Below, in pieces: positions 1 through 64,000 of a DNA stretch of 64,000 bases. The first letter of the stretch is position 1, and each line of letters opens with the position of its first letter. A program made the position numbers and the translations under genes. A model generated the notes under the pieces. It was given only the letters and a program-made list of their open reading frames with translations. It had not been told where the DNA came from and searched no databases. The DNA comes from Acidobacteriota bacterium (lineage in GTDB: Bacteria > Acidobacteriota > Thermoanaerobaculia > UBA5066 > Gp7-AA6). The stretch spans positions 68,611 to 132,610 of the forward strand of contig DAHUXD010000054.1 of assembly GCA_027307335.1 (NCBI GenBank), read 5' to 3'.

Positions 1-648
1 GCCCGGAGGCGGAACCAGTCGAATCTGTGGGTCGAGCTCAAGCGGCTCCTCGGCGCGCGGCTGCGGCCGCGTGTCCGTAAGGATGTGTTTCGCTGCCTCT
101 TTTCGGCCGTGGGCGTTCCACTCTGCATAGTTGTAGATGCGCGAGCTGTTGGCGACTCCCTGCGACCAGTAACCAGGATGGAAGGCCATGCCATTGGAAG
201 GCTCGATCTCGTAGACCGGAAACCACCAGTTGAGCTGGGAGAACGGTGCGGAGTACCAGGTGTCGCGGTGAGGATGAAAGGCATAAGCGATGCCGGAGGT
301 CAGGTAGCCGCCCGACGTCGAGGACCGAAGGCGCGGAACGTCGAAGTACGTGCGGGACAGATCGCAGCCGAAGTCGGCGAGGATCGTCTGGAGGAGATCC
401 TTGCAGCGCGGGTGGTTGATGAACGCGGGTTTGAGCTTGGCCAGGACGGCGACGTAGCTCTCGACGGGCATGTGGAACTGCGCCGTCACGGGATCCAGTG
501 CGCCGAAGGCTTCCGCGATTCTCTCGCGGGCGAAGTCGCGCAACGCGTTCACGCTCGGTCGAGGTGAGAAGACAAAAAGATCACCCGCGTAGAGACGGGT
601 GCGCCGGTCGTCGTCCGGAAGGGGCGAGTCCTGATACACGGCCGTCAT
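1..648 (-). CDS. 2OG-Fe(II) oxygenase-like (PhyH-like) protein, 3' end outside window
   Basis: The frame is open from an ATG at 648 to the window edge, giving 216 residues with no stop, so the C-terminus is missing. Residues about 125-129 read HPHRD, which fits the HxD iron-binding motif of Fe(II)/2-oxoglutarate dioxygenases of the phytanoyl-CoA dioxygenase type. A tryptophan-rich strand (LNWWFPVYEI) and a PSNGMAFHPGYW segment follow. The distal iron-binding His and the 2OG-binding Arg would lie beyond the edge. The start lies one base after the stop of the epimerase at 650, so the two are probably co-transcribed. A role in hydroxylating or oxidising a sugar or lipid of the polysaccharide is inference. 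The family call is moderately confident and the substrate is unknown. Confidence 0.6.
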   Translation of the reverse strand, partial: MTAVYQDSPLPDDDRRTRLYAGDLFVFSPRPSVNALRDFARERIAEAFGALDPVTAQFHMPVESYVAVLAKLKPAFINHPRCKDLLQTILADFGCDLSRTYFDVPRLRSSTSGGYLTSGIAYAFHPHRDTWYSAPFSQLNWWFPVYEIEPSNGMAFHPGYWSQGVANSSRIYNYAEWNAHGRKEAAKHILTDTRPQPRAEEPLELDPQIRLVPPPG

Positions 649-649
649 G

Positions 650-1696
650 TCAGGCATGCTCCGTCGCGTGAGTCGTCGTCCATCGCAGGGACGAGTCCAG
701 GCGGCCTGACGCGAGCAGCCCGCGGATGCTGTCGATCCGGCGATACCGGGGCCCCTCGAACTCCTCGAGCTTCAGGTCGGTCTTCCGGTAGGCGTCGTAG
801 AGCTCGCGCGCACCCTCGCGCACGGTCCAGCGCGGGCGGAAGGCGGGCAGAAGCCGGGCGATCTTCTCGAAGCTGACGCGGTAGGAGCGTGTGTCCGGTC
901 CCGCGCCGGCGGCGAGCTCGATCGAGCAGTCGGGCACCGTTTCGCCGACGATCTCGGCGATCTGCCGGATCTGGAAGTTCTCGTCCGTCCGACCGACGTT
1001 GAAGACCTCATCGTGCACCGCCTCGCGCGGAGCCTCGAGCGCGGCGAGGAAGGCGCGCGAGATGTCCTCGATGTGCACCAGGGGCCGCCAGGGAGTTCCG
1101 TCGCTCTTCAGGTGGATGCGGTGCGTCGTCACGGCCCACGCCACGAGGTTATTGAGGACGACGTCGAAGCGGTGGCGGGGCGAGACGCCGTAGGCGGTCG
1201 TGGGCCGGAGAAACGTCGGGCTGAAGCGATCGCTCGCGAGCGCGCCGATGTCCCGTTCCGCGCGGACCTTGGAGACGCCGTAAGGCGTCACCGGGTGGAG
1301 CGGGGAGGTCTCGTCCACCATCGAGTCTCCCGCCGCGCCGTAGTTGCTGCAGGAGGAGGACAGCAGGAAGCGCCGGACGCCCGCGTCGCGGGCCGTGGCG
1401 GCGAGGTGCAACGAGCCCTGATGATTGATGTCGTACGTCAATTCCGGGTTCAGGTCGCCGAGCGGGTCGTTCGAGAGCGCCGCGAGGTGAACGACGGCGT
1501 CGAAGCCCTCGAGGTCCCGGACCGAGACGTCGCGCACGTCCGCGTTGAGCGTCGGGAACTCCGGGACGCGGCCCGCGAACGTGCAGGCGGCGTAGAAGTC
1601 CGTGTCGAGGCCGGTCACGTCGTGACCCGCGGCCGCCAGAACGGGGCCCATCACGGAGCCGATGTAGCCCCGGTGGCCGGTCAGCAGGATGCGCAT
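650..1696 (-). CDS. NAD-dependent nucleotide-sugar epimerase/dehydratase (extended SDR)
   Basis: A 348-residue extended short-chain dehydrogenase. The N-terminal Rossmann motif is GHRGYIG (residues 7-13), the catalytic Ser lies in SSSCSNYG (about 113-120), and the YxxxK pair is YGVSK (about 139-143). [12 protein letters not shown] after the second strand is typical of a subgroup that I associate with C-methyltransferases and 3,5-epimerases in polysaccharide loci. It probably epimerises or reduces an NDP-hexose in the cytoplasm. The likely partners are the RfbC and C-methyltransferase genes at the far end of the window, though this is inference. It starts with ATG at 1696, and the 2OG-oxygenase-like gene follows immediately. 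Confidence 0.85.
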
Positions 1697-1911
1697 GGGG
1701 ACGCCCGATCCTGCCAGCCCGGACCTCCCGCGTCAACCGAGGCGCGGCTCGCGGGGACGCAGAGAAAGGAGAGATGCCGCCGGAAGGAGTCATCGGCGTC
1801 GCCTCCCGGCGTCGCCCGTCGTGCCGAAACGCGCCGCAGTCGGGTCGGATCCTGCGGCGCCGGAGAATTCCCGGAACTCGTGAAACAGTGACTTTGCGCA
1901 CGGATCTTGCT
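1697..1911. other. Intergenic region between divergent genes
   Basis: These 215 bases separate the divergent epimerase and beta-propeller genes and should hold promoters for both. I see no convincing sigma-70-type box on either strand. An in-frame ATG at 1774 is preceded by AAAGGAG only two bases away, so the plus-strand gene could start there. The extra 46 residues it would add are Arg-rich and lie before the signal peptide. Confidence 0.4.
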
Positions 1912-3864
1912 ATGCAGCGGGACATGGATCGCCGGGAACGGAGCTCGACCCCGCTGCGTCCGGGCGGCGGACGGGGTGGTCGGAAGGGAAGTCGCGGCCG
2001 CGCCCTTCGCGCCGGCGTGCTTGCCCTGGCGGCGGCGCTCGGGGTGGCCGTCTTTCCCGCACGCGCCTCCGCTTCCTGCACGCCGACGTCGACCTCCCTG
2101 TGCCTGACCGGGGCGCGGTTCACCGTGCAGGTCCAGTGGCGCGCCTCCGAGAGCGCCGCGTTCTCCTCCGGACAGGCCGTCGCGCTCACGTCCGACACGG
2201 GCTACTTCTGGTTCTTCGAGCCCGACAACATCGAGCTCGTCGTCAAGGTGCTCGACGGGTGCGTGCTCAACGGGCAGTACTGGGTCTTCGCCAGCGGGCT
2301 CACGAACGTCGACGTCGACATCGCCGTGACCGACACGGCGACGGCACAGGTCCGGCACTTCACGAATCCGGCGGGCACGGCCTTCATCCCCGTCCAGGAC
2401 ACCTCGGCCTTCCCGTGCGCCGGAGCCGCGTACGACTGGCCCCAGTTCGGGTTCGATGCTGCGCACAGCGGCCACGACACCCAGGAGTCGATCGTGTCGC
2501 GCGGCAACGTCGCCTCGCTCGGCGTCCTGTTCTCGGCTCGGCTGCCGGAGGTCGCCGACGGCGCGCCGGTGCTGGCGGCCGGAGTGCCGACGGCGTCGGG
2601 GGCGCGCGACCTCGTCTTCGTCACGACGAAGGCCGGACGGCTCGTGGCGCTCGATGCGCGAACCGGTGCGACCGTCTGGTCCACGACGCCGCCGTCCGGA
2701 CCGAAGTACACGACGAGCTCGCCGGTCGTCGACCCGGGACGGCAGTTCGTGTTCGGCTACGCTCTCGATGGCTTCGTGCACGAGTACGGAATCACCGACG
2801 GTCACGAAGTCACGACGGGCGGATGGCCGGAGCTGACGACGCTCAAGCCGGACGTCGAGAAGGGATCGTCCGCGCTGGGGTTCGCGACGGTCGGCGGCCA
2901 GACGTACCTGTACATGCCGAACGGCGGATATCCCGGCGATCAGGGGGACTATCAGGGGCACGTCACGACGATCCGACTCTCCGACGGCTCGCAGAAGGTG
3001 TTCAACGCCAACTGCAGCGACCGGACGATGCACTTCGACGCGAGCGGAGGCGCCAGCGATTGCCCGCACGTGCAGACCGCCGTCTGGGCGCGCGCGGGCG
3101 TCGTCTACGACCCGCGAACGGGCCGCGTCTACGCAGCGACCGGCAACGGCGACTTCGACGGCAACGCGGGCGGCCACGACTGGGGCGACACCGTCTTCGC
3201 GATCACCCCGGACGGCGCGGGAAGCGGCGGAAACCCGCTCGACACCTACACGCCCGCCAGCTACCAGCAGCTGGACGATTCGGATCTCGACCTGGGAAGC
3301 AGCGCGCCGGCGCTGCTGCCGATCGCGGACACGCGTGTCGTGCATGCGCTCGCCGTTCAGGGCGGCAAGGATGCCGTGCTGCGCCTTCTCGATCTGTCGA
3401 ACCTGAGCGGCCAGGGAGGGCCGGGTCATCTCGGCGGCGAGCTCCAGACCGTGCCGGTCCCGCAGGGCGGCCAGGTGCTGACGCAGCCGGCGGTCTGGAC
3501 GAACCCCGCCGACGGGAGCGTGTGGGTCTTCGTCGCCAACGGGATCGGCGCGTCGGGGCTCCAGGTGGTGGTCGGTGCCGGCGGCCATCCGACCCTCGCG
3601 GCGCGCTGGCACAACGGAATCAACGGCAGCTCGCCCATCGTCGCGAACGGAATCGTCTTCATCGCTGGAAGCAATCGGATCGCGGCGCTCGATCCCACGA
3701 CCGGGGCGACCCTCTGGAGCGACTCGCGCATCGGCGCGATCCACTGGGAAAGCCCGATCGTCGCGAACGGGGTTCTCTACATCACCGACGAGAGCGGGAT
3801 GCTGACGGCCTACGCGCCGGGAGGCGTCGCGCCGTCCCGCACACCGGCGCCGCAGCGTCCCTGA
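1912..3864 (+). CDS. Secreted PQQ-like beta-propeller protein with Cys-bounded N-terminal domain
   Basis: About 650 residues. A charged N-terminus leads into a signal sequence (RAGVLALAAALGVAVFPARA) followed by an ASASC junction. Next comes a domain of roughly 115 residues framed by cysteines, with motifs RFTVQVQW, DTGYFWFF, VKVLDG and TNVDVDIAVTDT. I associate this domain with secreted proteins of Thermoanaerobaculia. The rest is a PQQ-type propeller with repeated DARTGATVW-like blades, for example GRLVALDARTGATVW and IAALDPTTGATLW. It is probably periplasmic or extracellular, and no catalytic role is evident. Starts at 1912, 1924 or 1774 are possible. The 3' end overlaps the convergent membrane glycosyltransferase gene by 55 bases. 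It is transcribed alone, and a link to polysaccharide synthesis is unproven. Confidence 0.8.
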   Translation: MQRDMDRRERSSTPLRPGGGRGGRKGSRGRALRAGVLALAAALGVAVFPARASASCTPTSTSLCLTGARFTVQVQWRASESAAFSSGQAVALTSDTGYFWFFEPDNIELVVKVLDGCVLNGQYWVFASGLTNVDVDIAVTDTATAQVRHFTNPAGTAFIPVQDTSAFPCAGAAYDWPQFGFDAAHSGHDTQESIVSRGNVASLGVLFSARLPEVADGAPVLAAGVPTASGARDLVFVTTKAGRLVALDARTGATVWSTTPPSGPKYTTSSPVVDPGRQFVFGYALDGFVHEYGITDGHEVTTGGWPELTTLKPDVEKGSSALGFATVGGQTYLYMPNGGYPGDQGDYQGHVTTIRLSDGSQKVFNANCSDRTMHFDASGGASDCPHVQTAVWARAGVVYDPRTGRVYAATGNGDFDGNAGGHDWGDTVFAITPDGAGSGGNPLDTYTPASYQQLDDSDLDLGSSAPALLPIADTRVVHALAVQGGKDAVLRLLDLSNLSGQGGPGHLGGELQTVPVPQGGQVLTQPAVWTNPADGSVWVFVANGIGASGLQVVVGAGGHPTLAARWHNGINGSSPIVANGIVFIAGSNRIAALDPTTGATLWSDSRIGAIHWESPIVANGVLYITDESGMLTAYAPGGVAPSRTPAPQRP

Positions 3865-5174
3865 TTTCTCGCCGCCGCCCCCGACAGCAGCAGCAGGACG
3901 GGAGCGGCCGCCAGGAAGAGGAGCTCCGGCTCGATGGCGATGCGCATGCGGATGAACAACGCGTCCTGGTAGGTCAGCAGCGAAATGATCGCAGCGTAAT
4001 AGGCGATCATCGCCGCGGTCACGATGCCGGCCGGCCGAGCCCGGCGGACGGCGAGGCAGGTCGCGAAGCCGAGCACGAGGAGGAACGCGATCACCGGCAG
4101 CCTCGCCCGCGACGTGTCGATCCGGAATACCCCGTTGTAAGCGTGCACGTACAGGCGCCGGGCGGCTCCGGGAAGGCCCCGGAACTTCAGGCGGTCGGCC
4201 GGCGGCGGGTGCACCACGAAAAAGCGGCCCATGCGCGCCAGCTGCAGACCGACGAACTGCGGTCCGTGTTTTCGGAGGATCGCTCTTTCGAACTCCGGGT
4301 CGGTCCGAAACTCCCACGGGATGGCCGATTTGATTCGCGTGAACTCGCCGAGATCCTTCCACTGGAGGCGCCGGGCGTCGGCGAGCAGTCCGTGACGATC
4401 GAGGTAGTCATAGAGAGGCGTCCCGGCGGCATCCGCCGTCATCCCGTACCGCATGGCAGCCATGTTGATCTCCGCCGTGCCCATTCGGCTCGGCGTGACC
4501 TGCCCGTACTTCGCGAAAAGAAAGACCTGCCAGGCGCCCACCAGCGCCGCATGGACGCAGACGATCGCGGCCGCGGCGGCCACCGCGCGACGGCCATCGC
4601 GGCGCCGGAGAAGGAGCACTCCGGCCGCCAGCGGCAAGCAGCCGAGCGTCCAGACGGGCTTCACGAGCGCCGCGATGCCGCTCACGGCGCCGCAGAGAAG
4701 AGCGTCTCTAAAGAGGTGGCGCGCGGGCACGTCGGGATCCGCCAGGCGAATTCCGAGGCACCAGGCGAACATCAGCGTCATCGCGAGACACACTTCGGGA
4801 AGGACGATGCCGCTCATGAAGAGCATCCCGGGCGTCACGCAGCATGCCGCGGCGGCGACGATCGCCGCCCACGCGGGGATCGTCAGACGGCGCAGGGCTC
4901 CCGCGAGCAGAGCGGCCGTCAAAGCGAGCATCGCGAGCTGTCCCGCGATCGCGGCGCGCTCCCAGTGCTCGCCGAAAAATCGCATGCAGAGTCGCAGATA
5001 CAGGGGGTAGACGGGCGGCCGGTCGCGGACCTCCTCGTCGGAAAAGCTGTGGGCGATCGAGACGTAGTCGTCGGTGTCGTCGTCTTCCCCGAGCCGGTCG
5101 AAGCCCGGATTGGCCCAGACGCCAATCCCGAGGACGAGAGCGGCCGCCGCGAAGCACGGCAGAAGGCGCCGCAT
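3810..5174 (-). CDS. PMT/ArnT-type integral membrane glycosyltransferase
   Basis: A 454-residue multispanning protein with about ten hydrophobic segments. The first periplasmic loop after TM1 is acidic (GEDDDTDDY, residues about 29-37) and is followed by RPPVYPLYL (about 52-60). This is the layout of the polyprenyl-phosphate-sugar-dependent PMT_2/GT39/GT83 superfamily, whose catalytic acidic residues sit in that loop. It should transfer a sugar from a lipid carrier to an acceptor on the periplasmic face, but donor and acceptor cannot be read from sequence. The ATG at 5174 lies five bases after the stop of the beta-propeller gene at 5180, so it is the last gene of that operon. Its 3' end overlaps the convergent PQQ gene by 55 bases. 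Confidence 0.72.
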   Translation of the reverse strand: MRRLLPCFAAAALVLGIGVWANPGFDRLGEDDDTDDYVSIAHSFSDEEVRDRPPVYPLYLRLCMRFFGEHWERAAIAGQLAMLALTAALLAGALRRLTIPAWAAIVAAAACCVTPGMLFMSGIVLPEVCLAMTLMFAWCLGIRLADPDVPARHLFRDALLCGAVSGIAALVKPVWTLGCLPLAAGVLLLRRRDGRRAVAAAAAIVCVHAALVGAWQVFLFAKYGQVTPSRMGTAEINMAAMRYGMTADAAGTPLYDYLDRHGLLADARRLQWKDLGEFTRIKSAIPWEFRTDPEFERAILRKHGPQFVGLQLARMGRFFVVHPPPADRLKFRGLPGAARRLYVHAYNGVFRIDTSRARLPVIAFLLVLGFATCLAVRRARPAGIVTAAMIAYYAAIISLLTYQDALFIRMRIAIEPELLFLAAAPVLLLLSGAAARNQGRCGAGVRDGATPPGA

Positions 5175-5179
5175 GATCG

Positions 5180-6148
5180 CTACCGGGAAACTTGTCCCTT
5201 GCCGTCCACGCAGGCGATCCACCGGTCGGGCGCCAGCGGATGCGCATCGACCGTGTGCATGCGGTCGCGGTTCCATCCGGATCCCGAGGGGCCGACGACC
5301 GGACCGTCGCCGGCCGCCGACTCCTCGTAGCCGGTCTCGTCGAGCCGCCGAACCTCGAACGCGTAGACCTGCCGTCCGTACGCGCTTTCGTCGTCCTGCG
5401 CGAAACGAAGAACGTGGTCTGTCATGGCGAGGACCCGGCCTCCGGGCCGGGAGATCCGGGTGTTTCGCCGCACGATCGGGTTCGCCGGATGCGGAGTCCA
5501 CGGCCCCCGAAGCGCATCGGCGTAGTAGAGGAGGAGATCGCTGTTCTCGGGCGTCGAGGTGAACATCCACCACCGGTCTCGATACCGGACGAGCGAGGAG
5601 TCGACGAAGGGCTTGCCGGAGAGAAGCGTCGTATCGAGCGCCCACTGATCGGGGAACCGGGTGGCTCGATAGAGGCGCACCGCGCCGGCCTCGTAGGTCT
5701 CCGGCACCATGTAGACGTCGGCTCCGTCTTCGAACACGTACGGATACGAAAGGTGGAACGGCTCACGGAGCACGATGCGCTCGTACCGGAAGCTCCGGCC
5801 GTCGGTGCTCGTCGCGACCCCGATGCATCCTCTTTTCGTCGCCGTGTCCATCACCTCGAAAAAGAGGTACCACGTCGAGCCCCGCCGCAGCATGAAGGGA
5901 TCGGCCACGAACTCCGCCCGCACGTCGGTGACGTCGTACGAGGAGAGGACCGGATTGGACGTCGACGTGGCGGGCCCGAGCCGGAGCGGAGAGACGCCTT
6001 CGAAAATGCCGATGGACCACTGGGAGCGCCGCGCTTCCCGATCGGCGCGCACCCGGCGCTCGTGAAGGAAGAGCGCCGCGATGCCGGCGGACACGACGAC
6101 GACCGCGGCGAGCCGTCCCAATTCGGAGCGGCGCCGAGCCGCGTTCAC
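5180..6148 (-). CDS. Membrane-anchored five-bladed beta-propeller protein (GINT1-N/GH43-like fold)
   Basis: A 322-residue protein starting at GTG 6148, which overlaps the TGA of the esterase gene by four bases. A signal anchor (about residues 12-28) is followed by a propeller resembling the N-terminal domain of plant glucosamine inositolphosphorylceramide transferase and GH43-like propellers. Supporting motifs are FVADPFMLRRG, WYLFFEVMD, SYPYVFEDG and MVPETYEAG. Such domains occur beside glycosyltransferases and formyltransferases in polysaccharide loci. The acidic residues in ADPF and FED could be active-site residues if it is a glycosidase, but that is unproven. Its operon partners are an upstream exported esterase and a downstream membrane glycosyltransferase, which suggests glycan handling in the periplasm. 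Confidence 0.7.
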   Translation of the reverse strand: MNAARRRSELGRLAAVVVVSAGIAALFLHERRVRADREARRSQWSIGIFEGVSPLRLGPATSTSNPVLSSYDVTDVRAEFVADPFMLRRGSTWYLFFEVMDTATKRGCIGVATSTDGRSFRYERIVLREPFHLSYPYVFEDGADVYMVPETYEAGAVRLYRATRFPDQWALDTTLLSGKPFVDSSLVRYRDRWWMFTSTPENSDLLLYYADALRGPWTPHPANPIVRRNTRISRPGGRVLAMTDHVLRFAQDDESAYGRQVYAFEVRRLDETGYEESAAGDGPVVGPSGSGWNRDRMHTVDAHPLAPDRWIACVDGKGQVSR

Positions 6149-7842
6149 GGCGTCCGCGCCTCCGGTCCGGCTCGGCGCGGGTCGTTCGCCGCCGCGTAGT
6201 CGGCCATCATCTTCAAGCGCTCCGAGACGGTGTAGGGCCCGGACCAGCAGTGCGGCTCGCGCGGCCCGTACGTGATGGAGCCGCCCCAGGGCGGGTTCTT
6301 CGTCGTCTGCAGGTACGCATCGAGGAGATGGACCGCGTCGTTCAAGTAGTACGTGTCCATGTCGCCGATCCAGATGTGGATCTTGCCGGCGAGCTTCCCG
6401 CCGACGTCCTTCCAGTGCCGCTGCAGGTAGGCGTTCAGGTCGGTGTGCTCCTTCCAGTACGCGGCGACGCCATGGTCGATCGATCCCGTCGCCGGATCGA
6501 AGACCGGCTGGAAGTACCCGTTCGCCCCGACGGGCCCGTAGACGGCCTGCCAGCAATCCCAGTCTTCGCCGGACCGGCCGCCGTTTCCCATGGCGCGTTC
6601 GTAGGCGAGCTGTTCCTTCATGGTCGAGAGCACGAGTCCGTCCGGCTGGCGCTCTCCGGAAATTGGCGTCTGGCGCCAGTCGTCCTTGCGGTACCAGGCG
6701 CTGTCCCAGTCGTAGACGTTGACGAGTTCGAAATAGTGGAAGTCGACGGGGTCGGGACAGTAGGAAAACGTCCCTCCGAAAAAATCGGGATAGAAGATCT
6801 GGAGCGCCAGCGATTCCCAGCCTCCCGTCGAGCCTCCCGAGAGGATGCGTGCCCACGGCTGCGCAATCGCCCGGAAATGTTTCTCGATGTACGGGATCAG
6901 CTCCTGGGTGATTGCGGTCCCGTACGGACCCATGTTCGGCGAGTCGATCGCGTAGGAGTCGTCGTAGTAGGGCGTCGGATGCTGGAAGGTGACGAAGAGC
7001 ATCTTCGGAGTCCGTCCGGCCTTCCAGTTCTGTGTGAACTCGTCCATCCGCCGCGCCCGCTCCTTCTGGCGCTCCGTCGCGTCTGGGGGAAGCTCGGCCG
7101 GCTCGCCGAATCCTCCCGGTGCGCCGAGCGAGAAGTGGCCCTGCTCGTAGTTCACGGGATACGAGACGGTCGTGTCGCGCTCGTAGTCTTTGGGCAGGAG
7201 AATCGTCGCGCCGATCCAGATGGGCTGGCCCCAGAACTTCGAGAGCAGTGGGCTCTGGAAGCGGATGCGCTTGACCCACTCGGTGTCGGGCGGGATGGCG
7301 ATCGGCGGAATCTTGTGGTCGAGAACGAGGCGCAGCGTCTGTGCAGATGCGGGATCGAGATGAACGCGCCGCGGCTCGCTGTAGAGGTTGCCCGGCGAGA
7401 TTGGAAAATCCTGTCCCTCCCACTGGTCCATGTGGAGCCGGATCGTGTGGCCGTCCGCCCGATGGAACGTCGTATAAACGTTGAGGACGCCCTGCACGAA
7501 GTAGTCTCCGGCGGGCAGCGCGGAGAGGCGCTCGACCGGATAGCCGTCGGCGCGGTCGTCGATCACCGCCGCCGCGCCCGGCCCCATGCCTTCAACATCC
7601 ACGCCGAAGAACGGCGACGAGGCGTACTGGCCGCCGGTCTTGCCGATCTGACGGCGCGGTTCGGGGCTCGCCTTCTTCGTCACGATGACGTAAACGCGCC
7701 CGTCCACGGACTCGTGCCGAACGCTCTCCGGAAAGGACAGCTCGAAGCGCAGGGGTGAAGGTCGATCGTCGGCGCGGAGCAGCGGCGGAAGGAGTCCCAA
7801 TGTCAGTGAGACCGCCATCCTAATTAAATTAGGCTTGTTCAC
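6145..7842 (-). CDS. Exported alpha/beta-hydrolase, putative esterase (EstD/Fes-like)
   Basis: A 565-residue protein with an N-terminal signal sequence (MAVSLTLGLLPPLLRA, then DDRPSPL). The C-terminal half is an alpha/beta-hydrolase of the putative esterase family. It carries a GGSTGG nucleophile elbow (Ser about residue 335), an acid candidate in WIGDMDTYYLN, and a His candidate near REPHCW. The N-terminal 200 residues form a beta-rich region as in enterochelin-esterase-like proteins. It probably hydrolyses an ester outside the cytoplasm, and deacylation of the polysaccharide is only one possibility. The start is GTG 7842 with AAGGA six bases upstream. Its first codons and ribosome site lie inside a striking AT-rich inverted repeat at 7817-7866, and it follows folD by 17 bases. 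Confidence 0.75.
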   Translation of the reverse strand: MNKPNLIRMAVSLTLGLLPPLLRADDRPSPLRFELSFPESVRHESVDGRVYVIVTKKASPEPRRQIGKTGGQYASSPFFGVDVEGMGPGAAAVIDDRADGYPVERLSALPAGDYFVQGVLNVYTTFHRADGHTIRLHMDQWEGQDFPISPGNLYSEPRRVHLDPASAQTLRLVLDHKIPPIAIPPDTEWVKRIRFQSPLLSKFWGQPIWIGATILLPKDYERDTTVSYPVNYEQGHFSLGAPGGFGEPAELPPDATERQKERARRMDEFTQNWKAGRTPKMLFVTFQHPTPYYDDSYAIDSPNMGPYGTAITQELIPYIEKHFRAIAQPWARILSGGSTGGWESLALQIFYPDFFGGTFSYCPDPVDFHYFELVNVYDWDSAWYRKDDWRQTPISGERQPDGLVLSTMKEQLAYERAMGNGGRSGEDWDCWQAVYGPVGANGYFQPVFDPATGSIDHGVAAYWKEHTDLNAYLQRHWKDVGGKLAGKIHIWIGDMDTYYLNDAVHLLDAYLQTTKNPPWGGSITYGPREPHCWSGPYTVSERLKMMADYAAANDPRRAGPEARTP

Positions 7843-7866
7843 ATTATTTCCTTATTTAGTTAGGAT
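7817..7866. repeat. AT-rich 13-bp inverted repeat enclosing a ribosome site and start codon
   Basis: The arm ATCCTAATTAAAT (7817-7829) and the arm ATTTAGTTAGGAT (7854-7866) are reverse complements except at one position. In the minus-strand transcript the 24-base loop holds AAGGA and the GTG start of the esterase gene. The folD stop codon lies in the 7854-7866 arm. A second, shorter perfect palindrome, CCTAATTAAATTAGG (7819-7833), is nested in the other arm. The block is far more AT-rich than its surroundings. It could be an operator, a translation-control hairpin or a scar of a small insertion. Confidence 0.6.
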
Positions 7867-8777
7867 CTGAGGCCTGCGGCCTTCACGGTGTTGTGGAGGA
7901 GCATGGCGACGGTCAGGGGCCCGACGCCGCCCGGCACCGGGGTCAGTGTGCCCGCGACCGGTGCGATGTCGTCGAAGTCCACGTCGCCGACGAGGATGCG
8001 GCCCTTCTCCTCGAGCGTCCGGCGGATCCGCTCCGAGCGCAGGAGGTTCGGGGGTGCGTTCTGGGAGGTCAGGCGATTGATGCCCACGTCGACGACCACC
8101 GCTCCTTCTTTCACGAACTCGCGCGTCACGAATCCCGGCCGTCCGATCGCGGCGACGAGGAGGTCCGCCTCGCGGCAGACGGCGGGAAGGTCTTTCGTCT
8201 TCGAGTGGCAGACGGTGACCGTGGCGTCGCGCGCCGTCAGGAGCGCCGCCATCGGTTTCCCGACGATGTCGCTGCGTCCGAGGACGACCGCGCGTCGGCC
8301 CGAGATCGGGATCTCGTAGGCGGCGAGGAGCTCGATGATGCCGGCTGGCGTGCACGGCACGAAGCGAGGACGTCCCTGGTGCAGCAGGCCCACGTTCTCG
8401 GGATGGAAGCCGTCCACGTCCTTCCGGGGATCGACCGCATCGAGGACTTTGGCCGTGTCGTGCAGTCGCGGGAGCGGCAGCTGGATCAGGATTCCGTCGA
8501 CCGACCGATCCGCGTTGGCCGCCGCGATCTCCGCCAGGAGCGCGGCGGCCGAAAGGTCGGCGGGAAGTCTCCGCGTCTCCGCCCGAATGCCGGCCTCGTC
8601 GGCGGCCTTCGACTTCGACGCCACGTACGCCTGGGAGGCCGGGTTGTCGCCGACGAGGAACACTCGGAGCGACGGTGGCAGTCCCGGGATGAGTGTCGCC
8701 GCTTCGCGGCTGCGCTGGCGGATCGTTTTCGAGACGGCGGCGCCGTCGAGGAGCCGCGCCGGAACGATCGACGTCAT
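7860..8777 (-). CDS. folD: FolD: methylenetetrahydrofolate dehydrogenase/cyclohydrolase
   Basis: A bifunctional cytoplasmic folate enzyme converting 5,10-methylene-THF to 10-formyl-THF with NADP. It has 305 residues, close to the usual 280-300. The substrate-site motif is SQAYVASKSKAADEAGI, whose first Lys would match the catalytic Lys. GILIQLPLP, GRSDIVGKPMAALL (dinucleotide site) and PGGVGPLTVAMLL are all canonical. I chose ATG 8777 because residues before it are not family-like. It is a housekeeping gene inside a polysaccharide locus. It lies 40 bases downstream of the ligase-like gene and 17 bases upstream of the esterase gene. 10-formyl-THF could supply a sugar formyltransferase, but none is seen here. 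Confidence 0.95.
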   Translation of the reverse strand: MTSIVPARLLDGAAVSKTIRQRSREAATLIPGLPPSLRVFLVGDNPASQAYVASKSKAADEAGIRAETRRLPADLSAAALLAEIAAANADRSVDGILIQLPLPRLHDTAKVLDAVDPRKDVDGFHPENVGLLHQGRPRFVPCTPAGIIELLAAYEIPISGRRAVVLGRSDIVGKPMAALLTARDATVTVCHSKTKDLPAVCREADLLVAAIGRPGFVTREFVKEGAVVVDVGINRLTSQNAPPNLLRSERIRRTLEEKGRILVGDVDFDDIAPVAGTLTPVPGGVGPLTVAMLLHNTVKAAGLRS

Positions 8778-8792
8778 TTCCGCAACAATACA

Positions 8793-8805
8793 GCGGGTTT
8801 CCCGC
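8793..8805 (-). terminator. Small GC hairpin between ligase-like gene and folD
   Basis: GCGGG-AAA-CCCGC on the minus strand forms a 5-bp stem with a three-base loop in the 40-base gap. There is no U-tract, so it is at best a weak or attenuating terminator. A TATTGT sequence just downstream on the minus strand could be a -10 element for folD. Confidence 0.2.
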
Positions 8806-8817
8806 GCCGGCCTACTC

Positions 8818-10248
8818 TCAGGGCAGGCGCACTCCACGGGCCTGCGAAGCCGCCCAGGACATTCCGCAGACCGCGGCGAGCGCCGGGAGCGCGGTCAGAG
8901 AGCTCGTCGCGGGTCCGCCCAGGCTCGCGAGCGCCCAGAAGAGAAGCGCTCCGAATCCGGCCAGTGCCGTGGCGCTTTCCTCGCGGTGCCGCTGGGAGCG
9001 CCACGCGCGCCCGAGGAGAACGAGGAACGAGAGAATCACGATCGTCGCGAGTGCCGCACCGGCGATCCCGCCGGTGACGAGCAGTTCGAGGAAAGCCGAA
9101 TCGGCGCGCGCCACCAGTCCCGGAAGCTCGCGAGGCTGCTCCCGGCGAAACGCGTCGGGAAACGTGCCGAGGCCGGACCCCACGTACGGAAACTGCCGGA
9201 AGGAGTCGATCGCGACCGTCCAGGTCGTCGGCATCGCGGGAAGTTTCGTCTCCACGCTGTCGCCGTCCGGATTCGGCCGGGCCACGAGCGCGGAGCCGGC
9301 GGTGATGGCGAGCGCCGCGACGACGACGGCGCGGCGGGCGAAGGCTGAGCCCCGCCGGCGGAACGAGAAGGCCAGGAGAACGAGGATGGCAAGACTCGCC
9401 GCGAGCGTCGCACTCGTCACGCCGCATAGAAGGAGTCCGGCCGCCGCGACGAGGAAGAGGGCGGCGCGGATCGCGATTGGCGAGACGCGGCGCTCGAACC
9501 GTTCCGCGGCGTCGGGGCTGTCGGCACCGCGGTCGGCGTTGGTGAGGATTTCCGCCCAGAGGGAGGCGAAAGCCACGCAGAGCCCGATCCCGAGAAAAGC
9601 CGCCGGAGCATCGGCGGCGCGCGGCGCCGTGTCTGCGGTCCCGGACCGGTTCAGCGCGGGAAGGACCAGGACGAGTGTCGTCAGGGTCGCCGACACGATC
9701 ACGGCTCCCGCGAAGAATCGCCGCCGCGAGCGGGAGCGCAGAAGAGAGACAGAGGCTAGGAAAACTGCGATTCCCGCGGCCAGGTCGAGCACCGCCGAGG
9801 CCGTCTCCCAGGGGGCGATCGAGATGCGCGGGGCGGGCCCGGTCTGCCGGAACCCACCCAGGATTCGGGCCGTTTCGTGGTAAATTTGGAGGTTCACGGG
9901 GGCAATTCGAAGCAGGAGTCCCTCCGGGAGCGGAAGGAGCTGAGCAACGCCTAGCAGCGTGAGGCACCCCAGAGCTCCCAGGGGAAGCCTTATCGGTCGG
10001 GTTTCGAGCAGTGCGGAGCGGGAAAGCAGGGCGGCCGCGGCCGTCAGGAAGGCGAGACAGTGGAGCAGGGTGCCGCCGGTCGGCGCGTAGCCGCGCCCGG
10101 CCGGCGTCCCGAGAACTGCAATGGCGACGAGGAACGGTTGCGTGAGAACGAGGATGAGCAGCAGGACGAAGGCCGCCCGGTCGAGCAGGTCCGAATCGTC
10201 GGGCCCGAAGACCCGTTTCGCGAGAAGGCCGAATCCATGAGAGCTCAG
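8818..10248 (-). CDS. O-antigen ligase/polymerase-like membrane protein (Wzy_C family)
   Basis: A hydrophobic protein of about 476 residues with ten or more membrane segments. A large loop contains SFRQFPYVGSGLGTFPDAF, the pattern of the Wzy_C (O-antigen ligase/polymerase) domain, whose periplasmic loop binds the glycan. It could polymerise repeat units or ligate chains to an acceptor. The start is unclear because no in-frame ATG, GTG or TTG lies near the first membrane segment. A CTG at 10248 is preceded by GGAAGGGAAAGG seven bases upstream and is my choice. It would overlap the divergent TPR gene by 12 bases. The alternative upstream ATG at 10428 would run antisense through the TPR gene and encodes nothing membrane-like. 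Confidence 0.72.
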   Translation of the reverse strand: MSSHGFGLLAKRVFGPDDSDLLDRAAFVLLLILVLTQPFLVAIAVLGTPAGRGYAPTGGTLLHCLAFLTAAAALLSRSALLETRPIRLPLGALGCLTLLGVAQLLPLPEGLLLRIAPVNLQIYHETARILGGFRQTGPAPRISIAPWETASAVLDLAAGIAVFLASVSLLRSRSRRRFFAGAVIVSATLTTLVLVLPALNRSGTADTAPRAADAPAAFLGIGLCVAFASLWAEILTNADRGADSPDAAERFERRVSPIAIRAALFLVAAAGLLLCGVTSATLAASLAILVLLAFSFRRRGSAFARRAVVVAALAITAGSALVARPNPDGDSVETKLPAMPTTWTVAIDSFRQFPYVGSGLGTFPDAFRREQPRELPGLVARADSAFLELLVTGGIAGAALATIVILSFLVLLGRAWRSQRHREESATALAGFGALLFWALASLGGPATSSLTALPALAAVCGMSWAASQARGVRLP

Positions 10249-11577
10249 CGGCGCACCTTTCCCTTCCTGCTGGCGGTCGTGCTGGGAATGATGCCATCGG
10301 TGGCCTCTCTCGTCGCGGACGATTTCAACCAGGATCGGCTGCGCGACGGAGAGAATGCCTACGCGGCCAGGCGCTATGCCGAGGCCATCGATCAGTTCCG
10401 GATCGCGGCGTTCGGGACGCTCGACCATCCTCCGCTCTTCAGCGAGTGCCTGGTCCGGCTGACGCTCGCGGAATCGGCGGCGAACAAATCCACCGATGCT
10501 TTGGCGACGATCGAACGTTTCCTGGACCTCGAGCGCCGCTTCCCGAGCTATGCGAAGGCAAACCTGCAGCCCGAGACTCGATCGGCGTTCCAGGCGCTCC
10601 TGTTCGCGAAGGTTCCCCAGGCCACGATTCTCTCCGTGCCGTCGCTGGCGGGGCTCATCGAAACCAATGAACAGAAGATCGCGAAGCTGCCGCCGGAATC
10701 GCGACGCAAGGCGCTCGAGGCCGAAGCGCGGCGAGAGCCGACGAACCCGGCGTGGCCGAGGGACCTCGCGGCGGAGGCGCTCGAGCGGGGGGATGCGAAA
10801 GACGCCGAGAAGTGGGCGACCAAGGCGCTGTCGCTCCAGCCCTCCAACGCCGAAGCGTTGGCGCTACGGGCCCGGTCGCGTTACGAACGGCGGCTGTACG
10901 CCGACGCGCTGACCGATCTCTCGGCCCTTCCCGCCGACGTGTTCGAGCGGCATCCCGATCTCTACGCCGAGAAGTTCGTGTGTCTGGTCGACGCGCGCCG
11001 ATTCGACGAGGCCGAGAGGATCGCTGGCCGGATCCCCGAGACGAGTGCCGCGCGTCCCGAAATCGCGAAGGCGCGCACCGATCTTGCGGCCGAACAGCGC
11101 CGGACCGCGCCGGCCTCGAAAGCCAGGTCCGCGCCCGCCGGCACCGAGTCCGCGTCGTCCCGTCAGACATCGGCTCCGGCGGCTTCGGCCGTTCCGGCTC
11201 CCGTGGCGCCGTCCGATCCCGCGCGCAGCCAGGCGGCGCTCGATGAGAGCCGGCGTCTCATTCTCGCGAGCCGTGCCGGCGACGCCGAGAAGGTGCTCGA
11301 CGAGGCGATCCGGAACGATCCAGGCAACCGGGAGCTGCGGCTGGCGTTACTCGAGGCGGCCTGTCTCGATCGTTCGTATCCGACGGGCGCGGCCCAGGTG
11401 GCTCTGGTCAAGCCGTTCACGCCGAGCGAAGGCCCGGCGATGTTCTACGCGGCGGTCGTGCTCTACGAGACCGGAAGGGTCGACGAGGCGCGTGCCTACC
11501 TAAAGCAGGCGATGCCCAGCGTCTCGGGCCCGCTCGTCGACGAATACTCGAAGAAGATCCTCGGCGCGACGCAGTGA
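10237..11577 (+). CDS. Exported TPR protein of the polysaccharide export module
   Basis: A 446-residue protein with a signal peptide (MRAQRRTFPFLLAVVLGMMPSVAS) followed by TPR-like helical pairs. Examples are AYAARRYAEAIDQFRIAAF, DAEKWATKALSLQPSNAEALALRARSR and RVDEARAYLKQAMP. A low-complexity Ala/Pro/Ser linker at roughly 290-330 splits the repeats into two blocks. TPR proteins next to an outer-membrane barrel and Wza/Wzc genes commonly scaffold secretion, as AlgK does for AlgE, and an assembly or docking role in the periplasm is inferred here. It is first of a 34-gene plus-strand run, and 13 bases separate it from the beta-barrel gene. ATG 10237 was chosen because the signal peptide begins there. 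Confidence 0.75.
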   Translation: MRAQRRTFPFLLAVVLGMMPSVASLVADDFNQDRLRDGENAYAARRYAEAIDQFRIAAFGTLDHPPLFSECLVRLTLAESAANKSTDALATIERFLDLERRFPSYAKANLQPETRSAFQALLFAKVPQATILSVPSLAGLIETNEQKIAKLPPESRRKALEAEARREPTNPAWPRDLAAEALERGDAKDAEKWATKALSLQPSNAEALALRARSRYERRLYADALTDLSALPADVFERHPDLYAEKFVCLVDARRFDEAERIAGRIPETSAARPEIAKARTDLAAEQRRTAPASKARSAPAGTESASSRQTSAPAASAVPAPVAPSDPARSQAALDESRRLILASRAGDAEKVLDEAIRNDPGNRELRLALLEAACLDRSYPTGAAQVALVKPFTPSEGPAMFYAAVVLYETGRVDEARAYLKQAMPSVSGPLVDEYSKKILGATQ

Positions 11578-11590
11578 TGAGGGCAGAGCC

Positions 11591-12874
11591 ATGAGACAGG
11601 TCGCCCGGCTGGGCGTTGCCCTGGCCCTCGGCCTCGCAGCCGTGCCGACGGTGCAGGCTCAGTTTCTCGAGAACGACGAGGTCCCCCGCGAGCGGACGAT
11701 TCCCGAGAAGCAGCAGATCGACGACATGCTGGCGAGCTCGAAGCTCAGCTTGGGGCCGATCCGCCTGCTGCCCTCGGTCTCGATCACCAACGCGGGCTAC
11801 GACAGCAACGTCTTCTCGACGACGCCGGCCGTCGCGGACTGGACGGCCACGTTCGTGCTCGGCAGCACGTTCCTCGTGCCGATGGGCACCAAGATGTACT
11901 TTCTCGCCGACGTCTTTCCCCATTACACCTGGTACGACAAGCTGAACGACCGCAATCGGTGGGGAGGCACGTTCGATGGCGCGATCCTGGGCTTCTTCAA
12001 CCGGGCGAGCTTTCAGGCCAAGGGGCTGGACCGCCAGGACTACACCCTGTACAGCTCGGAGTTCCCGTCGTACGTCTTCGAGAGTCTCCTTAGCGGAACC
12101 GCCAACGCCGAGATCGACCTGACGCATCACTTGTCGCTCTTCGCCAGCGGCGGATATCAGGAAGTCCGTTACACCCAGTACTCGGGCCCTCCGATCCAGG
12201 ATTTTCAGGTCAAGCTGAACAACAGCAACGACACCGAGGTCCGCGGCGGGGTGCGATACACCATCAACGAAAACTGGAACGTCGCCGGGATGGTCGAACA
12301 GGTGTGGTCGGACTTCCAGTTCGTGCCCGGCACTCGCGACAACAAGAGCACGGCCTACCTCGGCTCGATCTTCTTCAGCGTACCCAGGCTCTACCTGAAC
12401 GTCATCGCTGGGTATCGAGAAGGGGTCGCGACGAACGGGTCGACCTTTCCCGATTATCAGACGGGCGTCGGCTCCTTCTTTCTTTCGTTCTACCCACTCC
12501 GCTGGATCGAGCTCCAGGGCTACGGCCATCGCAAGGTGCAATACAGCATCGACGTGTTCGAGCCCTACTTCTTCGACAACAAGGTCGCGTTTGCTGCGAA
12601 TATCGAGCTGTTCGACCACGTTCTCGTCAAAGGCCTCATCGAGGACGGGCCGAATACTTATCCGGTGCCCGAGCCGGTGAGCGGAGGAGGGAGCGTCGCT
12701 CGAGTGGATCACGTCAAGAACTACGGTGGAGGCGTCTCGATCAAGCTGCCGGCGCGCATCGTGCTCACGGGTCTCGTGACCCGGCAGGTCTATACTTCGA
12801 ACATCCCGGGCGACAGCCGCGACTATCTTCGCTTTACGGCGTTTTTCAACTTTACCGGGACGTACTCTCGATGA
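11591..12874 (+). CDS. Outer-membrane beta-barrel protein (possible Wzp-type polysaccharide porin)
   Basis: A 427-residue protein with a clear signal peptide (MRQVARLGVALALGLAAVPTVQA). The rest is alternating-hydrophobicity strands rich in Tyr, Trp and Phe, for example HYTWYDKL, SIFFSVPRLYLNVIAGYRE and SFYPLRWIELQGYGHRK. It ends in strand-like FTAFFNFTGTYSR, and the strand count by eye suggests a barrel of about 16-18 strands. Its place directly before a Wza-type gene, with a 4-base ATGA overlap, suggests an export role. In Myxococcus the Wzp barrel forms the outer-membrane exit for a Wza protein lacking its own outer-membrane helix. An equivalent role here is inference. Confidence 0.75.
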   Translation: MRQVARLGVALALGLAAVPTVQAQFLENDEVPRERTIPEKQQIDDMLASSKLSLGPIRLLPSVSITNAGYDSNVFSTTPAVADWTATFVLGSTFLVPMGTKMYFLADVFPHYTWYDKLNDRNRWGGTFDGAILGFFNRASFQAKGLDRQDYTLYSSEFPSYVFESLLSGTANAEIDLTHHLSLFASGGYQEVRYTQYSGPPIQDFQVKLNNSNDTEVRGGVRYTINENWNVAGMVEQVWSDFQFVPGTRDNKSTAYLGSIFFSVPRLYLNVIAGYREGVATNGSTFPDYQTGVGSFFLSFYPLRWIELQGYGHRKVQYSIDVFEPYFFDNKVAFAANIELFDHVLVKGLIEDGPNTYPVPEPVSGGGSVARVDHVKNYGGGVSIKLPARIVLTGLVTRQVYTSNIPGDSRDYLRFTAFFNFTGTYSR

Positions 12875-13707
12875 AGCGCTCGACGAGATGGTGGGCCGGC
12901 CTCTTCCTCGCTGCGTGTCTGGTGCGGCCCGCCGCGGCCCAGGAAACCGGGGACTACGCGATCGGTCCGAAGGACCTCCTCGACATCCGCGTGCTCGAGC
13001 TTCCGGAGATCTCGGCCGATCGCCGCGTCTCGGATGACGGAACGATCGACCTGCCCATGGTCGGCCAGGTTCCCGTGGCCGGCATGACCGCTGCCGAGGT
13101 CCGGTCGCGCATCGAGACGCTGTTGAGCTCCAAGTACCTCAACCGAGCCACCGTCATCGTCAACGTCAAGGAGTTCAACAACAAGCCCGTCTCGGTCCTC
13201 GGCGCGGTCCAGAAGCCCGGGTCGCTGAGCATCTCCGGCCGGTGGACGCTCATCAAGGCGATCACGGCCGCCGGCGGACTGACCGAGCGGGCCGGGCGCA
13301 AGATCCTCGTCCTCCGGCGCGCCGACAACGGACTGTCGGACACGCTCGAGATCAGCACCCAGGACCTCTTCCAGAGCGCGACCGCCGTCTGGAACATTCC
13401 GATCCTGCCGTCCGACGTCATCAACGTCGTCCCACGCTCGACCTTCACGGTGTTCTGCCTCGGCGAGGTCAAGGGCTCGGGAGCGCTGCAGTTCGAGAGC
13501 GAGGACCGCCTCACCCTCCTGTCGGTCATCGCGAAGGCGGGCGGCCTGACGGATCGCGCGTCCAAGAAGATCCGCATCAAGCGGCGCGGCGCCGACGGCA
13601 AGGATACGGAGTTCGTCGTGGATTACGGCCGTGTCCTCTCCGGCGACGTCCCGGATCCGGAGATCCAGCCCAACGACGTGATCGTCGTCAAGGAGTCGTT
13701 CTTCTGA
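12871..13707 (+). CDS. wza: Polysaccharide export protein, short Wza/OPX type
   Basis: A 278-residue exported protein. Its signal sequence contains LAAC at residues 13-16, a plausible lipobox, although RPAAAQ offers an alternative signal peptidase I site. The poly-export domain follows (YAIGPKDLLDIRVLELPEI, DGTIDLPMVGQVPVAGMT), then two SLBB-type repeats, each with a GxVxxPG- or GEVKGSG-like element and a LTLLSVIAKAGGLTDRA-like helix. E. coli Wza is about 380 residues and ends in an amphipathic helix that forms the outer-membrane pore. This protein stops after NDVIVVKESFF and has no such helix. It therefore probably spans only the periplasm and docks to a separate barrel. The start overlaps the barrel gene (ATGA). 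Confidence 0.9.
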   Translation: MKRSTRWWAGLFLAACLVRPAAAQETGDYAIGPKDLLDIRVLELPEISADRRVSDDGTIDLPMVGQVPVAGMTAAEVRSRIETLLSSKYLNRATVIVNVKEFNNKPVSVLGAVQKPGSLSISGRWTLIKAITAAGGLTERAGRKILVLRRADNGLSDTLEISTQDLFQSATAVWNIPILPSDVINVVPRSTFTVFCLGEVKGSGALQFESEDRLTLLSVIAKAGGLTDRASKKIRIKRRGADGKDTEFVVDYGRVLSGDVPDPEIQPNDVIVVKESFF

Positions 13708-15965
13708 TGGCCGAGCAGTTCGAATCCTTCGACGAGGGCGGGACGCCCGAGAGCCAGCGCCCCGAGGTCCACCTGAAAGACTACTGGGACATCGTCGTCA
13801 AACGGCGGCGGCTGATCCTGCTCTCCCTGGGGCTCGCGCTCGTGGCCGCCGTCGCCTTCACGTTGCTGACCAAGCCCGTCTACAAAGCGACCGCCGTGCT
13901 CGACGTCGTGCGGCAGCGAACGAACCCGATCGGGTTCGGCGCGAACCAGGACACGGGAGCGGACCCGGATTTCCTTCCGAGCCAGATCCAGCTCATGCAG
14001 AGCCGCGAGGTTGCCGAACGCGTCGTCCGCAAGCTGAATCTCCTGGCCGATCCGGATTTCAACCCGAAGCACTACCAGCACTACAAGCCGAACTCCCAGG
14101 GCGTCGCCGCGAAGCCGTCCGAGGACGACATCATCGACGCGGCCGTCGACGTGCAGGGCAACATTGACGCGCAGATCGTCCGGCCCACGACGCTGGTTTC
14201 GCTGAACTACGACGCGCCGAGCGCCCGGCTTTCGGCGGCGGTCGCCAATGCGATCGCCGAGGCCTACATCGCCTGGAACGTCGAGTCCCGCTACAAGATA
14301 ATGGGAGAGTCGTCGCAGTTCCTCGCGGCGCAGATCGAGCAGGCCAAGGCGGAAGTGGATGCGAAGGAGAAGGAGCTGGTGGCCTACAGCCGCCAGAAGG
14401 AGATCGTTTCTTCGGACCCCTCGGTCAACACCGCGACGCAGAAGCTCGCATCGCTCTCGGCCGACCTCGCCACGGCGACCGCGGACCGCGTCGCGAAGGA
14501 AGCGCACTACGACGAGGTGCGGAACACGTCCGCCGACACTCTGGCCGACGTCGCTTCCGGCGGCGCCCTGGGCCAGCAGCGGGCCGACCTCCAGAAGATG
14601 GAGCGCGACTACGCCGACAAGCTCAACATCTACAAGCCCGAGTGGCCGGCGATGCAGCAGCTCAAGGCGCAGATCGACGACGCGCGCAAGAGCTTCAATG
14701 CCCAGAAGTCGGAAGCGGCCAACCGCGCGATCGACGCTGCGCGCACGGAGTACCTGACCGCGCTTCGTCGCGAGGAAAACCTCAAGGGCATGGCGAAGTC
14801 GCAGCGCACGGAGGCGCTCTCTACGGGCAACGACGCGATCGAGTACCGAAACCTTCGGGTCGAGATCGACACGAAGCGCGCGCTCCTCGACAACCTTCTC
14901 CGTCAGCAGGGGGAGACCGAGGTCGTCTCGCGGCTGCGCGACGAGTCGCTCACGGCCGTTCGCATCGTCGACCGCGCGCTGCCGCCGGGCGAGCCTTTCA
15001 AGCCGAACCTCAAGAAGAATCTTCTCATCGCGGCCTTTGGAGGGATCGGCATCGGTGTCGGACTCGCTTTCCTATTGTCGTCTCTCGATCGGAGCCTCCG
15101 CACGCCCGAGCAGGTCGAGCAGTTCCTGCAGCTGCCGGCCCTCGGCGTGATTCCCGCCGTGGTCGCGACGGGAACGGGCAAGCCGAAGCGGCGGGGCTTC
15201 CTCCGGCGCAAGTCGGTGGATGCCGCGAACGAGGAGAAGAGCGCCATCGACCTGCTGCCGTACGCCGAGCCGCGCTCCATGGTGGCGGAGACCTATCGCG
15301 CCTTCCGGACGGCGCTGCTTCTCTCCCGCGCGGGCGGCGTGCGCTCCGTCGTCGTGACCTCGAGCTTCCCGGAGGAGGGCAAGACGGCCACGGCCGTCAA
15401 CCTCGCCGTCGTCCTCGCTCAGCTCGGGCGTCGGGTGCTCCTCGTCGACGCGGACCTCCACAAGCCTCGCGTCCACGAAGTGTTCCACGTGTCCAACCGC
15501 GTCGGGCTCGTGTCGGTCCTCGCGGAGAACCTGGAGCCCTCGCGCGCGATCGTCAAGACGAACCACGCCGGAGTCTTCGTCGTGCCGGCCGGCCCGGAGA
15601 CGCCCAACCCGTCGGGACTGCTCTCCTCGGACGCGATGCAGAAGTTCATGGAGCTCGCGGCGACGAATTTCGACTACGTGGTCGTCGATACGCCTCCGGT
15701 CCTGCTCGTTTCGGACACACTCGTCTTCGCGCAGCAGACCGACGGCATCCTGCTCTGCGTCCGTGGCGGCGTGACGCCGCGGGATCAGGTCATCCGCGCC
15801 CGCGACCGGATTCTCCGGGCGGGCGCCTCGATCCTGGGAGTTCTGATCAACGCGCTCGACCCGGAACCGGGCAGCTACTATTACAAGCCATACACCTACG
15901 AGTACGGGAGCGAGCGGCGCGAGCCCGAGGTTCCGGCGGAAGCGCGCACCGTCCAGGGCCTCTAG
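13707..15965 (+). CDS. wzc: Wzc-type chain-length regulator and tyrosine autokinase (PCP-2a)
   Basis: A 752-residue inner-membrane protein. It contains a Wzz domain with TM1 at about 35-56, a periplasmic coiled-coil region and TM2 at about 435-458. A cytoplasmic BY-kinase follows, with Walker A (SFPEEGKTATAVN, about 553-565), Walker A' (VLLVDADLHKPR) and Walker B (YVVVDTPPV). The C-terminal tail has a Tyr cluster (SYYYKPYTYEYG, about 721-732), the expected autophosphorylation site. Phosphorylation cycling controls polymer length and export. Walker A carries EEG where most relatives have GEG. The gene starts at TGATG with the Wza stop, and the phosphatase gene follows by 10 bases. Confidence 0.93.
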   Translation: MAEQFESFDEGGTPESQRPEVHLKDYWDIVVKRRRLILLSLGLALVAAVAFTLLTKPVYKATAVLDVVRQRTNPIGFGANQDTGADPDFLPSQIQLMQSREVAERVVRKLNLLADPDFNPKHYQHYKPNSQGVAAKPSEDDIIDAAVDVQGNIDAQIVRPTTLVSLNYDAPSARLSAAVANAIAEAYIAWNVESRYKIMGESSQFLAAQIEQAKAEVDAKEKELVAYSRQKEIVSSDPSVNTATQKLASLSADLATATADRVAKEAHYDEVRNTSADTLADVASGGALGQQRADLQKMERDYADKLNIYKPEWPAMQQLKAQIDDARKSFNAQKSEAANRAIDAARTEYLTALRREENLKGMAKSQRTEALSTGNDAIEYRNLRVEIDTKRALLDNLLRQQGETEVVSRLRDESLTAVRIVDRALPPGEPFKPNLKKNLLIAAFGGIGIGVGLAFLLSSLDRSLRTPEQVEQFLQLPALGVIPAVVATGTGKPKRRGFLRRKSVDAANEEKSAIDLLPYAEPRSMVAETYRAFRTALLLSRAGGVRSVVVTSSFPEEGKTATAVNLAVVLAQLGRRVLLVDADLHKPRVHEVFHVSNRVGLVSVLAENLEPSRAIVKTNHAGVFVVPAGPETPNPSGLLSSDAMQKFMELAATNFDYVVVDTPPVLLVSDTLVFAQQTDGILLCVRGGVTPRDQVIRARDRILRAGASILGVLINALDPEPGSYYYKPYTYEYGSERREPEVPAEARTVQGL

Positions 15966-15975
15966 CACCCCCGGC

Positions 15976-16728
15976 TTGATCGACATCCATTTCCACTGCC
16001 TCCCGGGGCTGGACGACGGCCCGTCGAACTGGGACGAGGCGGTGGCGCTGTGCCGGGCGGCGGCGGCAGACGGCGCCACCCGCCTGATCGCGACGCCGCA
16101 CGTTCTGCGGGGCGAGTGGATCAACGAGGATGTCGACGCGCGCGACGATCTCGTTCTGCGGCTGAACACTCTTCTCGAAGGATCGCCCGCGATTCTCCCC
16201 GGCTGTGAGTACCTCTTCTCGACGGAGGCCCTCGCTCTCCTCGATCATGGAACGGCCGGGCCTCTGATCGGGCTCAACCGATCGCGCTACCTGCTCGTGG
16301 AGCTGCCGGCGGAGGTGTCTCAGGCGTCGGTCGAGGCGGCGTTTCACGAGTTCGGAGTCGGGGGAATCACTCCCGTGATCGCGCATCCCGAGCGTCACCC
16401 GGCGCTGCGACGCTCTCCAGAACGACTCGCGCGTCTGGTCTCCCGCGGCGCGCGCTGCCAGGTGACCGCGGGAAGTCTCCTCGGCGACTTCGGCGAGCGG
16501 GCGGCCGACGCGGCCGACGAGTTCTTCCGGATGGGTCTGGTCCATTTCGTGGCGTCGGACGCACACAGCCTCGGCCGCCGTCCTCCGCGGCTTGCGGCCG
16601 CGCGCGAGCGCGTCCGGAGGGCGTGGGGCGCCGAGGCCGAGCAGGGGATCTTCGAAGCGAATCCGGCCGCGCTCCTCGTCTCCGAGCCGATTCCCTGGAC
16701 GCCTCCGGCGCGAGCGGTCCGTGGCTGA
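15976..16728 (+). CDS. CpsB/YwqE-type PHP-domain tyrosine-protein phosphatase
   Basis: A 250-residue cytoplasmic metal-dependent phosphatase of the PHP superfamily. Metal-ligand motifs include DIHFHCLPGLDDG (residues 3-13), ATPHVL, PGCEY, VIAHPERH and VASDAHS, all in the canonical order. It should dephosphorylate the Tyr tail of the adjacent Wzc-type kinase, as CpsB and YwqE do for their BY-kinases. The start is TTG at 15976, ten bases after the kinase stop. No other in-frame start precedes the first HxH motif. It overlaps the next gene by eight bases. Confidence 0.92.
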   Translation: MIDIHFHCLPGLDDGPSNWDEAVALCRAAAADGATRLIATPHVLRGEWINEDVDARDDLVLRLNTLLEGSPAILPGCEYLFSTEALALLDHGTAGPLIGLNRSRYLLVELPAEVSQASVEAAFHEFGVGGITPVIAHPERHPALRRSPERLARLVSRGARCQVTAGSLLGDFGERAADAADEFFRMGLVHFVASDAHSLGRRPPRLAAARERVRRAWGAEAEQGIFEANPAALLVSEPIPWTPPARAVRG

Positions 16729-17518
16729 GCCGCCGACCGTCGGGCCTGCTCCCAGCCGCGCCGGGCTCGTCCTCCGGCCCATGGGCGGGCACCGGCGCGT
16801 CCTCTCGGGAACGCTCTGCCTGCTGCTCGCGGCCGCCAGCGGATTGCTGGGGTCACGAGATCGGGCGCTCCGTTCGGACGGGCGGAGGCTGCTCGGAGAA
16901 GTCGGCATGGCCGCGGCGCCCGCCGACCTGGCGATCGGTACGCTCGCCTCGGGAGATCTGGCTCTCTCCTTCGCGGTGTCCACGGCGCTCTCGGAGCTCG
17001 CGCCCGAGGGCGACGCCGCCGGCGCCGCCGCACAGCTCGGGCGCGACACGCGTCCGATGCTGGGAGAAACCGTGCGGCTCGCCGCCTCTTACGTCTCGAT
17101 CCGTCCGGCGTCGGCCTACGGCCGGCTGCTCCTCGGCCAGGCGGGGCAGGCACTGTGGGACCTGGCGGGGGGCCAGTCGACGCAATCCGCCGAAGCGTGG
17201 CGCCGTGCGTTCGAGGGGGCGAGATCGGCGGCGCCGGGCTTCGACATGGTTGCCACGACCGAAGCGGCGACGTATCTGGCGGCGTGGCCCCGTCTGACCG
17301 CTGCCGATCGCGAGCAGGCCATGAACGTGATCGCGGAAGGCCTGCGCACTCGCGAAGGCGCCCGGCGGCTCTTCCCGGACGCCTGGAGAAAGCTCGGCAC
17401 CGCATCCCTGCGGCTTCTCCCGAACGCCCCCGACGTCCTGGCGGAGAGCGCGGAATGGCTACGTGCGGTGGGCCAGACCGGCGCGGCGAGCGCGCTCGAA
17501 TCGCGGCGGCCCCGCTAG
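16721..17518 (+). CDS. Membrane-anchored helical protein of unknown function
   Basis: About 265 residues from GTG 16721, or 245 from ATG 16781. I do not recognise the family. A hydrophobic segment (VLSGTLCLLLAAASGLLG) near the N-terminus looks like a signal anchor. The rest is Ala/Leu-rich and probably all-helical, with repeat-like stretches such as LGETVRLAASYVSIRPASAYGR and LTAADREQAMNVIAEGLRT reminiscent of degenerate TPR units. The GTG start overlaps the phosphatase stop by eight bases, so translation is probably coupled. Its position between the kinase/phosphatase pair and the antiterminator suggests an accessory export or assembly protein, but no function can be assigned. Confidence 0.6.
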   Translation: MAEPPTVGPAPSRAGLVLRPMGGHRRVLSGTLCLLLAAASGLLGSRDRALRSDGRRLLGEVGMAAAPADLAIGTLASGDLALSFAVSTALSELAPEGDAAGAAAQLGRDTRPMLGETVRLAASYVSIRPASAYGRLLLGQAGQALWDLAGGQSTQSAEAWRRAFEGARSAAPGFDMVATTEAATYLAAWPRLTAADREQAMNVIAEGLRTREGARRLFPDAWRKLGTASLRLLPNAPDVLAESAEWLRAVGQTGAASALESRRPR

Positions 17519-17533
17519 CGCTCTCCGCCGCGG

Positions 17534-17542
17534 TGTTATACT
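17534..17542 (+). promoter_or_regulatory. Extended -10 promoter ahead of the antiterminator gene
   Basis: TGTTATACT matches the extended -10 form TGn-TATAAT at five of six hexamer positions. No clear -35 is present, which is common for extended -10 promoters. Transcription would begin near 17549 and give a leader of about 65 bases before TTG 17616. This would start a second transcription unit inside the long plus-strand run, where the intergenic gap widens to about 97 bases. Confidence 0.5.
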
Positions 17543-17584
17543 AGCCCTTCAAGCTGTAAGATCCTGTTGCTCCAGTGGGATACC

Positions 17585-17608
17585 TCCTTCCGGGGCGCAG
17601 AGCAAGGA
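17585..17608 (+). promoter_or_regulatory. Possible ribosome-site-sequestering hairpin
   Basis: TCCTT (17585-17589) is fully complementary to the AAGGA ribosome site (17604-17608) of the antiterminator gene, seven bases before its TTG start. The stem is only five pairs with a 14-base loop. It is therefore a candidate for translational tuning, not a demonstrated structure. Confidence 0.25.
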
Positions 17609-17615
17609 CGAGCCA

Positions 17616-18200
17616 TTGCCGCTTCTCAAACGCGGTCCGGAGATCCATCCTCCGGCCCTGCTCGACGCCGATCAGAATTTCGCGCCCTGGTTTGTCGCCT
17701 ACACGCGCGGCCGCCAGGAGAAGGCGCTCGCCCGGCACCTTCTCCCCCTGGGAGTCCCCTTCTACCTGCCTCTGTCCGAGAAGGTGACCCGGCGCCCGGG
17801 ACGGACCCTGACCTCGTACCTGCCGCTCTTTCCGGGCTACGTCTTTCTGCGGGGTGGTCCGGTCGAGAGGATCGCGGCCCTGCGAAGCAACTTGATCGTT
17901 CGAGTCCTCGAGGTCGCCGACCAGAGCCTGCTCGGAGAAGAACTGAGATCGCTGCGGCGCCTCCAGCTGGCGGGAGCGGACCTTTCGCCGCTGCCGTTTT
18001 TCGCGGCCGGAGACCCGGTGCGGGTGACCGCGGGTCCCTTTTCCGGATGCCTGGGGACGGTGTTGCGGGAGCACGGGCATCGGCGTCTGGTCGTGTCGGT
18101 ATCGATCCTGCAGCGGTCGGTCGCGGTCGAGCTCGACCGGGAGAGCGTGACCGCCGCATCGACGAAGCTCGAGTCGGTTCGGGGCGCCGCCGTCGCGTAG
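17616..18200 (+). CDS. NusG-paralogue transcription antiterminator (RfaH/UpxY/LoaP-like)
   Basis: A 194-residue protein with an N-terminal NGN domain (PWFVAYTRGRQEKALARHL, YLPLFPGYVFLR, residues about 24-110). A C-terminal KOW domain follows (GDPVRVTAGPFSGCLGTV, RRLVVSVSILQRSVAVEL, about 130-180). Specialised NusG paralogues bind RNA polymerase and let it read through long polysaccharide operons. It is too divergent and too embedded to be the housekeeping NusG, and no secE/rplK neighbours are present. The start is TTG 17616 with AAGGA seven bases upstream; frames further upstream are not family-like. It stands first in a 28-gene, 34-kb run that it probably regulates. A hairpin at 18233-18259, just after the gene, is a candidate recruitment signal. 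Confidence 0.88.
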   Translation: MPLLKRGPEIHPPALLDADQNFAPWFVAYTRGRQEKALARHLLPLGVPFYLPLSEKVTRRPGRTLTSYLPLFPGYVFLRGGPVERIAALRSNLIVRVLEVADQSLLGEELRSLRRLQLAGADLSPLPFFAAGDPVRVTAGPFSGCLGTVLREHGHRRLVVSVSILQRSVAVELDRESVTAASTKLESVRGAAVA

Positions 18201-18232
18201 CCGCACCGCGGCGCCTTACAAATTGAGGCGAT

Positions 18233-18259
18233 CCTCTTCGGTGGCTGCACACCGAGAGG
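18233..18259 (+). promoter_or_regulatory. Bulged RNA hairpin between antiterminator and sugar genes
   Basis: CCTC(T)TCGGT at 18233-18242 pairs with ACCGAGAGG at 18251-18259. This makes nine pairs with one bulged T and the eight-base loop GGCTGCAC. No U-tract follows, so it does not look like an intrinsic terminator. Its place, right after a NusG paralogue gene and before a 33-kb operon, resembles the leader elements that recruit RfaH (ops) or LoaP (RNA hairpin). Confidence 0.45.
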
Positions 18260-18285
18260 GGCGGAGCCCGTCAGGAGCCTGAAGA

Positions 18286-19629
18286 GTGACGAACGACATG
18301 GACAGACAACCGGACGCAATGGAGGAGCTCTCGGCGCGGGTGGCCGAGCGGCGCTGCCTGGTCGGGGTGATCGGCCTCGGCTACGTGGGCCTGCCGCTGG
18401 CGCTGACGTTCGCGGAGAAGGGGTTCCGGGTTCTCGGGTTCGACGTCGACGCCGCGAAGATCGACGCTCTGACCGCGGGGCGCAATTACATCAAGCATCT
18501 CGACGGGAACCGGCTGACCGCGGCGCTCGCCTCGGGCCGGCTGGGCTCGACGGCCGACTTCCGGAGGCTCGGGGAGCCGGACGTCCTGATCATCTGCGTG
18601 CCGACGCCGCTCACGATCCAGCGGGAGCCCGACATGAGCTACGTCGTCAACACGGTCCAGCAGATCCGCGCGCGGCTGCGTCGGGGCCAGCTCGTCGTTC
18701 TGGAATCGACGACCTATCCGGGCACCACCGACGAGCTCGTGAAGGGCATCCTCGAGGAGTCGGGGCTCTGCTGCGGGCCGGACTTTCTTCTCGCCTTTTC
18801 GCCGGAGCGCGAGGATCCGGGCAATGCGTCGTTCACGACGGCGACGATTCCGAAGATCGTCGGCGGCGTCGACGAAGCCGCGGGCGATCTCGCCCAGCGC
18901 CTCTACGACCAGATCGTGGTCCGGACGGTGCGGGTCGGCAACGCCCGCGAGGCCGAGGCGGCGAAGCTCGTCGAGAACGTCTTTCGAGCGGTCAACATCG
19001 CTCTCGTCAACGAGCTCAAGATCGTGTTCGACCGAATGGGAATCGACGTCTGGACCGTCCTCGACGCCGCGTCGACGAAGCCCTTCGGATTCATGCGCTT
19101 CAATCCCGGACCGGGCTGGGGCGGCCACTGCATACCCCTCGACCCCTTCTATTTGTCGTGGAAGGCCCGGGAATACGGCGTCACTCCCAAGTTCATCGAG
19201 CTCGCCGGCGAGGTCAACGTCCGGATGCCCGCGTACGTTCTCGAGAAGCTCGGCCTGGCGCTCAACGATCGTCGCAAGGCCGTTCGGGGCAGCCGCATCC
19301 TCGTCCTCGGCATCGCCTACAAGAAGGACATCGACGATCCGCGGGAGAGCCCGGCCTTCGAGATCATCGAGGGGCTGCTGCGTTTGGGGGCGGACGTCTC
19401 GTACCACGACCCGCACGTGCCGCGCGCGCCGAGGATGCGGTCGTGGCCCGAGCTGCCGCCGATGGCGTCCGTGCCGCTGACGCGCGAGACCCTGAGCGCT
19501 CAGGACGCGGTCGTCGTCGTCACCGACCACACGTCTGTCGACTATGCCTTCGTCGCCGCGCATGCGCCGCTCGTCGTGGACACGCGCGGCATCTATCGAT
19601 CGCCGAATCCCAACGTCGTCCGAGCCTGA
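18286..19629 (+). CDS. wbpA: UDP-N-acetyl-hexosamine 6-dehydrogenase (WbpA/WbpO/TviB family)
   Basis: A 447-residue UDP-sugar dehydrogenase making a UDP-HexNAc uronic acid with two NAD+. It has an N-terminal Rossmann motif (GVIGLGYVGLPLA, about residues 28-40), CVPTPL, ESTTYPGTT and AFSPEREDPGN. The catalytic Cys is in GGHCIPLDP (about 282), and GIAYKKDIDDPRESP lies in the C-terminal domain. GPGWGGHCIPLDP and SPERExPG favour the UDP-GlcNAc/GalNAc branch over UDP-glucose dehydrogenases. The start is GTG 18286 with AGGAG eight bases upstream. It pairs with the WbpP-type epimerase that follows, as in Pseudomonas O6 antigen and Vi antigen loci. The gene symbol reflects the family, not the exact substrate. 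Confidence 0.9.
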   Translation: MTNDMDRQPDAMEELSARVAERRCLVGVIGLGYVGLPLALTFAEKGFRVLGFDVDAAKIDALTAGRNYIKHLDGNRLTAALASGRLGSTADFRRLGEPDVLIICVPTPLTIQREPDMSYVVNTVQQIRARLRRGQLVVLESTTYPGTTDELVKGILEESGLCCGPDFLLAFSPEREDPGNASFTTATIPKIVGGVDEAAGDLAQRLYDQIVVRTVRVGNAREAEAAKLVENVFRAVNIALVNELKIVFDRMGIDVWTVLDAASTKPFGFMRFNPGPGWGGHCIPLDPFYLSWKAREYGVTPKFIELAGEVNVRMPAYVLEKLGLALNDRRKAVRGSRILVLGIAYKKDIDDPRESPAFEIIEGLLRLGADVSYHDPHVPRAPRMRSWPELPPMASVPLTRETLSAQDAVVVVTDHTSVDYAFVAAHAPLVVDTRGIYRSPNPNVVRA

Positions 19630-19659
19630 GGGCTCGGCCGTGAAACACCGAGGACATTG

Positions 19660-20637
19660 ATGAACGAAACCTCGCAGCTGGCCTCGCACGCGGCGCTCGT
19701 CACGGGCGGCGCCGGTTTCATCGGCTCGCATCTCGTCGACGCTCTATTGTCGCTCGGCGCGAAGGTCCGGGTTCTCGACGATCTCTCCAACGGAAAGTTC
19801 GAGAATCTCGATCACGTCTCGAACCGGATCGAGTTCATCGAGGGAGACATCCGGGACGCGGGTGTTTGTCGCGCCGCCTGCGAGGGAATGGACGTCGTCT
19901 TCCATCAAGCCGCACTCGGCTCGGTGCCGCGCTCGATGAAGGACCCGGCGACCAGCCTGGCCGTCAACGTGGGCGGCACCGCGAACATGCTGGCCGCGGC
20001 TCGCGACGCAGGCACGCGGCGCTTCGTGTACGCCTCGTCCTCGAGCGTCTACGGGGACAGCGCGCGTCTTCCCAAGCGGGAGGGGGAGGAGGGGCGGCCC
20101 CTCTCTCCGTACGCGCTGTCGAAGGTCATGGACGAGCAGCTCGCCGAGGTTTTCGGCCGCTGCTACGGCCTCGAGCTCGTCGGCCTGCGGTACTTCAACG
20201 TCTACGGTCCGAGGCAGGATCCCGACGGGCCCTATGCCGCCGTGATTCCCCGGTTCTTCAAGGCGTACCTGGAAGGATCGGCGCCCGTGATCTACGGCGA
20301 CGGCGAGCAGAGCCGGGACTTCACGTACGTGAGCGACGCGGTTGCGGCCAACCTGCTGGCGGCCGTCGCCGCCCCGGCGGCGGCCGGAAAGGCGTACAAC
20401 GTGGCCGGCGGCAACCGCACGTCCGTCAACGTCCTCGCACACGCCGTGCGCAAGGCTGTCGGAGGCGGTCCGGATCCGACCTACGAGGCGCCGCGGCCGG
20501 GCGACGTCGCGCACTCCGCCGCGGACCTCTCGGCCGCACGGCGCGAGCTCGGCTTCGAGCCGCGCGTCGGTCTCGCGGAGGGACTGGAGATGTCGCTGAC
20601 CCACTACCGCCGCGCCGTCGGAGCCGAGACCTCGTGA
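19660..20637 (+). CDS. wbpP: UDP-N-acetylglucosamine(uronate) 4-epimerase, WbpP type
   Basis: A 325-residue extended SDR. It shows TGGAGFIGSHL at the N-terminus, HQAALGSVPRSMKDP, YASSSSVYGD (catalytic Ser), SPYALSK (Tyr about 152, Lys about 156) and LRYFNVYGPRQDPDGPYAAVIPRF. The GSVPRS and RQDP-GPYAAVIP elements are hallmarks of the WbpP/TviC group, which interconverts UDP-GlcNAc and UDP-GalNAc or their uronic acids. With the dehydrogenase upstream it should yield UDP-GalNAcA or a similar donor. ATG 19660 was chosen over the TTG immediately before it. The stop overlaps the GTG of the next gene by four bases. Confidence 0.88.
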   Translation: MNETSQLASHAALVTGGAGFIGSHLVDALLSLGAKVRVLDDLSNGKFENLDHVSNRIEFIEGDIRDAGVCRAACEGMDVVFHQAALGSVPRSMKDPATSLAVNVGGTANMLAAARDAGTRRFVYASSSSVYGDSARLPKREGEEGRPLSPYALSKVMDEQLAEVFGRCYGLELVGLRYFNVYGPRQDPDGPYAAVIPRFFKAYLEGSAPVIYGDGEQSRDFTYVSDAVAANLLAAVAAPAAAGKAYNVAGGNRTSVNVLAHAVRKAVGGGPDPTYEAPRPGDVAHSAADLSAARRELGFEPRVGLAEGLEMSLTHYRRAVGAETS

Positions 20638-21947
20638 GCCACACCGCCATCCGGGTGCGGGGCCTCGGCAAGGAGTACTCGATCGGCGCGAAGGCCGAGC
20701 GCTACAAGACCCTTCGGGAATCCCTCGCCTCGATGTTCACCGCTCCGGCGCGGCTCCTCCGGCTGTCGGGAAAGCGCCGGGAGGAGGAGAGAGTCTGGGC
20801 GCTCCGCGACGTAACCTTCGAGGTGCGCCGCGGGGAAGTCGTGGGCGTGATCGGCCGGAACGGCGCGGGGAAGAGTACGCTCCTGAAGATTCTCTCCCGC
20901 ATCACCGACCCGACCACGGGGATGGCGGAGATCCACGGCCGCGTCGGGTCGCTGCTCGAGGTCGGCACCGGATTCCACCCCGAGCTGACCGGCCGCGAGA
21001 ACATCTACTTGAACGGCGCGATTCTCGGGATGCGGCGGTTCGAGATCGATCGCAAGTTCGACCAGATCGTCGCGTTTTCCGAGATCGAACAGTTCATCGA
21101 CACGCCCGTCAAGAAGTACTCGAGCGGCATGTATCTGCGCCTGGCGTTCGCGGTCGCGGCGCACCTGGAGCCCGAGATACTCCTGGTCGACGAGGTCCTC
21201 GCCGTCGGCGACGCGGACTTCCAGAAGAAATGCCTGGGCAAGATGGGCGACGTGGCGCGCGAGGGCCGGACGGTCCTGTTCGTCAGCCACAACATGCCGG
21301 CGGTTCAGGCGCTGTGCAACCGCGCGATTCTGCTGCGGCACGGCACGGTGGCTCTCGACACCGACGTGGGGGAGGTGCTTCGCGAGTACCTGGGCTATCT
21401 CGCGGCCTCTTCGCCGGACGCCTTTCGCAACAATCCCGACCGCAGCGGCGACGGGTCCGTGCGTCTGACCGCGGGGCGCATTCTCGACGACCGGGGACGA
21501 ACGGTCGAGCGCCTGGTGGCGGGCGCTCCGGCCACCTTCGAGTTCTCTTACGAGAACCCGACCAGGACTGATCGGATCGAGTTCCTCGCGACGATCATCA
21601 ACCACCTCGGAATCTCCGTGACGCACTTCAACACGAGCGTTTCCGGCTTCGTGATCCGCGGGCTCGGCTCGACCGGAATCATCGCGTGTCAGATTCCGAA
21701 CATGCCCCTGCCTCGCGGCGAATACCGGGTCGCGGTCGCCGTCAAGCGCGGGGGAAGCACGGCGGACCACATCCCGAACGCGCTGACGTTCAGCATCGAG
21801 AGCTCGACTTTCTTCGAGTCGGGGAAGCTGCCGCCGATCCAGCACAGCGCCTGCCTCGTCGCCCACGAGTGGGATCACCGGGCCGGCGAACGAGCGGCGG
21901 CGGTCGAGGCGTCCGAGACGAAATCCCCTGGGGTGTTGAAAGGATGA
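20634..21947 (+). CDS. wzt: Polysaccharide ABC exporter ATPase with C-terminal glycan-binding domain (Wzt-like, first copy)
   Basis: A 437-residue protein. The ABC domain has Walker A GRNGAGKST (about 74-82), signature YSSGM (about 162), Walker B ILLVDE (about 182) and a switch His in VSHN (about 218). An extra C-terminal beta-sandwich-like domain spans about 265-430 (FEFSYENPTRTDRIEF, HFNTSVSGFVIRG, PRGEYRVAVAVKRG). In Wzt that domain recognises a cap on the finished glycan. It starts at GTG 20634, overlapping the epimerase stop by four bases. No permease gene adjoins it, because the only Wzm-like gene is seven genes downstream beside a second Wzt. It may share that permease or recognise a different chain end. 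Confidence 0.9.
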   Translation: MSHTAIRVRGLGKEYSIGAKAERYKTLRESLASMFTAPARLLRLSGKRREEERVWALRDVTFEVRRGEVVGVIGRNGAGKSTLLKILSRITDPTTGMAEIHGRVGSLLEVGTGFHPELTGRENIYLNGAILGMRRFEIDRKFDQIVAFSEIEQFIDTPVKKYSSGMYLRLAFAVAAHLEPEILLVDEVLAVGDADFQKKCLGKMGDVAREGRTVLFVSHNMPAVQALCNRAILLRHGTVALDTDVGEVLREYLGYLAASSPDAFRNNPDRSGDGSVRLTAGRILDDRGRTVERLVAGAPATFEFSYENPTRTDRIEFLATIINHLGISVTHFNTSVSGFVIRGLGSTGIIACQIPNMPLPRGEYRVAVAVKRGGSTADHIPNALTFSIESSTFFESGKLPPIQHSACLVAHEWDHRAGERAAAVEASETKSPGVLKG

Positions 21948-22720
21948 GATTGAGCGAACTCCCCGACCGGGGTCGGTTTCGCCTGAAAGCCGCAGCGAAG
22001 CGCGTCCGTAAACGCGTCGGCCACTGGCGCGTTCGGCGCCTCGCTCGTCGGCACCCCGAGATCGGCCGATGCGTCGAAGCGGTGCTCGACCGACACCTGA
22101 CGTATCTGAGCTCGGAAGCACTCTGGGATCTCGCGCGCGGCGTTCGCGAGGTCGAGGCGAAGGGTCTATCGGGAATGCTCATCGAGGCGGGATGCGCGCT
22201 TGGAGGATCAGCCATCGTTCTTGCACGAAGTAAGAAGACCGATCGAGAGCTCCGCGTCTACGACGTGTTCGGACTCATCCCTCCCCCTTCCGACAAGGAC
22301 GGTAAGGACGTCTGGGAGCGCTACCAACTGATCGAGGCAGGGAAGTCGACCGGAATCAAAGGAGACGCTTATTACGGATACCAGGAGGACCTCCTCGGCC
22401 GCGTCCGCCAGACGTTCACCGAGTTCGGCATCCCGGTCGAAGCGGAGAGGGTCCGTCTGATCCAAGGTCTTTATAGTGAAACGCTCCGTCTCGACGGTCC
22501 CGTGGCGCTCGCCCACATCGACTGCGACTGGTACGAGTCGGTTCTGGACTGTCTCCGTCAGATCGAGCCACGGCTAGTTGTATCCGGACGGCTCGTCATC
22601 GACGATTACCACAAGTGGTCCGGCTGCCGTCGTGCAATCGACGAGTACTTCGGTGGCGCCGCGCGCGGGTCCTATCGGTTCGAGCGAAAGAGCCGGCTCC
22701 ACATCGTGAAGGTGCGCTGA
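21944..22720 (+). CDS. TylF/MycF-type SAM-dependent O-methyltransferase
   Basis: A 258-residue protein whose middle and C-terminal parts match macrocin O-methyltransferase-like (TylF/MycF) enzymes, which methylate sugar hydroxyls with a bound metal. IEAGCALGGSAIVLA is the SAM-binding strand and loop. HIDCDWYESVLDCL and LVIDDYHKWSGCRRAIDEYF carry the conserved acidic metal and catalytic residues. About 75 N-terminal residues are basic and helical and may be a membrane or partner contact. It starts at ATG 21944, overlapping the Wzt stop by four bases. Terminal methylation is a known chain-stop signal for Wzt-type exporters, so its coupling to this Wzt is suggestive. Confidence 0.82.
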   Translation: MRLSELPDRGRFRLKAAAKRVRKRVGHWRVRRLARRHPEIGRCVEAVLDRHLTYLSSEALWDLARGVREVEAKGLSGMLIEAGCALGGSAIVLARSKKTDRELRVYDVFGLIPPPSDKDGKDVWERYQLIEAGKSTGIKGDAYYGYQEDLLGRVRQTFTEFGIPVEAERVRLIQGLYSETLRLDGPVALAHIDCDWYESVLDCLRQIEPRLVVSGRLVIDDYHKWSGCRRAIDEYFGGAARGSYRFERKSRLHIVKVR

Positions 22721-22723
22721 GCG

Positions 22724-23929
22724 ATGGAGCTGCTCTCGACCCGCCGGGACGTAGAGGCCGGACGCATCCGCGTGACCGGGACGGTTGCCTACGACGATCG
22801 GGCGCGTTCTGCGGAGGAGTATTGGTTCGAGTTCCCGTCGGAACATGCCGGGGTCGTGACCGAATCCGGGAATCCCTGGCTCGCATGCCTGGCGCCACTG
22901 GCTGCGTGGCTCGGCGAGCCGCTCCGGATCGGCCTTCCGGTCGACGCCCTGCTCGTCCGCAACGTGCGCGAAGCGATGGCGATCTGGAAGAGCTGGTACC
23001 CGCGCGCGAAGATCGTCCCGATCCTCGCGCTCAGCGGCGGCCCGGGCCCGGCCAGCCGAGGAGATGAGCGGACCGCGCTCTTCTTCTCAGGGGGCGTCGA
23101 TTCACAGTACTCCCTTTATCGCAACGGCCAGGATGAGGCGGGGGTCGTTCCGATCGACGACCTCATTGTGATCCAGGGGTTCGACATTTCGCTCGAGAGG
23201 CGGGATGCGTTCGAACGCCACGTCGACCGGCTTGGGATCGTTGCGCGGGCGACGGGCAAAGCACTGATTCCGGCGGCGACGAACCTGCGGTCAACACGCC
23301 TGCGCGAGGCCCCGTGGGGCGAGCTCTGGCACGGGTGCGCTCTCGCGGCCGTCGGGCTGACGCTCGAGCGGTGCTACCGGCGTCTGATGATCGCGTCGGC
23401 CAATCACTACGCGGACCTCTATCCGTGGGGCTCGCACCCGATGATCGATCCGCTGCTTTCGACGGCCCGCACACTCGTGCTCCACGACGGGGCGACGCTT
23501 CGCCGCTGGGATAAGCTCGAACTCGTTTCGCTCCAGGAAGCGGCGCTCCAAACCCTCCACGTGTGTTATCGCGATGGGACCGACGCGAACTGCGGGCGGT
23601 GCGAGAAGTGCCTGCGGAACATGATCATCCTGGAGCTGCTCGGCGTCCTCGACCGCTACACGACCTTTCCGGCGCGGAGGCTCGACCTCACGAGCGTCTC
23701 GCGGCTCCTACTACGCAGAGCGTGGCAGCCTGTGTACTACGGGCGCCTTCGGCGGCTCGCCGTCTCGCGGAAGAGGCCGGACGTGGCCCGCGCGATCCAA
23801 CGCGCGCTACAGCGGTCGCGGCGGCTGCGCCCGGTCCTGTCGCTAGCGAATCGGCTCAGCCAGACACGCGGGTTAGGCCGGTTGGGCCGGCCGCTCAAGC
23901 GGTGGGCCTTTGCCGGATCGGTGCGGTGA
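22724..23929 (+). CDS. PP-loop ATPase with C-terminal Cys4 motif (QueC-like), unknown substrate
   Basis: A 401-residue protein with FFSGGVDSQYSL (PP-loop, about residue 122), the ATP-pyrophosphatase motif of QueC, AsnB and tRNA-thiolation enzymes. Downstream, CYRDGTDANCGRCEKC places four Cys at about 281, 290, 293 and 296, matching the C-x8-C-x2-C-x2-C zinc site of the QueC type. The N-terminal 110 residues and a basic C-terminal tail of about 90 residues do not belong to QueC. No queuosine-pathway neighbours are present. The gene lies between a sugar methyltransferase and a pyruvyl-transferase-like gene. An adenylating step on a carboxyl group of a sugar, giving amide or nitrile, is a reasonable but unproven idea. 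Confidence 0.75.
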   Translation: MELLSTRRDVEAGRIRVTGTVAYDDRARSAEEYWFEFPSEHAGVVTESGNPWLACLAPLAAWLGEPLRIGLPVDALLVRNVREAMAIWKSWYPRAKIVPILALSGGPGPASRGDERTALFFSGGVDSQYSLYRNGQDEAGVVPIDDLIVIQGFDISLERRDAFERHVDRLGIVARATGKALIPAATNLRSTRLREAPWGELWHGCALAAVGLTLERCYRRLMIASANHYADLYPWGSHPMIDPLLSTARTLVLHDGATLRRWDKLELVSLQEAALQTLHVCYRDGTDANCGRCEKCLRNMIILELLGVLDRYTTFPARRLDLTSVSRLLLRRAWQPVYYGRLRRLAVSRKRPDVARAIQRALQRSRRLRPVLSLANRLSQTRGLGRLGRPLKRWAFAGSVR

Positions 23930-23933
23930 GGCC

Positions 23934-25004
23934 GTGAAAGTCGCGCACATCTATCCCAAGTACGACCGCAATACCGGCGATCACTTCGTCCAGATGGGAA
24001 TCGTGCGCCTCTTGCGCGAGCAGCTGGGCGACTTCGAGTACGTTCCGATCTCGAGCCGGCGCGACGCCCCGGATCCGTCGGAGCCCGTCGGCATCACCCG
24101 CGAGAGCCTCTCGCGTATCCAGGACTGCGATCTGCTGGTCATCGGTGGCTCGAACCTGTACGAAGTCTCGGATGGCCGCTGGGGGGTCGTCGTCGAGGAC
24201 GAAGCGCTCGACGCCCTGAAGACGCGGGTGTTGCCGCTCGGCATCGGCAGCGGATGGGCCTTCGGCGTGCCGCGCCTCCCGGCGATGCCGGAACGCGTGG
24301 CGAGCCAGGTTCGGCGCCTCCACGAGCGCAGCCGCCGCGGCGGCTCGGTGCGGGACCTCCTCACCGCGAGGGAGCTCGAGCGGCACGGCATCGGCCCCTC
24401 CACGGTCACGGGGTGTCCCGCGCAGCTGCTCGCCGATGATCCGCTGCGGCCCGTGGGCGAGGGCGTGGTCGGCGTCGCTTTTCCGCCGCGCCGGATGTAC
24501 GCGGCGGCGTCGCTCTCGCCCCGGCGCGGCCGCAGCGCGGGTCACGTCCGTCGGCGCCTCGTGACGCGCTTCTTTTTGGGCCTTCTGAAGGCCTTGAACG
24601 AGGCGAAGCTCACCGTGCGCGTCCTCGTGCACGACGCGGCCGACCTGCCGCTGGCGGAGCGCCTGCTCGGGCACGACTTCGTCTACGACGCGTCGGCGCC
24701 GCGCATGCTCGACGCGATCCGCGCGTGCGACGTGATCGTCGGGTTCCGGCTGCACGCCGGCATCGCCGGGCTCTCGTACGGGATTCCCCCGATTCCGATC
24801 CTGCTCGACGGCCGGAGTCTCGGGTTCGCCGAGACGCTCGGTCTGCTGGAGCTCTCGGTTCCGCTGGATCCGGATGCGGTCGTCCTGGCCATGGAGCGCG
24901 TCCGCCTGGCGCTCGGCCCCGGACGAAGCGCCTGGGCTCCCGTCGTCGCGCGCCGCGACGAGCTCGGAAGGACGATGCGCGCCTTTCTGGCCTCGGCGAT
25001 CTGA
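23934..25004 (+). CDS. Polysaccharide pyruvyl transferase-family protein
   Basis: A 356-residue protein of the CsaB/WcaK-like family, which in characterised members moves pyruvate from PEP to a sugar ketal. Supporting segments are the N-terminal HIYPKYDRNTGDHFVQMGI, LLVIGGSNLYEV, LPLGIGSGWAFG and the conserved C-terminal FRLHAGIAGLSYGIPPIPI. The family also contains enzymes with other activities, so pyruvylation is probable, not certain. The start is GTG 23934, four bases after the PP-loop gene stop. The preceding in-frame ATG at 23910 is not needed for the fold. The PP-loop gene before it and the deacetylase gene after it are all within a few bases. Confidence 0.75.
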   Translation: MKVAHIYPKYDRNTGDHFVQMGIVRLLREQLGDFEYVPISSRRDAPDPSEPVGITRESLSRIQDCDLLVIGGSNLYEVSDGRWGVVVEDEALDALKTRVLPLGIGSGWAFGVPRLPAMPERVASQVRRLHERSRRGGSVRDLLTARELERHGIGPSTVTGCPAQLLADDPLRPVGEGVVGVAFPPRRMYAAASLSPRRGRSAGHVRRRLVTRFFLGLLKALNEAKLTVRVLVHDAADLPLAERLLGHDFVYDASAPRMLDAIRACDVIVGFRLHAGIAGLSYGIPPIPILLDGRSLGFAETLGLLELSVPLDPDAVVLAMERVRLALGPGRSAWAPVVARRDELGRTMRAFLASAI

Positions 25005-25007
25005 AGC

Positions 25008-26027
25008 ATGGCGAACGTTCGGGCCGTCGCCGCGAGCTTGCCGGTCCCCGCGCCGGAGCGGGAGGTCCGTCTCGCGGTCACGATCGACACCGAGTGCGAC
25101 AAGGGGGCGGACTGGAAAACCCGCTTCCCGCTCGGGTTCCGGTCCGTCACGGAGGGGATCGGCCGGCGCCTGACCCCGCTGTTCCGGGAGCACGGCGTTC
25201 GTCCGACGTATCTCCTGAGTCCCGAGATCCTCCGCGACGACGCGAGCGTCGCCACGCTCGGGGCGCTCGACGATTGCGAGCTCGGCACGCACCTCCATGG
25301 AGAGTTCATCGAGCCCGAGGCCGATTTCGCGGCGCCCGTCACGAGCACTCCCCAGATCGCCTACTCGCGGGAGGTCGAGCGGGCGAAGCTGCGCAATCTG
25401 ACGGAGCTCTTCGCCGAGCGCCTCGGGCGGCGGCCGCTCTCCTTTCGCGCGGGGCGCTTCGCGGTGCGCGGTCACACCCTCCGGGTGCTCGAAGACCTCG
25501 GCTATCGCGTCGACACGAGCGTGACCCCGTTCCGAACGCACGAGTTCTCCGCAGGCATCCGGAGCAACCACTGGGGAGCGCCCCTGGCGCCCTACCATCC
25601 GTCGGATCGCGATCCGCGCAAGAACGGATCCCTTCGGCTCGTCGAGGTTCCCGTGACGATCTTCGCGCCGGCTCTGGCGCGGTGGCCGGCGGTGCTGCTC
25701 CGGCGCCTGAGCGACCCGGCGCTCCGCCGGCGGCCTCTGCGCGCGATCGTGGGCGGCGCGGTCGAGAAGTTCTGGGTGCGTCCGCTGCGCGGCTCGCCGG
25801 ACGACCTGTGCCGCTGGGCGGAGACCGTGATCGCGGCGTGGCCGGACGACTCGACGCCCGTCATCAACGTCATGTTCCACAGCGTGGAGGCGGTCCCGGC
25901 AGCCAGCCCGTATACCGCGACGGAACGCGAGGTCGCGGCGCTCTTCGACGGGCTCTCGTCGGTCTTCGCCTTCCTGCGGAAGCGGTACCGGGTATCGGCG
26001 ACCACGCTCCACGAGTTCGCCCGATGA
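25008..26027 (+). CDS. Polysaccharide deacetylase-like protein (NodB-homology fold)
   Basis: A 339-residue cytoplasmic-looking protein with no signal peptide. AVTIDTECDKG provides the Asp of motif 1, CELGTHLHGEF supplies the His pair that binds metal, and SFRAGRFAV is the motif 3 Arg region. The DTEC and RAGRF variants match a group of NodB-fold proteins common in polysaccharide loci (often called WalW). It probably removes acetyl groups from a lipid-linked or nucleotide-linked amino sugar, though some members may be inactive. It sits three bases after the pyruvyl-transferase gene, and its stop overlaps the next start. Confidence 0.75.
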   Translation: MANVRAVAASLPVPAPEREVRLAVTIDTECDKGADWKTRFPLGFRSVTEGIGRRLTPLFREHGVRPTYLLSPEILRDDASVATLGALDDCELGTHLHGEFIEPEADFAAPVTSTPQIAYSREVERAKLRNLTELFAERLGRRPLSFRAGRFAVRGHTLRVLEDLGYRVDTSVTPFRTHEFSAGIRSNHWGAPLAPYHPSDRDPRKNGSLRLVEVPVTIFAPALARWPAVLLRRLSDPALRRRPLRAIVGGAVEKFWVRPLRGSPDDLCRWAETVIAAWPDDSTPVINVMFHSVEAVPAASPYTATEREVAALFDGLSSVFAFLRKRYRVSATTLHEFAR

Positions 26028-27274
26028 CGCGCGCGCTCGCCGGAGCCGAGGGCGATTTCATGGACACGCGGGCGGGCGCATTTCGGCCCCACGTCGTCCA
26101 CGTCGTCGGGACCGCGGGGGCCGGAGGCGTCCAGAGCCTCGTGCTCGATTTCGCGACGTCGGCCCCCGGACGCCGCTATCGGCACAGCCTGCTCTGCCTC
26201 TTCGGAGCGGACGACGATTTCGCTCGACGGTTTCGGGACGCGGGGATGACGGTCGAAGAGTGCTCCGTGCCGTGGCCGGATTCGCTGTCGCTCGGCTCGT
26301 ATCGCGCCTCGCGCTGGCTGCGACAGCGGCTGACGTTCACCTTCCCGCGCCGGCTCGCTCGCGTGCTGCGAAGGCTCGAGCCCGACCTCGTCCACACGCA
26401 CATCGCCCACCGCATCGATCTGCAGGCCGAGGGCATCCTCCGTCGGGCGCGGCTGCCGTTCGTCTGGACCATCCACGGCCAGTACCGGCCGGAGGGGCGC
26501 GAGCTCGCCCGCTGGCGCCACGCCATCCGGCTCGCTGCGGAAGGGCCGGGCGCCGTGACGGCGGTGGCGGAGGAGCTCGCGAAGGACTTCCACATGCGCG
26601 GGCTCGATCATCCCGACGGTGTCGCGGTGACGCGCGGGGGCGTGGACCTGTCGCGCTTCCGGCAACGCCGGCCGGCCGACCCGGCGTGGCGCGGCAAGAA
26701 CGGCATCCCAGCCGATGCGCTCCTCTTCGGCGCCGCCGGACGCCTCGTCCAGGAGAAGGCCTACGAGATCTTCATCCGGGCGGCGCGGCGCATCCCGAAA
26801 GAGCGCGGGGTCCATTTCGCGATCGCCGGAGCGGGACCGCTCAAGGAATCCCTTCGGAAAGAGATCGCCCGGGCGGGGCTCAAGGACCGGTTTCACCTCG
26901 TCGGTCTGACGGAGGACGTTCCGCATTTCCTCGGCCAGCTCGACGTGTTCGTCCTGTCGTCCCGCTTCGAGGGATTTCCGATCGCGATGCTCGAAGCCCT
27001 GGCCGCCGGGTTGCCGGCGATCGCGACGCCCGTCGGAGGCGTGCCCGAGATGCTCGGCCGCGACGGAGGCCTGATCGTGGCGCGCGAGTCCGAGGACGAG
27101 CTGGCCGCGGCGCTCGAGGCGATGCTCGACCCCGAGGCGCGCCGCGCCTTCGCCGCCCGCGGGCCCGCGCTCGCCGAGCGGTTCTCGATCGAACGCTCCG
27201 CCGAAAACTTCACCCGACTGTACGCGCGCCTTCTGGCGCGCGCGGAGAACGCGAAGGAAGGTCATCCATCATGA
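26024..27274 (+). CDS. GT4-family glycosyltransferase
   Basis: A 416-residue GT-B fold enzyme. The N-terminal domain has GTAGAGGVQSLVLD and VHTHIAHRIDLQ. The nucleotide-binding C-terminal domain begins near AAGRLVQEKAYEIFIRAA. The EGFPIAMLE motif (E-x7-E) binds the donor sugar nucleotide and marks family GT4, a retaining transferase. Donor and acceptor are not predictable. It starts at ATG 26024, overlapping the deacetylase stop by four bases, and its own stop overlaps the ABC permease start in the same way. This suggests coupled translation with the exporter. Confidence 0.88.
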   Translation: MTRALAGAEGDFMDTRAGAFRPHVVHVVGTAGAGGVQSLVLDFATSAPGRRYRHSLLCLFGADDDFARRFRDAGMTVEECSVPWPDSLSLGSYRASRWLRQRLTFTFPRRLARVLRRLEPDLVHTHIAHRIDLQAEGILRRARLPFVWTIHGQYRPEGRELARWRHAIRLAAEGPGAVTAVAEELAKDFHMRGLDHPDGVAVTRGGVDLSRFRQRRPADPAWRGKNGIPADALLFGAAGRLVQEKAYEIFIRAARRIPKERGVHFAIAGAGPLKESLRKEIARAGLKDRFHLVGLTEDVPHFLGQLDVFVLSSRFEGFPIAMLEALAAGLPAIATPVGGVPEMLGRDGGLIVARESEDELAAALEAMLDPEARRAFAARGPALAERFSIERSAENFTRLYARLLARAENAKEGHPS

Positions 27275-28119
27275 GCTCGATCGCCCGCACGGGACCCGAT
27301 GTTTCCACCATCGTCATCGAGCCGAGCCGCGGCTGGATCGGGCTCAGGCTCCGCGAACTCTGGGAGTACCGGGAGCTCCTCTACTTCCTCGTCTGGCGCG
27401 ACATCAAGGTTCGCTACAAGCAGACGGCACTCGGAGCGGCATGGGCGATCATCCAGCCGTTCTTCTCGATGGTCATCTTCAGCCTGTTCTTCGGCAAGCT
27501 CGCCAAAATGCCGTCCGACGGCATTCCATACCCGATCTTCGCGTATGCCGCGCTGGTGCCGTGGACCTTCTTCGCCAACGGTCTGTCGCAGTCGGCGAAC
27601 AGCCTCGTCGACAGCGCGAACCTGATCCGGAAGATCTACTTTCCGAGGTTGACGATCCCGATCGCCAACGTCCTCGCCGGGCTCGTGGACTTCGCGCTGG
27701 CCTTCGCGGTGCTCCTCGGAATGATGGCGTGGTACCACATCTACCCGAGTGCGCGCCTGGTCTGGCTGCCTCTGTTTCTCCTGCTCGCGCTCGTAACCGC
27801 GCTGGCGGTCGGTCTCTGGCTCTCGGTCCTGAACGTCGAGTACCGCGACGTCCGTTACACGGTTCCCTTCATCACCCAGTTCTGGATGTTCGCCACGCCC
27901 ATCGTCTACCCGAGCAGTCTCCTGAGAGAGCCCTGGCGCACGATCTACGGGTTGAATCCGATGGTCGGCGTCGTCGAGGGATTCCGCTGGGCGCTCCTCG
28001 GAACGAAGACCGCCCCGGGCCCGGCCATCGCGGTGTCGGCGGGCGCGGCGCTCGTCCTGCTCGTGGGCGGCGCGTTCTACTTCCGGCGCATGGAAAAGAC
28101 TTTCGCGGACGTGGTCTAG
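27271..28119 (+). CDS. wzm: Polysaccharide ABC exporter permease (Wzm/TagG type)
   Basis: A 282-residue inner-membrane protein with six predicted membrane segments. The N-terminal amphipathic region RELLYFLVWRDIKVRYKQTALGAAWAIIQP is diagnostic of ABC-2 type glycan exporters (KpsM/Wzm/RfbA). Further typical features are NLIRKIYFPR, VLNVEYRDVRY and a C-terminal NPMVGVVEGFRWALLG. It moves lipid-linked glycan across the inner membrane with a Wzt ATPase. The Wzt copy at 28130 follows directly, and another Wzt at 20634 has no permease of its own. It is the only permease of this kind in the window. Confidence 0.93.
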   Translation: MSSIARTGPDVSTIVIEPSRGWIGLRLRELWEYRELLYFLVWRDIKVRYKQTALGAAWAIIQPFFSMVIFSLFFGKLAKMPSDGIPYPIFAYAALVPWTFFANGLSQSANSLVDSANLIRKIYFPRLTIPIANVLAGLVDFALAFAVLLGMMAWYHIYPSARLVWLPLFLLLALVTALAVGLWLSVLNVEYRDVRYTVPFITQFWMFATPIVYPSSLLREPWRTIYGLNPMVGVVEGFRWALLGTKTAPGPAIAVSAGAALVLLVGGAFYFRRMEKTFADVV

Positions 28120-28129
28120 GACTCGTCGC

Positions 28130-29449
28130 ATGATGCCAGCGATTCGCGTCGAGCGGCTCGGCAAGCGCTACCGATTGGGAGGGCCGCGGAAGAGCTACAA
28201 AGCGCTGCGCGACATTCTGACCGCGGCGGCGACGGCGCCGTTCCGGACGGTTCGGTCTGCGTTGCGAGGGGGGTCCCTCGCGAAGGCGGCTCCCGAAACG
28301 ATCTGGGCCCTCCACGACGTGTCCTTCGAGATCTCTCGCGGAGAGGTCGTTGGCATCATCGGCCGCAACGGCGCGGGCAAGAGCACCCTGCTGAAGATCC
28401 TTTCGCGCATCACCGATCCCACGACGGGACGGGCGTCGATCCATGGCCGCGTGGGCTCGCTCCTGGAGGTGGGCACGGGATTTCATCCGGAGTTGACGGG
28501 CGCCGAGAACATCTACTTGAACGGCGTGATCCTCGGCATGCGGCGCAGCGAGATCGCCCGGAAGTTCGACGAGATCGTGACCTTCGCGGGCGTCGAGAAA
28601 TTCGTGGACACGCCGGTCAAGCATTACTCCTCGGGCATGTACCTGCGTCTCGCGTTCTCGGTCGCGGCGCACCTGGAGCCCGAGATCATGCTGGTCGACG
28701 AGGTCCTGGCCGTCGGCGACTCGACCTTTCAGCGCAAGTGCCTCGACAAGATGGAGGAGGTCGGCCAGCAGGGCCGGACCGTTCTGTTCGTGTCGCACAA
28801 CATGCCGGCGATCACCCGCCTCTGCCCCCGGACGATCCTGCTCGACGCGGGCAGCGTCGCGGCGGACGGCCCGTCGCACGAGGTCGTCAGCGCCTACTTG
28901 AGCTCCGACATCGGGACGAAGGCGGCCCGCGAGTGGCCGGATCCGGAGCGGGCTCCGGGGAACCACGTGGCGCGGCTGAGGGGCGTCCGCATTGTCGGCG
29001 AAGACGGCCGCCTCGCGGAGTCGATCGACATCCGATGCCCGGTCGGCATCGAGATGACCTTCGACGTGCTCGAGCCGGGCTGGGTCCTCTCGCCGATCTA
29101 CGACTTCTTCAATGACGAAGGCCTGTGCGTGTTCGGGGCGATCGACCACGACCCCGAATGGAAGGGGCGTCCGCGCCCGGCGGGTCGCTACGTCACGACC
29201 GCGTGGATCCCGGGAAACCTTCTTTCGGAGGGCGCCCTGATCGTCAACGCGGAGCTCCTGACGATCCATCCGATGGTGCAGCACTACCACGAGCGCCACG
29301 CGGTGGCTTTCCACGTCATCGACTCGCCGGACGGCGACACGGCGCGGGGAGAGTACTCGGGCGCGTGGCCGGGCGTGATCCGGCCGATGCTCGACTGGCG
29401 GACCCGGTTCGAGGGGATGGTGCTCGACGAAAAGGCGGCCGTCCGATGA
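28130..29449 (+). CDS. wzt: Polysaccharide ABC exporter ATPase with C-terminal domain (Wzt-like, second copy)
   Basis: A 439-residue protein with Walker A GRNGAGKST (about 80-88), YSSGM (about 166), LVDEVLAVGD (about 187) and VSHNMPA. The ABC half is nearly the same as the 20634 copy, including the shared SRITDPTTG and GTGFHPELTG stretches. The C-terminal domain (about 270-435; EMTFDVLEPGWVL, NAELLTIHPMVQHYHERHAVAF) is unrelated by eye to that of the first copy. It belongs to the group with HxE/HxR-rich ends seen in several Wzt proteins. A different glycan cap specificity is inferred. It follows the permease by ten bases and is therefore its obvious partner. Confidence 0.92.
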   Translation: MMPAIRVERLGKRYRLGGPRKSYKALRDILTAAATAPFRTVRSALRGGSLAKAAPETIWALHDVSFEISRGEVVGIIGRNGAGKSTLLKILSRITDPTTGRASIHGRVGSLLEVGTGFHPELTGAENIYLNGVILGMRRSEIARKFDEIVTFAGVEKFVDTPVKHYSSGMYLRLAFSVAAHLEPEIMLVDEVLAVGDSTFQRKCLDKMEEVGQQGRTVLFVSHNMPAITRLCPRTILLDAGSVAADGPSHEVVSAYLSSDIGTKAAREWPDPERAPGNHVARLRGVRIVGEDGRLAESIDIRCPVGIEMTFDVLEPGWVLSPIYDFFNDEGLCVFGAIDHDPEWKGRPRPAGRYVTTAWIPGNLLSEGALIVNAELLTIHPMVQHYHERHAVAFHVIDSPDGDTARGEYSGAWPGVIRPMLDWRTRFEGMVLDEKAAVR

Positions 29450-29458
29450 GGAGCGCGG

Positions 29459-30484
29459 ATGTTCGCTGAGTGGATTCAAGCCCGGCGCGGCTACCTTTCC
29501 GGCTGGAAATGGTCGCACGTGCGCCGCCACGGCGTCCGCGTGTTCCGATATCACGGCGTCGTCACGGAGAAGCGCGATGCCGTGCTCGACCGCAACCAGC
29601 TGCCTCTGCAGATTTTCCGCGCCCAGATGGATTTCCTGCGCCGGTTTCGGGTGCTCGGCGTCGGCGAGCTCATCGAGGGGCTGGCGGCCGGAAAGCTGCC
29701 GTCGCGGCCGAGCGCCATGGTGACGTTCGACGACGGCTTCCACAACAACGTCCTCGCGGCCGAGGTCATGGCGTCTCGGCGGATTCCCTGGTCGCTCTAC
29801 GTGCCCCCGGGAGAGGTCGGTCCGTCGCGCGCGATGTGGAGCGTCGAGATGTCCCTCCTCATCCTGCTCGGCCGCGCCGAGAAGATCGAGGCGCTCGGCC
29901 GGACGTGGAGCCTCGCCACGCGCGCCGAGCGCGAGAAGAGCTTCCGGGAGCTGCGCGCGCGATTGAAGGCGGTTCCTGCGCTCGAACGGGTCGCGACGGT
30001 CGAGGGGCTGCGCCGGCAGTTCCCGGCCGGCGAATCGGCTCGCCTGCTCGGCGAGCACCCGCAGCTGCGGATGCTCACGTGGGAGGAGCTGACGCAGCTG
30101 GCGAACGCGGGCGTCGAGATCGGGAGCCACGGTCTCCATCACGAGATTCACCACGCGCAGCAGACCGCCGACCTGCGGGTGCGCGAGCTCGTCGCGTCGC
30201 GCGCGGAGCTCGAGCGCCGGCTCGGACGGCGCTGCCGCGCGTTCGCGTACCCGAATGGCAATTTCGTGGACACGTCGCCCGGCGAAGTCGAGGGCGCCGG
30301 CTATGACGTCGCGTTCACGACGGTGTCCGGAGCGCTCGAAGACCGGCTCGGCGCCGATCGGTTCCTGCTGCCGCGCCTCTCGGCCTCGGGATCTCTCCAC
30401 GGCTTCGTGCGCACCTTCTGGTGGGACGGGGATCGGCCCGCCCGGCCGAGCCAGGCCCCGCAACCGCGCCCCTCGGAGGCCTGA
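29459..30484 (+). CDS. Polysaccharide deacetylase family protein (PgdA/NodB type)
   Basis: A 341-residue protein with a canonical NodB domain. VTFDDGF (about residue 88) carries the catalytic-base and metal Asp pair, GSHGLHHEIHH (about 222) the metal His residues, and AFAYPNGNFVD motif 3. An inserted helical region of about 100 residues separates motifs 1 and 2, as in PgaB- and IcaB-unlike, O-antigen-associated members. There is no signal peptide, so the substrate is probably cytoplasmic, such as a lipid-linked HexNAc. It begins at ATG 29459 with AGGAG five bases before it, nine bases after the Wzt stop. Confidence 0.82.
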   Translation: MFAEWIQARRGYLSGWKWSHVRRHGVRVFRYHGVVTEKRDAVLDRNQLPLQIFRAQMDFLRRFRVLGVGELIEGLAAGKLPSRPSAMVTFDDGFHNNVLAAEVMASRRIPWSLYVPPGEVGPSRAMWSVEMSLLILLGRAEKIEALGRTWSLATRAEREKSFRELRARLKAVPALERVATVEGLRRQFPAGESARLLGEHPQLRMLTWEELTQLANAGVEIGSHGLHHEIHHAQQTADLRVRELVASRAELERRLGRRCRAFAYPNGNFVDTSPGEVEGAGYDVAFTTVSGALEDRLGADRFLLPRLSASGSLHGFVRTFWWDGDRPARPSQAPQPRPSEA

Positions 30485-30490
30485 CACGTC

Positions 30491-32371
30491 ATGTGCGGAA
30501 TCGCCGGGATCTGGAGCGGCGACGGAGCGGCAGCCCGTCCCGAGTTCGCCGACGCCGTCCGGAGGATGACGCGCGCGATGACGCGCCGCGGTCCCGACGA
30601 TGAAGGACACTGGCGGGATCCCTCGGGGCACGCGATCTTCGGCTTCCGGCGGCTCGCCATCATCGACCCGACGCCGGCCGGGCACCAACCGATGATCTCG
30701 GCCGACGGCCGCTCGGTCGTGATGTTGAACGGCGAGATCTACAATTTCCAGGAGCTCGGCCGGGAGCTCGAAGGGCGCGGCGTGGTGTTCCGCTCCCGAT
30801 CCGACACCGAGGTCCTGCTCGAGGCGCTCAATGCGTTCGGTACGGACGTGATCTCACGCTTGAACGGCATGTTCGCGTTCGCGTGGTACCGGCTTACCGA
30901 ACGGACCCTGGTGCTCGCGCGGGATCACGCGGGGATCAAGCCGCTGTATTACTTCGAGCCTTCGCCAGGCCAGGGTCTCGCGTTCGGCTCGCAGTTCGAC
31001 GTCCTGCTTCAGACGCCCTGGGGCGATCCGGGCCCCGTTCGTGAAGACGTGCTCGCGCTCTACCTGAGACTGCACCACATCCCCCCTCCCTTCGGCCTGC
31101 TCGCGCGTACGGCCCAGCTCGAGCCCGGCCACTTTCTGCGGGCGCGCCCCGGAGCGCCGGTCGAGCGCCGCCGGTGGTGGGAGCTTCCGCGGCACGTCGA
31201 GCCGGACGCCCGGGGCGGCGCCGCGGTCGAGGCGCTCGGCGAGGTGCTCGATCGCGCGGTGCGGCGTCAGCGGATCGCCGACGTGCCGCTCGGCGTGTTT
31301 CTCTCGGGAGGCGTGGATTCGCCGCTCGTGACGGCCGTCGCGCGGGGTCAGACGGGCCCGGAGCTCAAGGCCTTCACAATCGGAAGCCCCGGATGGTCGC
31401 AGGACGAGTCGGCGGACGCGGCCGGCTACGGAAAGCGGCTCGGAGTGGACTTCCGGCTGCACCCCGTGTCGGGCGACGAAGCGCTGGCGACGATCGCGTC
31501 GGTGCAGCAGGCCCAGCACGAGCCCTTCGCGGACTTCTCGATCCTTCCGACGATGCTCGTGAGCCGGTTCGCCCGGCGCGAGGTGACGGTCGCGCTGAGC
31601 GGAGACGGCGGCGACGAGCTCTTCTTCGGGTACGAGCGGCCGCTGTCGCTGCTGCACAGCGGCAGCCTGTTCCGATGGCCGCGGCCGCTGCGGGTCGCGG
31701 CGTACGGCGCGGGCCGGCTCGGGATCGGTCCACGCCGGTCGGACGCGATCGTCGCCCGGGACCCGGGCGACTATTACTTCGAGGTCAACTCGCGGCTGAA
31801 GCGGGAGGACCTCCGCCTCCTGGCGCCGGGCCTCGGAGCGCCGCCCTCGGACTTCCGTCTCTACGACTTCGAGGGATTCCGGGGTCGCCGCGACCTCGCG
31901 AACTTCTCGCGGCACGTCGAGTTCTACGGCCAGCTCCAGCGCGGCTTGAAGAAGGTCGACATGGCCTCCATGCACGAGAGCCTCGAGGTGCGGGTCCCGC
32001 TCCTCGACCGGGAAGTCATCGAGCTCTCGCTGCGCATCGATCCGTTCGCCTGCATGCGTGACGGGACGCGCAAGGCACCGCTGCGGGAGCTGCTCGGGCG
32101 GTTCGTCCCGCCGGACACGATCCCGAAACTCAAACGCGGCTTCGCGGTTCCGCTCGGAGACTGGCTCCGCGGTCCGTTGCGGCCGCTCGTCGAGCAGACG
32201 CTCTTCTCGGGCGACCTCTACCCTTCAGGCGTCTTCGACCGCGGCGCCCTCCGAGCGTACTGGGACAGCCATCGCCGGGGCGAGCGTGACTGCAAGTGGG
32301 GCATCTGGACCCTGATGGCGCTCCAGTGGTGGGCCCGGGCCTACGGGCGGGCCGTGGCGGCGGCGGCATGA
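30491..32371 (+). CDS. asnB: Glutamine-dependent asparagine synthetase-type amidotransferase (AsnB/WbpS-like)
   Basis: A 626-residue class II amidotransferase. Cys2 (MCGIAGIW) is the glutaminase nucleophile, and RRGPDDEG and LNGEIYNFQEL are the glutaminase pocket. FLSGGVDSPLV (about 272) is the PP-loop of the synthetase domain, and ALSGDGGDELFFGYER follows. All key residues are present. In polysaccharide loci AsnB homologues such as Pseudomonas WbpS amidate the carboxyl of uronic acids on the glycan. With a UDP-HexNAc dehydrogenase in the same operon that role is likely here, though plain asparagine synthesis cannot be excluded. The gene lies six bases after the deacetylase, and its stop overlaps the next GT start. 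Confidence 0.9.
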   Translation: MCGIAGIWSGDGAAARPEFADAVRRMTRAMTRRGPDDEGHWRDPSGHAIFGFRRLAIIDPTPAGHQPMISADGRSVVMLNGEIYNFQELGRELEGRGVVFRSRSDTEVLLEALNAFGTDVISRLNGMFAFAWYRLTERTLVLARDHAGIKPLYYFEPSPGQGLAFGSQFDVLLQTPWGDPGPVREDVLALYLRLHHIPPPFGLLARTAQLEPGHFLRARPGAPVERRRWWELPRHVEPDARGGAAVEALGEVLDRAVRRQRIADVPLGVFLSGGVDSPLVTAVARGQTGPELKAFTIGSPGWSQDESADAAGYGKRLGVDFRLHPVSGDEALATIASVQQAQHEPFADFSILPTMLVSRFARREVTVALSGDGGDELFFGYERPLSLLHSGSLFRWPRPLRVAAYGAGRLGIGPRRSDAIVARDPGDYYFEVNSRLKREDLRLLAPGLGAPPSDFRLYDFEGFRGRRDLANFSRHVEFYGQLQRGLKKVDMASMHESLEVRVPLLDREVIELSLRIDPFACMRDGTRKAPLRELLGRFVPPDTIPKLKRGFAVPLGDWLRGPLRPLVEQTLFSGDLYPSGVFDRGALRAYWDSHRRGERDCKWGIWTLMALQWWARAYGRAVAAAA

Positions 32372-33513
32372 CGGAGCCCGTCCCGATCCTGTTCACGATT
32401 CCCAACTTCACGACGGCCGGGTCCGGCCGGGCGATGCTCAACATCGTGGAGCGGCTGGACCGGCGGCGTTTCGCTCCCTCGATCTGCACGCTCAAGCCGG
32501 GCGGCAATCTGGAATCCGAGATCGAGCGACTCGGGATCCCGTACATGCACGCCGCCTTTGCCGTGCCGGCGCGGCCGCTCGCGACCCTCGCGATGCGCGC
32601 GCACCGGGCGGCCGCCGCCTTCCGGCCGCGCGGCTTCGTCCTGTGGCACTCGTTTCACTACCTGGACGACTACACCGAGCCCCTGGTCGCCCGGTTCGCG
32701 GGGGCGCGGGCCTGGATCTACACGAAGAAGAACATGAACTGGAACCGCCGTTCCTGGTGGCTGCGCAGCGTCTTCGCCACGCGGGTCGCGGCACAGAACA
32801 CCGACATGATGCGCGACTTCTTCGCCTCGCCGCGTCTGCGGCGCAAGACGGTCCTCCTGCCGCGCGGCGTGGACACCGAGCGCTTTCGTCCGGACGCGCC
32901 GCGGCGCCTCGCGCTGCGCGAGCAGTTCGGGGTGCCGCCGGACGCCGTCGTCGCCGGCTGCGTCGCACAACTGCTGCCCGTGAAAGGGCACCCGACGCTC
33001 ATCGACGCGCTCGCGCGCGTGCCGGGTCTTCGCCTCTGGCTCGCGGGAAAGGCGCTCGACGAGAAGTACGCCGCCGGACTCCGGGAGCAGGTCCGGGCGC
33101 TCGGGCTGGAGAATCGCGTCGCGTTTCTCGGCGAAGTGCAGGACGTTCCGGCCTTTCTCGCGGAGCTCGACGTCTTCGTGCTTCCGACCTGGAACGAGTG
33201 GCGGATGGAGGGGTGTCCCGTCGCGCTGCTCGAAGCGATGTCGAGCGGGAGGCCGTGCGTCGCGACGGACATCCCCGGATCGCGCGACATCGTCGAGAAC
33301 GAGCGCAGCGGAATCCTCGTGCCGCCGCAGGATGCGGGCGCGCTGGCGGGAGGGCTCGAGTGGCTGCTCGCCGACGCGCCGCGACGGCGGGCGCTGGGCG
33401 CGGCCGCTAGGGAGCGCGCCCTCGCGAAGTACGCGATCGCGGTCGAGGTCCGAGCCCACGAGGATCTGTACTCCGAGCTGCTCGGCGCCATGCCGGAAAG
33501 GCGGGCCGCGTGA
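32368..33513 (+). CDS. GT4-family glycosyltransferase
   Basis: A 381-residue GT-B enzyme with TIPNFTTAGSGRAMLNIVERL at the acceptor-domain start. A C-terminal domain holds GCVAQLLPVKGHPTLIDALA and EGCPVALLE, the donor-binding E-x7-E motif. A short CLNW-type insert is replaced by a KKNMNWNRRSWW segment that may contact lipid. It transfers an unknown sugar at the cytoplasmic face. It sits between two asparagine-synthetase-like genes and overlaps both by four bases, so the three products are probably made in step. Confidence 0.87.
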   Translation: MTEPVPILFTIPNFTTAGSGRAMLNIVERLDRRRFAPSICTLKPGGNLESEIERLGIPYMHAAFAVPARPLATLAMRAHRAAAAFRPRGFVLWHSFHYLDDYTEPLVARFAGARAWIYTKKNMNWNRRSWWLRSVFATRVAAQNTDMMRDFFASPRLRRKTVLLPRGVDTERFRPDAPRRLALREQFGVPPDAVVAGCVAQLLPVKGHPTLIDALARVPGLRLWLAGKALDEKYAAGLREQVRALGLENRVAFLGEVQDVPAFLAELDVFVLPTWNEWRMEGCPVALLEAMSSGRPCVATDIPGSRDIVENERSGILVPPQDAGALAGGLEWLLADAPRRRALGAAARERALAKYAIAVEVRAHEDLYSELLGAMPERRAA

Positions 33514-35324
33514 GGACGTCGGTGGCGACGGATGCAGCTGCGCCCGCCGCCGGTCTCGCACCGGAAGCACGGTGCGGCGACCTGCTCGTCGTGTTCGGAG
33601 ACGATGGAACCCCGATCCAGACGCGGGAGCGAAGCGGCGACTGGTCGCTCGAGCTCTCCGGCCCGGGGTGGAAGCTCCTGTCGCGGCCGCCCTCGGCGGG
33701 ATGGCGGGGATTCCCGATGCGTGCGGCGGCGTCCGGCGCCTGGCGGCTCTGGAGAATCGGAGAGCTCTACGGCGCTCCCGCCGACGAGGGCGGCTTCCTT
33801 TTCGAAATCGCCTCGGGAAAGCGGCCGGCCCTGGAGCTGAACGGTCACCTCCTGCTTCTCGGTTGGAACGCGGACGAACAGCGGTGGCACCTGTGGACCG
33901 ACCGCTTCGGAACCGTCCACGCCTATCGGGCGTCGTGCGGCTCGAAGGGGGCGATCGGAACGTTCTTCCCGGCGGTCGCGGGAGCGGGCGGGTCGGCGCG
34001 GGAGCTCGACTGGCCCGGTCTCGCCGGGTATTTCGCGCTGGGATTCTTCCCGGGGACGCGCACCTTCTTCGACGACGTGAAGATCCAGCGTCCGGCCACG
34101 CATGCCATGTTCGACCGCTCGGGCCGGCTGTTGACCGAAGAACGGTACTGGGCCTGGCGCCATGAGCCGGACCCGGGGCGCTCGTATGGGGAGACGGTGG
34201 ACGAGTTCGCGGCCGTGCTGCACCGGGTGAGCGACGAGCAGGCGCAGGGGCGGCTCGCGGTGCCCATCTCGGGCGGGCTCGATTCGCGGACGACCGTCGC
34301 GGCCCTGACGCGCGATGGGGCGAGGTCCGGGGCATCGTTGTGGTCCTTTTCGTACGGATACGCGCCCGATTCGATCGAGACGGCGGTCGCGCGACAGGTT
34401 GCCGAGGCCCGGAGCCTTCCGTTCGAATCGTTGACGGTCGGGCCGTACCTGTTCGACCGCCTCGACGCGGTGCTCGCCTCGGTCGAGGGCTTCCAGGACG
34501 TGACGCAGTCACGGCAGGCGACCGTGACCGACAGGCTCGACGGTCGGGCCGACGCCGTGGTCGCAGCGCACTGGGGCGACGTCTGGCACGACGACATGGG
34601 GCTTGCTGATCGGCCGGACGCGGCGTCGGCCGACGTGCTGGAGCACGCCATCTCCAAGATGGCCAAGCGCGGACGGCGCTGGCTCCTCGACGAGCTCGCG
34701 GCGCCGCGTCTCGGAGAGTCGCCCGATGAGATCGTGAAGGCTCAGGTCGCCGAGGAGCTCGAGCGGCTGCCTTCGATCGCCGACGCAGACTTCCGCGTGA
34801 AGGCGTTCAAGACCGAGCAGTGGTCCTTCCGCTGGACTCTCGCCAGCATCCGCATGCATCAGGCGGGCGCATACCCGAGGCTGCCGTTCTACGACACGCG
34901 GATGTCCGATTTCTTCGCGACGGTTCCGACGGAGTTCGTTCGCGGCCGGCGGCTCCAGATCGATTACCTCAAACGCTACGCCCCGGACCTCGCGCGCATC
35001 CGGTGGCAGGCCTACGACACGAACCTGTACCGGGTCCGGTACTTCCATTCGCTGCTGCTCCCGAGCCGCGCGCTCAAGAAAGCGCGACGCCTCTGGAAGG
35101 GCGCGCCGTCGATCGAGCGCAACTGGGAGGTCCAGTTCCGCGGCGAGGAGGGGCGCCGCCGCCTCGAGCGCGCGCTCGGAGGCTCTCGCCTCGCCGAGCT
35201 CGTGTCGCGGCCGCGCGTCCAGGCGCTGCTCGACGCGTTCTTCGCTTCGCCCCTGGAGGAAGGCCGGGGTTACACGGTCTCCATGCTCCTGACGCTGGCG
35301 TCGTGGCTGGAGGCGTATGGCTAG
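33510..35324 (+). CDS. Asparagine synthetase-like protein without the glutaminase cysteine
   Basis: A 604-residue protein whose C-terminal half has the AsnB PP-loop ISGGLDSRTTVAAL (about 253) and HWGDVWHDDMG in place of SGDGGDE. The first 150 residues align only loosely with a class II glutaminase (WTDRFGTVHAYRAS resembles the RDRxGxKPLYY turn). They begin MRTSV with no Cys at position 2. It therefore cannot use glutamine by the normal mechanism. It may use free ammonia, take an amine from another substrate, or form a different amide or ester through an adenylate. The start is GTG 33510, overlapping the GT4 stop. Pairing with a complete AsnB two genes upstream is notable. Confidence 0.8.
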   Translation: MRTSVATDAAAPAAGLAPEARCGDLLVVFGDDGTPIQTRERSGDWSLELSGPGWKLLSRPPSAGWRGFPMRAAASGAWRLWRIGELYGAPADEGGFLFEIASGKRPALELNGHLLLLGWNADEQRWHLWTDRFGTVHAYRASCGSKGAIGTFFPAVAGAGGSARELDWPGLAGYFALGFFPGTRTFFDDVKIQRPATHAMFDRSGRLLTEERYWAWRHEPDPGRSYGETVDEFAAVLHRVSDEQAQGRLAVPISGGLDSRTTVAALTRDGARSGASLWSFSYGYAPDSIETAVARQVAEARSLPFESLTVGPYLFDRLDAVLASVEGFQDVTQSRQATVTDRLDGRADAVVAAHWGDVWHDDMGLADRPDAASADVLEHAISKMAKRGRRWLLDELAAPRLGESPDEIVKAQVAEELERLPSIADADFRVKAFKTEQWSFRWTLASIRMHQAGAYPRLPFYDTRMSDFFATVPTEFVRGRRLQIDYLKRYAPDLARIRWQAYDTNLYRVRYFHSLLLPSRALKKARRLWKGAPSIERNWEVQFRGEEGRRRLERALGGSRLAELVSRPRVQALLDAFFASPLEEGRGYTVSMLLTLASWLEAYG

Positions 35325-36531
35325 AACGCGGCCTCTCCGACTGCTCGTCGTCGGGACGTCCTGGCCGCCCCAGACGTTTCTCGGCCGCCTGATGCGGGGG
35401 CTCGCCGCCTCGGGCATCGACGTCTCGCTCGCCTTCAGTCAGGAGCCCGACCAGGAATGGTTCTTCCAGTCGGGACTGAGGGCGTTCCGCACGTGGAGCT
35501 GGGAAGGGTCGAGGATCCTGCGGCTCGTCCGTCTCGCGTGGCTGTCGCTGCGGGCGTTTCTCCGCTCACCCCGCGATTTCTGGCGCTTCCTCCGGCAGAG
35601 CCGGGCGGAGCCCACCCTGACGGCGAAGCTTCGCACGCTCAACCGCCTGGTGCCGTTCGCCGGTGTCCGGTACGACGTCCTCTACTTTCCGTGGAACTCC
35701 GTCGCCATCGACTACCTGCCCCTCTTCGACTGCGGAATGCCCGTCCTCGTGAGCTGCCGGGGTTCGCAGGTCAACGTCGCTCCTCATCATCCTGGCCGGG
35801 GAGTGCGCAAAGGCCTGCCGGCGACATTCGCCCGGGCGGCGCGGATTCACTGCATCTCCCAGGCGATCGAGCGGGAAGCCGAGCGCTTCGGACTTGATCG
35901 GAGCAAGGCGCGGGTCATCCATCCGGGGATCGACCCCGGCTTCTTTTCTCCGTCGGATTCGCGCGACACCTCGCCAATGCTTCGGATCATCACGGTGGGC
36001 TCGCTCGTCTGGGTCAAGGGGACGACCTATGCGCTCCAGTCTCTGCGGCTCCTGCTCGACCGGGGCATTCCCGCGCGCCTCACGCTCGTCGGGGACGGTC
36101 CCGAACGCCAGCGCATCCTCTACACGATCGAGGACCTGGGCATCCGCGAGCACGTCGAGATCGCCGGACGGCTGCCCCCGCTCGACGTCCGGGACCGCCT
36201 CCAGCAATCGGACGTGTTCATCCTCCCGAGCCTGAGCGAAGGGTTCTGCAACGCGGCGATCGAGGCGATGGGCTGCGGGGTTCCGGTCGTCATGACCGAC
36301 TGCGGAGGAGTCCTGGAGGGCTTGACTCACGGTGTCGAGGGATTCGTGGTGCCCTTGCGGGACCCGGAGGCGATGGCCGACGCCGTCGCCACGCTGGCAC
36401 GGGATCCCGGCCTTCGCGTTCGGATGGGGCGCGCCGGACAGGCCCGGATCGCCCGGGACTTCACGCTGGATCGACACGTGCGCGACTTCGTGACGCTTCT
36501 CGAAGAGGTGAGGGCATGCCGGGTCGCCTAG
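35317..36531 (+). CDS. GT4-family glycosyltransferase
   Basis: A 404-residue GT-B enzyme. The N-terminus RLLVVGTSWPPQTFLGRLMRG is acceptor-domain-like. The middle has SCRGSQVN and CISQAIEREAERFGL, and the donor domain carries VGSLVWVKGTTYALQSLRLL and EGFCNAAIEAMGCGVPVV (E-x7-E). The EGFCNA variant is shared with the next gene, which suggests the two derive from related colanic-acid-type transferases. ATG 35317 overlaps the preceding stop by eight bases, and its 3' end overlaps the next gene by 16. Confidence 0.87.
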   Translation: MARTRPLRLLVVGTSWPPQTFLGRLMRGLAASGIDVSLAFSQEPDQEWFFQSGLRAFRTWSWEGSRILRLVRLAWLSLRAFLRSPRDFWRFLRQSRAEPTLTAKLRTLNRLVPFAGVRYDVLYFPWNSVAIDYLPLFDCGMPVLVSCRGSQVNVAPHHPGRGVRKGLPATFARAARIHCISQAIEREAERFGLDRSKARVIHPGIDPGFFSPSDSRDTSPMLRIITVGSLVWVKGTTYALQSLRLLLDRGIPARLTLVGDGPERQRILYTIEDLGIREHVEIAGRLPPLDVRDRLQQSDVFILPSLSEGFCNAAIEAMGCGVPVVMTDCGGVLEGLTHGVEGFVVPLRDPEAMADAVATLARDPGLRVRMGRAGQARIARDFTLDRHVRDFVTLLEEVRACRVA

Positions 36532-37802
36532 CCCTCGTCGTTCCGAAGTTTCCGCGCGCGTCGGAAACCTTCATCGTCAGCAAGTTCATGGGCCTGCTCG
36601 AGCGCGGATGGGACGTTCACGTCGTGTGCGACGGCAGCGAGAGATCCGCGTGGGATCACTTCCCGAACCTCCGGCAGGTTCCTGACATCCGCCGGCGCGT
36701 CCACCGCACGTGGCCGCATCTGCCGCACTGGAAAGCCGCCCTGATGGCTCCCGCGGCCCTTCTCGAGTGCCTGTTCGCGGCGCCGGGCGCCAGCGCTTCC
36801 TACCTGGCGCGTGGCGGCAAGCGGTTCGGTGCGGATGTGCTGCGGCGGCTCTATCTCGACGCTGCCCTCGTCGCTCTGAACCCGAACCTGATCCACTTCG
36901 AGTTCGGCACGCTCGGCGCCGAGCGTATGCATCTGTCGCAGCTGCTCGACGCTCCCATCGTTGTCAGCTTCCGCGGCTTCGACCTGAACTACGTCGGCCT
37001 CGACGAGCCGGGCTACTACGACGCGGTATGGCGGGACGCATCGGCGCTGCATTTTCTGGGAGAGGACTTGTGGCAGAGAGCGCAGCGGCGCGGCTGTCCC
37101 CCCGCCAAACCGCATTTCCTGATCCCGCCCGCGATCGATACGGATTTCTTCGAGCGGAAGGAACCTCGGGCGGTCGACCGCGGCGGTTCCCTTCGGATCC
37201 TCAGTGTCGGGCGCCTGGAGTGGAAGAAGGGGTACGAGGACGCGCTCGTGGCCGTGCAGCTCCTGGGGGCTCGCGGGATTCCATGCGAGTACCGCATCGT
37301 CGGCGACGGCAGCTTTCTCGGGGCGGTCGCCTTTGCCCGCCACCAGCTCGGGCTCGAGGACGTCGTGACGTTTCTGGGGGAGACAGATCGCTCGGTTGTG
37401 CGCGAGGAGATGCTCCGGGCCGACGTCTTTCTTCACGCGGCCGTGTCCGAGGGATTCTGCAACGCCGTGCTCGAAGCCCAGTCGATGGGCCTGCCGGTCG
37501 TCTGCACGGACGCGGACGGCCTGGGCGAAAATGTCGAGAGCGGCGTGACCGGCTTCGTCGTTTCGCGCCGGAGTCCCGCGGCGCTGGCGGACGCCCTGGC
37601 ACGGCTCGCGTCCGATCCCGACCGGAGGCGGCGCATGGGGGAGGCCGGACGACGGCGGGTCGCATCCCGGTTCCGGCTCGAAGACCAGATCAGCGCCTTC
37701 GATGCGCTGTACCGCTCGGTGCTCGAGAAGGGTTCGAAGGCCGAGACGCATCGGGACGCCGGCGAGGTGCGGGAGCTCGGGGAGGGAGGAGGGAGACAGT
37801 AG
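36516..37802 (+). CDS. GT4-family glycosyltransferase (WcaL-like)
   Basis: A 428-residue GT-B enzyme resembling colanic-acid transferase WcaL. The N-terminus VPKFPRASETFIVSKFMGLLERG, the middle HFEFGTLGAERM and SFRGFDLNY, and the donor domain with SVGRLEWKKGYEDAL and EGFCNAVLEAQSMGLPVV are typical. A charged low-complexity tail of about 20 residues ends in EGGGRQ. Its repetitive GGAGGGAGGAGGGAG DNA also provides the ribosome site for the next gene. It overlaps the previous gene by 16 bases. Donor is unknown. Confidence 0.88.
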   Translation: MPGRLALVVPKFPRASETFIVSKFMGLLERGWDVHVVCDGSERSAWDHFPNLRQVPDIRRRVHRTWPHLPHWKAALMAPAALLECLFAAPGASASYLARGGKRFGADVLRRLYLDAALVALNPNLIHFEFGTLGAERMHLSQLLDAPIVVSFRGFDLNYVGLDEPGYYDAVWRDASALHFLGEDLWQRAQRRGCPPAKPHFLIPPAIDTDFFERKEPRAVDRGGSLRILSVGRLEWKKGYEDALVAVQLLGARGIPCEYRIVGDGSFLGAVAFARHQLGLEDVVTFLGETDRSVVREEMLRADVFLHAAVSEGFCNAVLEAQSMGLPVVCTDADGLGENVESGVTGFVVSRRSPAALADALARLASDPDRRRRMGEAGRRRVASRFRLEDQISAFDALYRSVLEKGSKAETHRDAGEVRELGEGGGRQ

Positions 37803-38536
37803 TGAAACCGTACGAGGTTGCCTGGCTGCTAGCACGACCGATTCTTCCCGTCTTACACGGGCGTGTGCGCCGTGATCTCGAGCGATTGACCAGCCGGACC
37901 GCGGGTCGTCCCATCTCTCTCTTGGATGTCGGAGGAAGGAAATCCCCGTACACAATTGGGTTACCCGCCTTGGTGACGATTCTTGATTTGCCGAGGCAGT
38001 CGGAGCTCCAAGAAAGCCTCAATCTGGGTGTTTCCGCAGGGATCCAGCGCGCGATCAGGCACCGCCGATCAAACGTGACCAGAGTGGTGCTCGAAGACAT
38101 GACTCGTTGCAGCCTCCCGAGCGAGTCCTTCGACGGAGTGGTCAGCGTTGAAGTCATCGAGCACGTCGAACAAGACGAGGCTTTCGTTGCCCAGGCGGCG
38201 CGCGTGCTGCGACGAGGCGGTTGGCTCTACCTGACCACGCCCAACGGAGACTACGTTCGCAACGAGCCTCCGAACTACAACCCGGATCACCGCCGCCATT
38301 ACACGCGCGAAGGACTTCGCGATCTTCTCCGCCGCTACTTCGGAAAGATCGCCGTGACATATGGAATCCGAACGGGCAGCTCTCGTGCACGCGGACTTCG
38401 GAGCCTGAGTCCTCGTCACCCCTTGCGAGCGGCCGGTTCGATGCTCGGTAACCTCAGGAGCCACTGGGAGTCCCGGGGATTGGACGAAATGCCCCGACGT
38501 ACTGCGAATCTTTTCGCCGTCGCCTGGAAGGGATGA
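37802..38536 (+). CDS. Class I SAM-dependent methyltransferase
   Basis: A 244-residue Rossmann-fold methyltransferase of the Methyltransf_11 type. LLDVGGRKSPYT is a divergent motif I, SFDGVVSVEVIEHVEQDEAF is motif II/post-I, and RVLRRGGWLYLTTPNGDY is motif III. The H-RRHYTREGLRDLL segment is typical of glycan-associated members. It starts at GTG 37802, sharing one base with the preceding TAG, after a strong GGAGGGAGGAGGG ribosome site. By eye its codon use is less GC-rich than its neighbours, which hints at separate acquisition. It probably methylates a sugar of the growing chain. Confidence 0.8.
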   Translation: MKPYEVAWLLARPILPVLHGRVRRDLERLTSRTAGRPISLLDVGGRKSPYTIGLPALVTILDLPRQSELQESLNLGVSAGIQRAIRHRRSNVTRVVLEDMTRCSLPSESFDGVVSVEVIEHVEQDEAFVAQAARVLRRGGWLYLTTPNGDYVRNEPPNYNPDHRRHYTREGLRDLLRRYFGKIAVTYGIRTGSSRARGLRSLSPRHPLRAAGSMLGNLRSHWESRGLDEMPRRTANLFAVAWKG

Positions 38537-40230
38537 TGCCGGATCGGGGAAGCTCTGCGTCGATCGATGCTCACGCCGTAACGCTGGTCTGGCTCGGCGA
38601 GGGGCCCGCTCCCGCGTGGCCGCTCGGCCGAACCGTGAGCGCCGCGCCGAGGCCGGCATCGCTCGCCGAATGCATCGTGAAGGAATCCGGTGGCTCGCCG
38701 GCGGCGTGGGTCTTCTGGAGCGCGCGGGCGGGAACCCTCGAGCCGGAGCGCATCCTGGCCTCGCTCTCGGGGCCCGAGGACGTCTGGCACGCCGGCCTGG
38801 GTCTCGGCCTGGCTGGCTTTCCGAAGGCCATCGATTTCATCGCACCCACCTGGATGCTCAACAGGGATCCGTCCCCCGAGATCGACGCGACCTCCTGGCG
38901 CCTCTCTCTCGAGGCGTGCGTCGTTCGCTCCGAAGTCTTCCGGAAGCTCGGTGGCGTTCGTCCCGAGTTCCAGAGCCTCGCCGGAGCCGGCCTCGAACTC
39001 GGTCACCGCTGGATCTCGCGCGGAGCGCTGATGCGCCACCGGCCGTCTCTTCTCGCCGTGCCTCCGTCGAAAGGGGACGCCGGTCTTCCGATCGAAGACG
39101 AGATGCGTTTCGTCTACTACCGCTTCGGGCGCTTCTGGCTCCGCTGGAGCCTCTGGAGGTCGGTCCTACGCGGCGAAGCCCGACCTTGGACGGCTCGGCG
39201 GATTCGCCGGAAGCTCGAGGGGTCGCCGGCGCCTCCGCCAACTCAACCTCTGCACCTGAGCACCGTCTCCTCCGCTGATCCCGCGCCGGTGGGGGCGCGC
39301 GTGACCGTGCTGATTCCCACCGTCGACCGGTACCCATATCTCGAGAAGCTTCTCGGTCAGCTCCTCAACCAAACGGTTCAGCCCGTCGAGATCGTCGTCG
39401 TCGATCAGACGCCTGCCGACCGACGGCGTTCGGATCTTAGCGAGTGCTTCCCGGACCTGCCGCTCCGCGTGTTTCAGCTCGACCAGGCGGGGCAGTGCTC
39501 GTCGCGCAACCTCGGCCTCGAAGCGTCGCGAGGCGATTACTTCCTTCTGCTCGACGACGACGACGAGGTTCCGCCGGACATCGTCGAGCGGCACCTCCGG
39601 AGCCTGCGCCGCTTCCGCAACGAGGTGTCCTGCGGCGTGGCGCTCGAAGACGGAGCCGGACCCCTGCCCGAGGCGTTTCGAGTTCTTCGCGCGAGCGACG
39701 TCTTCCCGGCGGGAAACTCCATGGTCTCGCGCGCCGCGCTCGAGGAGTCGGGTCTCTTCGACCTCGCGTACGAGCGGGGCGCTCGCGCCGACGCGGACCT
39801 GGGCACACGGCTCTACCTCTCGGGACAGCTGATGGTTCTCGATCCGCAGGTGGAGGTGCTGCACCGCCATGCTCCGCGAGGCGGCCTGCGGACACACGGA
39901 GCGCGGGCTGTGACGTATGCCAGCAGCCGCAAGAAACTGCTGCACCGGCAGATCCCGGGAGCCACGGAGCTCTACCTGGCCAAGCGCTACTTTTCGGCAA
40001 GTCAGGTTCGGGAGTGGCTCTGGCTGCAGGCGGTTGCCACGCTCGCATTCAGGGGCTCGCGAGTCCGGCGCGCGCTGAAGGCGGCGCTCGGACTGATCTT
40101 CCTTCCCGACACGCTCCAGAAACTTCGCCGCCGTGAGCGCGACGCGGACGCCATGATGGCGGCCGGACCGCGAATCCCGACGTTTTCCGCGGAGGCGCGG
40201 CCGAGATCGGCGGCTGCACCCGATGGCTAG
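38533..40230 (+). CDS. GT2-family glycosyltransferase with a degenerate N-terminal GT-A-like domain
   Basis: A 565-residue protein. The active domain begins at about residue 256 (RVTVLIPTVDRYPYLEKLL) and has LLLDDDDEVPPD (DxD-type metal site, about 341) and AGNSMVSRAALEESGLFD. The first 250 residues look like a second GT-A-like domain that has lost its DxD and donor motifs (LACL-like FWSARAGTLEPERIL, SLEACVVRSEVFRKLGGVRPEF). It may serve as a scaffold or regulator. It starts at ATG 38533, overlapping the methyltransferase stop by four bases. The acceptor is unknown. Confidence 0.82.
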   Translation: MMPDRGSSASIDAHAVTLVWLGEGPAPAWPLGRTVSAAPRPASLAECIVKESGGSPAAWVFWSARAGTLEPERILASLSGPEDVWHAGLGLGLAGFPKAIDFIAPTWMLNRDPSPEIDATSWRLSLEACVVRSEVFRKLGGVRPEFQSLAGAGLELGHRWISRGALMRHRPSLLAVPPSKGDAGLPIEDEMRFVYYRFGRFWLRWSLWRSVLRGEARPWTARRIRRKLEGSPAPPPTQPLHLSTVSSADPAPVGARVTVLIPTVDRYPYLEKLLGQLLNQTVQPVEIVVVDQTPADRRRSDLSECFPDLPLRVFQLDQAGQCSSRNLGLEASRGDYFLLLDDDDEVPPDIVERHLRSLRRFRNEVSCGVALEDGAGPLPEAFRVLRASDVFPAGNSMVSRAALEESGLFDLAYERGARADADLGTRLYLSGQLMVLDPQVEVLHRHAPRGGLRTHGARAVTYASSRKKLLHRQIPGATELYLAKRYFSASQVREWLWLQAVATLAFRGSRVRRALKAALGLIFLPDTLQKLRRRERDADAMMAAGPRIPTFSAEARPRSAAAPDG

Positions 40231-41422
40231 CCGCATGCCAGTCCCCGCACGCCCGGGATCGCCGCACGCGGACGACGCGAGTGCGCGGCGATGCCTCGTC
40301 GTCTCCAGCGAGTTCCCACCCGGCCCGGGCGGGATCGGAACGCAGGCGCACCAACTCGGCGTGGGGCTGCGGAATCGGGGCTGGCAGGTCCGCGTCCTGA
40401 CGAACCAGGACTATGCCAGCGAGGCAGAAGTGGCCGCATTCAACGGGGCCCAGCCATTCGAGGTCGTGCGCTTGCGCCGCATCGCCGGACCGGCGTTCGA
40501 GGCGATCTATCGGAGCGTCGAGCTCGTTCGGTTGCTGCGCTCGTTCCGGCCGCACGTGCTGGTCGCCTCCGGCAGCCGCGCGGTCATGCTCGCCGCGGCG
40601 CGGGCAGCCGGCCGGACGATCCCCCTCGTCGCGGTCGGCCACGGAACCGAGTTCGGAGGCCGCGGTTGGGAGTCGAGAGGCGTCCGCTGGGCCTTTCGCC
40701 GCTCCGCCGCGATCGTTTCGGTGAGCGAGTTCACGCGGTCCCAGATGCTTCGGCTCGGCGTCGTCCCCCGGAAAGATCGCGTGATTCCCAACGGAGCGGA
40801 TCCGGCACGATTTCGCGTGCTTCCGCGGACGGAGACCGTCCGCGCGAAGGCGGAGCTCGGCCTGCCGGAGGCTCCTCTCGTCGTCACGGTCGGCAACGTC
40901 ACGGCCCGAAAGGGTCAGGACGTCGTCGTTCGCGCCCTGGACGCGGTGCCCGACTTGCACTACGCGATCGTGGGTATGCCGACGCGCGGAGAGGAGATTC
41001 GAAGGCTCGCGGCGGAGATCGGCGTTTCGGAACGCGTGCACCTGCTCGGCCGGCTCGACGACGCGCGACTCGTCCGCCTGCTCAACGCGGCCGACCTGTT
41101 CGCGATGACGAGCCGCCACACTGCCGACGGCGACTTCGAGGGCTACGGAATCGCCGTCGTGGAAGCGGCCCTCTGCGCATTGCCGGCGATCGTTTCCGAT
41201 GGCTCGGGCCTTGCGGAGGCGATCGTCCACGGGCAGACCGGGCTATGCGTACCGCAAGAGGACCCGCTCGCCACGGCCGCGGCCCTGCGCGAGCTCCTCG
41301 GAGACTCTGCCCGCCGCCGCGAGATGGGTCAGGCGGCGCGCCGTCGAGCCGAGGCCGAGCAGACCTGGGACTGCCGGATGCCCGCCTACGACGCGCTCTT
41401 GCGGGATGTGGCGCGGCGATGA
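40223..41422 (+). CDS. GT4-family glycosyltransferase
   Basis: A 399-residue GT-B enzyme with the N-terminal SSEFPPGPGGIGTQAHQLG, typical of mannosyltransferase-like GT4 proteins. It also has GHGTEFGGRGWE, VSEFTRSQMLRLGV, IPNGADPARF, VGNVTARKGQDVVVRAL, and EGYGIAVVEAALCALPAIVSD with E-x7-E. The GPGGIGTQ and NGAD-motifs resemble phosphatidylinositol mannosyltransferase-type sequences, but sugar specificity cannot be assigned. ATG 40223 overlaps the previous stop by eight bases, and its stop overlaps the next start by four. Confidence 0.88.
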   Translation: MASRMPVPARPGSPHADDASARRCLVVSSEFPPGPGGIGTQAHQLGVGLRNRGWQVRVLTNQDYASEAEVAAFNGAQPFEVVRLRRIAGPAFEAIYRSVELVRLLRSFRPHVLVASGSRAVMLAAARAAGRTIPLVAVGHGTEFGGRGWESRGVRWAFRRSAAIVSVSEFTRSQMLRLGVVPRKDRVIPNGADPARFRVLPRTETVRAKAELGLPEAPLVVTVGNVTARKGQDVVVRALDAVPDLHYAIVGMPTRGEEIRRLAAEIGVSERVHLLGRLDDARLVRLLNAADLFAMTSRHTADGDFEGYGIAVVEAALCALPAIVSDGSGLAEAIVHGQTGLCVPQEDPLATAAALRELLGDSARRREMGQAARRRAEAEQTWDCRMPAYDALLRDVARR

Positions 41423-42561
41423 GGCTCCTCGTCATTTCGCACACGCCGCATCACCGCGTCGGAGATCACCTCGTCGGATGGGGTCCGACAGTGCGCGAGC
41501 TCGACCATCTGGCGGGGCTCTTCGACGAGCTCGTCCACGTTGCGCCGGTGCACGAAGGTGCCGCTCCGGCGAGCGGGCTTCTTTACCGCGCGCCAAACAT
41601 CCGGGTCGTTCCGGTGCGCCCCGCCGGCGGCGGAAAGTTGGGCGCCAAGCTCGGGATCGTGCGAGCGTTGCCCCAGTACACAGGCACTATTTGGAGGGAG
41701 CTCGACCGCGCGGACGTCGCCCACGTGCGCTGCCCGTCCAATATCGGACTCGTCGCGGCGATCCTCTTGACGATGCGCCGCCGGCCCGCGGCTCGATGGA
41801 TCAAGTACGCGGGAAACTGGAATCCACGAACCCGCGAGAGCTTCTCGTACGGGCTTCAACGCTGGCTCCTCGCGCGGGGGATCCCGCGAGCCCTCGTGAC
41901 CGTCAACGGGCGGTGGCCCGGGCAGCCGGACCACGTGCGCTCGTTCCTGAACCCGTGTCTGACGAACGACGAACTCTGCGAAGGTGCGGCCGTCGCCCGG
42001 GGCAAGACGCTCCGGGAGCCTATGCGGCTGCTTTTCGTCGGCCGCGTCGACGAGGAGAAGGGTTGCGGGCGCGCCCTGGAGATTCTCGGTCTGCTGAGCG
42101 CGGCAGGCACCGATGCGCAACTCGAAGTGATCGGCGACGGTCCGGACCGGAATCGGTTCGAGGCTCAGGCGGCGGAGGCGGGTCTCGGGCAGTGCGTGCG
42201 CTTTCACGGATGGGTTCCGCGTCAGGACCTCGCCGCCTACTACCGGGATGCGCACGTGCTTCTGTTGCCCTCGAGCAGCAGCGAAGGCTGGCCGAAGGTC
42301 TTGAGCGAAGCGATGGCCTACGGAGCGGTTCCGGTGACGAGCGACGTGAGCAGCATTCCGCAGCTGCTGCAGGGCTTCCGGGCGGGGCGGGCCCTCCCGG
42401 CGCACGAGTGCGCGGCGTTCGCGGCGGCGATCCGGGGATACGCTTCCGAGCCTGCCGCGTGGACGGCAGATTCGCGAAACGCCGTCGAGGCGGCGCGATC
42501 CTTCTCGTACGAAGCGTATCTCGAAGCGGTACGGCAATTGCTTCGCTTGAGGGCCGCATGA
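41419..42561 (+). CDS. GT4-family glycosyltransferase
   Basis: A 380-residue GT-B enzyme. Acceptor-domain features are ISHTPHHRVGDHLVGWGPTVREL and RADVAHVRCPSNIGL. The donor domain has LLFVGRVDEEKGCGRALEIL, DGPDRNRFEAQAAEAGL and SSSEGWPKVLSEAMAYG with E-x7-E. Four-base overlaps join it to the GT4 gene before and the Wzy-like gene after, which suggests that its product acts in the same repeat unit. The sugar is unknown. Confidence 0.87.
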   Translation: MRLLVISHTPHHRVGDHLVGWGPTVRELDHLAGLFDELVHVAPVHEGAAPASGLLYRAPNIRVVPVRPAGGGKLGAKLGIVRALPQYTGTIWRELDRADVAHVRCPSNIGLVAAILLTMRRRPAARWIKYAGNWNPRTRESFSYGLQRWLLARGIPRALVTVNGRWPGQPDHVRSFLNPCLTNDELCEGAAVARGKTLREPMRLLFVGRVDEEKGCGRALEILGLLSAAGTDAQLEVIGDGPDRNRFEAQAAEAGLGQCVRFHGWVPRQDLAAYYRDAHVLLLPSSSSEGWPKVLSEAMAYGAVPVTSDVSSIPQLLQGFRAGRALPAHECAAFAAAIRGYASEPAAWTADSRNAVEAARSFSYEAYLEAVRQLLRLRAA

Positions 42562-43976
42562 GAGCCGGAGCGCTGGCCGTCGCGCGCCCGCTCGCCTCCG
42601 CGCCGGTGGCCGTGCGGAGCGAGGGCGCCCGAGTCTGGATGTACCAGCTCGCCTTCGTCTTCGCGCACGTTCCCCTGGCTCTCGCGATCCCGAAGCACTC
42701 GCGCCTCGGGACGATCTACGGCCTCGCGGTCTTCGCATTCGGTCTCCTCGCCGCCGTGATCCCGCGCCGGTCCGACCTCGTCGCTTGCGTCGTGGCCTAC
42801 ATCGCCGGCGGAGCGGTGTTCTGGCGGATGAAGGCGTCGCCAAACCTTCCGTGGGAGTTCGGGAAGTACGCGATCATCGTGATCTGCGGCGTCGCGCTGA
42901 TCTTCTCGGTGCGGATCCGGCGGCCCATGCTGGCGATCCTGTACGCCGCGTTCCTGATCCCCTCCGTTTTCGTGACGATCACGTCGGAGCGATGGGAAGA
43001 CGCCCGGTCGATGCTGAGCTTCAACATGACCGGGCCGATCACGCTCGCCGTCGCCGTGATGTTCTTCGCCTCAGTCCGACTGACGCCGTCCCAGCTCCGG
43101 TGGGTCATGATCTCCGTGCTCGCGCCCGTCATGGCGATCGCGACGGTCGCGGCCTACAGCCTCCAGCTCGTCCTCCAGGATCCGGAGTTCGCTTTCTATG
43201 GCGGAGCCTCGAACTCAGCGACGAGCGGCGGCTTCGGGCCCAACCAGGTTTCGGCCGCGCTCGGTCTCGGGATCCTCGCGGTCATCGCGTACCTGATGCT
43301 GGGCGTGAAGAAGCGCCCGGTCGTCGGGGCGATGTTTTTGATCATCCTCTTTCTCATCCGGCAGTGCCTGGTCACCCTTTCACGCGGCGGAATCTACATG
43401 GCGGTCGGGGGACTCGGCGCCGCGTCGCTCTTCCTCATGAAGGACCATGCCATGCGGAAGAAGCTGATCCTTGGTGTCGTTCTGGGAGGGCTCGTTGTGG
43501 GGCTGGTCGTCATTCCGAGGCTTCAGGCGATTACGGGCGGCGTGCTCGTGTCCCGCTTCGAGAACACGAGCGGCACCGGACGAGACCTCCTGATCAAGGC
43601 CGACCTGCGGAGCTGGTCGGAAAACCCGGTGCTCGGTGTGGGACCGGGTCGCGGCGAAACAAATCGACTGAAGTACTTCCATACCGGCGAGGCCCATACC
43701 GAATACACGCGCATGGTCGGCGAACACGGTCTCCTTGGGCTCGTGTCCCTTGTGGCGCTCGGGCTGATTGCCGTGAGAAGCGTCCGTGCGCAGGACACTC
43801 TCCGGGGAAAAGCCCTGTCGGCAGCCTTCATCATGTATGCAGTTCTCTTCATGGCGGTCAACTCCACGCGTCTCGCGGCTCCAGCGTTTGCCTTCGGTCT
43901 GGGGGCCGTCACCTTGACTGTGCCGGTCCGCCGACCGAAGTCGCTGATTCCGACCGGAGCGCCATGGAGACGGTGA
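42558..43976 (+). CDS. O-antigen polymerase/ligase-like membrane protein (Wzy/WaaL type)
   Basis: A 472-residue protein with about eleven membrane segments. A periplasmic loop carries SGTGRDLLIKADLRSWSENPVLGVGPGR and HTEYTRMVGEHGLLGL, the classic Wzy_C/O-antigen ligase signature (GxGxG, H-x-E/N). It would polymerise repeat units or ligate the glycan on the periplasmic face. The gene follows two GT4 genes, with 4-base ATGA coupling, and its 3' end overlaps the next gene by 13 bases. This second ligase-like protein, with the one at 8818, raises the question of which is polymerase and which ligase. Confidence 0.85.
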   Translation: MRAGALAVARPLASAPVAVRSEGARVWMYQLAFVFAHVPLALAIPKHSRLGTIYGLAVFAFGLLAAVIPRRSDLVACVVAYIAGGAVFWRMKASPNLPWEFGKYAIIVICGVALIFSVRIRRPMLAILYAAFLIPSVFVTITSERWEDARSMLSFNMTGPITLAVAVMFFASVRLTPSQLRWVMISVLAPVMAIATVAAYSLQLVLQDPEFAFYGGASNSATSGGFGPNQVSAALGLGILAVIAYLMLGVKKRPVVGAMFLIILFLIRQCLVTLSRGGIYMAVGGLGAASLFLMKDHAMRKKLILGVVLGGLVVGLVVIPRLQAITGGVLVSRFENTSGTGRDLLIKADLRSWSENPVLGVGPGRGETNRLKYFHTGEAHTEYTRMVGEHGLLGLVSLVALGLIAVRSVRAQDTLRGKALSAAFIMYAVLFMAVNSTRLAAPAFAFGLGAVTLTVPVRRPKSLIPTGAPWRR

Positions 43977-45049
43977 CGGCGGAGGTCGCTTCTCAGACCG
44001 GGCGCACGGGACCACCTCCGATCCTCATCATCGGTAACTTTCTTTCCGACGGCGGCGGCTCGCGCGGCGTCTGCGAAGACCTTTCGATGAGGCTCCGCGC
44101 CGCCGGGTGGACGGTACACACCACATCGGATCGCAAGGGGCGCATCCCTCGGCTTCTCTCGATGCTGTCGACGATCTGGGTCCGCCGCCGCGAGTACTCC
44201 GTCGCCCAGGTGGACGTCTACAGCGGACCCGCTTTCTTGTGGGCGGCAGCCGCTGTCGAACTCTTGTTCTGCCTTGGGAAACCGATCGTCCTCACGCTTC
44301 ACGGAGGCAATCTCCCGGCCTATTCGAAACGGTATCCGAAGCGGATACGACGGCTCCTGGAGAAGGCAACCGTCGTGACGGCACCGTCCGAGTACCTGTC
44401 GCGAGGGCTCGCAACTCACCGACGAAACATTCTTCGGCTCTCGAATCCGCTGGAGATTTCCGCATACCCGTACTCCTTGCGATCGCAGCCTCGCGAACGC
44501 CTCGTCTGGTTGCGGGCCTTTCACGAGATCTACGACCCGTCCCTCGCCGTGGAGGTTCTCGCCCGTCTCGTGCCTTCGCTGCCATCGGTTTCGCTGACCA
44601 TGATTGGGCCGGACAAGCACGACGGCAGCCTAGAGCGTGTCCGGGCGACCGCTCTTCGGCTCGGAGTCGGCGATCGGCTCCGGATCATTCCCGGCGTGCC
44701 CAAGTCGCAGGTGGGCGAGTACCTATCCAATGCGGACGTCTTCCTGAATACGACCACCGTCGACAATTCGCCGGTCAGCGTCATGGAAGCCATGGCGTGC
44801 GGTCTCTGCGTCGTGAGCACAGACGCCGGAGGCCTGCGAGACCTCGTCGAAGACGGGAAGGATGGCATCCTCGTGCCGCCCCGCGAGGCGGAAGCCATGG
44901 CGGCCGCCGTGCTGCGCGTTTTGCGCGAGCCCGGAATCGCCGCGACCCTCTCGGCAGGCGCCCGCCGCAAAGCGGAATTCCTGGATTGGTCCCTGCTTCT
45001 TCCGAAATGGGAGCGGTTGCTTCGCGAAACGGCCGAGGTCGCATCCTGA
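43964..45049 (+). CDS. GT4-family glycosyltransferase
   Basis: A 361-residue GT-B enzyme. NFLSDGGGSRGVCEDLS is the N-terminal Gly-rich loop. VLTLHGGNLPAYSKRYP and TAPSEYLSRGL lie in the middle, and IIPGVPKSQVGEYLSNADVFLNTTTVDNSPVSVMEAMACGLCVV is the donor domain. In that domain the usual first Glu of the E-x7-E motif is Asp (DNSPVSVME). ATG 43964 lies 13 bases inside the Wzy-like gene. The gene overlaps the CapK-like gene after it by up to 43 bases, depending on that gene's start. Confidence 0.86.
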   Translation: METVTAEVASQTGRTGPPPILIIGNFLSDGGGSRGVCEDLSMRLRAAGWTVHTTSDRKGRIPRLLSMLSTIWVRRREYSVAQVDVYSGPAFLWAAAAVELLFCLGKPIVLTLHGGNLPAYSKRYPKRIRRLLEKATVVTAPSEYLSRGLATHRRNILRLSNPLEISAYPYSLRSQPRERLVWLRAFHEIYDPSLAVEVLARLVPSLPSVSLTMIGPDKHDGSLERVRATALRLGVGDRLRIIPGVPKSQVGEYLSNADVFLNTTTVDNSPVSVMEAMACGLCVVSTDAGGLRDLVEDGKDGILVPPREAEAMAAAVLRVLREPGIAATLSAGARRKAEFLDWSLLLPKWERLLRETAEVAS

Positions 45050-46446
45050 ACGAGACGGTTCAGCAGCTCTACAGGGCTCTTCCTCCGTGGGCTCAATCGA
45101 TTGCCGCGAGCCTTCGTGGGATTTCCTTGAGGCGCTGGCGCTACGGTCCGGAGACAGATCGTCTCGTGGAGGAAGCGCTGGAGCGAGAACGATGGACTTC
45201 TAATCAGTGGCAGCAATGGCGAGAACGGCGTTTATCCTTTCTCCTCGAACGCGCCAGTGCCCGTGTTCCGTATTACCGCGATCAGTGGGAAAAGCGGCGA
45301 CGTGATGTTGGTCGAGCCTCGTCCATGCGGCTTCAGGACTGGAGCATCCTCGGCAAGGAAGAACTTCGGCGATACGCTCGTTACTTCGTCGCGGACGATC
45401 GCGACCCGAAGCGACTGTATCGCGATCGTACCAGCGGAACGACGGGGACTCCACTCGAGATCTTTCAAAGCCGACGGACCCTGCTCGGCTGGTATGCACT
45501 GGTGGAGGCTCGGCTCCGCCGATGGAACGGAGTCCGTCGGAGCGACCGGTGGGCGATTTTGGGGGGGCAGGTCGTCGTTCCTTTCGCGCGACGCGATCCC
45601 CCGTTTTGGGTTGTCAACCACGGGATGAATCAACTCTACATGTCGAACCAGCATCTCAGCCCCAGAACAGCGCGTTCCTACGCTGACATGTTGCTGCGGT
45701 TCGCTCCAACACACATGATCGTGTATCCGTCATCGATGGCAGTCTTTGCCGCCGCGGTCCTCGATCAGGGGCTCTCGATCCCAAAGATGAAGGTCATCAT
45801 CACCAACGCGGAGCCGTTGACGGCGGCTCACCGCACCCTTATAGAGGAGGCTTGCGGCTGTCCGGTGCGCGAATCCTATGGAATGTGCGAGATGGCTGCG
45901 GCCGGCAGCGAGTGCTCTGAGGGCCGACTTCATATCTGGCCAGAGGCCGGATACTGGGAAGTCTTGCAGGACTTTGACGATCGACCCTGCCCAGCAGGGA
46001 CTGTGGGACGGCTCGTCGCGACCGGCCTTCTTAACGAAGACATGCCCTTAATCCGGTATGAAGTCGGTGATCGAGTTCGCGTCGCGGCTTCGTCCGAGTG
46101 TGAGTGTGGACGAACCCTTCCGGTTGTGGATCAAATCGAAGGTCGAATAAGTGATCTGATTGAAACTGCCGACGGACGAAAGGTCTTCTGGCTGAATCCG
46201 GTGTTCTACGGACTGCCGGTTCGGCAGGCTCAGATCGTCCAGACGACGCAAACTAACCTGCTGATTCGGGTCGTCCCGGACGGGGAATTTGGTCCGACCA
46301 CCGTAAGAACGATAGAAGACCGCCTGAAGGAGCGCGTTGGGTCAGGAATGAGCGTTCGTATCGAGAGCGTCGGCGAGATCGCTTGCGACCCGAGCGGAAA
46401 ACGCCGGGCGGTGGTTTCGTTGCTGACTGGTCCAGGTGCTTCATGA
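45007..46446 (+). CDS. Phenylacetate-CoA ligase/CapK-like adenylate-forming protein
   Basis: A 479-residue protein of the ANL-type adenylating superfamily. RTSGTTGTPLEIFQ (about 141-154) is the ATP-binding P-loop. ESYGMCEMAAAGSEC and LIRYEVGDRVRV are the further core motifs, with C-ECG as a probable zinc-binding knuckle. CapK-like proteins occur in many capsule loci, where they are thought to activate a carboxylate for attachment to sugars. ATG 45007 is the only ATG in frame near the start. A CTG at 45046, giving the 4-base CTGA overlap used by its neighbours, is an alternative. By eye its DNA is less GC-rich than the surrounding genes, which suggests transfer. Confidence 0.82.
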   Translation: MGAVASRNGRGRILNETVQQLYRALPPWAQSIAASLRGISLRRWRYGPETDRLVEEALERERWTSNQWQQWRERRLSFLLERASARVPYYRDQWEKRRRDVGRASSMRLQDWSILGKEELRRYARYFVADDRDPKRLYRDRTSGTTGTPLEIFQSRRTLLGWYALVEARLRRWNGVRRSDRWAILGGQVVVPFARRDPPFWVVNHGMNQLYMSNQHLSPRTARSYADMLLRFAPTHMIVYPSSMAVFAAAVLDQGLSIPKMKVIITNAEPLTAAHRTLIEEACGCPVRESYGMCEMAAAGSECSEGRLHIWPEAGYWEVLQDFDDRPCPAGTVGRLVATGLLNEDMPLIRYEVGDRVRVAASSECECGRTLPVVDQIEGRISDLIETADGRKVFWLNPVFYGLPVRQAQIVQTTQTNLLIRVVPDGEFGPTTVRTIEDRLKERVGSGMSVRIESVGEIACDPSGKRRAVVSLLTGPGAS

Positions 46447-47519
46447 GTGGCGCCGACCGTTCGCCCGATTCCGGAAAGATGGAGCTCCCGTCCGTATCGG
46501 TCGTGATGCCTGTCCGGCAGGAAGGCGCGTACATCGCCGCTGCCGTAGCGGCCGTCCTCGCGCAGGATTACCCGGCGGACCGCTACGAGGTCGTCGTCGC
46601 CGACGGCATGTCGACCGACGGAACCCGTGAGGCGCTCGCGTCGCTGCGAAGAATCCACCACAATCTGCTCGTCGTGGACAACCCCGGCCGGATCGCTCCG
46701 ACCGGGTTGAACGCCGCGATCCGGGCCTCGCACGGCAGCGTCATCGTTCGCATCGACGGGCATACTCGGGTCGCGCCGGACTACGTGCGCGCCTGCGTCT
46801 CGGCGCTCGAGCGGACCGGCGCCGACAACGCCGGGGGAAGGATGACGGCGCTCGGCGACGGCGCGTTCGGCGAGGCCGTCGCCGCCGCGACGAGCTCGCC
46901 GTTCGGCGTGGGCAACGCCCGCTTCCACTATTCGGACCATGAGGAATGGGTGGACACCGTCTACCTCGGCGCGTGGCCGCGGCGCGTCTTCGATCGGATC
47001 GGGCTCTTCGACGAGGAGCTGGTCCGCGATCAGGACGACGAGCTCAACTATCGCTTGAGGGCGAGCGGCGGCCGCATCCTCCTTTCGCCGTCCATCAAGT
47101 CCTGGTACACGGTCCGGGGAACTCCCGCGAAGCTGTGGAGGCAGTACTTCCAGTACGGATTCTGGAAGGTGCGCGTCCTCCAGAAGCACCCGCGCCAGAT
47201 GCAGCCGAGACAGTTCGTGCCGGGCGCCTTCGTGGCGGGCCTTCTTGGTCTCGGCGCCACGGCCCTCGTCAGCCCGATCGGACGGGTCGGCCTGGCAGCG
47301 CTCGTTCTCGTCTATCTGGCCGGCGATCTTGTCGCCACCGCGGCGTCGTCGCGACGTCGATGGCGCCTCGCTCCCGGCATCGCGCTGGCATTTCCGATTC
47401 TGCATCTGGCGTACGGCTCGGGCTTTCTGGCCGGCCTCGTGCGGTTCGCCGGCCGCTGGGTCGACTCGGCTGGAGGTGCGGAGCGCGTTGCGGCACCCCA
47501 AACCGGAAAGGAGATCTGA
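46443..47519 (+). CDS. GT2-family glycosyltransferase with C-terminal membrane segments (ExoA-like)
   Basis: A 358-residue enzyme with VSVVMPVRQEGAYIAAAV, ADGMSTDGTREAL, RIDGHTRVAPDY (DxD-like DGH, about 103) and DQDDELNYRLRA. It also has YFQYGFWKVRVLQKHP, a signature of the succinoglycan ExoA branch. Three hydrophobic C-terminal segments (FVAGLLGLGATALV, LAALVLVYLAGDLV, LALAFPILHLAYGSG) anchor it in the inner membrane. ExoA adds an early glucose to lipid-linked galactose, but the sugar here is unknown. The gene starts at ATG 46443, overlapping the CapK-like stop. A paralogue lies on the other strand at 55267. Confidence 0.88.
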   Translation: MSGADRSPDSGKMELPSVSVVMPVRQEGAYIAAAVAAVLAQDYPADRYEVVVADGMSTDGTREALASLRRIHHNLLVVDNPGRIAPTGLNAAIRASHGSVIVRIDGHTRVAPDYVRACVSALERTGADNAGGRMTALGDGAFGEAVAAATSSPFGVGNARFHYSDHEEWVDTVYLGAWPRRVFDRIGLFDEELVRDQDDELNYRLRASGGRILLSPSIKSWYTVRGTPAKLWRQYFQYGFWKVRVLQKHPRQMQPRQFVPGAFVAGLLGLGATALVSPIGRVGLAALVLVYLAGDLVATAASSRRRWRLAPGIALAFPILHLAYGSGFLAGLVRFAGRWVDSAGGAERVAAPQTGKEI

Positions 47520-48769
47520 TGGCGATCCAGGTTCCCTTCTTCCGTCCCGACATCCGCGAGCCCGAGATCGACGAGGTCGTCGCGAGCCTGCGCTCGGGCT
47601 GGCTGACGACGGGCCCGCGGGTCAAGCGCTTCGAGGAGGAATTCGCGGCGGCCGTGGGCGCGCCGCACGCGGTGGCCGTCAACTCCGCGACCGCGGCCCT
47701 GCACCTCGCGGTGGAGGCGCTCGGGCTGAAAGCGGGGGAGGCGGTGCTCGTTCCGACGATGACCTTCGCCGCGACGGCCGAGGTCGTGCGGTATCTCGGC
47801 GGGCATCCGGTGCTCGTGGACTGCGATCCGGTGACGATGAACCTCGATCTGGACGATGCGCGGCGAAAGCTCGAGGCGTTGCGGGCAGGAAGGCTCGCCG
47901 CGCGGATCCCGGCGGACGCGAAGCCCGTCGGAATCATCCCGGTCCACGTCGGCGGCCTGATGATGGACGTCGAGCGTGGCCGCGCCTTCGCTCATGAGAA
48001 CGGGCTCTGGGTCGTCGAGGATGCGGCGCACGCGTTTCCGGCATCGTGGCGCCGGGATTCGCGCAGTCCCTGGCAGCGCTGCGGCGAGAACACGTCCGCG
48101 ATCAGCTGCTTCTCCTTCTATGCCAACAAGACCATCACGACGGGCGAGGGCGGGATGGCCACCACCACCGACGCCGAGCTCGCTCAACGGATGCGCCTGA
48201 TGTCGCTCCACGGTCTGTCCCACGACGCCTGGGGCCGCTACTCGGGTGGCGGCAAGTGGGACTATCGGATTCTCGCCCCGGGGTTCAAGTACAATCTGAC
48301 TGACCTCGCGGCGGCGATCGGCATCCACCAGCTCGCGCGCGCCGAAGCGATGCGGCAGGAGCGCGAAGCGGTCGCCCGCCGGCTGCTCGAGGCCTTCGCC
48401 GACGTCGAGGAGTTGGAGGTGCCGGCGACCGACGAGAACCGGATTCACTCGTGGCACCTCTTTCCGATCCGTCTGCGGCTCGACCGGCTGGCGATCGACC
48501 GCAACGCCTTCATGGAGGAGCTCAAGGAGCGGGGCGTCGGCTGCTCCGTTCACTGGCGGCCGCTGCATCTGCACCCGTATTACGAGGAAACGTTCGGCTG
48601 GAGGGCGGAAGAGCTCCCGACGGCGACACGCGTATGGGAGACTCTGGTGAGCCTGCCGATCTTCCCGAGTATGCGGGAAGCCGAGATCGAACACGTCGTC
48701 GCCACGGTGCGGGACCTGTGCCACACGCACCGAACGGCGGTAGCCCGCGAGGCGTTCGCTCGAAACTGA
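47519..48769 (+). CDS. DegT/DnrJ/EryC1 PLP-dependent sugar aminotransferase
   Basis: A 416-residue aminotransferase acting on keto-sugar nucleotides. RSGWLTTGPRVKRFEEEFA and AVNSATAALHLAVEALG form the N-terminal core. PVHVGGLMMDV and WVVEDAAHAF contain the PLP-phosphate and Asp contacts. The internal aldimine Lys is in FYANKTITTGEGGM (about 203). The N-K-TITTGEGG pattern is strongly conserved in PglE/PseC/VioA-type enzymes. It probably aminates the 4-keto product of the 49567 dehydratase. The start is ATG 47519 (TGATG), and the phosphoglycosyl transferase gene follows by 11 bases. Confidence 0.9.
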   Translation: MAIQVPFFRPDIREPEIDEVVASLRSGWLTTGPRVKRFEEEFAAAVGAPHAVAVNSATAALHLAVEALGLKAGEAVLVPTMTFAATAEVVRYLGGHPVLVDCDPVTMNLDLDDARRKLEALRAGRLAARIPADAKPVGIIPVHVGGLMMDVERGRAFAHENGLWVVEDAAHAFPASWRRDSRSPWQRCGENTSAISCFSFYANKTITTGEGGMATTTDAELAQRMRLMSLHGLSHDAWGRYSGGGKWDYRILAPGFKYNLTDLAAAIGIHQLARAEAMRQEREAVARRLLEAFADVEELEVPATDENRIHSWHLFPIRLRLDRLAIDRNAFMEELKERGVGCSVHWRPLHLHPYYEETFGWRAEELPTATRVWETLVSLPIFPSMREAEIEHVVATVRDLCHTHRTAVAREAFARN

Positions 48770-48780
48770 CGCAGCCCTCC

Positions 48781-49401
48781 GTGCCGTCACCCTCGAAGGG
48801 CCGGGGATTGCCCCGCGCGGTCGAGGCGCCGCTCGCGGTCGCCGGGCTGATCGCGGCTTCGCCGCTGATTGCCGCGGCCGCCGTCGCGGTCGCCGCGAGC
48901 TCGGGGCTTCCCGTGTTCTTCCGGCAGACCCGCGTCGGGCGCGGCGGCCGGCCGTTCACGCTCGTCAAACTCCGCACGATGCGGCCCGCGAGTGGCGGTC
49001 TCGAGGTCACCGCACGCGACGACGCTCGCGTGAGCCCTGTCGGACGCCTCCTGCGGCGCACCAAGCTCGACGAGTTGCCCGAGCTCTGGAACGTGCTGCG
49101 CGGGGACATGTCGTTCGTGGGGCCACGGCCGGAGGTGGAACGCTACGTGCAAGAAAGCGATCCCCTGTGGAAGGAAGTGCTGAGCGTCCGGCCCGGCATC
49201 ACTGATCCCATGACTCTGGAGCTTCGAGATGAGGAAGTTTTGCTCGCGAGTGTGGATGGAGACCGCGACCGCTACTATCGCGAGACCCTGCAGCCGAGAA
49301 AGCTTCGAGGTTACGTGGATTATCTGCGCCGGCGCACCTGGAAGACCGATCTATATGTGATCTGGAGCACAATGGTGGCCCTCCTGAAGTCGAGCGCATG
49401 A
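48781..49401 (+). CDS. Small phosphoglycosyl transferase (PglC/WcaJ C-terminal type)
   Basis: A 206-residue monotopic enzyme consisting mainly of the catalytic domain. One hydrophobic N-terminal helix (APLAVAGLIAASPLIAAAAVAVAA) is followed by VFFRQTRVGRGGRPF, KLRTMRPA, RRTKLDELPELWNVLRGDMSFVGPRPE and RPGITDP. It moves a sugar-1-phosphate from a UDP-sugar to undecaprenyl phosphate and so begins the repeat unit. With the aminotransferase and dehydratase next to it, the substrate is likely a UDP-diNAc-bacillosamine-like or UDP-HexNAc sugar. GTG 48781 was chosen because the family-like sequence begins there, although no strong ribosome site is visible. Confidence 0.85.
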   Translation: MPSPSKGRGLPRAVEAPLAVAGLIAASPLIAAAAVAVAASSGLPVFFRQTRVGRGGRPFTLVKLRTMRPASGGLEVTARDDARVSPVGRLLRRTKLDELPELWNVLRGDMSFVGPRPEVERYVQESDPLWKEVLSVRPGITDPMTLELRDEEVLLASVDGDRDRYYRETLQPRKLRGYVDYLRRRTWKTDLYVIWSTMVALLKSSA

Positions 49402-49566
49402 GCATTCGGCGGCGGGAATCTCGACGTCTGCTTGTGCGGGCGGCGAATTTAGGCTACGTTTCCAGTCTCAACTTCATCGTCAGGGTTGTACACGTCGGAG
49501 GGCGCCGAGGCGCCTTCGCGGCGGTGGCCCCTTCGGCCGGAGGGAGAGGATGACCGGGCCGGCGCG
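49402..49566 (+). other. 165-base intergenic region before the dehydratase
   Basis: The largest gap in the second half of the plus-strand run. It holds a GGCGCC-GA-GGCGCC hairpin (about 49501-49514) and a CCC-TTCGG-CCGG-AGGG hairpin near 49530. Neither has a U-tract. A weak TTGTGC...TACGTT promoter-like pair (about 49433-49461) is not convincing. It may carry an internal promoter for the dehydratase gene. Confidence 0.3.
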
Positions 49567-51537
49567 ATGAGGAACGGGAGAGCCGTGCCGGTGAGCATGA
49601 AGGCGCTGCAGCCGACGCTGACTCGTGGGTTTCAGTTCGTGCTGGACCTGACGACGCTCGTGCTCGCCTTCGTGTTCGCGTACCTGCTTCGGTTCGAGTT
49701 CGCCGTGCCGGACCTGGAGATGGGCCACCTGCTGCAACAGCTGCCCTACGTGGTGCTGGTGCAGTTCGGGGCGCTCCTTCTCGCGGGCGTCTACAGCTTC
49801 ATCTGGCGGTACATCGGCATGGGCGAGGTCAAGGCGTTCCTGTACGCGGCGCTCTGGTCCGGCCTCGTCCTCGCGGTCCTGCGGCTGAGCCTGCCCGCGA
49901 GCCTCGGGTCCTGGAGGGTGCCGCTGTCCGTCATTCTCATGGGAACCGTGTTCGCCTTCGGCGGGGTGCTCGGGCTGCGGGTGCTCCGCCGCCACTTCTA
50001 CGAGGTGGCTCAGAGGCGGGAACGCGCTGTGGCGGTGTCCCAGGCGGAGCTCATTCCAACGCTCCTCATCGGCGCCGGGCGCGCCGGCGTTCTCGCCGCT
50101 CGAGAGATCACGGGCCGCGGCGACATGAACCTCGACGTCAAGGGATTCGTGGACGACGACCCGGAGAAGCGCGGAGCCGTGATCCATGGAATCAAGGTCC
50201 TCGGCACGACGGAGGAGCTTCCGCGCCTGGTCGGCGAGCTCGGGATCAAGCAGGTCGTGATCACGATCGCGCAGATCTCGCGCCAGGAAATTCTGCACCT
50301 GATCGGGCTGTGCCGGAAGATCGCGGTGAGCGTGCGCATCATCCCCGGGCTCTACGACGTGCTCCAGGGCAAGGTCCAGGTCACGCGCATCCGGAACGTC
50401 CAGATCGAGGACCTGCTCGGCCGTCAGCCGGTGTACCTCGACGAGCCGCAGATCGGTCAGTTCCTCGCGGGCAAGCGCGTGATGGTGACGGGCGCCGGCG
50501 GCTCGATCGGCTCCGAGCTCGTGCGACAGGTGGCTCGCTTTCAGCCGAAAAAACTCCTGCTCGTCGAGCGCGCCGAGTTCGCGCTCTTCGAGATCGACGG
50601 CGAGCTGCGGCGGACGCAGCCCGAGGTCGAAGTGGCGTCGCTCGTGGCGGACGTCTGCGACGAGGCGCGCATGCGCTCCCTCCTCGGGGAGCACGCGCCG
50701 CAGGTCATCTTCCACGCCGCCGCCCACAAGCACGTTCCCCTCATGGAGGCCAATCCGGGGGAGGCGATCAAGAACAACGTCCTCGGCACCCGGCTCCTCG
50801 GCGAGCTGGCGGTCGAGCACGGCGTCGAAGCCTTCGTCATGATCTCGACCGACAAGGCGGTCCGCCCGACCTCCATCATGGGAGCGACCAAGCGCGTGGC
50901 CGAGCTCGCGATTCAGGACCTCGCCCGCCAGGGAGCCACGCGTTTCGTGGCGGTCCGCTTCGGCAACGTCATCGGGTCGGCCGGGTCGGTCGTGCCCATC
51001 TTCCGGGAGCAGATCCGGCGCGGCGGCCCCGTCACGGTGACCCATCCGGAGATGCGTCGTTACTTCATGACGATTCCGGAGTCGGCGCAGCTGGTGCTGC
51101 AGGCCGGGGCGATGGGCGAGGGCGGCGAGATCTTCATCCTCGACATGGGCGAGCCGATTCGAGTGCTCGACCTCGCCGAGGAGATGATCACGCTGACCGG
51201 CCTGCGCCCGTACGTCGACATGGACATCGTGTTCACGGGTCTCCGGCCGGGAGAGAAGCTCTTCGAGGAGCTCGAGCTGTCGGGCGAGCAGATCGGCAAG
51301 ACCAAGCATCCGAAGATTTACGTCGGAAAGCTCCAGGCCTATCCGCCCGAGGACGTCGCCCAGGCGCTCCGCTTTCTGGCCGACCTCGGCCGCGAGGGCG
51401 ACGGCACGGCCGTCCGCAAGTTCCTGAACTCGCTCCTGCCCGAAGCGAACCTGGGCGTGCGGCGCGCGACGCGAGACCCGGCCCGCAAGGCCGAGGGCTC
51501 CGCCCGGGAGACGCCGCTGCCTCCGCCCGTCGCCTGA
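49567..51537 (+). CDS. Membrane UDP-sugar 4,6-dehydratase (WbpM/PglF/CapD type)
   Basis: A 656-residue protein. Four membrane segments in about residues 15-125 precede a first CoA-binding-like Rossmann domain (LLIGAGRAGVLAAREI). The catalytic extended SDR domain begins at VTGAGGSIGSELV (about 308). STDKAVRPTSIMGATKR (about 429-444) has Met in place of the catalytic Tyr in YxxxK, which is the normal state for WbpM-type 4,6-dehydratases. RFGNVIGSAGSVVPIFREQI follows. It makes a UDP-4-keto-6-deoxy-HexNAc, the likely substrate of the aminotransferase at 47519. ATG 49567 was chosen before the first membrane helix. It ends three bases from a convergent gene. Confidence 0.92.
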   Translation: MRNGRAVPVSMKALQPTLTRGFQFVLDLTTLVLAFVFAYLLRFEFAVPDLEMGHLLQQLPYVVLVQFGALLLAGVYSFIWRYIGMGEVKAFLYAALWSGLVLAVLRLSLPASLGSWRVPLSVILMGTVFAFGGVLGLRVLRRHFYEVAQRRERAVAVSQAELIPTLLIGAGRAGVLAAREITGRGDMNLDVKGFVDDDPEKRGAVIHGIKVLGTTEELPRLVGELGIKQVVITIAQISRQEILHLIGLCRKIAVSVRIIPGLYDVLQGKVQVTRIRNVQIEDLLGRQPVYLDEPQIGQFLAGKRVMVTGAGGSIGSELVRQVARFQPKKLLLVERAEFALFEIDGELRRTQPEVEVASLVADVCDEARMRSLLGEHAPQVIFHAAAHKHVPLMEANPGEAIKNNVLGTRLLGELAVEHGVEAFVMISTDKAVRPTSIMGATKRVAELAIQDLARQGATRFVAVRFGNVIGSAGSVVPIFREQIRRGGPVTVTHPEMRRYFMTIPESAQLVLQAGAMGEGGEIFILDMGEPIRVLDLAEEMITLTGLRPYVDMDIVFTGLRPGEKLFEELELSGEQIGKTKHPKIYVGKLQAYPPEDVAQALRFLADLGREGDGTAVRKFLNSLLPEANLGVRRATRDPARKAEGSARETPLPPPVA

Positions 51538-51554
51538 CGGCTAGGGCTGCGACG
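51527..51554. terminator. Overlapping hairpins at a three-base convergent junction
   Basis: Stops of the two long convergent gene runs lie at 51535-51537 (plus) and 51541-51543 (minus), leaving three bases between. CCGTC-GCCT-GACGG (51527-51540) and the alternative CGTCGC...GCGACG (51528-51533 with 51549-51554) can form on either strand. There is no U-tract, so factor-independent termination is doubtful and Rho may act here. Confidence 0.3.
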
Positions 51555-52248
51555 CACCGGACGCCGGTTTTCGGGCCACGACGGTGTACCCCAGCGCCAT
51601 CGGGTCGCGGCTCAGCGGCACGGCGAGCGAGCGATGCGCAAACCGTCGGATGTACACACGCTCCGCGAATTGCAGCATCCGGGGAACGCCCGGCAGCCGG
51701 TAGCGGCGAAGCTGCAGCTGTTGAACGAATGACCTGAGCGCGTTCAGGCCGACGGCGAAGGACTCTCCGCGGCGCGCGACCGAAACGTCGCGGAACCCGG
51801 CTTCCGTGGCGATGAGAATCAATCCATCGTACGTAAACCGGAAGAAGTCGAACGGCCTCTGGTGAGCCTGGTAGAGGAAAGGCGTCGTGACGAGCAAAGC
51901 GCCCCCCTGCTTGAGCACGCGAAAGGCTTCTCGGAGCGCCTGTCGGGGATCGGCCAGATGCTCGAGAACTTCGGTCAGGAGGACCGAGTCGACCGCATCA
52001 TTCCCGAACGGAAGGACGTGCGCGTCGCAGAACACGTCCACGCGGTTGCTCGTCTGACTGCTGAGCCAGTCGGTGACGACCATCCGGTTTCCTGGGATTC
52101 GGCGGACCTCTTCCGCATAGGTTTGTGAGCCGCCCGAGACGTTGAGAACGAGGCCGCGGACCGTTCGGTCGTTGATGGCGAGCCGGACGTGATAGTCGGT
52201 GAGTGAGCGGCTGATGTCCTTGTGGAAGGGTAACCGCGGCGCGTTCAC
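51541..52248 (-). CDS. Class I SAM-dependent methyltransferase
   Basis: A 235-residue Methyltransf_11-type protein. LVLNVSGGSQTYAEEV sits at the motif I position but lacks the usual GxGxG. SVLLTEVLEHLADPRQALREAFRVLKQGG is the motif post-I to III region and is strongly family-like. Such VSGG variants are seen among glycan-associated methyltransferases. The product is probably a methylated sugar or a methyl phosphate cap. It is the last gene of the minus-strand run, 24 bases after the PIG-L gene, and its stop lies three bases from the stop of the convergent dehydratase. Confidence 0.78.
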   Translation of the reverse strand: MNAPRLPFHKDISRSLTDYHVRLAINDRTVRGLVLNVSGGSQTYAEEVRRIPGNRMVVTDWLSSQTSNRVDVFCDAHVLPFGNDAVDSVLLTEVLEHLADPRQALREAFRVLKQGGALLVTTPFLYQAHQRPFDFFRFTYDGLILIATEAGFRDVSVARRGESFAVGLNALRSFVQQLQLRRYRLPGVPRMLQFAERVYIRRFAHRSLAVPLSRDPMALGYTVVARKPASGASQP

Positions 52249-52272
52249 GGACCGATCTGGCGAGCCGGAAGC

Positions 52273-52920
52273 CTAGAGGATTAGCTTGCGGCAGGTGAAG
52301 GCCTCGGCGTAGCGCGCGTTGCACTCGATGCCGCGCAGCCGCAGAATGGCCCGGAACGTCTCGTCGGACATCCACCGGTTGCTTTTCTGCGAAGGAAAGA
52401 ACCGGCGAAGGTGCTCGACCTTCTCGCGACACGCGTCCTCGTCCAGCGGCACGTAGACGTTCGGGGTTGCGAGGTCGCCATCGTACTTCGGGATCTCGTA
52501 CTCGAGGATCAGATGGTCCCGGAACGTGTTCCACGCCAGCTCGGAGACGACCCGGTGATCCTGGTGCGCGTCCTCGCGCCGCGGGCACAAAATGAGATCC
52601 GGGGAGGGGCGGCGCTTCATTCGCTCGAACTCCTCCTTGACGCGGGCCCATTGGGAGGGGAAGAAGCCGTCGCGGAAACGCCTCGTGGCGATCCGCAGCG
52701 AGCGCGTCCCCTTCCCGATCGCTCGAGCGCTCGCGCGCGCTTCCCGGGCGCGGACGGCGTTGCCGCTGAAGACGACCCAGTCCAGGGCGACGGGGCCCCG
52801 GCCCGCGATCAGGTGCCGGATCGTTCCTCCACAGCCGATCTCGATGTCGTCGGAGTGCGCGCCGAGGCAGAGGAGCCGAAGCGGTCCGCGGCCCGGGCGA
52901 GGGAGCTCGAGCCGCAGCAT
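52273..52920 (-). CDS. PIG-L/LmbE-type zinc-dependent N-deacetylase
   Basis: A 215-residue deacetylase. LGAHSDDIEIGCGGT (about residues 20-33) is the metal-binding AHxDD motif, and RREDAHQDHRVV supplies the third metal ligand. It likely removes acetyl from an N-acetyl sugar nucleotide or lipid-linked sugar. The start, ATG 52920, overlaps the aminotransferase stop by four bases. PIG-L enzymes beside class III aminotransferases and C-methyltransferases appear in several O-antigen loci. Confidence 0.88.
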   Translation of the reverse strand: MLRLELPRPGRGPLRLLCLGAHSDDIEIGCGGTIRHLIAGRGPVALDWVVFSGNAVRAREARASARAIGKGTRSLRIATRRFRDGFFPSQWARVKEEFERMKRRPSPDLILCPRREDAHQDHRVVSELAWNTFRDHLILEYEIPKYDGDLATPNVYVPLDEDACREKVEHLRRFFPSQKSNRWMSDETFRAILRLRGIECNARYAEAFTCRKLIL

Positions 52921-54269
52921 CAGTTCCGCGTCCGAAAGACGGGACGGACCGGACGACCCTCCAGGAACCGTTCGACCCCGCCGTCGAGCGCCTGTCGATA
53001 GATGGACAGAGCACCGCGGACGGCCTCGATCGTGCGGTCGACGTCGGCGTCGGCGTGCGAGCGGCTCACGACGAGCGACGGCATCAGGATGCCGCGCTTC
53101 AACATCTCCTGGAGCAGGAGTGTGCGGAACGCCTGCGATGGGTTTCGCTCGGCGTCGCGCGTCGCGTAGACGAGATTGCACGACCGGCCGACGATCTCGA
53201 AGTGGCGAGCGAGGCCGCGCTCCCGGGCCGCCGCCTCGAGCCCTTCGCGGAGCCGCTGACCTTGCCGGTGCAGCACCTCGACGACGCTTTCCTCCTCGTA
53301 GATCCGGATCGTTCCCACGGCCGCCGCCAGAGCATGGGTCTCCGCGCCGTGCGTCGTGGAGAGGAGGAAAACGCGGTCCCGGTCGTGCCGCAGGCCGCCA
53401 AGCTCCATGACGGCCCGGCGGCCGACGAGCGCCGAGACCGAGAAGCCGTTGGCGAGGCCCTTCCCGAAGGTGGACAGGTCGGGCCGCACTCCGTAAAGGG
53501 TCTGCGCGCCTCCGAGGTGCCAGCGGAACCCCGTGATCATCTCGTCGAAGACGAGGAGAGCGCCCTCCGCATCGCACATCCGGCGCAGACCCTCGAGGAA
53601 GCCGGGTGCCGGTTCCCGGGCGGCGGCGGGCTCGAGGACGAGACATGCGATCTGGGCCGGGTATCGCCGGAACAGCGTCTCGACGCTCTCGAGGTCGTTG
53701 AAGCGGAAGGCCAGCGTCAGGGCGCGAGCGCTCTGAGGGATCCCCGCCGCCATCGGCGTCGTCCCGATGAACCAGTCGTCGGTCGAGAAGAAAGGCTGGT
53801 CCTTGCAGACCGCGACGAGGTCGCGGCCGGTCGCGGCCCGAGCGAGCTTCACAGCCGCCGTCGTCACGTCGGACCCGTTCTTGGCGAACTTCACCATGTC
53901 TCCCGGAACCACGCGCAGAAGCGCCTCCGCGCACTCGACCTCGAGGGGAGACGGACGCGTGAAGTTCGTGCCGAGGCGCATCGCCGCCGCCGCCGCTTCC
54001 ACGACGCGCGGCTCGGCGTGGCCGAGCGTCACCGCGCGAAGCCCCATGCCGTATTCGATGAACTCCCGCCCGTCCAGGTCCCAGACGTGGCAGCCCTTCC
54101 CACGAACGATGAAGGCCGGCGCGCCAGCCGGATACTGGTCGTCGCCTTTGGCGTAGGTGTGCGCGCCGCCCGGGATGAGATCGTGCGCGCGACGGCGGAG
54201 CGCCTCCGACTGTTCCGACTCGGAGAGGGCGGACGCCGGCGCGTCGGTGACGGGAGGCTTGGCGCTCAT
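52920..54269 (-). CDS. Class III PLP aminotransferase (glutamate-1-semialdehyde aminomutase-like)
   Basis: A 449-residue fold-type I aminotransferase. DLIPGGAHTYAKGDDQYP at the N-terminus, NGSDVTTAAVKLARAATGRD (PLP phosphate cup), FDEMITGFRWHLGGAQ (Asp of the cofactor) and STFGKGLANGFSVSALVGRR (Lys aldimine) are present. It resembles HemL but has extra N-terminal and C-terminal parts and no heme-pathway neighbours, so I take it as a sugar-modifying enzyme. ATG 54269 was chosen because earlier residues are Arg/Pro-rich and not family-like. Its stop overlaps the PIG-L start, and the nucleotidyltransferase gene is 16 bases upstream. Confidence 0.86.
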   Translation of the reverse strand: MSAKPPVTDAPASALSESEQSEALRRRAHDLIPGGAHTYAKGDDQYPAGAPAFIVRGKGCHVWDLDGREFIEYGMGLRAVTLGHAEPRVVEAAAAAMRLGTNFTRPSPLEVECAEALLRVVPGDMVKFAKNGSDVTTAAVKLARAATGRDLVAVCKDQPFFSTDDWFIGTTPMAAGIPQSARALTLAFRFNDLESVETLFRRYPAQIACLVLEPAAAREPAPGFLEGLRRMCDAEGALLVFDEMITGFRWHLGGAQTLYGVRPDLSTFGKGLANGFSVSALVGRRAVMELGGLRHDRDRVFLLSTTHGAETHALAAAVGTIRIYEEESVVEVLHRQGQRLREGLEAAARERGLARHFEIVGRSCNLVYATRDAERNPSQAFRTLLLQEMLKRGILMPSLVVSRSHADADVDRTIEAVRGALSIYRQALDGGVERFLEGRPVRPVFRTRN

Positions 54270-54285
54270 GGGAGGGCGGAAGTGG

Positions 54286-55071
54286 CTATTGCGAGGCCGT
54301 CTTCCAGACCTCCCAGGGGGTGTCTCCGCGGGCATACATGTCGTCGAGCAGCTGCTTCTCCTTGAAGGTATCCATTCCCAGGAAGAACCCCTCGTGCTTG
54401 TAGGTGATGAGCTCCTTCCTGGCGATGAGTCGCTGAAAGGGTTCCTGCACGAGCTCTTCGCCGGCGCCGATCGCGTCGAAGATCGACGGTCGAAAGACGA
54501 AGTAGCCGGCGTTCAGCCAGATCTCTGATTTCGAGACGTCCTTGATGTCGGTGACGCTTCCGTCGCCGTTGGAGCTGACGATGTGGAAGGTGAATCCCGG
54601 CCGCGTCGAGACGAAGAGGCCGGTCTTGTTCCTCGCTCTCAGCGTGTCGATGAGGACGGGCAGAGGACAGTCAGAGAGGCCGTCAGTGTAGTTGGCGAGG
54701 AAAAACTCCTCGTTCTCGACGTACTTCTGGACCGCCTTCAGCCGCATCCCGATGTTGGCGTGGAGACCCGTGTCGACGAACGTTATTTTCCAGTCCTGGA
54801 TGTCACTCGAGGCGAGCGCGATGTTCTTGCCACCCTCCGTCAGCGTGAAGTCGTTGGAGAGGTACTCGTTGTAGTTGAGAAAGTAGTTCTTGATGATGTC
54901 GGCCTTGTAACCGAGGCAGAGGATGAAGTCCTTGTGCCCGAAGTGGGCGTAGTACTTCATCACGTACCAGAGGATCGGCCGGTAGCCGATGTTGATCATC
55001 GGCTTGGGGATGATCTCGGAGTACTCCTTCAGACGCATCCCCAGGCCGCCGCAGAACAGTACGACCTTCAT
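54286..55071 (-). CDS. rfbF: Glucose-1-phosphate cytidylyltransferase-like nucleotidyltransferase
   Basis: A 261-residue sugar-phosphate nucleotidyltransferase. MKVVLFCGGLGMRLKEY is the Gly-rich NTP-binding start, PKPMINIGYRPILWYVMKYYAHFG matches RfbF, and ANYTDGLSD carries the metal-binding Asp. GFFLGMDTFKEKQLLDDMY is the C-terminal end. It should make CDP-glucose or a related NDP-sugar. LFCGG in place of LAGG is a common variant whose exact substrate is not established. No CDP-glucose 4,6-dehydratase is in the window. It is the likely head of the 54-kb-side sub-operon with an extended -10 promoter at 55096-55104. Confidence 0.83.
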   Translation of the reverse strand: MKVVLFCGGLGMRLKEYSEIIPKPMINIGYRPILWYVMKYYAHFGHKDFILCLGYKADIIKNYFLNYNEYLSNDFTLTEGGKNIALASSDIQDWKITFVDTGLHANIGMRLKAVQKYVENEEFFLANYTDGLSDCPLPVLIDTLRARNKTGLFVSTRPGFTFHIVSSNGDGSVTDIKDVSKSEIWLNAGYFVFRPSIFDAIGAGEELVQEPFQRLIARKELITYKHEGFFLGMDTFKEKQLLDDMYARGDTPWEVWKTASQ

Positions 55072-55095
55072 GCCATCGCTTCTTGGTGGAGCTTC

Positions 55096-55104
55096 ATTGT
55101 AGCA
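55096..55104 (-). promoter_or_regulatory. Extended -10 promoter ahead of the nucleotidyltransferase gene
   Basis: On the minus strand TGCTACAAT fits TGn-TATAAT with one mismatch. Transcription would begin about 17 bases before ATG 55071. No -35 is recognisable. The 195-base gap 55072-55266 has no other visible feature. Confidence 0.45.
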
Positions 55105-55266
55105 GCAGGGTGGGCGATGGTCCGCATCCCCGCCGCCGCTCGACTCCAGGGGTCGGACGAGCGCTCGGTACACCCGGCCGACGCCGCGAACCGGAGTCCC
55201 TTCTCGAGGAGCCGGCCTGCGGCGGCGCGGGGAACGAGGAACTCGATTCCGGGTTTCGACCGCCGT

Positions 55267-56439
55267 TCAGAGTGGCGCGTCGCGCTTTTTCAGGATCCCG
55301 GCTTTCTTGGACATTCCAGACCCCGATCGGCTCGGTCTCAGGAGCCGCTCGGATACGCGGGTTGCGGCGTGAGCGGTCCGCACCAGGACGTCCCTGCACA
55401 TGCCAACCAGAACGCCGATACCGTAGCTGAGGTGCATGGTTGCGAAGACGAAGGGAAGAATCCACGTCGAGGATGGCTGACCGCTTCGCATTCCGATGCG
55501 TGCGGCTCCCATTAAGATGGCGGCAAGATAGATTGCGGGCACCGCCATGGGGAGGTCTCCGGCCGGTCCTGCGAAAGCGGCCGTCACGGACGCGCCCAGG
55601 GCGACCACGAGCGCGGGAGGTGCGAGTTGACGAGCCCGGAGCTGCCTCGGATGCCTGGCGATGACCCTCCATTTCAGGAGCCCGTATCGAAAGTACTGTC
55701 GCGCGAGCGTTCGGAGGGATCGGCGCGAAAAGTACGTGGCGCGAATCGCGGGGTCGAGGAGGACCTTGCCTCCGGCGTGCCGTATTCGAGCGTTGAACTC
55801 GCAGTCCTCGTTGACGGGCCACTCCTCGACGAACGGGCCGAGGCGCAGGAGAGTTCCGCGGCGCCAGGCGCCGAACTGAACGGTGTCCACGTAGGTCGGC
55901 TCGTCGGGCGGCCGACTGCGGTAACGGGCGCCCCCGTTTCCCCAGAAGGAGCCGGTTGCGGCCGCGATCGCCCGTCCGACGTATCCGGCGCCGGATGACC
56001 GGACGCACCCACCGACGTTGAGGGCCTCGTGGCTGCACAGCGATCGGACGCAATTCCGAATGTAATCCAGCGCGATTTCCGAGTGGCCGTCGACTCGAAC
56101 GATGATCTCCCCGCGGGCTTCGCCAATCATCAGGTTCAGCGCCGCGCCCGGCGTGCGCCGAGGGTTGTGCAGCAGCCGAATGCGCCGGCCGGCGTGACGG
56201 CGGATCGCCCGGTGGACGCACTCGACGGTTTGATCTTCCGACCGACTGTCGGCGATCAGGATCTCGACGCGGTCGGCAGGGTAGTCCTGACCGAGAACGG
56301 AAGTCAGACTCCTGTCGATCCATGAGGCCTCGTTGAAGACCGGCATGACGACCGTCACGAGCGGCAAGTCGGGCTTTCCTGGTTCCGCCGCCACCATATC
56401 GGGGAATCTCGGAGCGTCGACGAGGGTCGGGTGTCTCAC
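55267..56439 (-). CDS. GT2-family glycosyltransferase with C-terminal membrane segments (ExoA-like)
   Basis: A 390-residue paralogue of the enzyme at 46443. VTVVMPVFNEASWIDRSL begins the GT-A domain, followed by RVDGHSEIALDY (DxD-like), NEDCEFNARIR and RQYFRYGLLKWRVIARHPRQL. C-terminal hydrophobic segments (LVVALGASVTAAFAG, VPAIYLAAILMGAA, WILPFVFATMHLSYG) anchor it. Start GTG 56439 overlaps the TGA of the pyruvyl-transferase-like gene by four bases and is preferred to ATG 56397. It would add a sugar on the cytoplasmic face, but the donor is unknown. Confidence 0.86.
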   Translation of the reverse strand: MRHPTLVDAPRFPDMVAAEPGKPDLPLVTVVMPVFNEASWIDRSLTSVLGQDYPADRVEILIADSRSEDQTVECVHRAIRRHAGRRIRLLHNPRRTPGAALNLMIGEARGEIIVRVDGHSEIALDYIRNCVRSLCSHEALNVGGCVRSSGAGYVGRAIAAATGSFWGNGGARYRSRPPDEPTYVDTVQFGAWRRGTLLRLGPFVEEWPVNEDCEFNARIRHAGGKVLLDPAIRATYFSRRSLRTLARQYFRYGLLKWRVIARHPRQLRARQLAPPALVVALGASVTAAFAGPAGDLPMAVPAIYLAAILMGAARIGMRSGQPSSTWILPFVFATMHLSYGIGVLVGMCRDVLVRTAHAATRVSERLLRPSRSGSGMSKKAGILKKRDAPL

Positions 56440-57779
56440 GGGCGTGGCCGCCGTCTCTGCTCGAGAATCCGAGCGTCGTCCTCCCGGCGTGCGCCGGTGG
56501 ATACTGGGATTCGGTCGGCGATTCGCTGAATCTCGGCGTCGATCTCCCGCCGAGCTCGGCCAGTGTATTCGAGGAGCTGTCCCCGAATGGATGCTCGGCG
56601 GGTCCAGAGACGATCGAAGAGGTCGGCGAGGACTGATTTCGAAAGAGCCGTGTCTGTCTGGTCCCACACGAATTCTCCGAGGCCGATCTCTTCCATCAGT
56701 CCTCGATACTTGTGAGACCAGGCCGCGAAAACGGTCGGAACGCCGCTCGAGAGCGCGGCGATTCCGGCGTGCATGCGCGAGGCGACCATCGCCTCGCATT
56801 CACCGATGAGTCCTTTCAGCCTGCTCGGCCCGTAGTCCCCCCGGATCGGCTGGAGCCACGTCGGTCGACCGGCGCGTTCGTACAAGGTCTCCGCAGCCGC
56901 TCGATCGTCGGTCCCGTAGAACGCGGGGTTGATCTCGTGGGGTATCAGGAGGACCGTCGCCCCAAGACGACGGTGGATGTGCGCGACGGTGCGCAGCATT
57001 TCCTCCAGATACCGGTTCCCGCCGGCGCCGCGCGCGAGGCGGAGGGCGAGATGACTGATGGAAACCGCGATCCACGGGCGCATCAGCCTTTTCGGATCGA
57101 GATGTTCCGCGTTCCAGATCGGGGCGGCGGATTCCGGGGTGAGCGCGAAGGCGATGTCGGGCGCTCGATGAATCCGATCGGGGCGAACGCCGAGCTTCTC
57201 GAGGATCTTCTCGGTCCGGCGCTCCCGGATGTAGACGAGGTCGGCCCGATTCAGGAAGTAACGGGCCAGAGGTCGGTTCGGCCTCCAGAACGGGCCGATG
57301 GACTGAGAAGCGAGAACATAGGGCGTTCCGGTTCGGAGCGCCAGGAGAAAATTGGCGTGGTGCGCGAGGGCGAATCCGCCCGGCCGATCTCGATAGGAGT
57401 CGCCGCTGAGGTCGATGACGAGATCGGCGCGCCGATACGTCTCGGCGAGCGAGTCACCACGCGGGAGCCGCGACCGTCCCTTCCGCGTGATCGAGCCGAT
57501 GAGTCGCCGGCACATCATCGCAGCGCTGCGGCGGTTGCGGCTGGCGCCCTCGGCGAATTTCGGGCCCACGACGTCGATTCCGAGATTTGCGCCGGGCTCC
57601 TCGTCGATTTCCGGGCAGTGGGAGAGCAGCCGGAATATCACGTCGGGTCGCAGCCTCGACAGTTCGTCCACGAGACTCGAGACCTGTGCCGCCGACCCTT
57701 TTTGCCAGGAGACCGTTCCGAATGTCAGAAGGGCCGTGCGACACCCCTCCGGTCGTTCCGTCGGGCTCGAGGAGATCAC
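56436..57779 (-). CDS. Polysaccharide pyruvyl transferase-family protein
   Basis: A 447-residue protein of the pyruvyl-transferase superfamily (WcaK/CsaB). LLTFGTVSWQKGSAAQVSSL at the N-terminus replaces the usual GNxGD. VIDLSGDSYRD, ASQSIGPFWRP, YIRERRTEKILEKLGV, APDIAFAL, ASRMHAGIAALSSGVPTVF and YRGLMEEIGL are all typical. It probably transfers pyruvate from PEP to a sugar. Start GTG 57779 overlaps the nitroreductase stop by four bases, so the two are probably translated together. Confidence 0.85.
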   Translation of the reverse strand: MISSSPTERPEGCRTALLTFGTVSWQKGSAAQVSSLVDELSRLRPDVIFRLLSHCPEIDEEPGANLGIDVVGPKFAEGASRNRRSAAMMCRRLIGSITRKGRSRLPRGDSLAETYRRADLVIDLSGDSYRDRPGGFALAHHANFLLALRTGTPYVLASQSIGPFWRPNRPLARYFLNRADLVYIRERRTEKILEKLGVRPDRIHRAPDIAFALTPESAAPIWNAEHLDPKRLMRPWIAVSISHLALRLARGAGGNRYLEEMLRTVAHIHRRLGATVLLIPHEINPAFYGTDDRAAAETLYERAGRPTWLQPIRGDYGPSRLKGLIGECEAMVASRMHAGIAALSSGVPTVFAAWSHKYRGLMEEIGLGEFVWDQTDTALSKSVLADLFDRLWTRRASIRGQLLEYTGRARREIDAEIQRIADRIPVSTGARREDDARILEQRRRPRP

Positions 57780-58831
57780 GGCGCTCCCCAGCTGATGATC
57801 GAATCCAGATCGAGCCTCGGAGACGCCGCGACGCGGAACTCTGCCGCCGGGTGACCGATCGCAATCATCATGATCGGTACTTCCCACGGCGGGACCCGAC
57901 AGACTCGATGCACGGCGACATCCTGGAAAAAGTAGTTGCACAGATTCAGGCAGCAGGAGGCGATGCCCTGCGCCTGCAGTGCATAGACGAGGCTCATCGC
58001 GAACATCCCTCCGTCTACGTAAGCCTGGTGCCGTTCGCCACTCGTCACGTATGCGCGGCTGTCGGCGGTGACCAGAAGGACTCGCGCGGCGAGATGCCCG
58101 AAGCCGGCGTTTCCGTCCTGGACGCCGAGCACCGCCTCCTTGTCGTCGCGGGAGCTGTAGACATGGACGCGCCATGCCTGCCGGTTGCAGACGGATGGTG
58201 TCCGCTGCGCGATGCCGACCGCCTTGCGGAGCGTCTCGTCGGGGATCGGCTCCGGACCGAACTCGCGGACGCTGTGACGCAATTGAGCGAGACGCTCGAA
58301 GTCGGCTTTTGAGACCGCGGCCTGGAGCTCGGCCGCGCTCATGCGTCGCGTTCCGCCGGCGGCCTTCCGGTTCGCGCCGTTCGAGTCGCGGCCGAGCCGA
58401 TGTTCCAGCCGTTCGAAGAGGAGCGGGCAACGTCGATTCAATTCCTCGCCCACGAACCGGCGGTACTCTCCAAGGGCATCGGTCGCTCCCATGTACGCCA
58501 CGGCCTCCGGATCGCGGATCCACTGGTCCCATTCGTCGAGTAGGTCCAGCAGCTGGCTGAGGTATGCGGTTCCGAAAAGCCGTGGCGGATTTGCGAGAGC
58601 GAGGGTCTTCTCGATCTTGTGGAAATGCACGAACAGGAGGGCTTCGAGTCGGTGCCGATTACGCGGCCGGCTTCGGAGCGGTGTGAAGTAACGAAGGTAG
58701 CGGACCGTGTCGTAGAGCGTGTCGAGTGCGAGGAGCGCGCCTTGCACCGGGAACATGCCGAGAAGGCGCCCGAGAAGGCTCGGCGAGCCGCGCTCCGAAA
58801 GGACGACCCGCGGCCGGTCGCGGGTCAGCAT
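57776..58831 (-). CDS. Nitroreductase-family flavoprotein with an N-terminal extension
   Basis: A 351-residue protein. The C-terminal 190 residues are a nitroreductase domain. RHSVREFGPEPIPDETLRKAV is the FMN-binding start, QRTPSVCNRQAWRVHV the second FMN loop, YVDGGMFAMSLVYALQAQGIASC the dimer helix and MIAIGHPA the end. A 160-residue N-terminal helical region with no obvious motif precedes it. It should bind FMN and reduce or oxidise a substrate with NAD(P)H, but the substrate is unknown. The gene is tightly linked to a pyruvyl-transferase-like gene, and its ATG lies seven bases inside the upstream GT4 gene. Confidence 0.8.
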   Translation of the reverse strand: MLTRDRPRVVLSERGSPSLLGRLLGMFPVQGALLALDTLYDTVRYLRYFTPLRSRPRNRHRLEALLFVHFHKIEKTLALANPPRLFGTAYLSQLLDLLDEWDQWIRDPEAVAYMGATDALGEYRRFVGEELNRRCPLLFERLEHRLGRDSNGANRKAAGGTRRMSAAELQAAVSKADFERLAQLRHSVREFGPEPIPDETLRKAVGIAQRTPSVCNRQAWRVHVYSSRDDKEAVLGVQDGNAGFGHLAARVLLVTADSRAYVTSGERHQAYVDGGMFAMSLVYALQAQGIASCCLNLCNYFFQDVAVHRVCRVPPWEVPIMMIAIGHPAAEFRVAASPRLDLDSIISWGAP

Positions 58832-59958
58832 ACCCGTTGCTTCGCGGCGTCGGCGGAGTCCAGGCGCGCTCGCCTTCGAGGTGCGGGCGAGGACGTGACT
58901 CGCCGATACAGGCCGGCCAGGAGATCCTCGACCACGGGAGCGGTAAAGCGCGCGGCGCAGACGGCGCGATTGTGCGCTCCCATCCGAAGGCGGGTTCCGC
59001 GATCCGCAGCAAGCCGCTCGATGGACTTCGTGAGCGCGGTCGCGTCGCCGGGTTCGACGAGAAACCCTCCCTGTCCTTCCCCGATCATGTCGCTGACCGC
59101 GCCGACTCGCGACGCCACGACCGGCAAACCGACCGCCATGGCCTCGAGCAGGGCGTACGGGAAACCTTCTCGCCGGCTGGGAAACACGAAGAGGTCGCTC
59201 GTCAGCAGCTTCTCGAGCACTCTCTCCCGGGGAAGCGGTCCCGTCGCGACGGCGTTGGTGGGCGCTCCCTCGAGCAAGTCGGTCACTTCGTCAACGACCG
59301 GGCCGACGAGCTCGAAGTCCACGTCCGGGAGGGCCGCGATCGAGCGGAGTAGCTCCGGGGTTCCCTTATCCCGTGAGAGTCTGCCGACGTAGATCGACCG
59401 GATTCGGCGCGGATGCGACACGTTCGCCGCCGAGCGCGAACGGAGCGTCCATGCTTCCTCGATGAAGTTGGGGACGAAAGCGGCTTCCGTCGCGGGACAA
59501 AAGCGGTTCAACAGCTGCTTGGACACGGCGGTGACGCCGATGTTCAGGGAGGCAAGGCGCATGAGTCGCCGCAGCGCAGCCCTGGAAGGGGTCGGCAGAC
59601 GCGGAACGACGTCCGGAAGGCTGCCGTGATACTGCACCACGATGGGCGTGCCTGCCGCCCGCGCCGCAATCGCGACGGCCAGGTCTCGCCACACGCCGCG
59701 CGGAGAGAGGCAACAATTGAGGTGAACGAGGTCGGGCGGGTCGAGCGCCAGGCGGCGGCCGAGGCGCCAGAGAAACCGCAGGTTGGCGGCGATCGGGAGC
59801 CGACCGCGGAGCGAAGACCCTGTGGCCGACGGGACGCCGAGAAACTCCGCTCGGATCCCGCCCTCGCGCCGATCACCGAGGATGCCCGCCCACGTCGCGA
59901 TCCCCCCCGGCGTCGGAGGCAGGTAGGTGACCACGAGGACGCGGGGTGAATCCGTCAT
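58825..59958 (-). CDS. GT4-family glycosyltransferase
   Basis: A 377-residue GT-B enzyme. VTYLPPTPGGIATWAGIL is the N-terminal loop. VHLNCCLSPRG and HGSLPDVVP lie mid-domain, followed by VGRLSRDKGTPELLRSIAAL and EGFPYALLEAMAVGLPVVAS with E-x7-E. The start, ATG 59958, overlaps the radical SAM stop by four bases. It lies upstream of the nitroreductase in the same operon and probably builds a decoration on the polymer. Confidence 0.87.
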   Translation of the reverse strand: MTDSPRVLVVTYLPPTPGGIATWAGILGDRREGGIRAEFLGVPSATGSSLRGRLPIAANLRFLWRLGRRLALDPPDLVHLNCCLSPRGVWRDLAVAIAARAAGTPIVVQYHGSLPDVVPRLPTPSRAALRRLMRLASLNIGVTAVSKQLLNRFCPATEAAFVPNFIEEAWTLRSRSAANVSHPRRIRSIYVGRLSRDKGTPELLRSIAALPDVDFELVGPVVDEVTDLLEGAPTNAVATGPLPRERVLEKLLTSDLFVFPSRREGFPYALLEAMAVGLPVVASRVGAVSDMIGEGQGGFLVEPGDATALTKSIERLAADRGTRLRMGAHNRAVCAARFTAPVVEDLLAGLYRRVTSSPAPRRRARLDSADAAKQRVC

Positions 59959-61385
59959 ACCCGGAGGCTCCGTCGCGCCTTTCGAAAGAGGACCGGCATG
60001 TTCACGTGCCCGTTCTGCACCGCCAGCCTGGTCTTCGCGAACGTCGCGTGGAGCCGGGTCGCTCGAACCTCGGCCCGGGAGATTCCCGGAAGGTTCATGC
60101 CCTCGGCCAGGTAGGAAAACGGCTGCTCGGGCGGAATCCGCAGCAGGCCGTGACGGACCGCGAGATCCCAAAGCGGAGTTCCGGGGCGCGGGGTGGCGAT
60201 CGAGGTGAACATGTAGTGGAGCAGACCCCGCCGTCCCAGCTCGAGCGCCCACTCGATCGTCCGCCGGCAATCCTCCGGGGTCTCCCAGCAGAGCCGGCCG
60301 TCTTCCTCCCACGCGGAGAAAAACTGAAAGTACCCGGCAATCTTGATTCCTTTCGCGGAGAGCAGAGCGCAGCTGTTCTCGATCTTCTCGATGGTCACGT
60401 GTTTGCGGACGCCTGCCAAGACACGGTTCGAGGCGGTCTCCATGCCCATCGTGACGAGCCAGACGTTGGCCGCGGCCATCGCCGCGGCCAAGGGCTCTGA
60501 CATGACGTCCCCGCGGATGTTGAAATTGAAGAAGAGGTCGTCGTAGCCCAGGTCGGCAATGGCGTGGAGGAGCTCGAGCGCCCAGTCCGAGGCCGCATTG
60601 AACTCCTCGCACCAAAGCCTCATCTCGCGGACGCCGCGGTCGTACAGATATCGGATCTCTTCGAGGATGTTCTGCGGGGACCTGGCGCGGTAGGTCGGTC
60701 GGCCGAAGATCTTCCAGACCGGCTCGGAGCAGAAGGTGCACCGGAAGGGGCAACCGCGGCTGACGAGAACGCCGAGATAGGGACGGCGCTTGCTGTACGG
60801 CATTCCCGGAAAGGTGTGGACGTCGATCATGTTCCAGGCGGGCCACGGAAAAGCATCGAGATCGTGTCGGAACGGTGCAGGAGAGTTGTGTTGGAGCGAC
60901 GAGCCGGTGCGGAAGACGGCGCCCGGAACGCTTTCGAGCCGGAAGCGACCGTCCGAGAAACTCTGCACGAGCCCAACGACGCTGTCCTCGCATTCTCCTC
61001 GAATGCAGGCGTCGGCGTTCGTTTGCGCCATGACATCGTCCGCCATGATCGAGACATGGGAACCCCCGCCAATGACCGGAAGAGACGGGAACCGCTCTTT
61101 CACAGCGGCCAGGGTCCGATAGCCGAGGCGAGCCATCGGAGTCTTGAACGAGAGTCCGTACAGGTCGGGCTGGAACTCCTGGACGGCGTCGAGGTGGTCC
61201 CGGAGATCGCCGAAGCCCTGCAAGTAGCGGAGCTCGACCTCGGTTGGGGAAAACGCGCGCTGCAGAGCGCCGAGGAGATACAGGATCCCCATGGTGGGCT
61301 GGTAATAGATGTAGTGCTCTTCGAGCACGGGGGGGTCGGCCAGCATGATCCTCAACGGTCTGGGGCTTGCGACCGACGAGCTCAC
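59955..61385 (-). CDS. Radical SAM protein with N-terminal B12-binding-like domain
   Basis: A 476-residue protein. The N-terminal domain has PTMGILYLLGAL and GGGSHVSIMADDV, typical of cobalamin-binding radical SAM enzymes of the BchE/methyltransferase branch. The cluster motif CPFRCTFCSEP is the canonical CxxxCxxC [4Fe-4S] site. MRLWCEEFNAASDWALEL, METASNRVLAGVRK and ATPRPGTPLWDLAV follow as usual. The true reaction could be C-methylation, dehydration or rearrangement of a sugar, and no substrate can be assigned. The start is GTG 61385. The 150-base gap upstream contains the palindrome GAGGATCCTC (61459-61468). Confidence 0.85.
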   Translation of the reverse strand: MSSSVASPRPLRIMLADPPVLEEHYIYYQPTMGILYLLGALQRAFSPTEVELRYLQGFGDLRDHLDAVQEFQPDLYGLSFKTPMARLGYRTLAAVKERFPSLPVIGGGSHVSIMADDVMAQTNADACIRGECEDSVVGLVQSFSDGRFRLESVPGAVFRTGSSLQHNSPAPFRHDLDAFPWPAWNMIDVHTFPGMPYSKRRPYLGVLVSRGCPFRCTFCSEPVWKIFGRPTYRARSPQNILEEIRYLYDRGVREMRLWCEEFNAASDWALELLHAIADLGYDDLFFNFNIRGDVMSEPLAAAMAAANVWLVTMGMETASNRVLAGVRKHVTIEKIENSCALLSAKGIKIAGYFQFFSAWEEDGRLCWETPEDCRRTIEWALELGRRGLLHYMFTSIATPRPGTPLWDLAVRHGLLRIPPEQPFSYLAEGMNLPGISRAEVRATRLHATFAKTRLAVQNGHVNMPVLFRKARRSLRV

Positions 61386-61535
61386 GACTCGGCCTCCGAT
61401 CTCGTAGCCGACCCGTGCCGGGCCTTGCTCCTCGAGGGAGCGTTTATTCCGGCTTCAGGAGGATCCTCTCCCGTCGGTTGGTCACCTTGCAAGTCAAGCG
61501 CGGCAGGAGGGTCGCCGCGACAGGACCCGTCCCCC
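61386..61535 (-). other. 150-base intergenic region
   Basis: It separates the DUF4910 gene from the radical SAM gene on the same strand. The only visible element is the 10-base palindrome GAGGATCCTC (61459-61468). No recognisable promoter or coding sequence is apparent. Confidence 0.35.
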
Positions 61536-62861
61536 CTAGTCGCTGGGGTCCAGAAGGCGGTGCTCGACAAGAAGGTCCGCGCCGGCGCGGATTGTGTCGA
61601 ATGCGATTCCCGAGCGGTCGGCGATGTCGAGGAGCGTTGGGCCGCCGTCCGATTGGTTGAGCACCCAGAGCATCGCCATCTGCAGCTGGCCGGGATCCGG
61701 GTATCCGCCCATCGACCCGTAGAGGCCGCGGCGGCCCAGCTGCGGCTCGCCGCGAGGGCTCGTGTTGCGATAGCGGCCGTTTCCCTCGAGGACCGCGACC
61801 ACTGAGAGATAGGCCGACAGCGAATCGGCGAGCGCATCCGGGCGCACGAAGGAGAGGTCGTCGGCCGATGTGTGGTACTCCGGGTAGCGTCCATGCGGAG
61901 TCCGCGTGAGGCTCCCGACCGCGAGGTCGAAACCGGGCGAGCCGTACTGCCGTTCGTCGTATCCGTACGGGGTGAAGTCGACGACCGAGTGCGGGCGGCC
62001 GGATTGCTTCAGCACGTGCGCCGCCGCGCGGTCGACCTCGGCGTCGCCGCGGCGGCTCTTCTTGTAGGTCACTGGTCCCGCGTCGCCGACGCACGCCGCG
62101 ACGAGGCCGTGCCGGATCCGGGACACGGCGGCTTCGTTGCGGGCGAGCCAGGTGATGGACCCGATCGTTCCGGGAACGAAGAGGAAGCGGTAGGAGTAGC
62201 GTCGCGAGGCCGCCGCGAGCATTCGGGCGAGCACCGTCAGGAGCGCGAGCCCGGAGAGATTGTCGTTGGCGAGCGACGGATGGCAGGCGTGGGCGGAGAA
62301 GAGGACCTCGTCCGAGGTTTCTCCCGGAAGGAAGATCTCGCCGTAGCTCAGGCTCCCGTCGGCGAGGGTCGCATCGACGACGGCCTCGTACTCGCCTTCG
62401 GGAAGCCGTTCGAGATCCCGATGCGCGAGGCAGAAACCCCAGTCTTCCTGGTAGTAGGAGGTCCGGTAGGGGATCCAGTCCGGCCGGTCCGGCAGCGAAT
62501 GGAGCCGCGGACGCAGCTCCGAAAGCGACATCCGCCGCCGGACGGGAACGCTGTAGTTGACGACGTGCAGGTTCGAGCGCTTGAAATCGATGACGCGTTC
62601 GCCTTTTGCGTTCGCGACCCAGGCGTCGCGGATGTTCCACTCGCGAGGGACCGTCCAGTCGAGCACGGCCGTTCCCGACGGCACCTCTTGGATCGTCAGC
62701 GGCGTTTCCCGCTGCAGGACGCGGAGCGTCCGGCGCAGGCCCTCTCCCGTGATGCTCCGGCAGATCGGATAGAGCTCGGAAACGAGCGCGTGCATCTCGC
62801 GACCGAGCGCGGTGAAGTCGGCGGCCGTTCGCAGTGCGGCGACGGTCGGAGTCCCGCTCAC
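61536..62861 (-). CDS. DUF4910 aminopeptidase-like protein with C-terminal winged helix
   Basis: A 441-residue protein. The M28-type metallopeptidase fold is seen in EVLFSAHACHPSLANDNLSGLAL (His and Asp metal ligands) and YPEYHTSADDLSFV (late His). A C-terminal winged-helix-like region (DGGPTLLDIADRSGIAFDTI) completes the DUF4910/DUF2172 family architecture. It sits beside RfbC and the C-methyltransferase in many O-antigen loci, and its substrate there is not known. GTG 62861 overlaps the RfbC stop by four bases. Confidence 0.82.
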   Translation of the reverse strand: MSGTPTVAALRTAADFTALGREMHALVSELYPICRSITGEGLRRTLRVLQRETPLTIQEVPSGTAVLDWTVPREWNIRDAWVANAKGERVIDFKRSNLHVVNYSVPVRRRMSLSELRPRLHSLPDRPDWIPYRTSYYQEDWGFCLAHRDLERLPEGEYEAVVDATLADGSLSYGEIFLPGETSDEVLFSAHACHPSLANDNLSGLALLTVLARMLAAASRRYSYRFLFVPGTIGSITWLARNEAAVSRIRHGLVAACVGDAGPVTYKKSRRGDAEVDRAAAHVLKQSGRPHSVVDFTPYGYDERQYGSPGFDLAVGSLTRTPHGRYPEYHTSADDLSFVRPDALADSLSAYLSVVAVLEGNGRYRNTSPRGEPQLGRRGLYGSMGGYPDPGQLQMAMLWVLNQSDGGPTLLDIADRSGIAFDTIRAGADLLVEHRLLDPSD

Positions 62862-63388
62862 GGCCGGTAGTCCGGGTACGAGCGGTCGCGGTCGTTGATG
62901 AGGACGACCTCTCCCGGCCATCGAATCCCGAACGCCGGGTCGTTCCAACGCACTCCGCAAGCGTGCTCCGGGCTGTAGCGAGCCGAGATCTGGTACGTCA
63001 CCTCGGCATCGTCGCTCAGCGTCAGGTATCCGTGGGCGAATCCCTCCGGGACGTAGAGGAGCCGGCGGTTCTCCGCGTCGAGGACCACGCCGACGTGCCG
63101 GAGATGCGTCGTCGAGTCGCGGCGCAGGTCGATGATCACGTCGTAAACGGCGCCGCGCGTGCAGCGGACGAGCTTGGCCTCGGCGAACGGCGGTGTCTGG
63201 AAGTGCATGCCCCGAAGCGTGCCCTTCTTCGGGTTGAAGGAGAGGCTCGACTGCTCCACGTCGGGGTTCAAGCCCCGTCCGGCGAGCTCGCGGGGGTCGT
63301 AGATGCGCGCGAAGAATCCGCGCTCGTCGGCGAGGCGCTCCGGATCGAGCACGAAGGCTCCCGAAAGGGGCGTCTCGGTGAAGATCAT
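62858..63388 (-). CDS. rfbC: dTDP-4-dehydrorhamnose 3,5-epimerase-like protein (RfbC)
   Basis: A 176-residue cupin, near the usual 180. DERGFFARIYD, NPKKGTLRGMHFQ (the His catalytic base is in MHFQ), VYDVIIDLRRDSTTH, VPEGFAHGYLTL and RWNDPAFGIRWP match RfbC. It epimerises C3/C5 of NDP-4-keto-6-deoxyhexoses. It could work with the upstream C-methyltransferase instead of in rhamnose synthesis, because no rfbA, rfbB or rfbD is seen here. It starts at ATG 63388, twelve bases after the methyltransferase stop. Confidence 0.92.
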   Translation of the reverse strand: MIFTETPLSGAFVLDPERLADERGFFARIYDPRELAGRGLNPDVEQSSLSFNPKKGTLRGMHFQTPPFAEAKLVRCTRGAVYDVIIDLRRDSTTHLRHVGVVLDAENRRLLYVPEGFAHGYLTLSDDAEVTYQISARYSPEHACGVRWNDPAFGIRWPGEVVLINDRDRSYPDYRP

Positions 63389-63400
63389 GCGCTGCGGAAT

Positions 63401-64000
63401 CTAATCCAGAACCTGCACGTCGCCGCGGAAGCCGAGGCGTTCGGCCTGGGCTCGGATCTCCGCCTCGAAGGCCGGGTTCGTGATGAGAAGGACGTCCGGC
63501 GGGTCGCTGGCGATGCTCTCGGGTGGGGCGACCACCTGTCCGGTCACCGGCAGGAAGAGACCCTGGCGCCGGGGGTTGATGTCGACGAGCCGCGGAATCT
63601 CTTCGCTGGGGCGGAGCGCGGAAAGGAAAGCGACCGCCCGGGCGCCGGCGCCCCATGGCACCGCGCGGCGACCGCTCTGCCGGAGATCCGTGAGCCACGC
63701 CGACCAGCGGTGCGTCTGCTCCCGATACAGGCGGGTGAATTCGTCGACATCTCGCCGGAGAGTCTCGACGCTCGCCGGGTCCGAGCCGCCGCCGATGTTC
63801 CCCGCGGCCGGGTTCGCCTCAAGGCCGAGGTACTCGTCGCGGAAGCACGGCGCGACTCGCCGGACGGAGAAACCCGTCTCCTCGAACAGCCGGCGCAGTG
63901 AGGGGACCGTGAAGAAGGAGCAGTGCTCGTAGACGACGTTCCAGACGACGCGGCGTCGGAAGATCACGGCGCCGTCGGGCACCTCGAAGTAGACGACGCT
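63401..64000 (-). CDS. Sugar C-methyltransferase, 5' end outside window
   Basis: The frame is open to the window edge and reaches back beyond it, so 200 C-terminal codons are seen. VVYFEVPDGAVI and VYEHCSFFTVPSLRRLFEETGF match the SAM-domain end of NovU/TylCIII-type C-methyltransferases. PWGAGARAVAFLSAL and VDINPRRQGLFLPVTG match their C-terminal domain, and VLITNPAFEAEIRAQ ends it. The N-terminal zinc-binding Cys motif lies outside. These enzymes add a branch methyl to a 4-keto-6-deoxysugar, in line with the neighbouring RfbC. Confidence 0.85.
   Translation of the reverse strand, partial: SVVYFEVPDGAVIFRRRVVWNVVYEHCSFFTVPSLRRLFEETGFSVRRVAPCFRDEYLGLEANPAAGNIGGGSDPASVETLRRDVDEFTRLYREQTHRWSAWLTDLRQSGRRAVPWGAGARAVAFLSALRPSEEIPRLVDINPRRQGLFLPVTGQVVAPPESIASDPPDVLLITNPAFEAEIRAQAERLGFRGDVQVLD

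Follow-up and report, generated by a model that had tools for sequence, protein, structure and literature searches.

A tightly packed set of genes at positions 10237-16728 of the window, the 64,000-nucleotide stretch of Acidobacteriota bacterium DNA that was analysed, codes for an exported TPR protein, an outer-membrane protein, an OPX (Wza-type) protein, a Wzc-type kinase and a CpsB phosphatase (Table 1). The set is best read as a composite OPX/beta-barrel polysaccharide translocon (probability about 0.82). This reading is based on the gene order and overlaps, on the missing helix of the OPX protein, on the predicted topology of the barrel and on the finding that barrel and OPX genes are linked and occur together. 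The Wzc-type co-polymerase/kinase, cycled by the CpsB phosphatase, would hand polymer made in the periplasm to a ring of D1D2D2 OPX proteins which, having no membrane-spanning helix of their own, would dock beneath a single 18-strand barrel, the putative outer-membrane pore for the polymer. Ring formation, docking under the barrel and polymer passage are proposed by analogy with the published EpsX/EpsY, Wza and VpsM/VpsN cases.

Table 1. Features of the polysaccharide export region and its immediate neighbours
Feature	Position	Strand	Evidence and remarks
Wzy_C (O-antigen ligase/polymerase family) membrane protein	8818..10236	-	Pfam PF04932, E 4.3e-09; divergent from TPR gene
Exported TPR protein, 446 aa	10237..11577	+	Pfam TPR_19, 2.9e-13, and TPR_2; AlphaFold
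Outer-membrane beta-barrel, 427 aa, 18 strands	11591..12874	+	AlphaFold; no Pfam family by itself
Short OPX (Wza-type) protein, 278 aa, D1D2D2	12871..13707	+	PF02563 (Poly_export), 1.7e-21; SLBB x2
Wzc-type co-polymerase fused to BY-kinase, 752 aa	13707..15965	+	Wzz, 3.1e-11; AAA_31, 1.2e-11
CpsB/CapC-type phosphatase, 250 aa, TTG start	15976..16728	+	PF19567 (CpsB_CapC), E 1.8e-46
265-aa protein, family unassigned	16721..17518	+	overlaps CpsB end; N-terminal segment hydrophobic
NusG/RfaH/UpxY-type antiterminator	17616..18200, start between 17463 and 17616	+	NusG PF02357, 3.9e-08

Pfam matches, ORF coordinates and gene overlaps agree on the TPR-barrel-OPX-Wzc-CpsB set that an earlier note had read from the DNA alone. 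The TPR gene heads the run and is spaced by 13 bp from the barrel gene. The barrel and OPX genes share the ATGA (12871-12874) by which that note had them coupled, and the OPX stop overlaps the Wzc start in TGATG. The Wzc-type protein, whose tail is Tyr-rich, matches TIGR01005 (E 1.5e-74) and, above cut-off, TIGR01007.

The OPX protein is composed of Poly_export and two SLBB stretches, with no further Pfam family at E<=0.1. Its alignment to Wza reaches as far as the D3 region and its carboxyl terminus (...DVIVVKESFF) is where the last SLBB strand ends, with nothing beyond. The C-terminal Wza_C helix that defines class 1 Wza is absent, as is any C-terminal membrane-spanning helix, so that the claim that the protein ends after its second SLBB region and lacks the pore helix holds. 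It extends to its relatives: in all 30 OPX homologues inspected, which were gathered via the barrel and not via OPX, the ORF stops at the same point, 0-1 aa past the domain. The short OPX is therefore no artefact. A frameshift or sequencing error truncating a genuine class 1 Wza, which has a negligible probability, is ruled out by these identical ends, and the overlap of the OPX stop with the Wzc start argues against it as well. The best NCBIfam match is EpsE (TIGR03028; E 5e-39, under the cut-off), and no other Poly_export gene is found across the 4.37 Mb of the genome. A LAAC sequence is found at residues 13-16 of the window protein and a lipobox-like motif in 1 of the 30 homologues; judged from these sequences, lipid anchoring, which is typical in Myxococcus though not universal, does not appear to be conserved among the relatives of the window OPX.

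Barrel and OPX genes are associated well beyond the window. Across 120 related genomes, 64 of 77 full-length OPX genes are immediately preceded by a barrel gene, against none of the 17 shorter OPX paralogues. The barrel is present in 66/71 OPX-bearing genomes versus 1/49 genomes without OPX (both 66, OPX only 5, barrel only 1, neither 48; Fisher 1.5e-26, a value that ignores shared ancestry), a barrel of the window family being undetected in five OPX-bearing genomes. An independent OPX scan of named genomes places the barrel upstream at 60 of 73 loci. Linkage and co-occurrence are very strong, and their counts independently back the recent proposal that OPX proteins without a membrane helix use a partner barrel for export. 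The linkage is specific for full-length helix-less OPX genes, being absent for shorter paralogues of the same class, and a family of Acidobacteriota barrels that otherwise lacks annotation gains a likely function.

The AlphaFold model of the barrel (pLDDT 88.8, pTM 0.84) features 18 transmembrane strands with a hydrophobic lipid-facing outside and a polar lumen, preceded by a short periplasmic helix (residues 39-49) ahead of strand 1. This strand count makes it a large barrel and not the small non-porin protein that would have spoken against the proposed role. The window protein has no match at E<=0.1 to Pfam and NCBIfam profiles, and a PF10082 search across its own genome gave none either, so that the family assignment rests on relatives. 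BBP2_2 is matched by 18 of 35 (best 3.4e-19) and EpsL (TIGR03014) by 12 of 35, by which the barrel family resembles BBP2_2/EpsL at the sequence level. Sequence searches of the PDB gave nothing for the barrel by itself and only weak OmpX/Ail hairpins for its profile, and a search of viral contigs yielded no confirmed relatives. Foldseek aligns the model to generic porins (OccK/OprD, OmpC; TM about 0.5) and to no specific polysaccharide exporter; the PgaA barrel ranks 13 and AlgE is absent from the top 50. A specific kinship to AlgE or PgaA is therefore not claimed. Wzi is likewise an 18-strand barrel found within polysaccharide clusters (PMC9601211, PMC9603273), and the window barrel could by that precedent be a surface anchor for the polymer, with OPX acting alone or via another pore. 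This is improbable: none of the 35 members of the barrel family matches the Wzi Pfam family, and the helix before strand 1 has only 11 residues and so leaves no plug domain, in contrast to Wzi. Moreover, the genome's only OPX has no membrane-spanning part, and the barrel is linked to full-length helix-less OPX genes only.

The composite translocon is not new in kind, since a widespread third export system of the same design was described in 2022 (Schwabe 2022, Saidi 2022). That system groups D1D2 and D1D2D2 OPX proteins of <=280 aa with 18-strand barrels and includes the EpsX/EpsY interaction (PMC9601211); the D1D2D2 architecture is reported for OPX proteins >250 aa (Schwabe 2022, PMC9601211). 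In such a system barrel and OPX would be expected to bind and stabilize one another and to be required for export. Judged by its genes and predicted structures, the window set belongs to it, and to its VpsN/VpsM and EpsE/EpsL type: the OPX protein of 278 aa, within the limit of 280, is D1D2D2 and has no C-terminal helix, the barrel gene, expected within five genes, is adjacent, and polysaccharide genes (Wzz/BY-kinase, Wzy_C, glycosyltransferases) are near. Vibrio cholerae VpsN/VpsM (PMC9601211) shares the helix-less D1D2D2 OPX of <=280 aa, the coupled outer-membrane barrel gene and a nearby PCP. The window set differs in that a gene for an exported TPR protein is linked to it in one Acidobacteriota class and in that an OPX lipid anchor does not appear to be conserved. 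The EpsE/EpsL pair of XrtB/PEP-CTERM-associated EPS clusters (TIGR03028/TIGR03014) includes the best NCBIfam match of the OPX protein and is matched by 12/35 barrel homologues, not at a demonstrated curated cut-off, whereas the window barrel itself has no match. In Myxococcus xanthus, WzaX/S/B and WzpX/S/B (EpsY/EpsX, ExoA/ExoB, WzaB/WzpB) likewise set a helix-less OPX beside an 18-strand Wzp barrel (PMC9603273), but there OPX is a D1D2 lipoprotein of about 190-220 aa and the window protein is the longer D1D2D2 variant. The Wzp sequence family (MXAN_7418/3226/1916) is reported only from myxobacteria (PMC9603273, PMC9601211). The proposal that a short Wza and a dedicated barrel work as in Myxococcus is thus supported as an arrangement, while the family resemblance of the barrel would rather be to BBP2_2/EpsL.

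An exported TPR protein is co-conserved with this system. It features a putative signal peptide, TPR repeats (~20-290), a disordered linker (~291-327) and a further TPR region (328-442), modelled with pLDDT 91.2 and pTM 0.59. Its amino terminus is signal-peptide-like by eye, in line with the export proposed earlier, and by the same inspection a lipobox cysteine is found neither in it nor in the homologue amino termini inspected. The middle TPR block is absent from many homologues, which total ~290-330 aa. Foldseek and profile searches return only generic TPR superhelices, without AlgK, BcsC or the PgaA TPR domain among the top 50 Foldseek matches, and the PrsT profile (TIGR02917) scores 27 bits against a curated cut-off of 312. 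The gene is a genuine conserved partner of the OPX/barrel cluster: 42 of 50 TPR-bearing genomes have it <=10 kb from OPX, on the same strand in all, and a D1D2D2 OPX is present in 48/50. Its product most likely assists this pathway as a soluble protein of the periplasm, by scaffolding either the barrel/ring or the polymerase/ligase.

In Thermoanaerobaculia-type Acidobacteriota the soluble TPR protein could be a third dedicated part of the translocon that connects the OPX ring with the 18-strand barrel or threads polymer from one to the other, giving a hybrid of OPX/barrel and TPR/barrel systems built from separate polypeptides. Its superhelix would then guide or gate the polymer on its way from ring to barrel, by analogy with the PelB TPR inside the PelC ring. 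Such a structural role is possible but rather unlikely. The head position of the gene in the window's run and the class-wide linkage to D1D2D2 OPX speak for it, as do two precedents. In Pseudomonas aeruginosa PelBC, a mechanistic analogue with barrel, TPR scaffold and periplasmic ring in one export complex, the PelC lipoprotein ring accommodates the docked PelB TPR (PMC12141448); however, a single chain comprises this TPR and a 16-strand barrel, PelC and not OPX forms the ring, and export is synthase-dependent. In alginate export, as in the window, the TPR protein is separate from an 18-strand barrel, and AlgK binds alginate and helps to localize AlgE (PMC9734138), but AlgK is a lipoprotein, OPX is absent and the window proteins have no specific fold match to either among their top 50 Foldseek hits. 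Against a part in the conduit, the TPR gene is mostly not beside the barrel (downstream of OPX in 38 of the 42 linked genomes, usually after CpsB), it is missing from 23/71 OPX-bearing genomes and from most Aminicenantes loci, and two genomes (G008, G022) carry TPR and OPX with the barrel undetected; the missing middle block of many homologues, the lack of a lipid anchor and the absence of AlgK, BcsC and PgaA from the top 50 structural matches add to this. Tentatively, the protein may instead serve the Wzy_C polymerase/ligase or polymer processing, not the outer-membrane step. Six near relatives (L086, L087, L092, L170, L186, L188) pair the TPR and Wzy_C genes divergently, and in G007 the barrel-OPX-Wzc-CpsB set and this pair are on separate contigs. 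In most of the class's other genomes, however, the TPR gene lies behind CpsB with the same orientation, and Wzy_C is divergent from the barrel gene, the latter as in L058 and L062. Of the three-part conduit of mixed AlgK/AlgE and Wza character put forward in the earlier note, the OPX/barrel part and the TPR protein as cluster partner stand. The AlgK/AlgE part is not borne out, because the TPR gene usually follows CpsB, is missing from many OPX-barrel clusters and codes for a protein with neither a lipid-anchor signal nor any specific likeness to AlgK. Should the TPR protein turn out to belong to the conduit, it would connect export systems based on OPX with those based on TPR and barrel, two groups whose evolutionary relationship Schwabe et al. 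leave open.

The translocon may be fed by either a Wzx/Wzy or an ABC pathway. Among the remaining genes, no convincing Wzx is found in the window; PF01943 has no match in the genome and PF13440 a single one, on another contig. The 265-aa protein behind CpsB has no Pfam match and no tblastn match in the collected loci. The start position of the Wzy_C gene is uncertain, its ORF extending to 10428. Wzm/Wzt ABC genes are found in the window, and the antiterminator aligns to UpxY (NF033644) with E 2.3e-20, under the cut-off of that model.

The five genes for the TPR protein, the barrel, the OPX protein, Wzc and CpsB, whose positions had been correctly assigned in the earlier note, are tightly spaced. 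The TPR and barrel genes lie 13 bp apart, ATGA is common to the end of the barrel gene and the start of the OPX gene, the OPX and Wzc genes overlap by one base (TGATG), and the TTG start of CpsB is found 10 bp downstream of Wzc. The set TPR-barrel-OPX-Wzc-CpsB reads as a single operon.

Features of the export gene set and its surroundings in the window
Feature	Position	Strand	Remarks
TPR protein	10237-11577	+	TPR repeats (Pfam)
Barrel	11591-12874	+	
OPX	12871-13707	+	Poly_export 1.7e-21, two SLBB stretches (Pfam)
Wzc	13707-15965	+	Wzz plus AAA_31 (Pfam)
CpsB	15976-16728	+	TTG start; CpsB_CapC 1.8e-46 (Pfam)
265-aa protein	16721-17518		Overlaps CpsB end; hydrophobic N-terminal segment; no Pfam match, no relatives in the collected loci
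NusG/RfaH/UpxY-like antiterminator	17616-18200		Probably regulator of this long polysaccharide cluster
Two Wzt-type ATPases, one Wzm-type permease	20634-21947, 27271-28119, 28130-29449		Beside the Wzc/CpsB set
PF24793, strong match (3.1e-63)	5180-6148	-	N-terminal domain of glucosamine inositolphosphorylceramide transferase 1

The OPX gene is the only Poly_export gene of the source genome (96.5% complete). Its product ends with the final strand of SLBB region two, and 30 homologues, gathered via the barrel and not via OPX, end 0-1 residues past the same position, mostly in ...KESFF. This shared end upholds the proposal that the Wza-type protein stops after its second SLBB region without a pore helix. 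A further 80 OPX proteins from named genomes have their C-terminus 0-2 residues past that position, but this set, found by OPX peptide patterns, is less independent because one search pattern spans the C-terminal end. Judged from these sequences, absence of the C-terminal helix is a stable trait of the OPX family. The conserved hydrophobic last residue, at the point where the Wza chain runs on into its pore helix, may contact the barrel. LAAC is present in the window OPX, and of 30 other homologues one has a motif like it; lipid anchoring, usual in Myxococcus OPX proteins, appears not to be conserved in this family.

An outer-membrane barrel encoded before OPX, as had been suggested, is supported by an AlphaFold2 model (35 homologues as input; pLDDT 88.8, pTM 0.84). 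Residues 57 to 422 form 18 long strands with short loops on both sides, preceded by a helix of 11 residues (39-49). Residues alternate such that the outside of the barrel is hydrophobic and the inside polar and close to charge-neutral (13 K/R, 15 D/E). No long plug loops of the AlgE/PelB kind are seen in the model, so that gating, if any, would fall to the short helix or to the OPX ring. Foldseek matches in the PDB are general porins (OccAB3, OccK2, OprD and OmpC; TM about 0.5), with the PgaA barrel at rank 13. AlgE is absent from the barrel's top 50 and AlgK, BcsC and PgaA from that of the TPR protein, whose matches are generic TPR proteins; the AlgK/AlgE likeness put forward in the earlier note is therefore not sustained. 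By its own sequence the window barrel matched no family profile and no PDB entry, while 18 of its 35 relatives match BBP2_2 and 12 match EpsL (TIGR03014).

Among 120 related genomes, a barrel gene lies on the same strand, at most 2.6 kb upstream, at 64 of 77 full-length OPX genes. The shorter, D1D2-like OPX type of the same class (17 loci, e.g. G014:C377 and G390:C15; about 150-190 aligned residues) never adjoins this barrel (0/17). Barrel and OPX co-occur in 66 genomes, 5 have OPX only, 1 (81% complete) barrel only and 48 neither (Fisher test without correction for ancestry, 1.5e-26). In named genomes, an OPX-ascertained sample, 73 loci extend far enough for the upstream gene to be judged, and 60 of these have the barrel directly upstream of OPX. 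These relatives belong to Thermoanaerobaculia, Holophagae, Aminicenantes and other Acidobacteriota; Burkholderiales matches are weaker. A single-sequence search across the Acidobacteriota found the barrel in 60 of 396 genomes. Two genomes (loci G008:C4 and G022:C21; L170, L171) carry OPX-Wzc-CpsB and TPR clusters whose OPX also lacks the C-terminal helix, and have no detectable barrel of this family anywhere.

The gene set is best read, by analogy, as a composite OPX/barrel translocon. Polymerization would be driven and cycled by Wzc and CpsB, the OPX ring would receive the polymer and the single 18-strand barrel would stand in for the absent helical pore. Schwabe et al. 2022 (PMC9601211) define a third system (OPX size limit 280 aa; 453 pairs in 10 phyla, e.g. 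VpsN/VpsM), in which modelled OPX proteins >250 aa are D1D2D2; the Myxococcus barrels were named Wzp by Saidi et al. 2022 (PMC9603273). Each defining feature of the third system open to sequence or model testing is present in the window. The comparative evidence is strong, and the window set is a real and well-supported example of an exporter type that was described only recently.

A Wzx/Wzy pathway may feed the translocon, as the presence of Wzc, CpsB and a pair of Wzy_C proteins suggests, but the window also encodes two Wzt-type ATPases and a Wzm-type permease. The flippase family has one match in the genome, on a different contig. The ATPases, which carry Wzt_C domains, and the permease would form either a separate glycan export route of the ABC type within this cluster or a route used in common.

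The TPR protein is the lead that could turn the window set into a variant of this exporter kind. It has a signal-peptide-like N-terminus without a lipobox cysteine, and a start of the mature chain near DPFY is common to its relatives. Its AlphaFold model (pLDDT 91.2, pTM 0.59) has two helical blocks with a disordered Pro/Ala-rich linker between them; many homologues consist of the two ends only (287-332 aa). The gene occurs in 50 of the 120 related genomes, 48 of which encode a D1D2D2 OPX; in 42 it lies <10 kb from that OPX gene, with both genes in the same orientation throughout (TPR downstream in 38, upstream in 4). Loci fetched with TPR have Wzc adjoining in 15 of 20, nearly all with CpsB too. 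By this linkage the TPR gene belongs to the OPX/barrel cluster, although it is absent from 23 of 71 OPX genomes and most Aminicenantes loci. In near relatives and the window a Wzy_C gene adjoins it in divergent orientation, so that the partner of the TPR protein may be either the outer-membrane complex or the polymerase/ligase, and the linkage data fit both. A TPR/ring/barrel conduit is physically possible, as PelBC has TPR repeats within a periplasmic ring beneath the barrel (PMC12141448). Exported TPR proteins linked to exopolysaccharide genes have a precedent in the TPR lipoprotein PrsT of PEP-CTERM systems (PMC1569441). The window protein, which lacks the lipobox cysteine, scores far below the PrsT family cut-off. 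A second copy of its N-terminal block (G000:C57:14241-14699, L189; E 9e-24) is found in a 1268-codon open frame of the source genome, away from the cluster.
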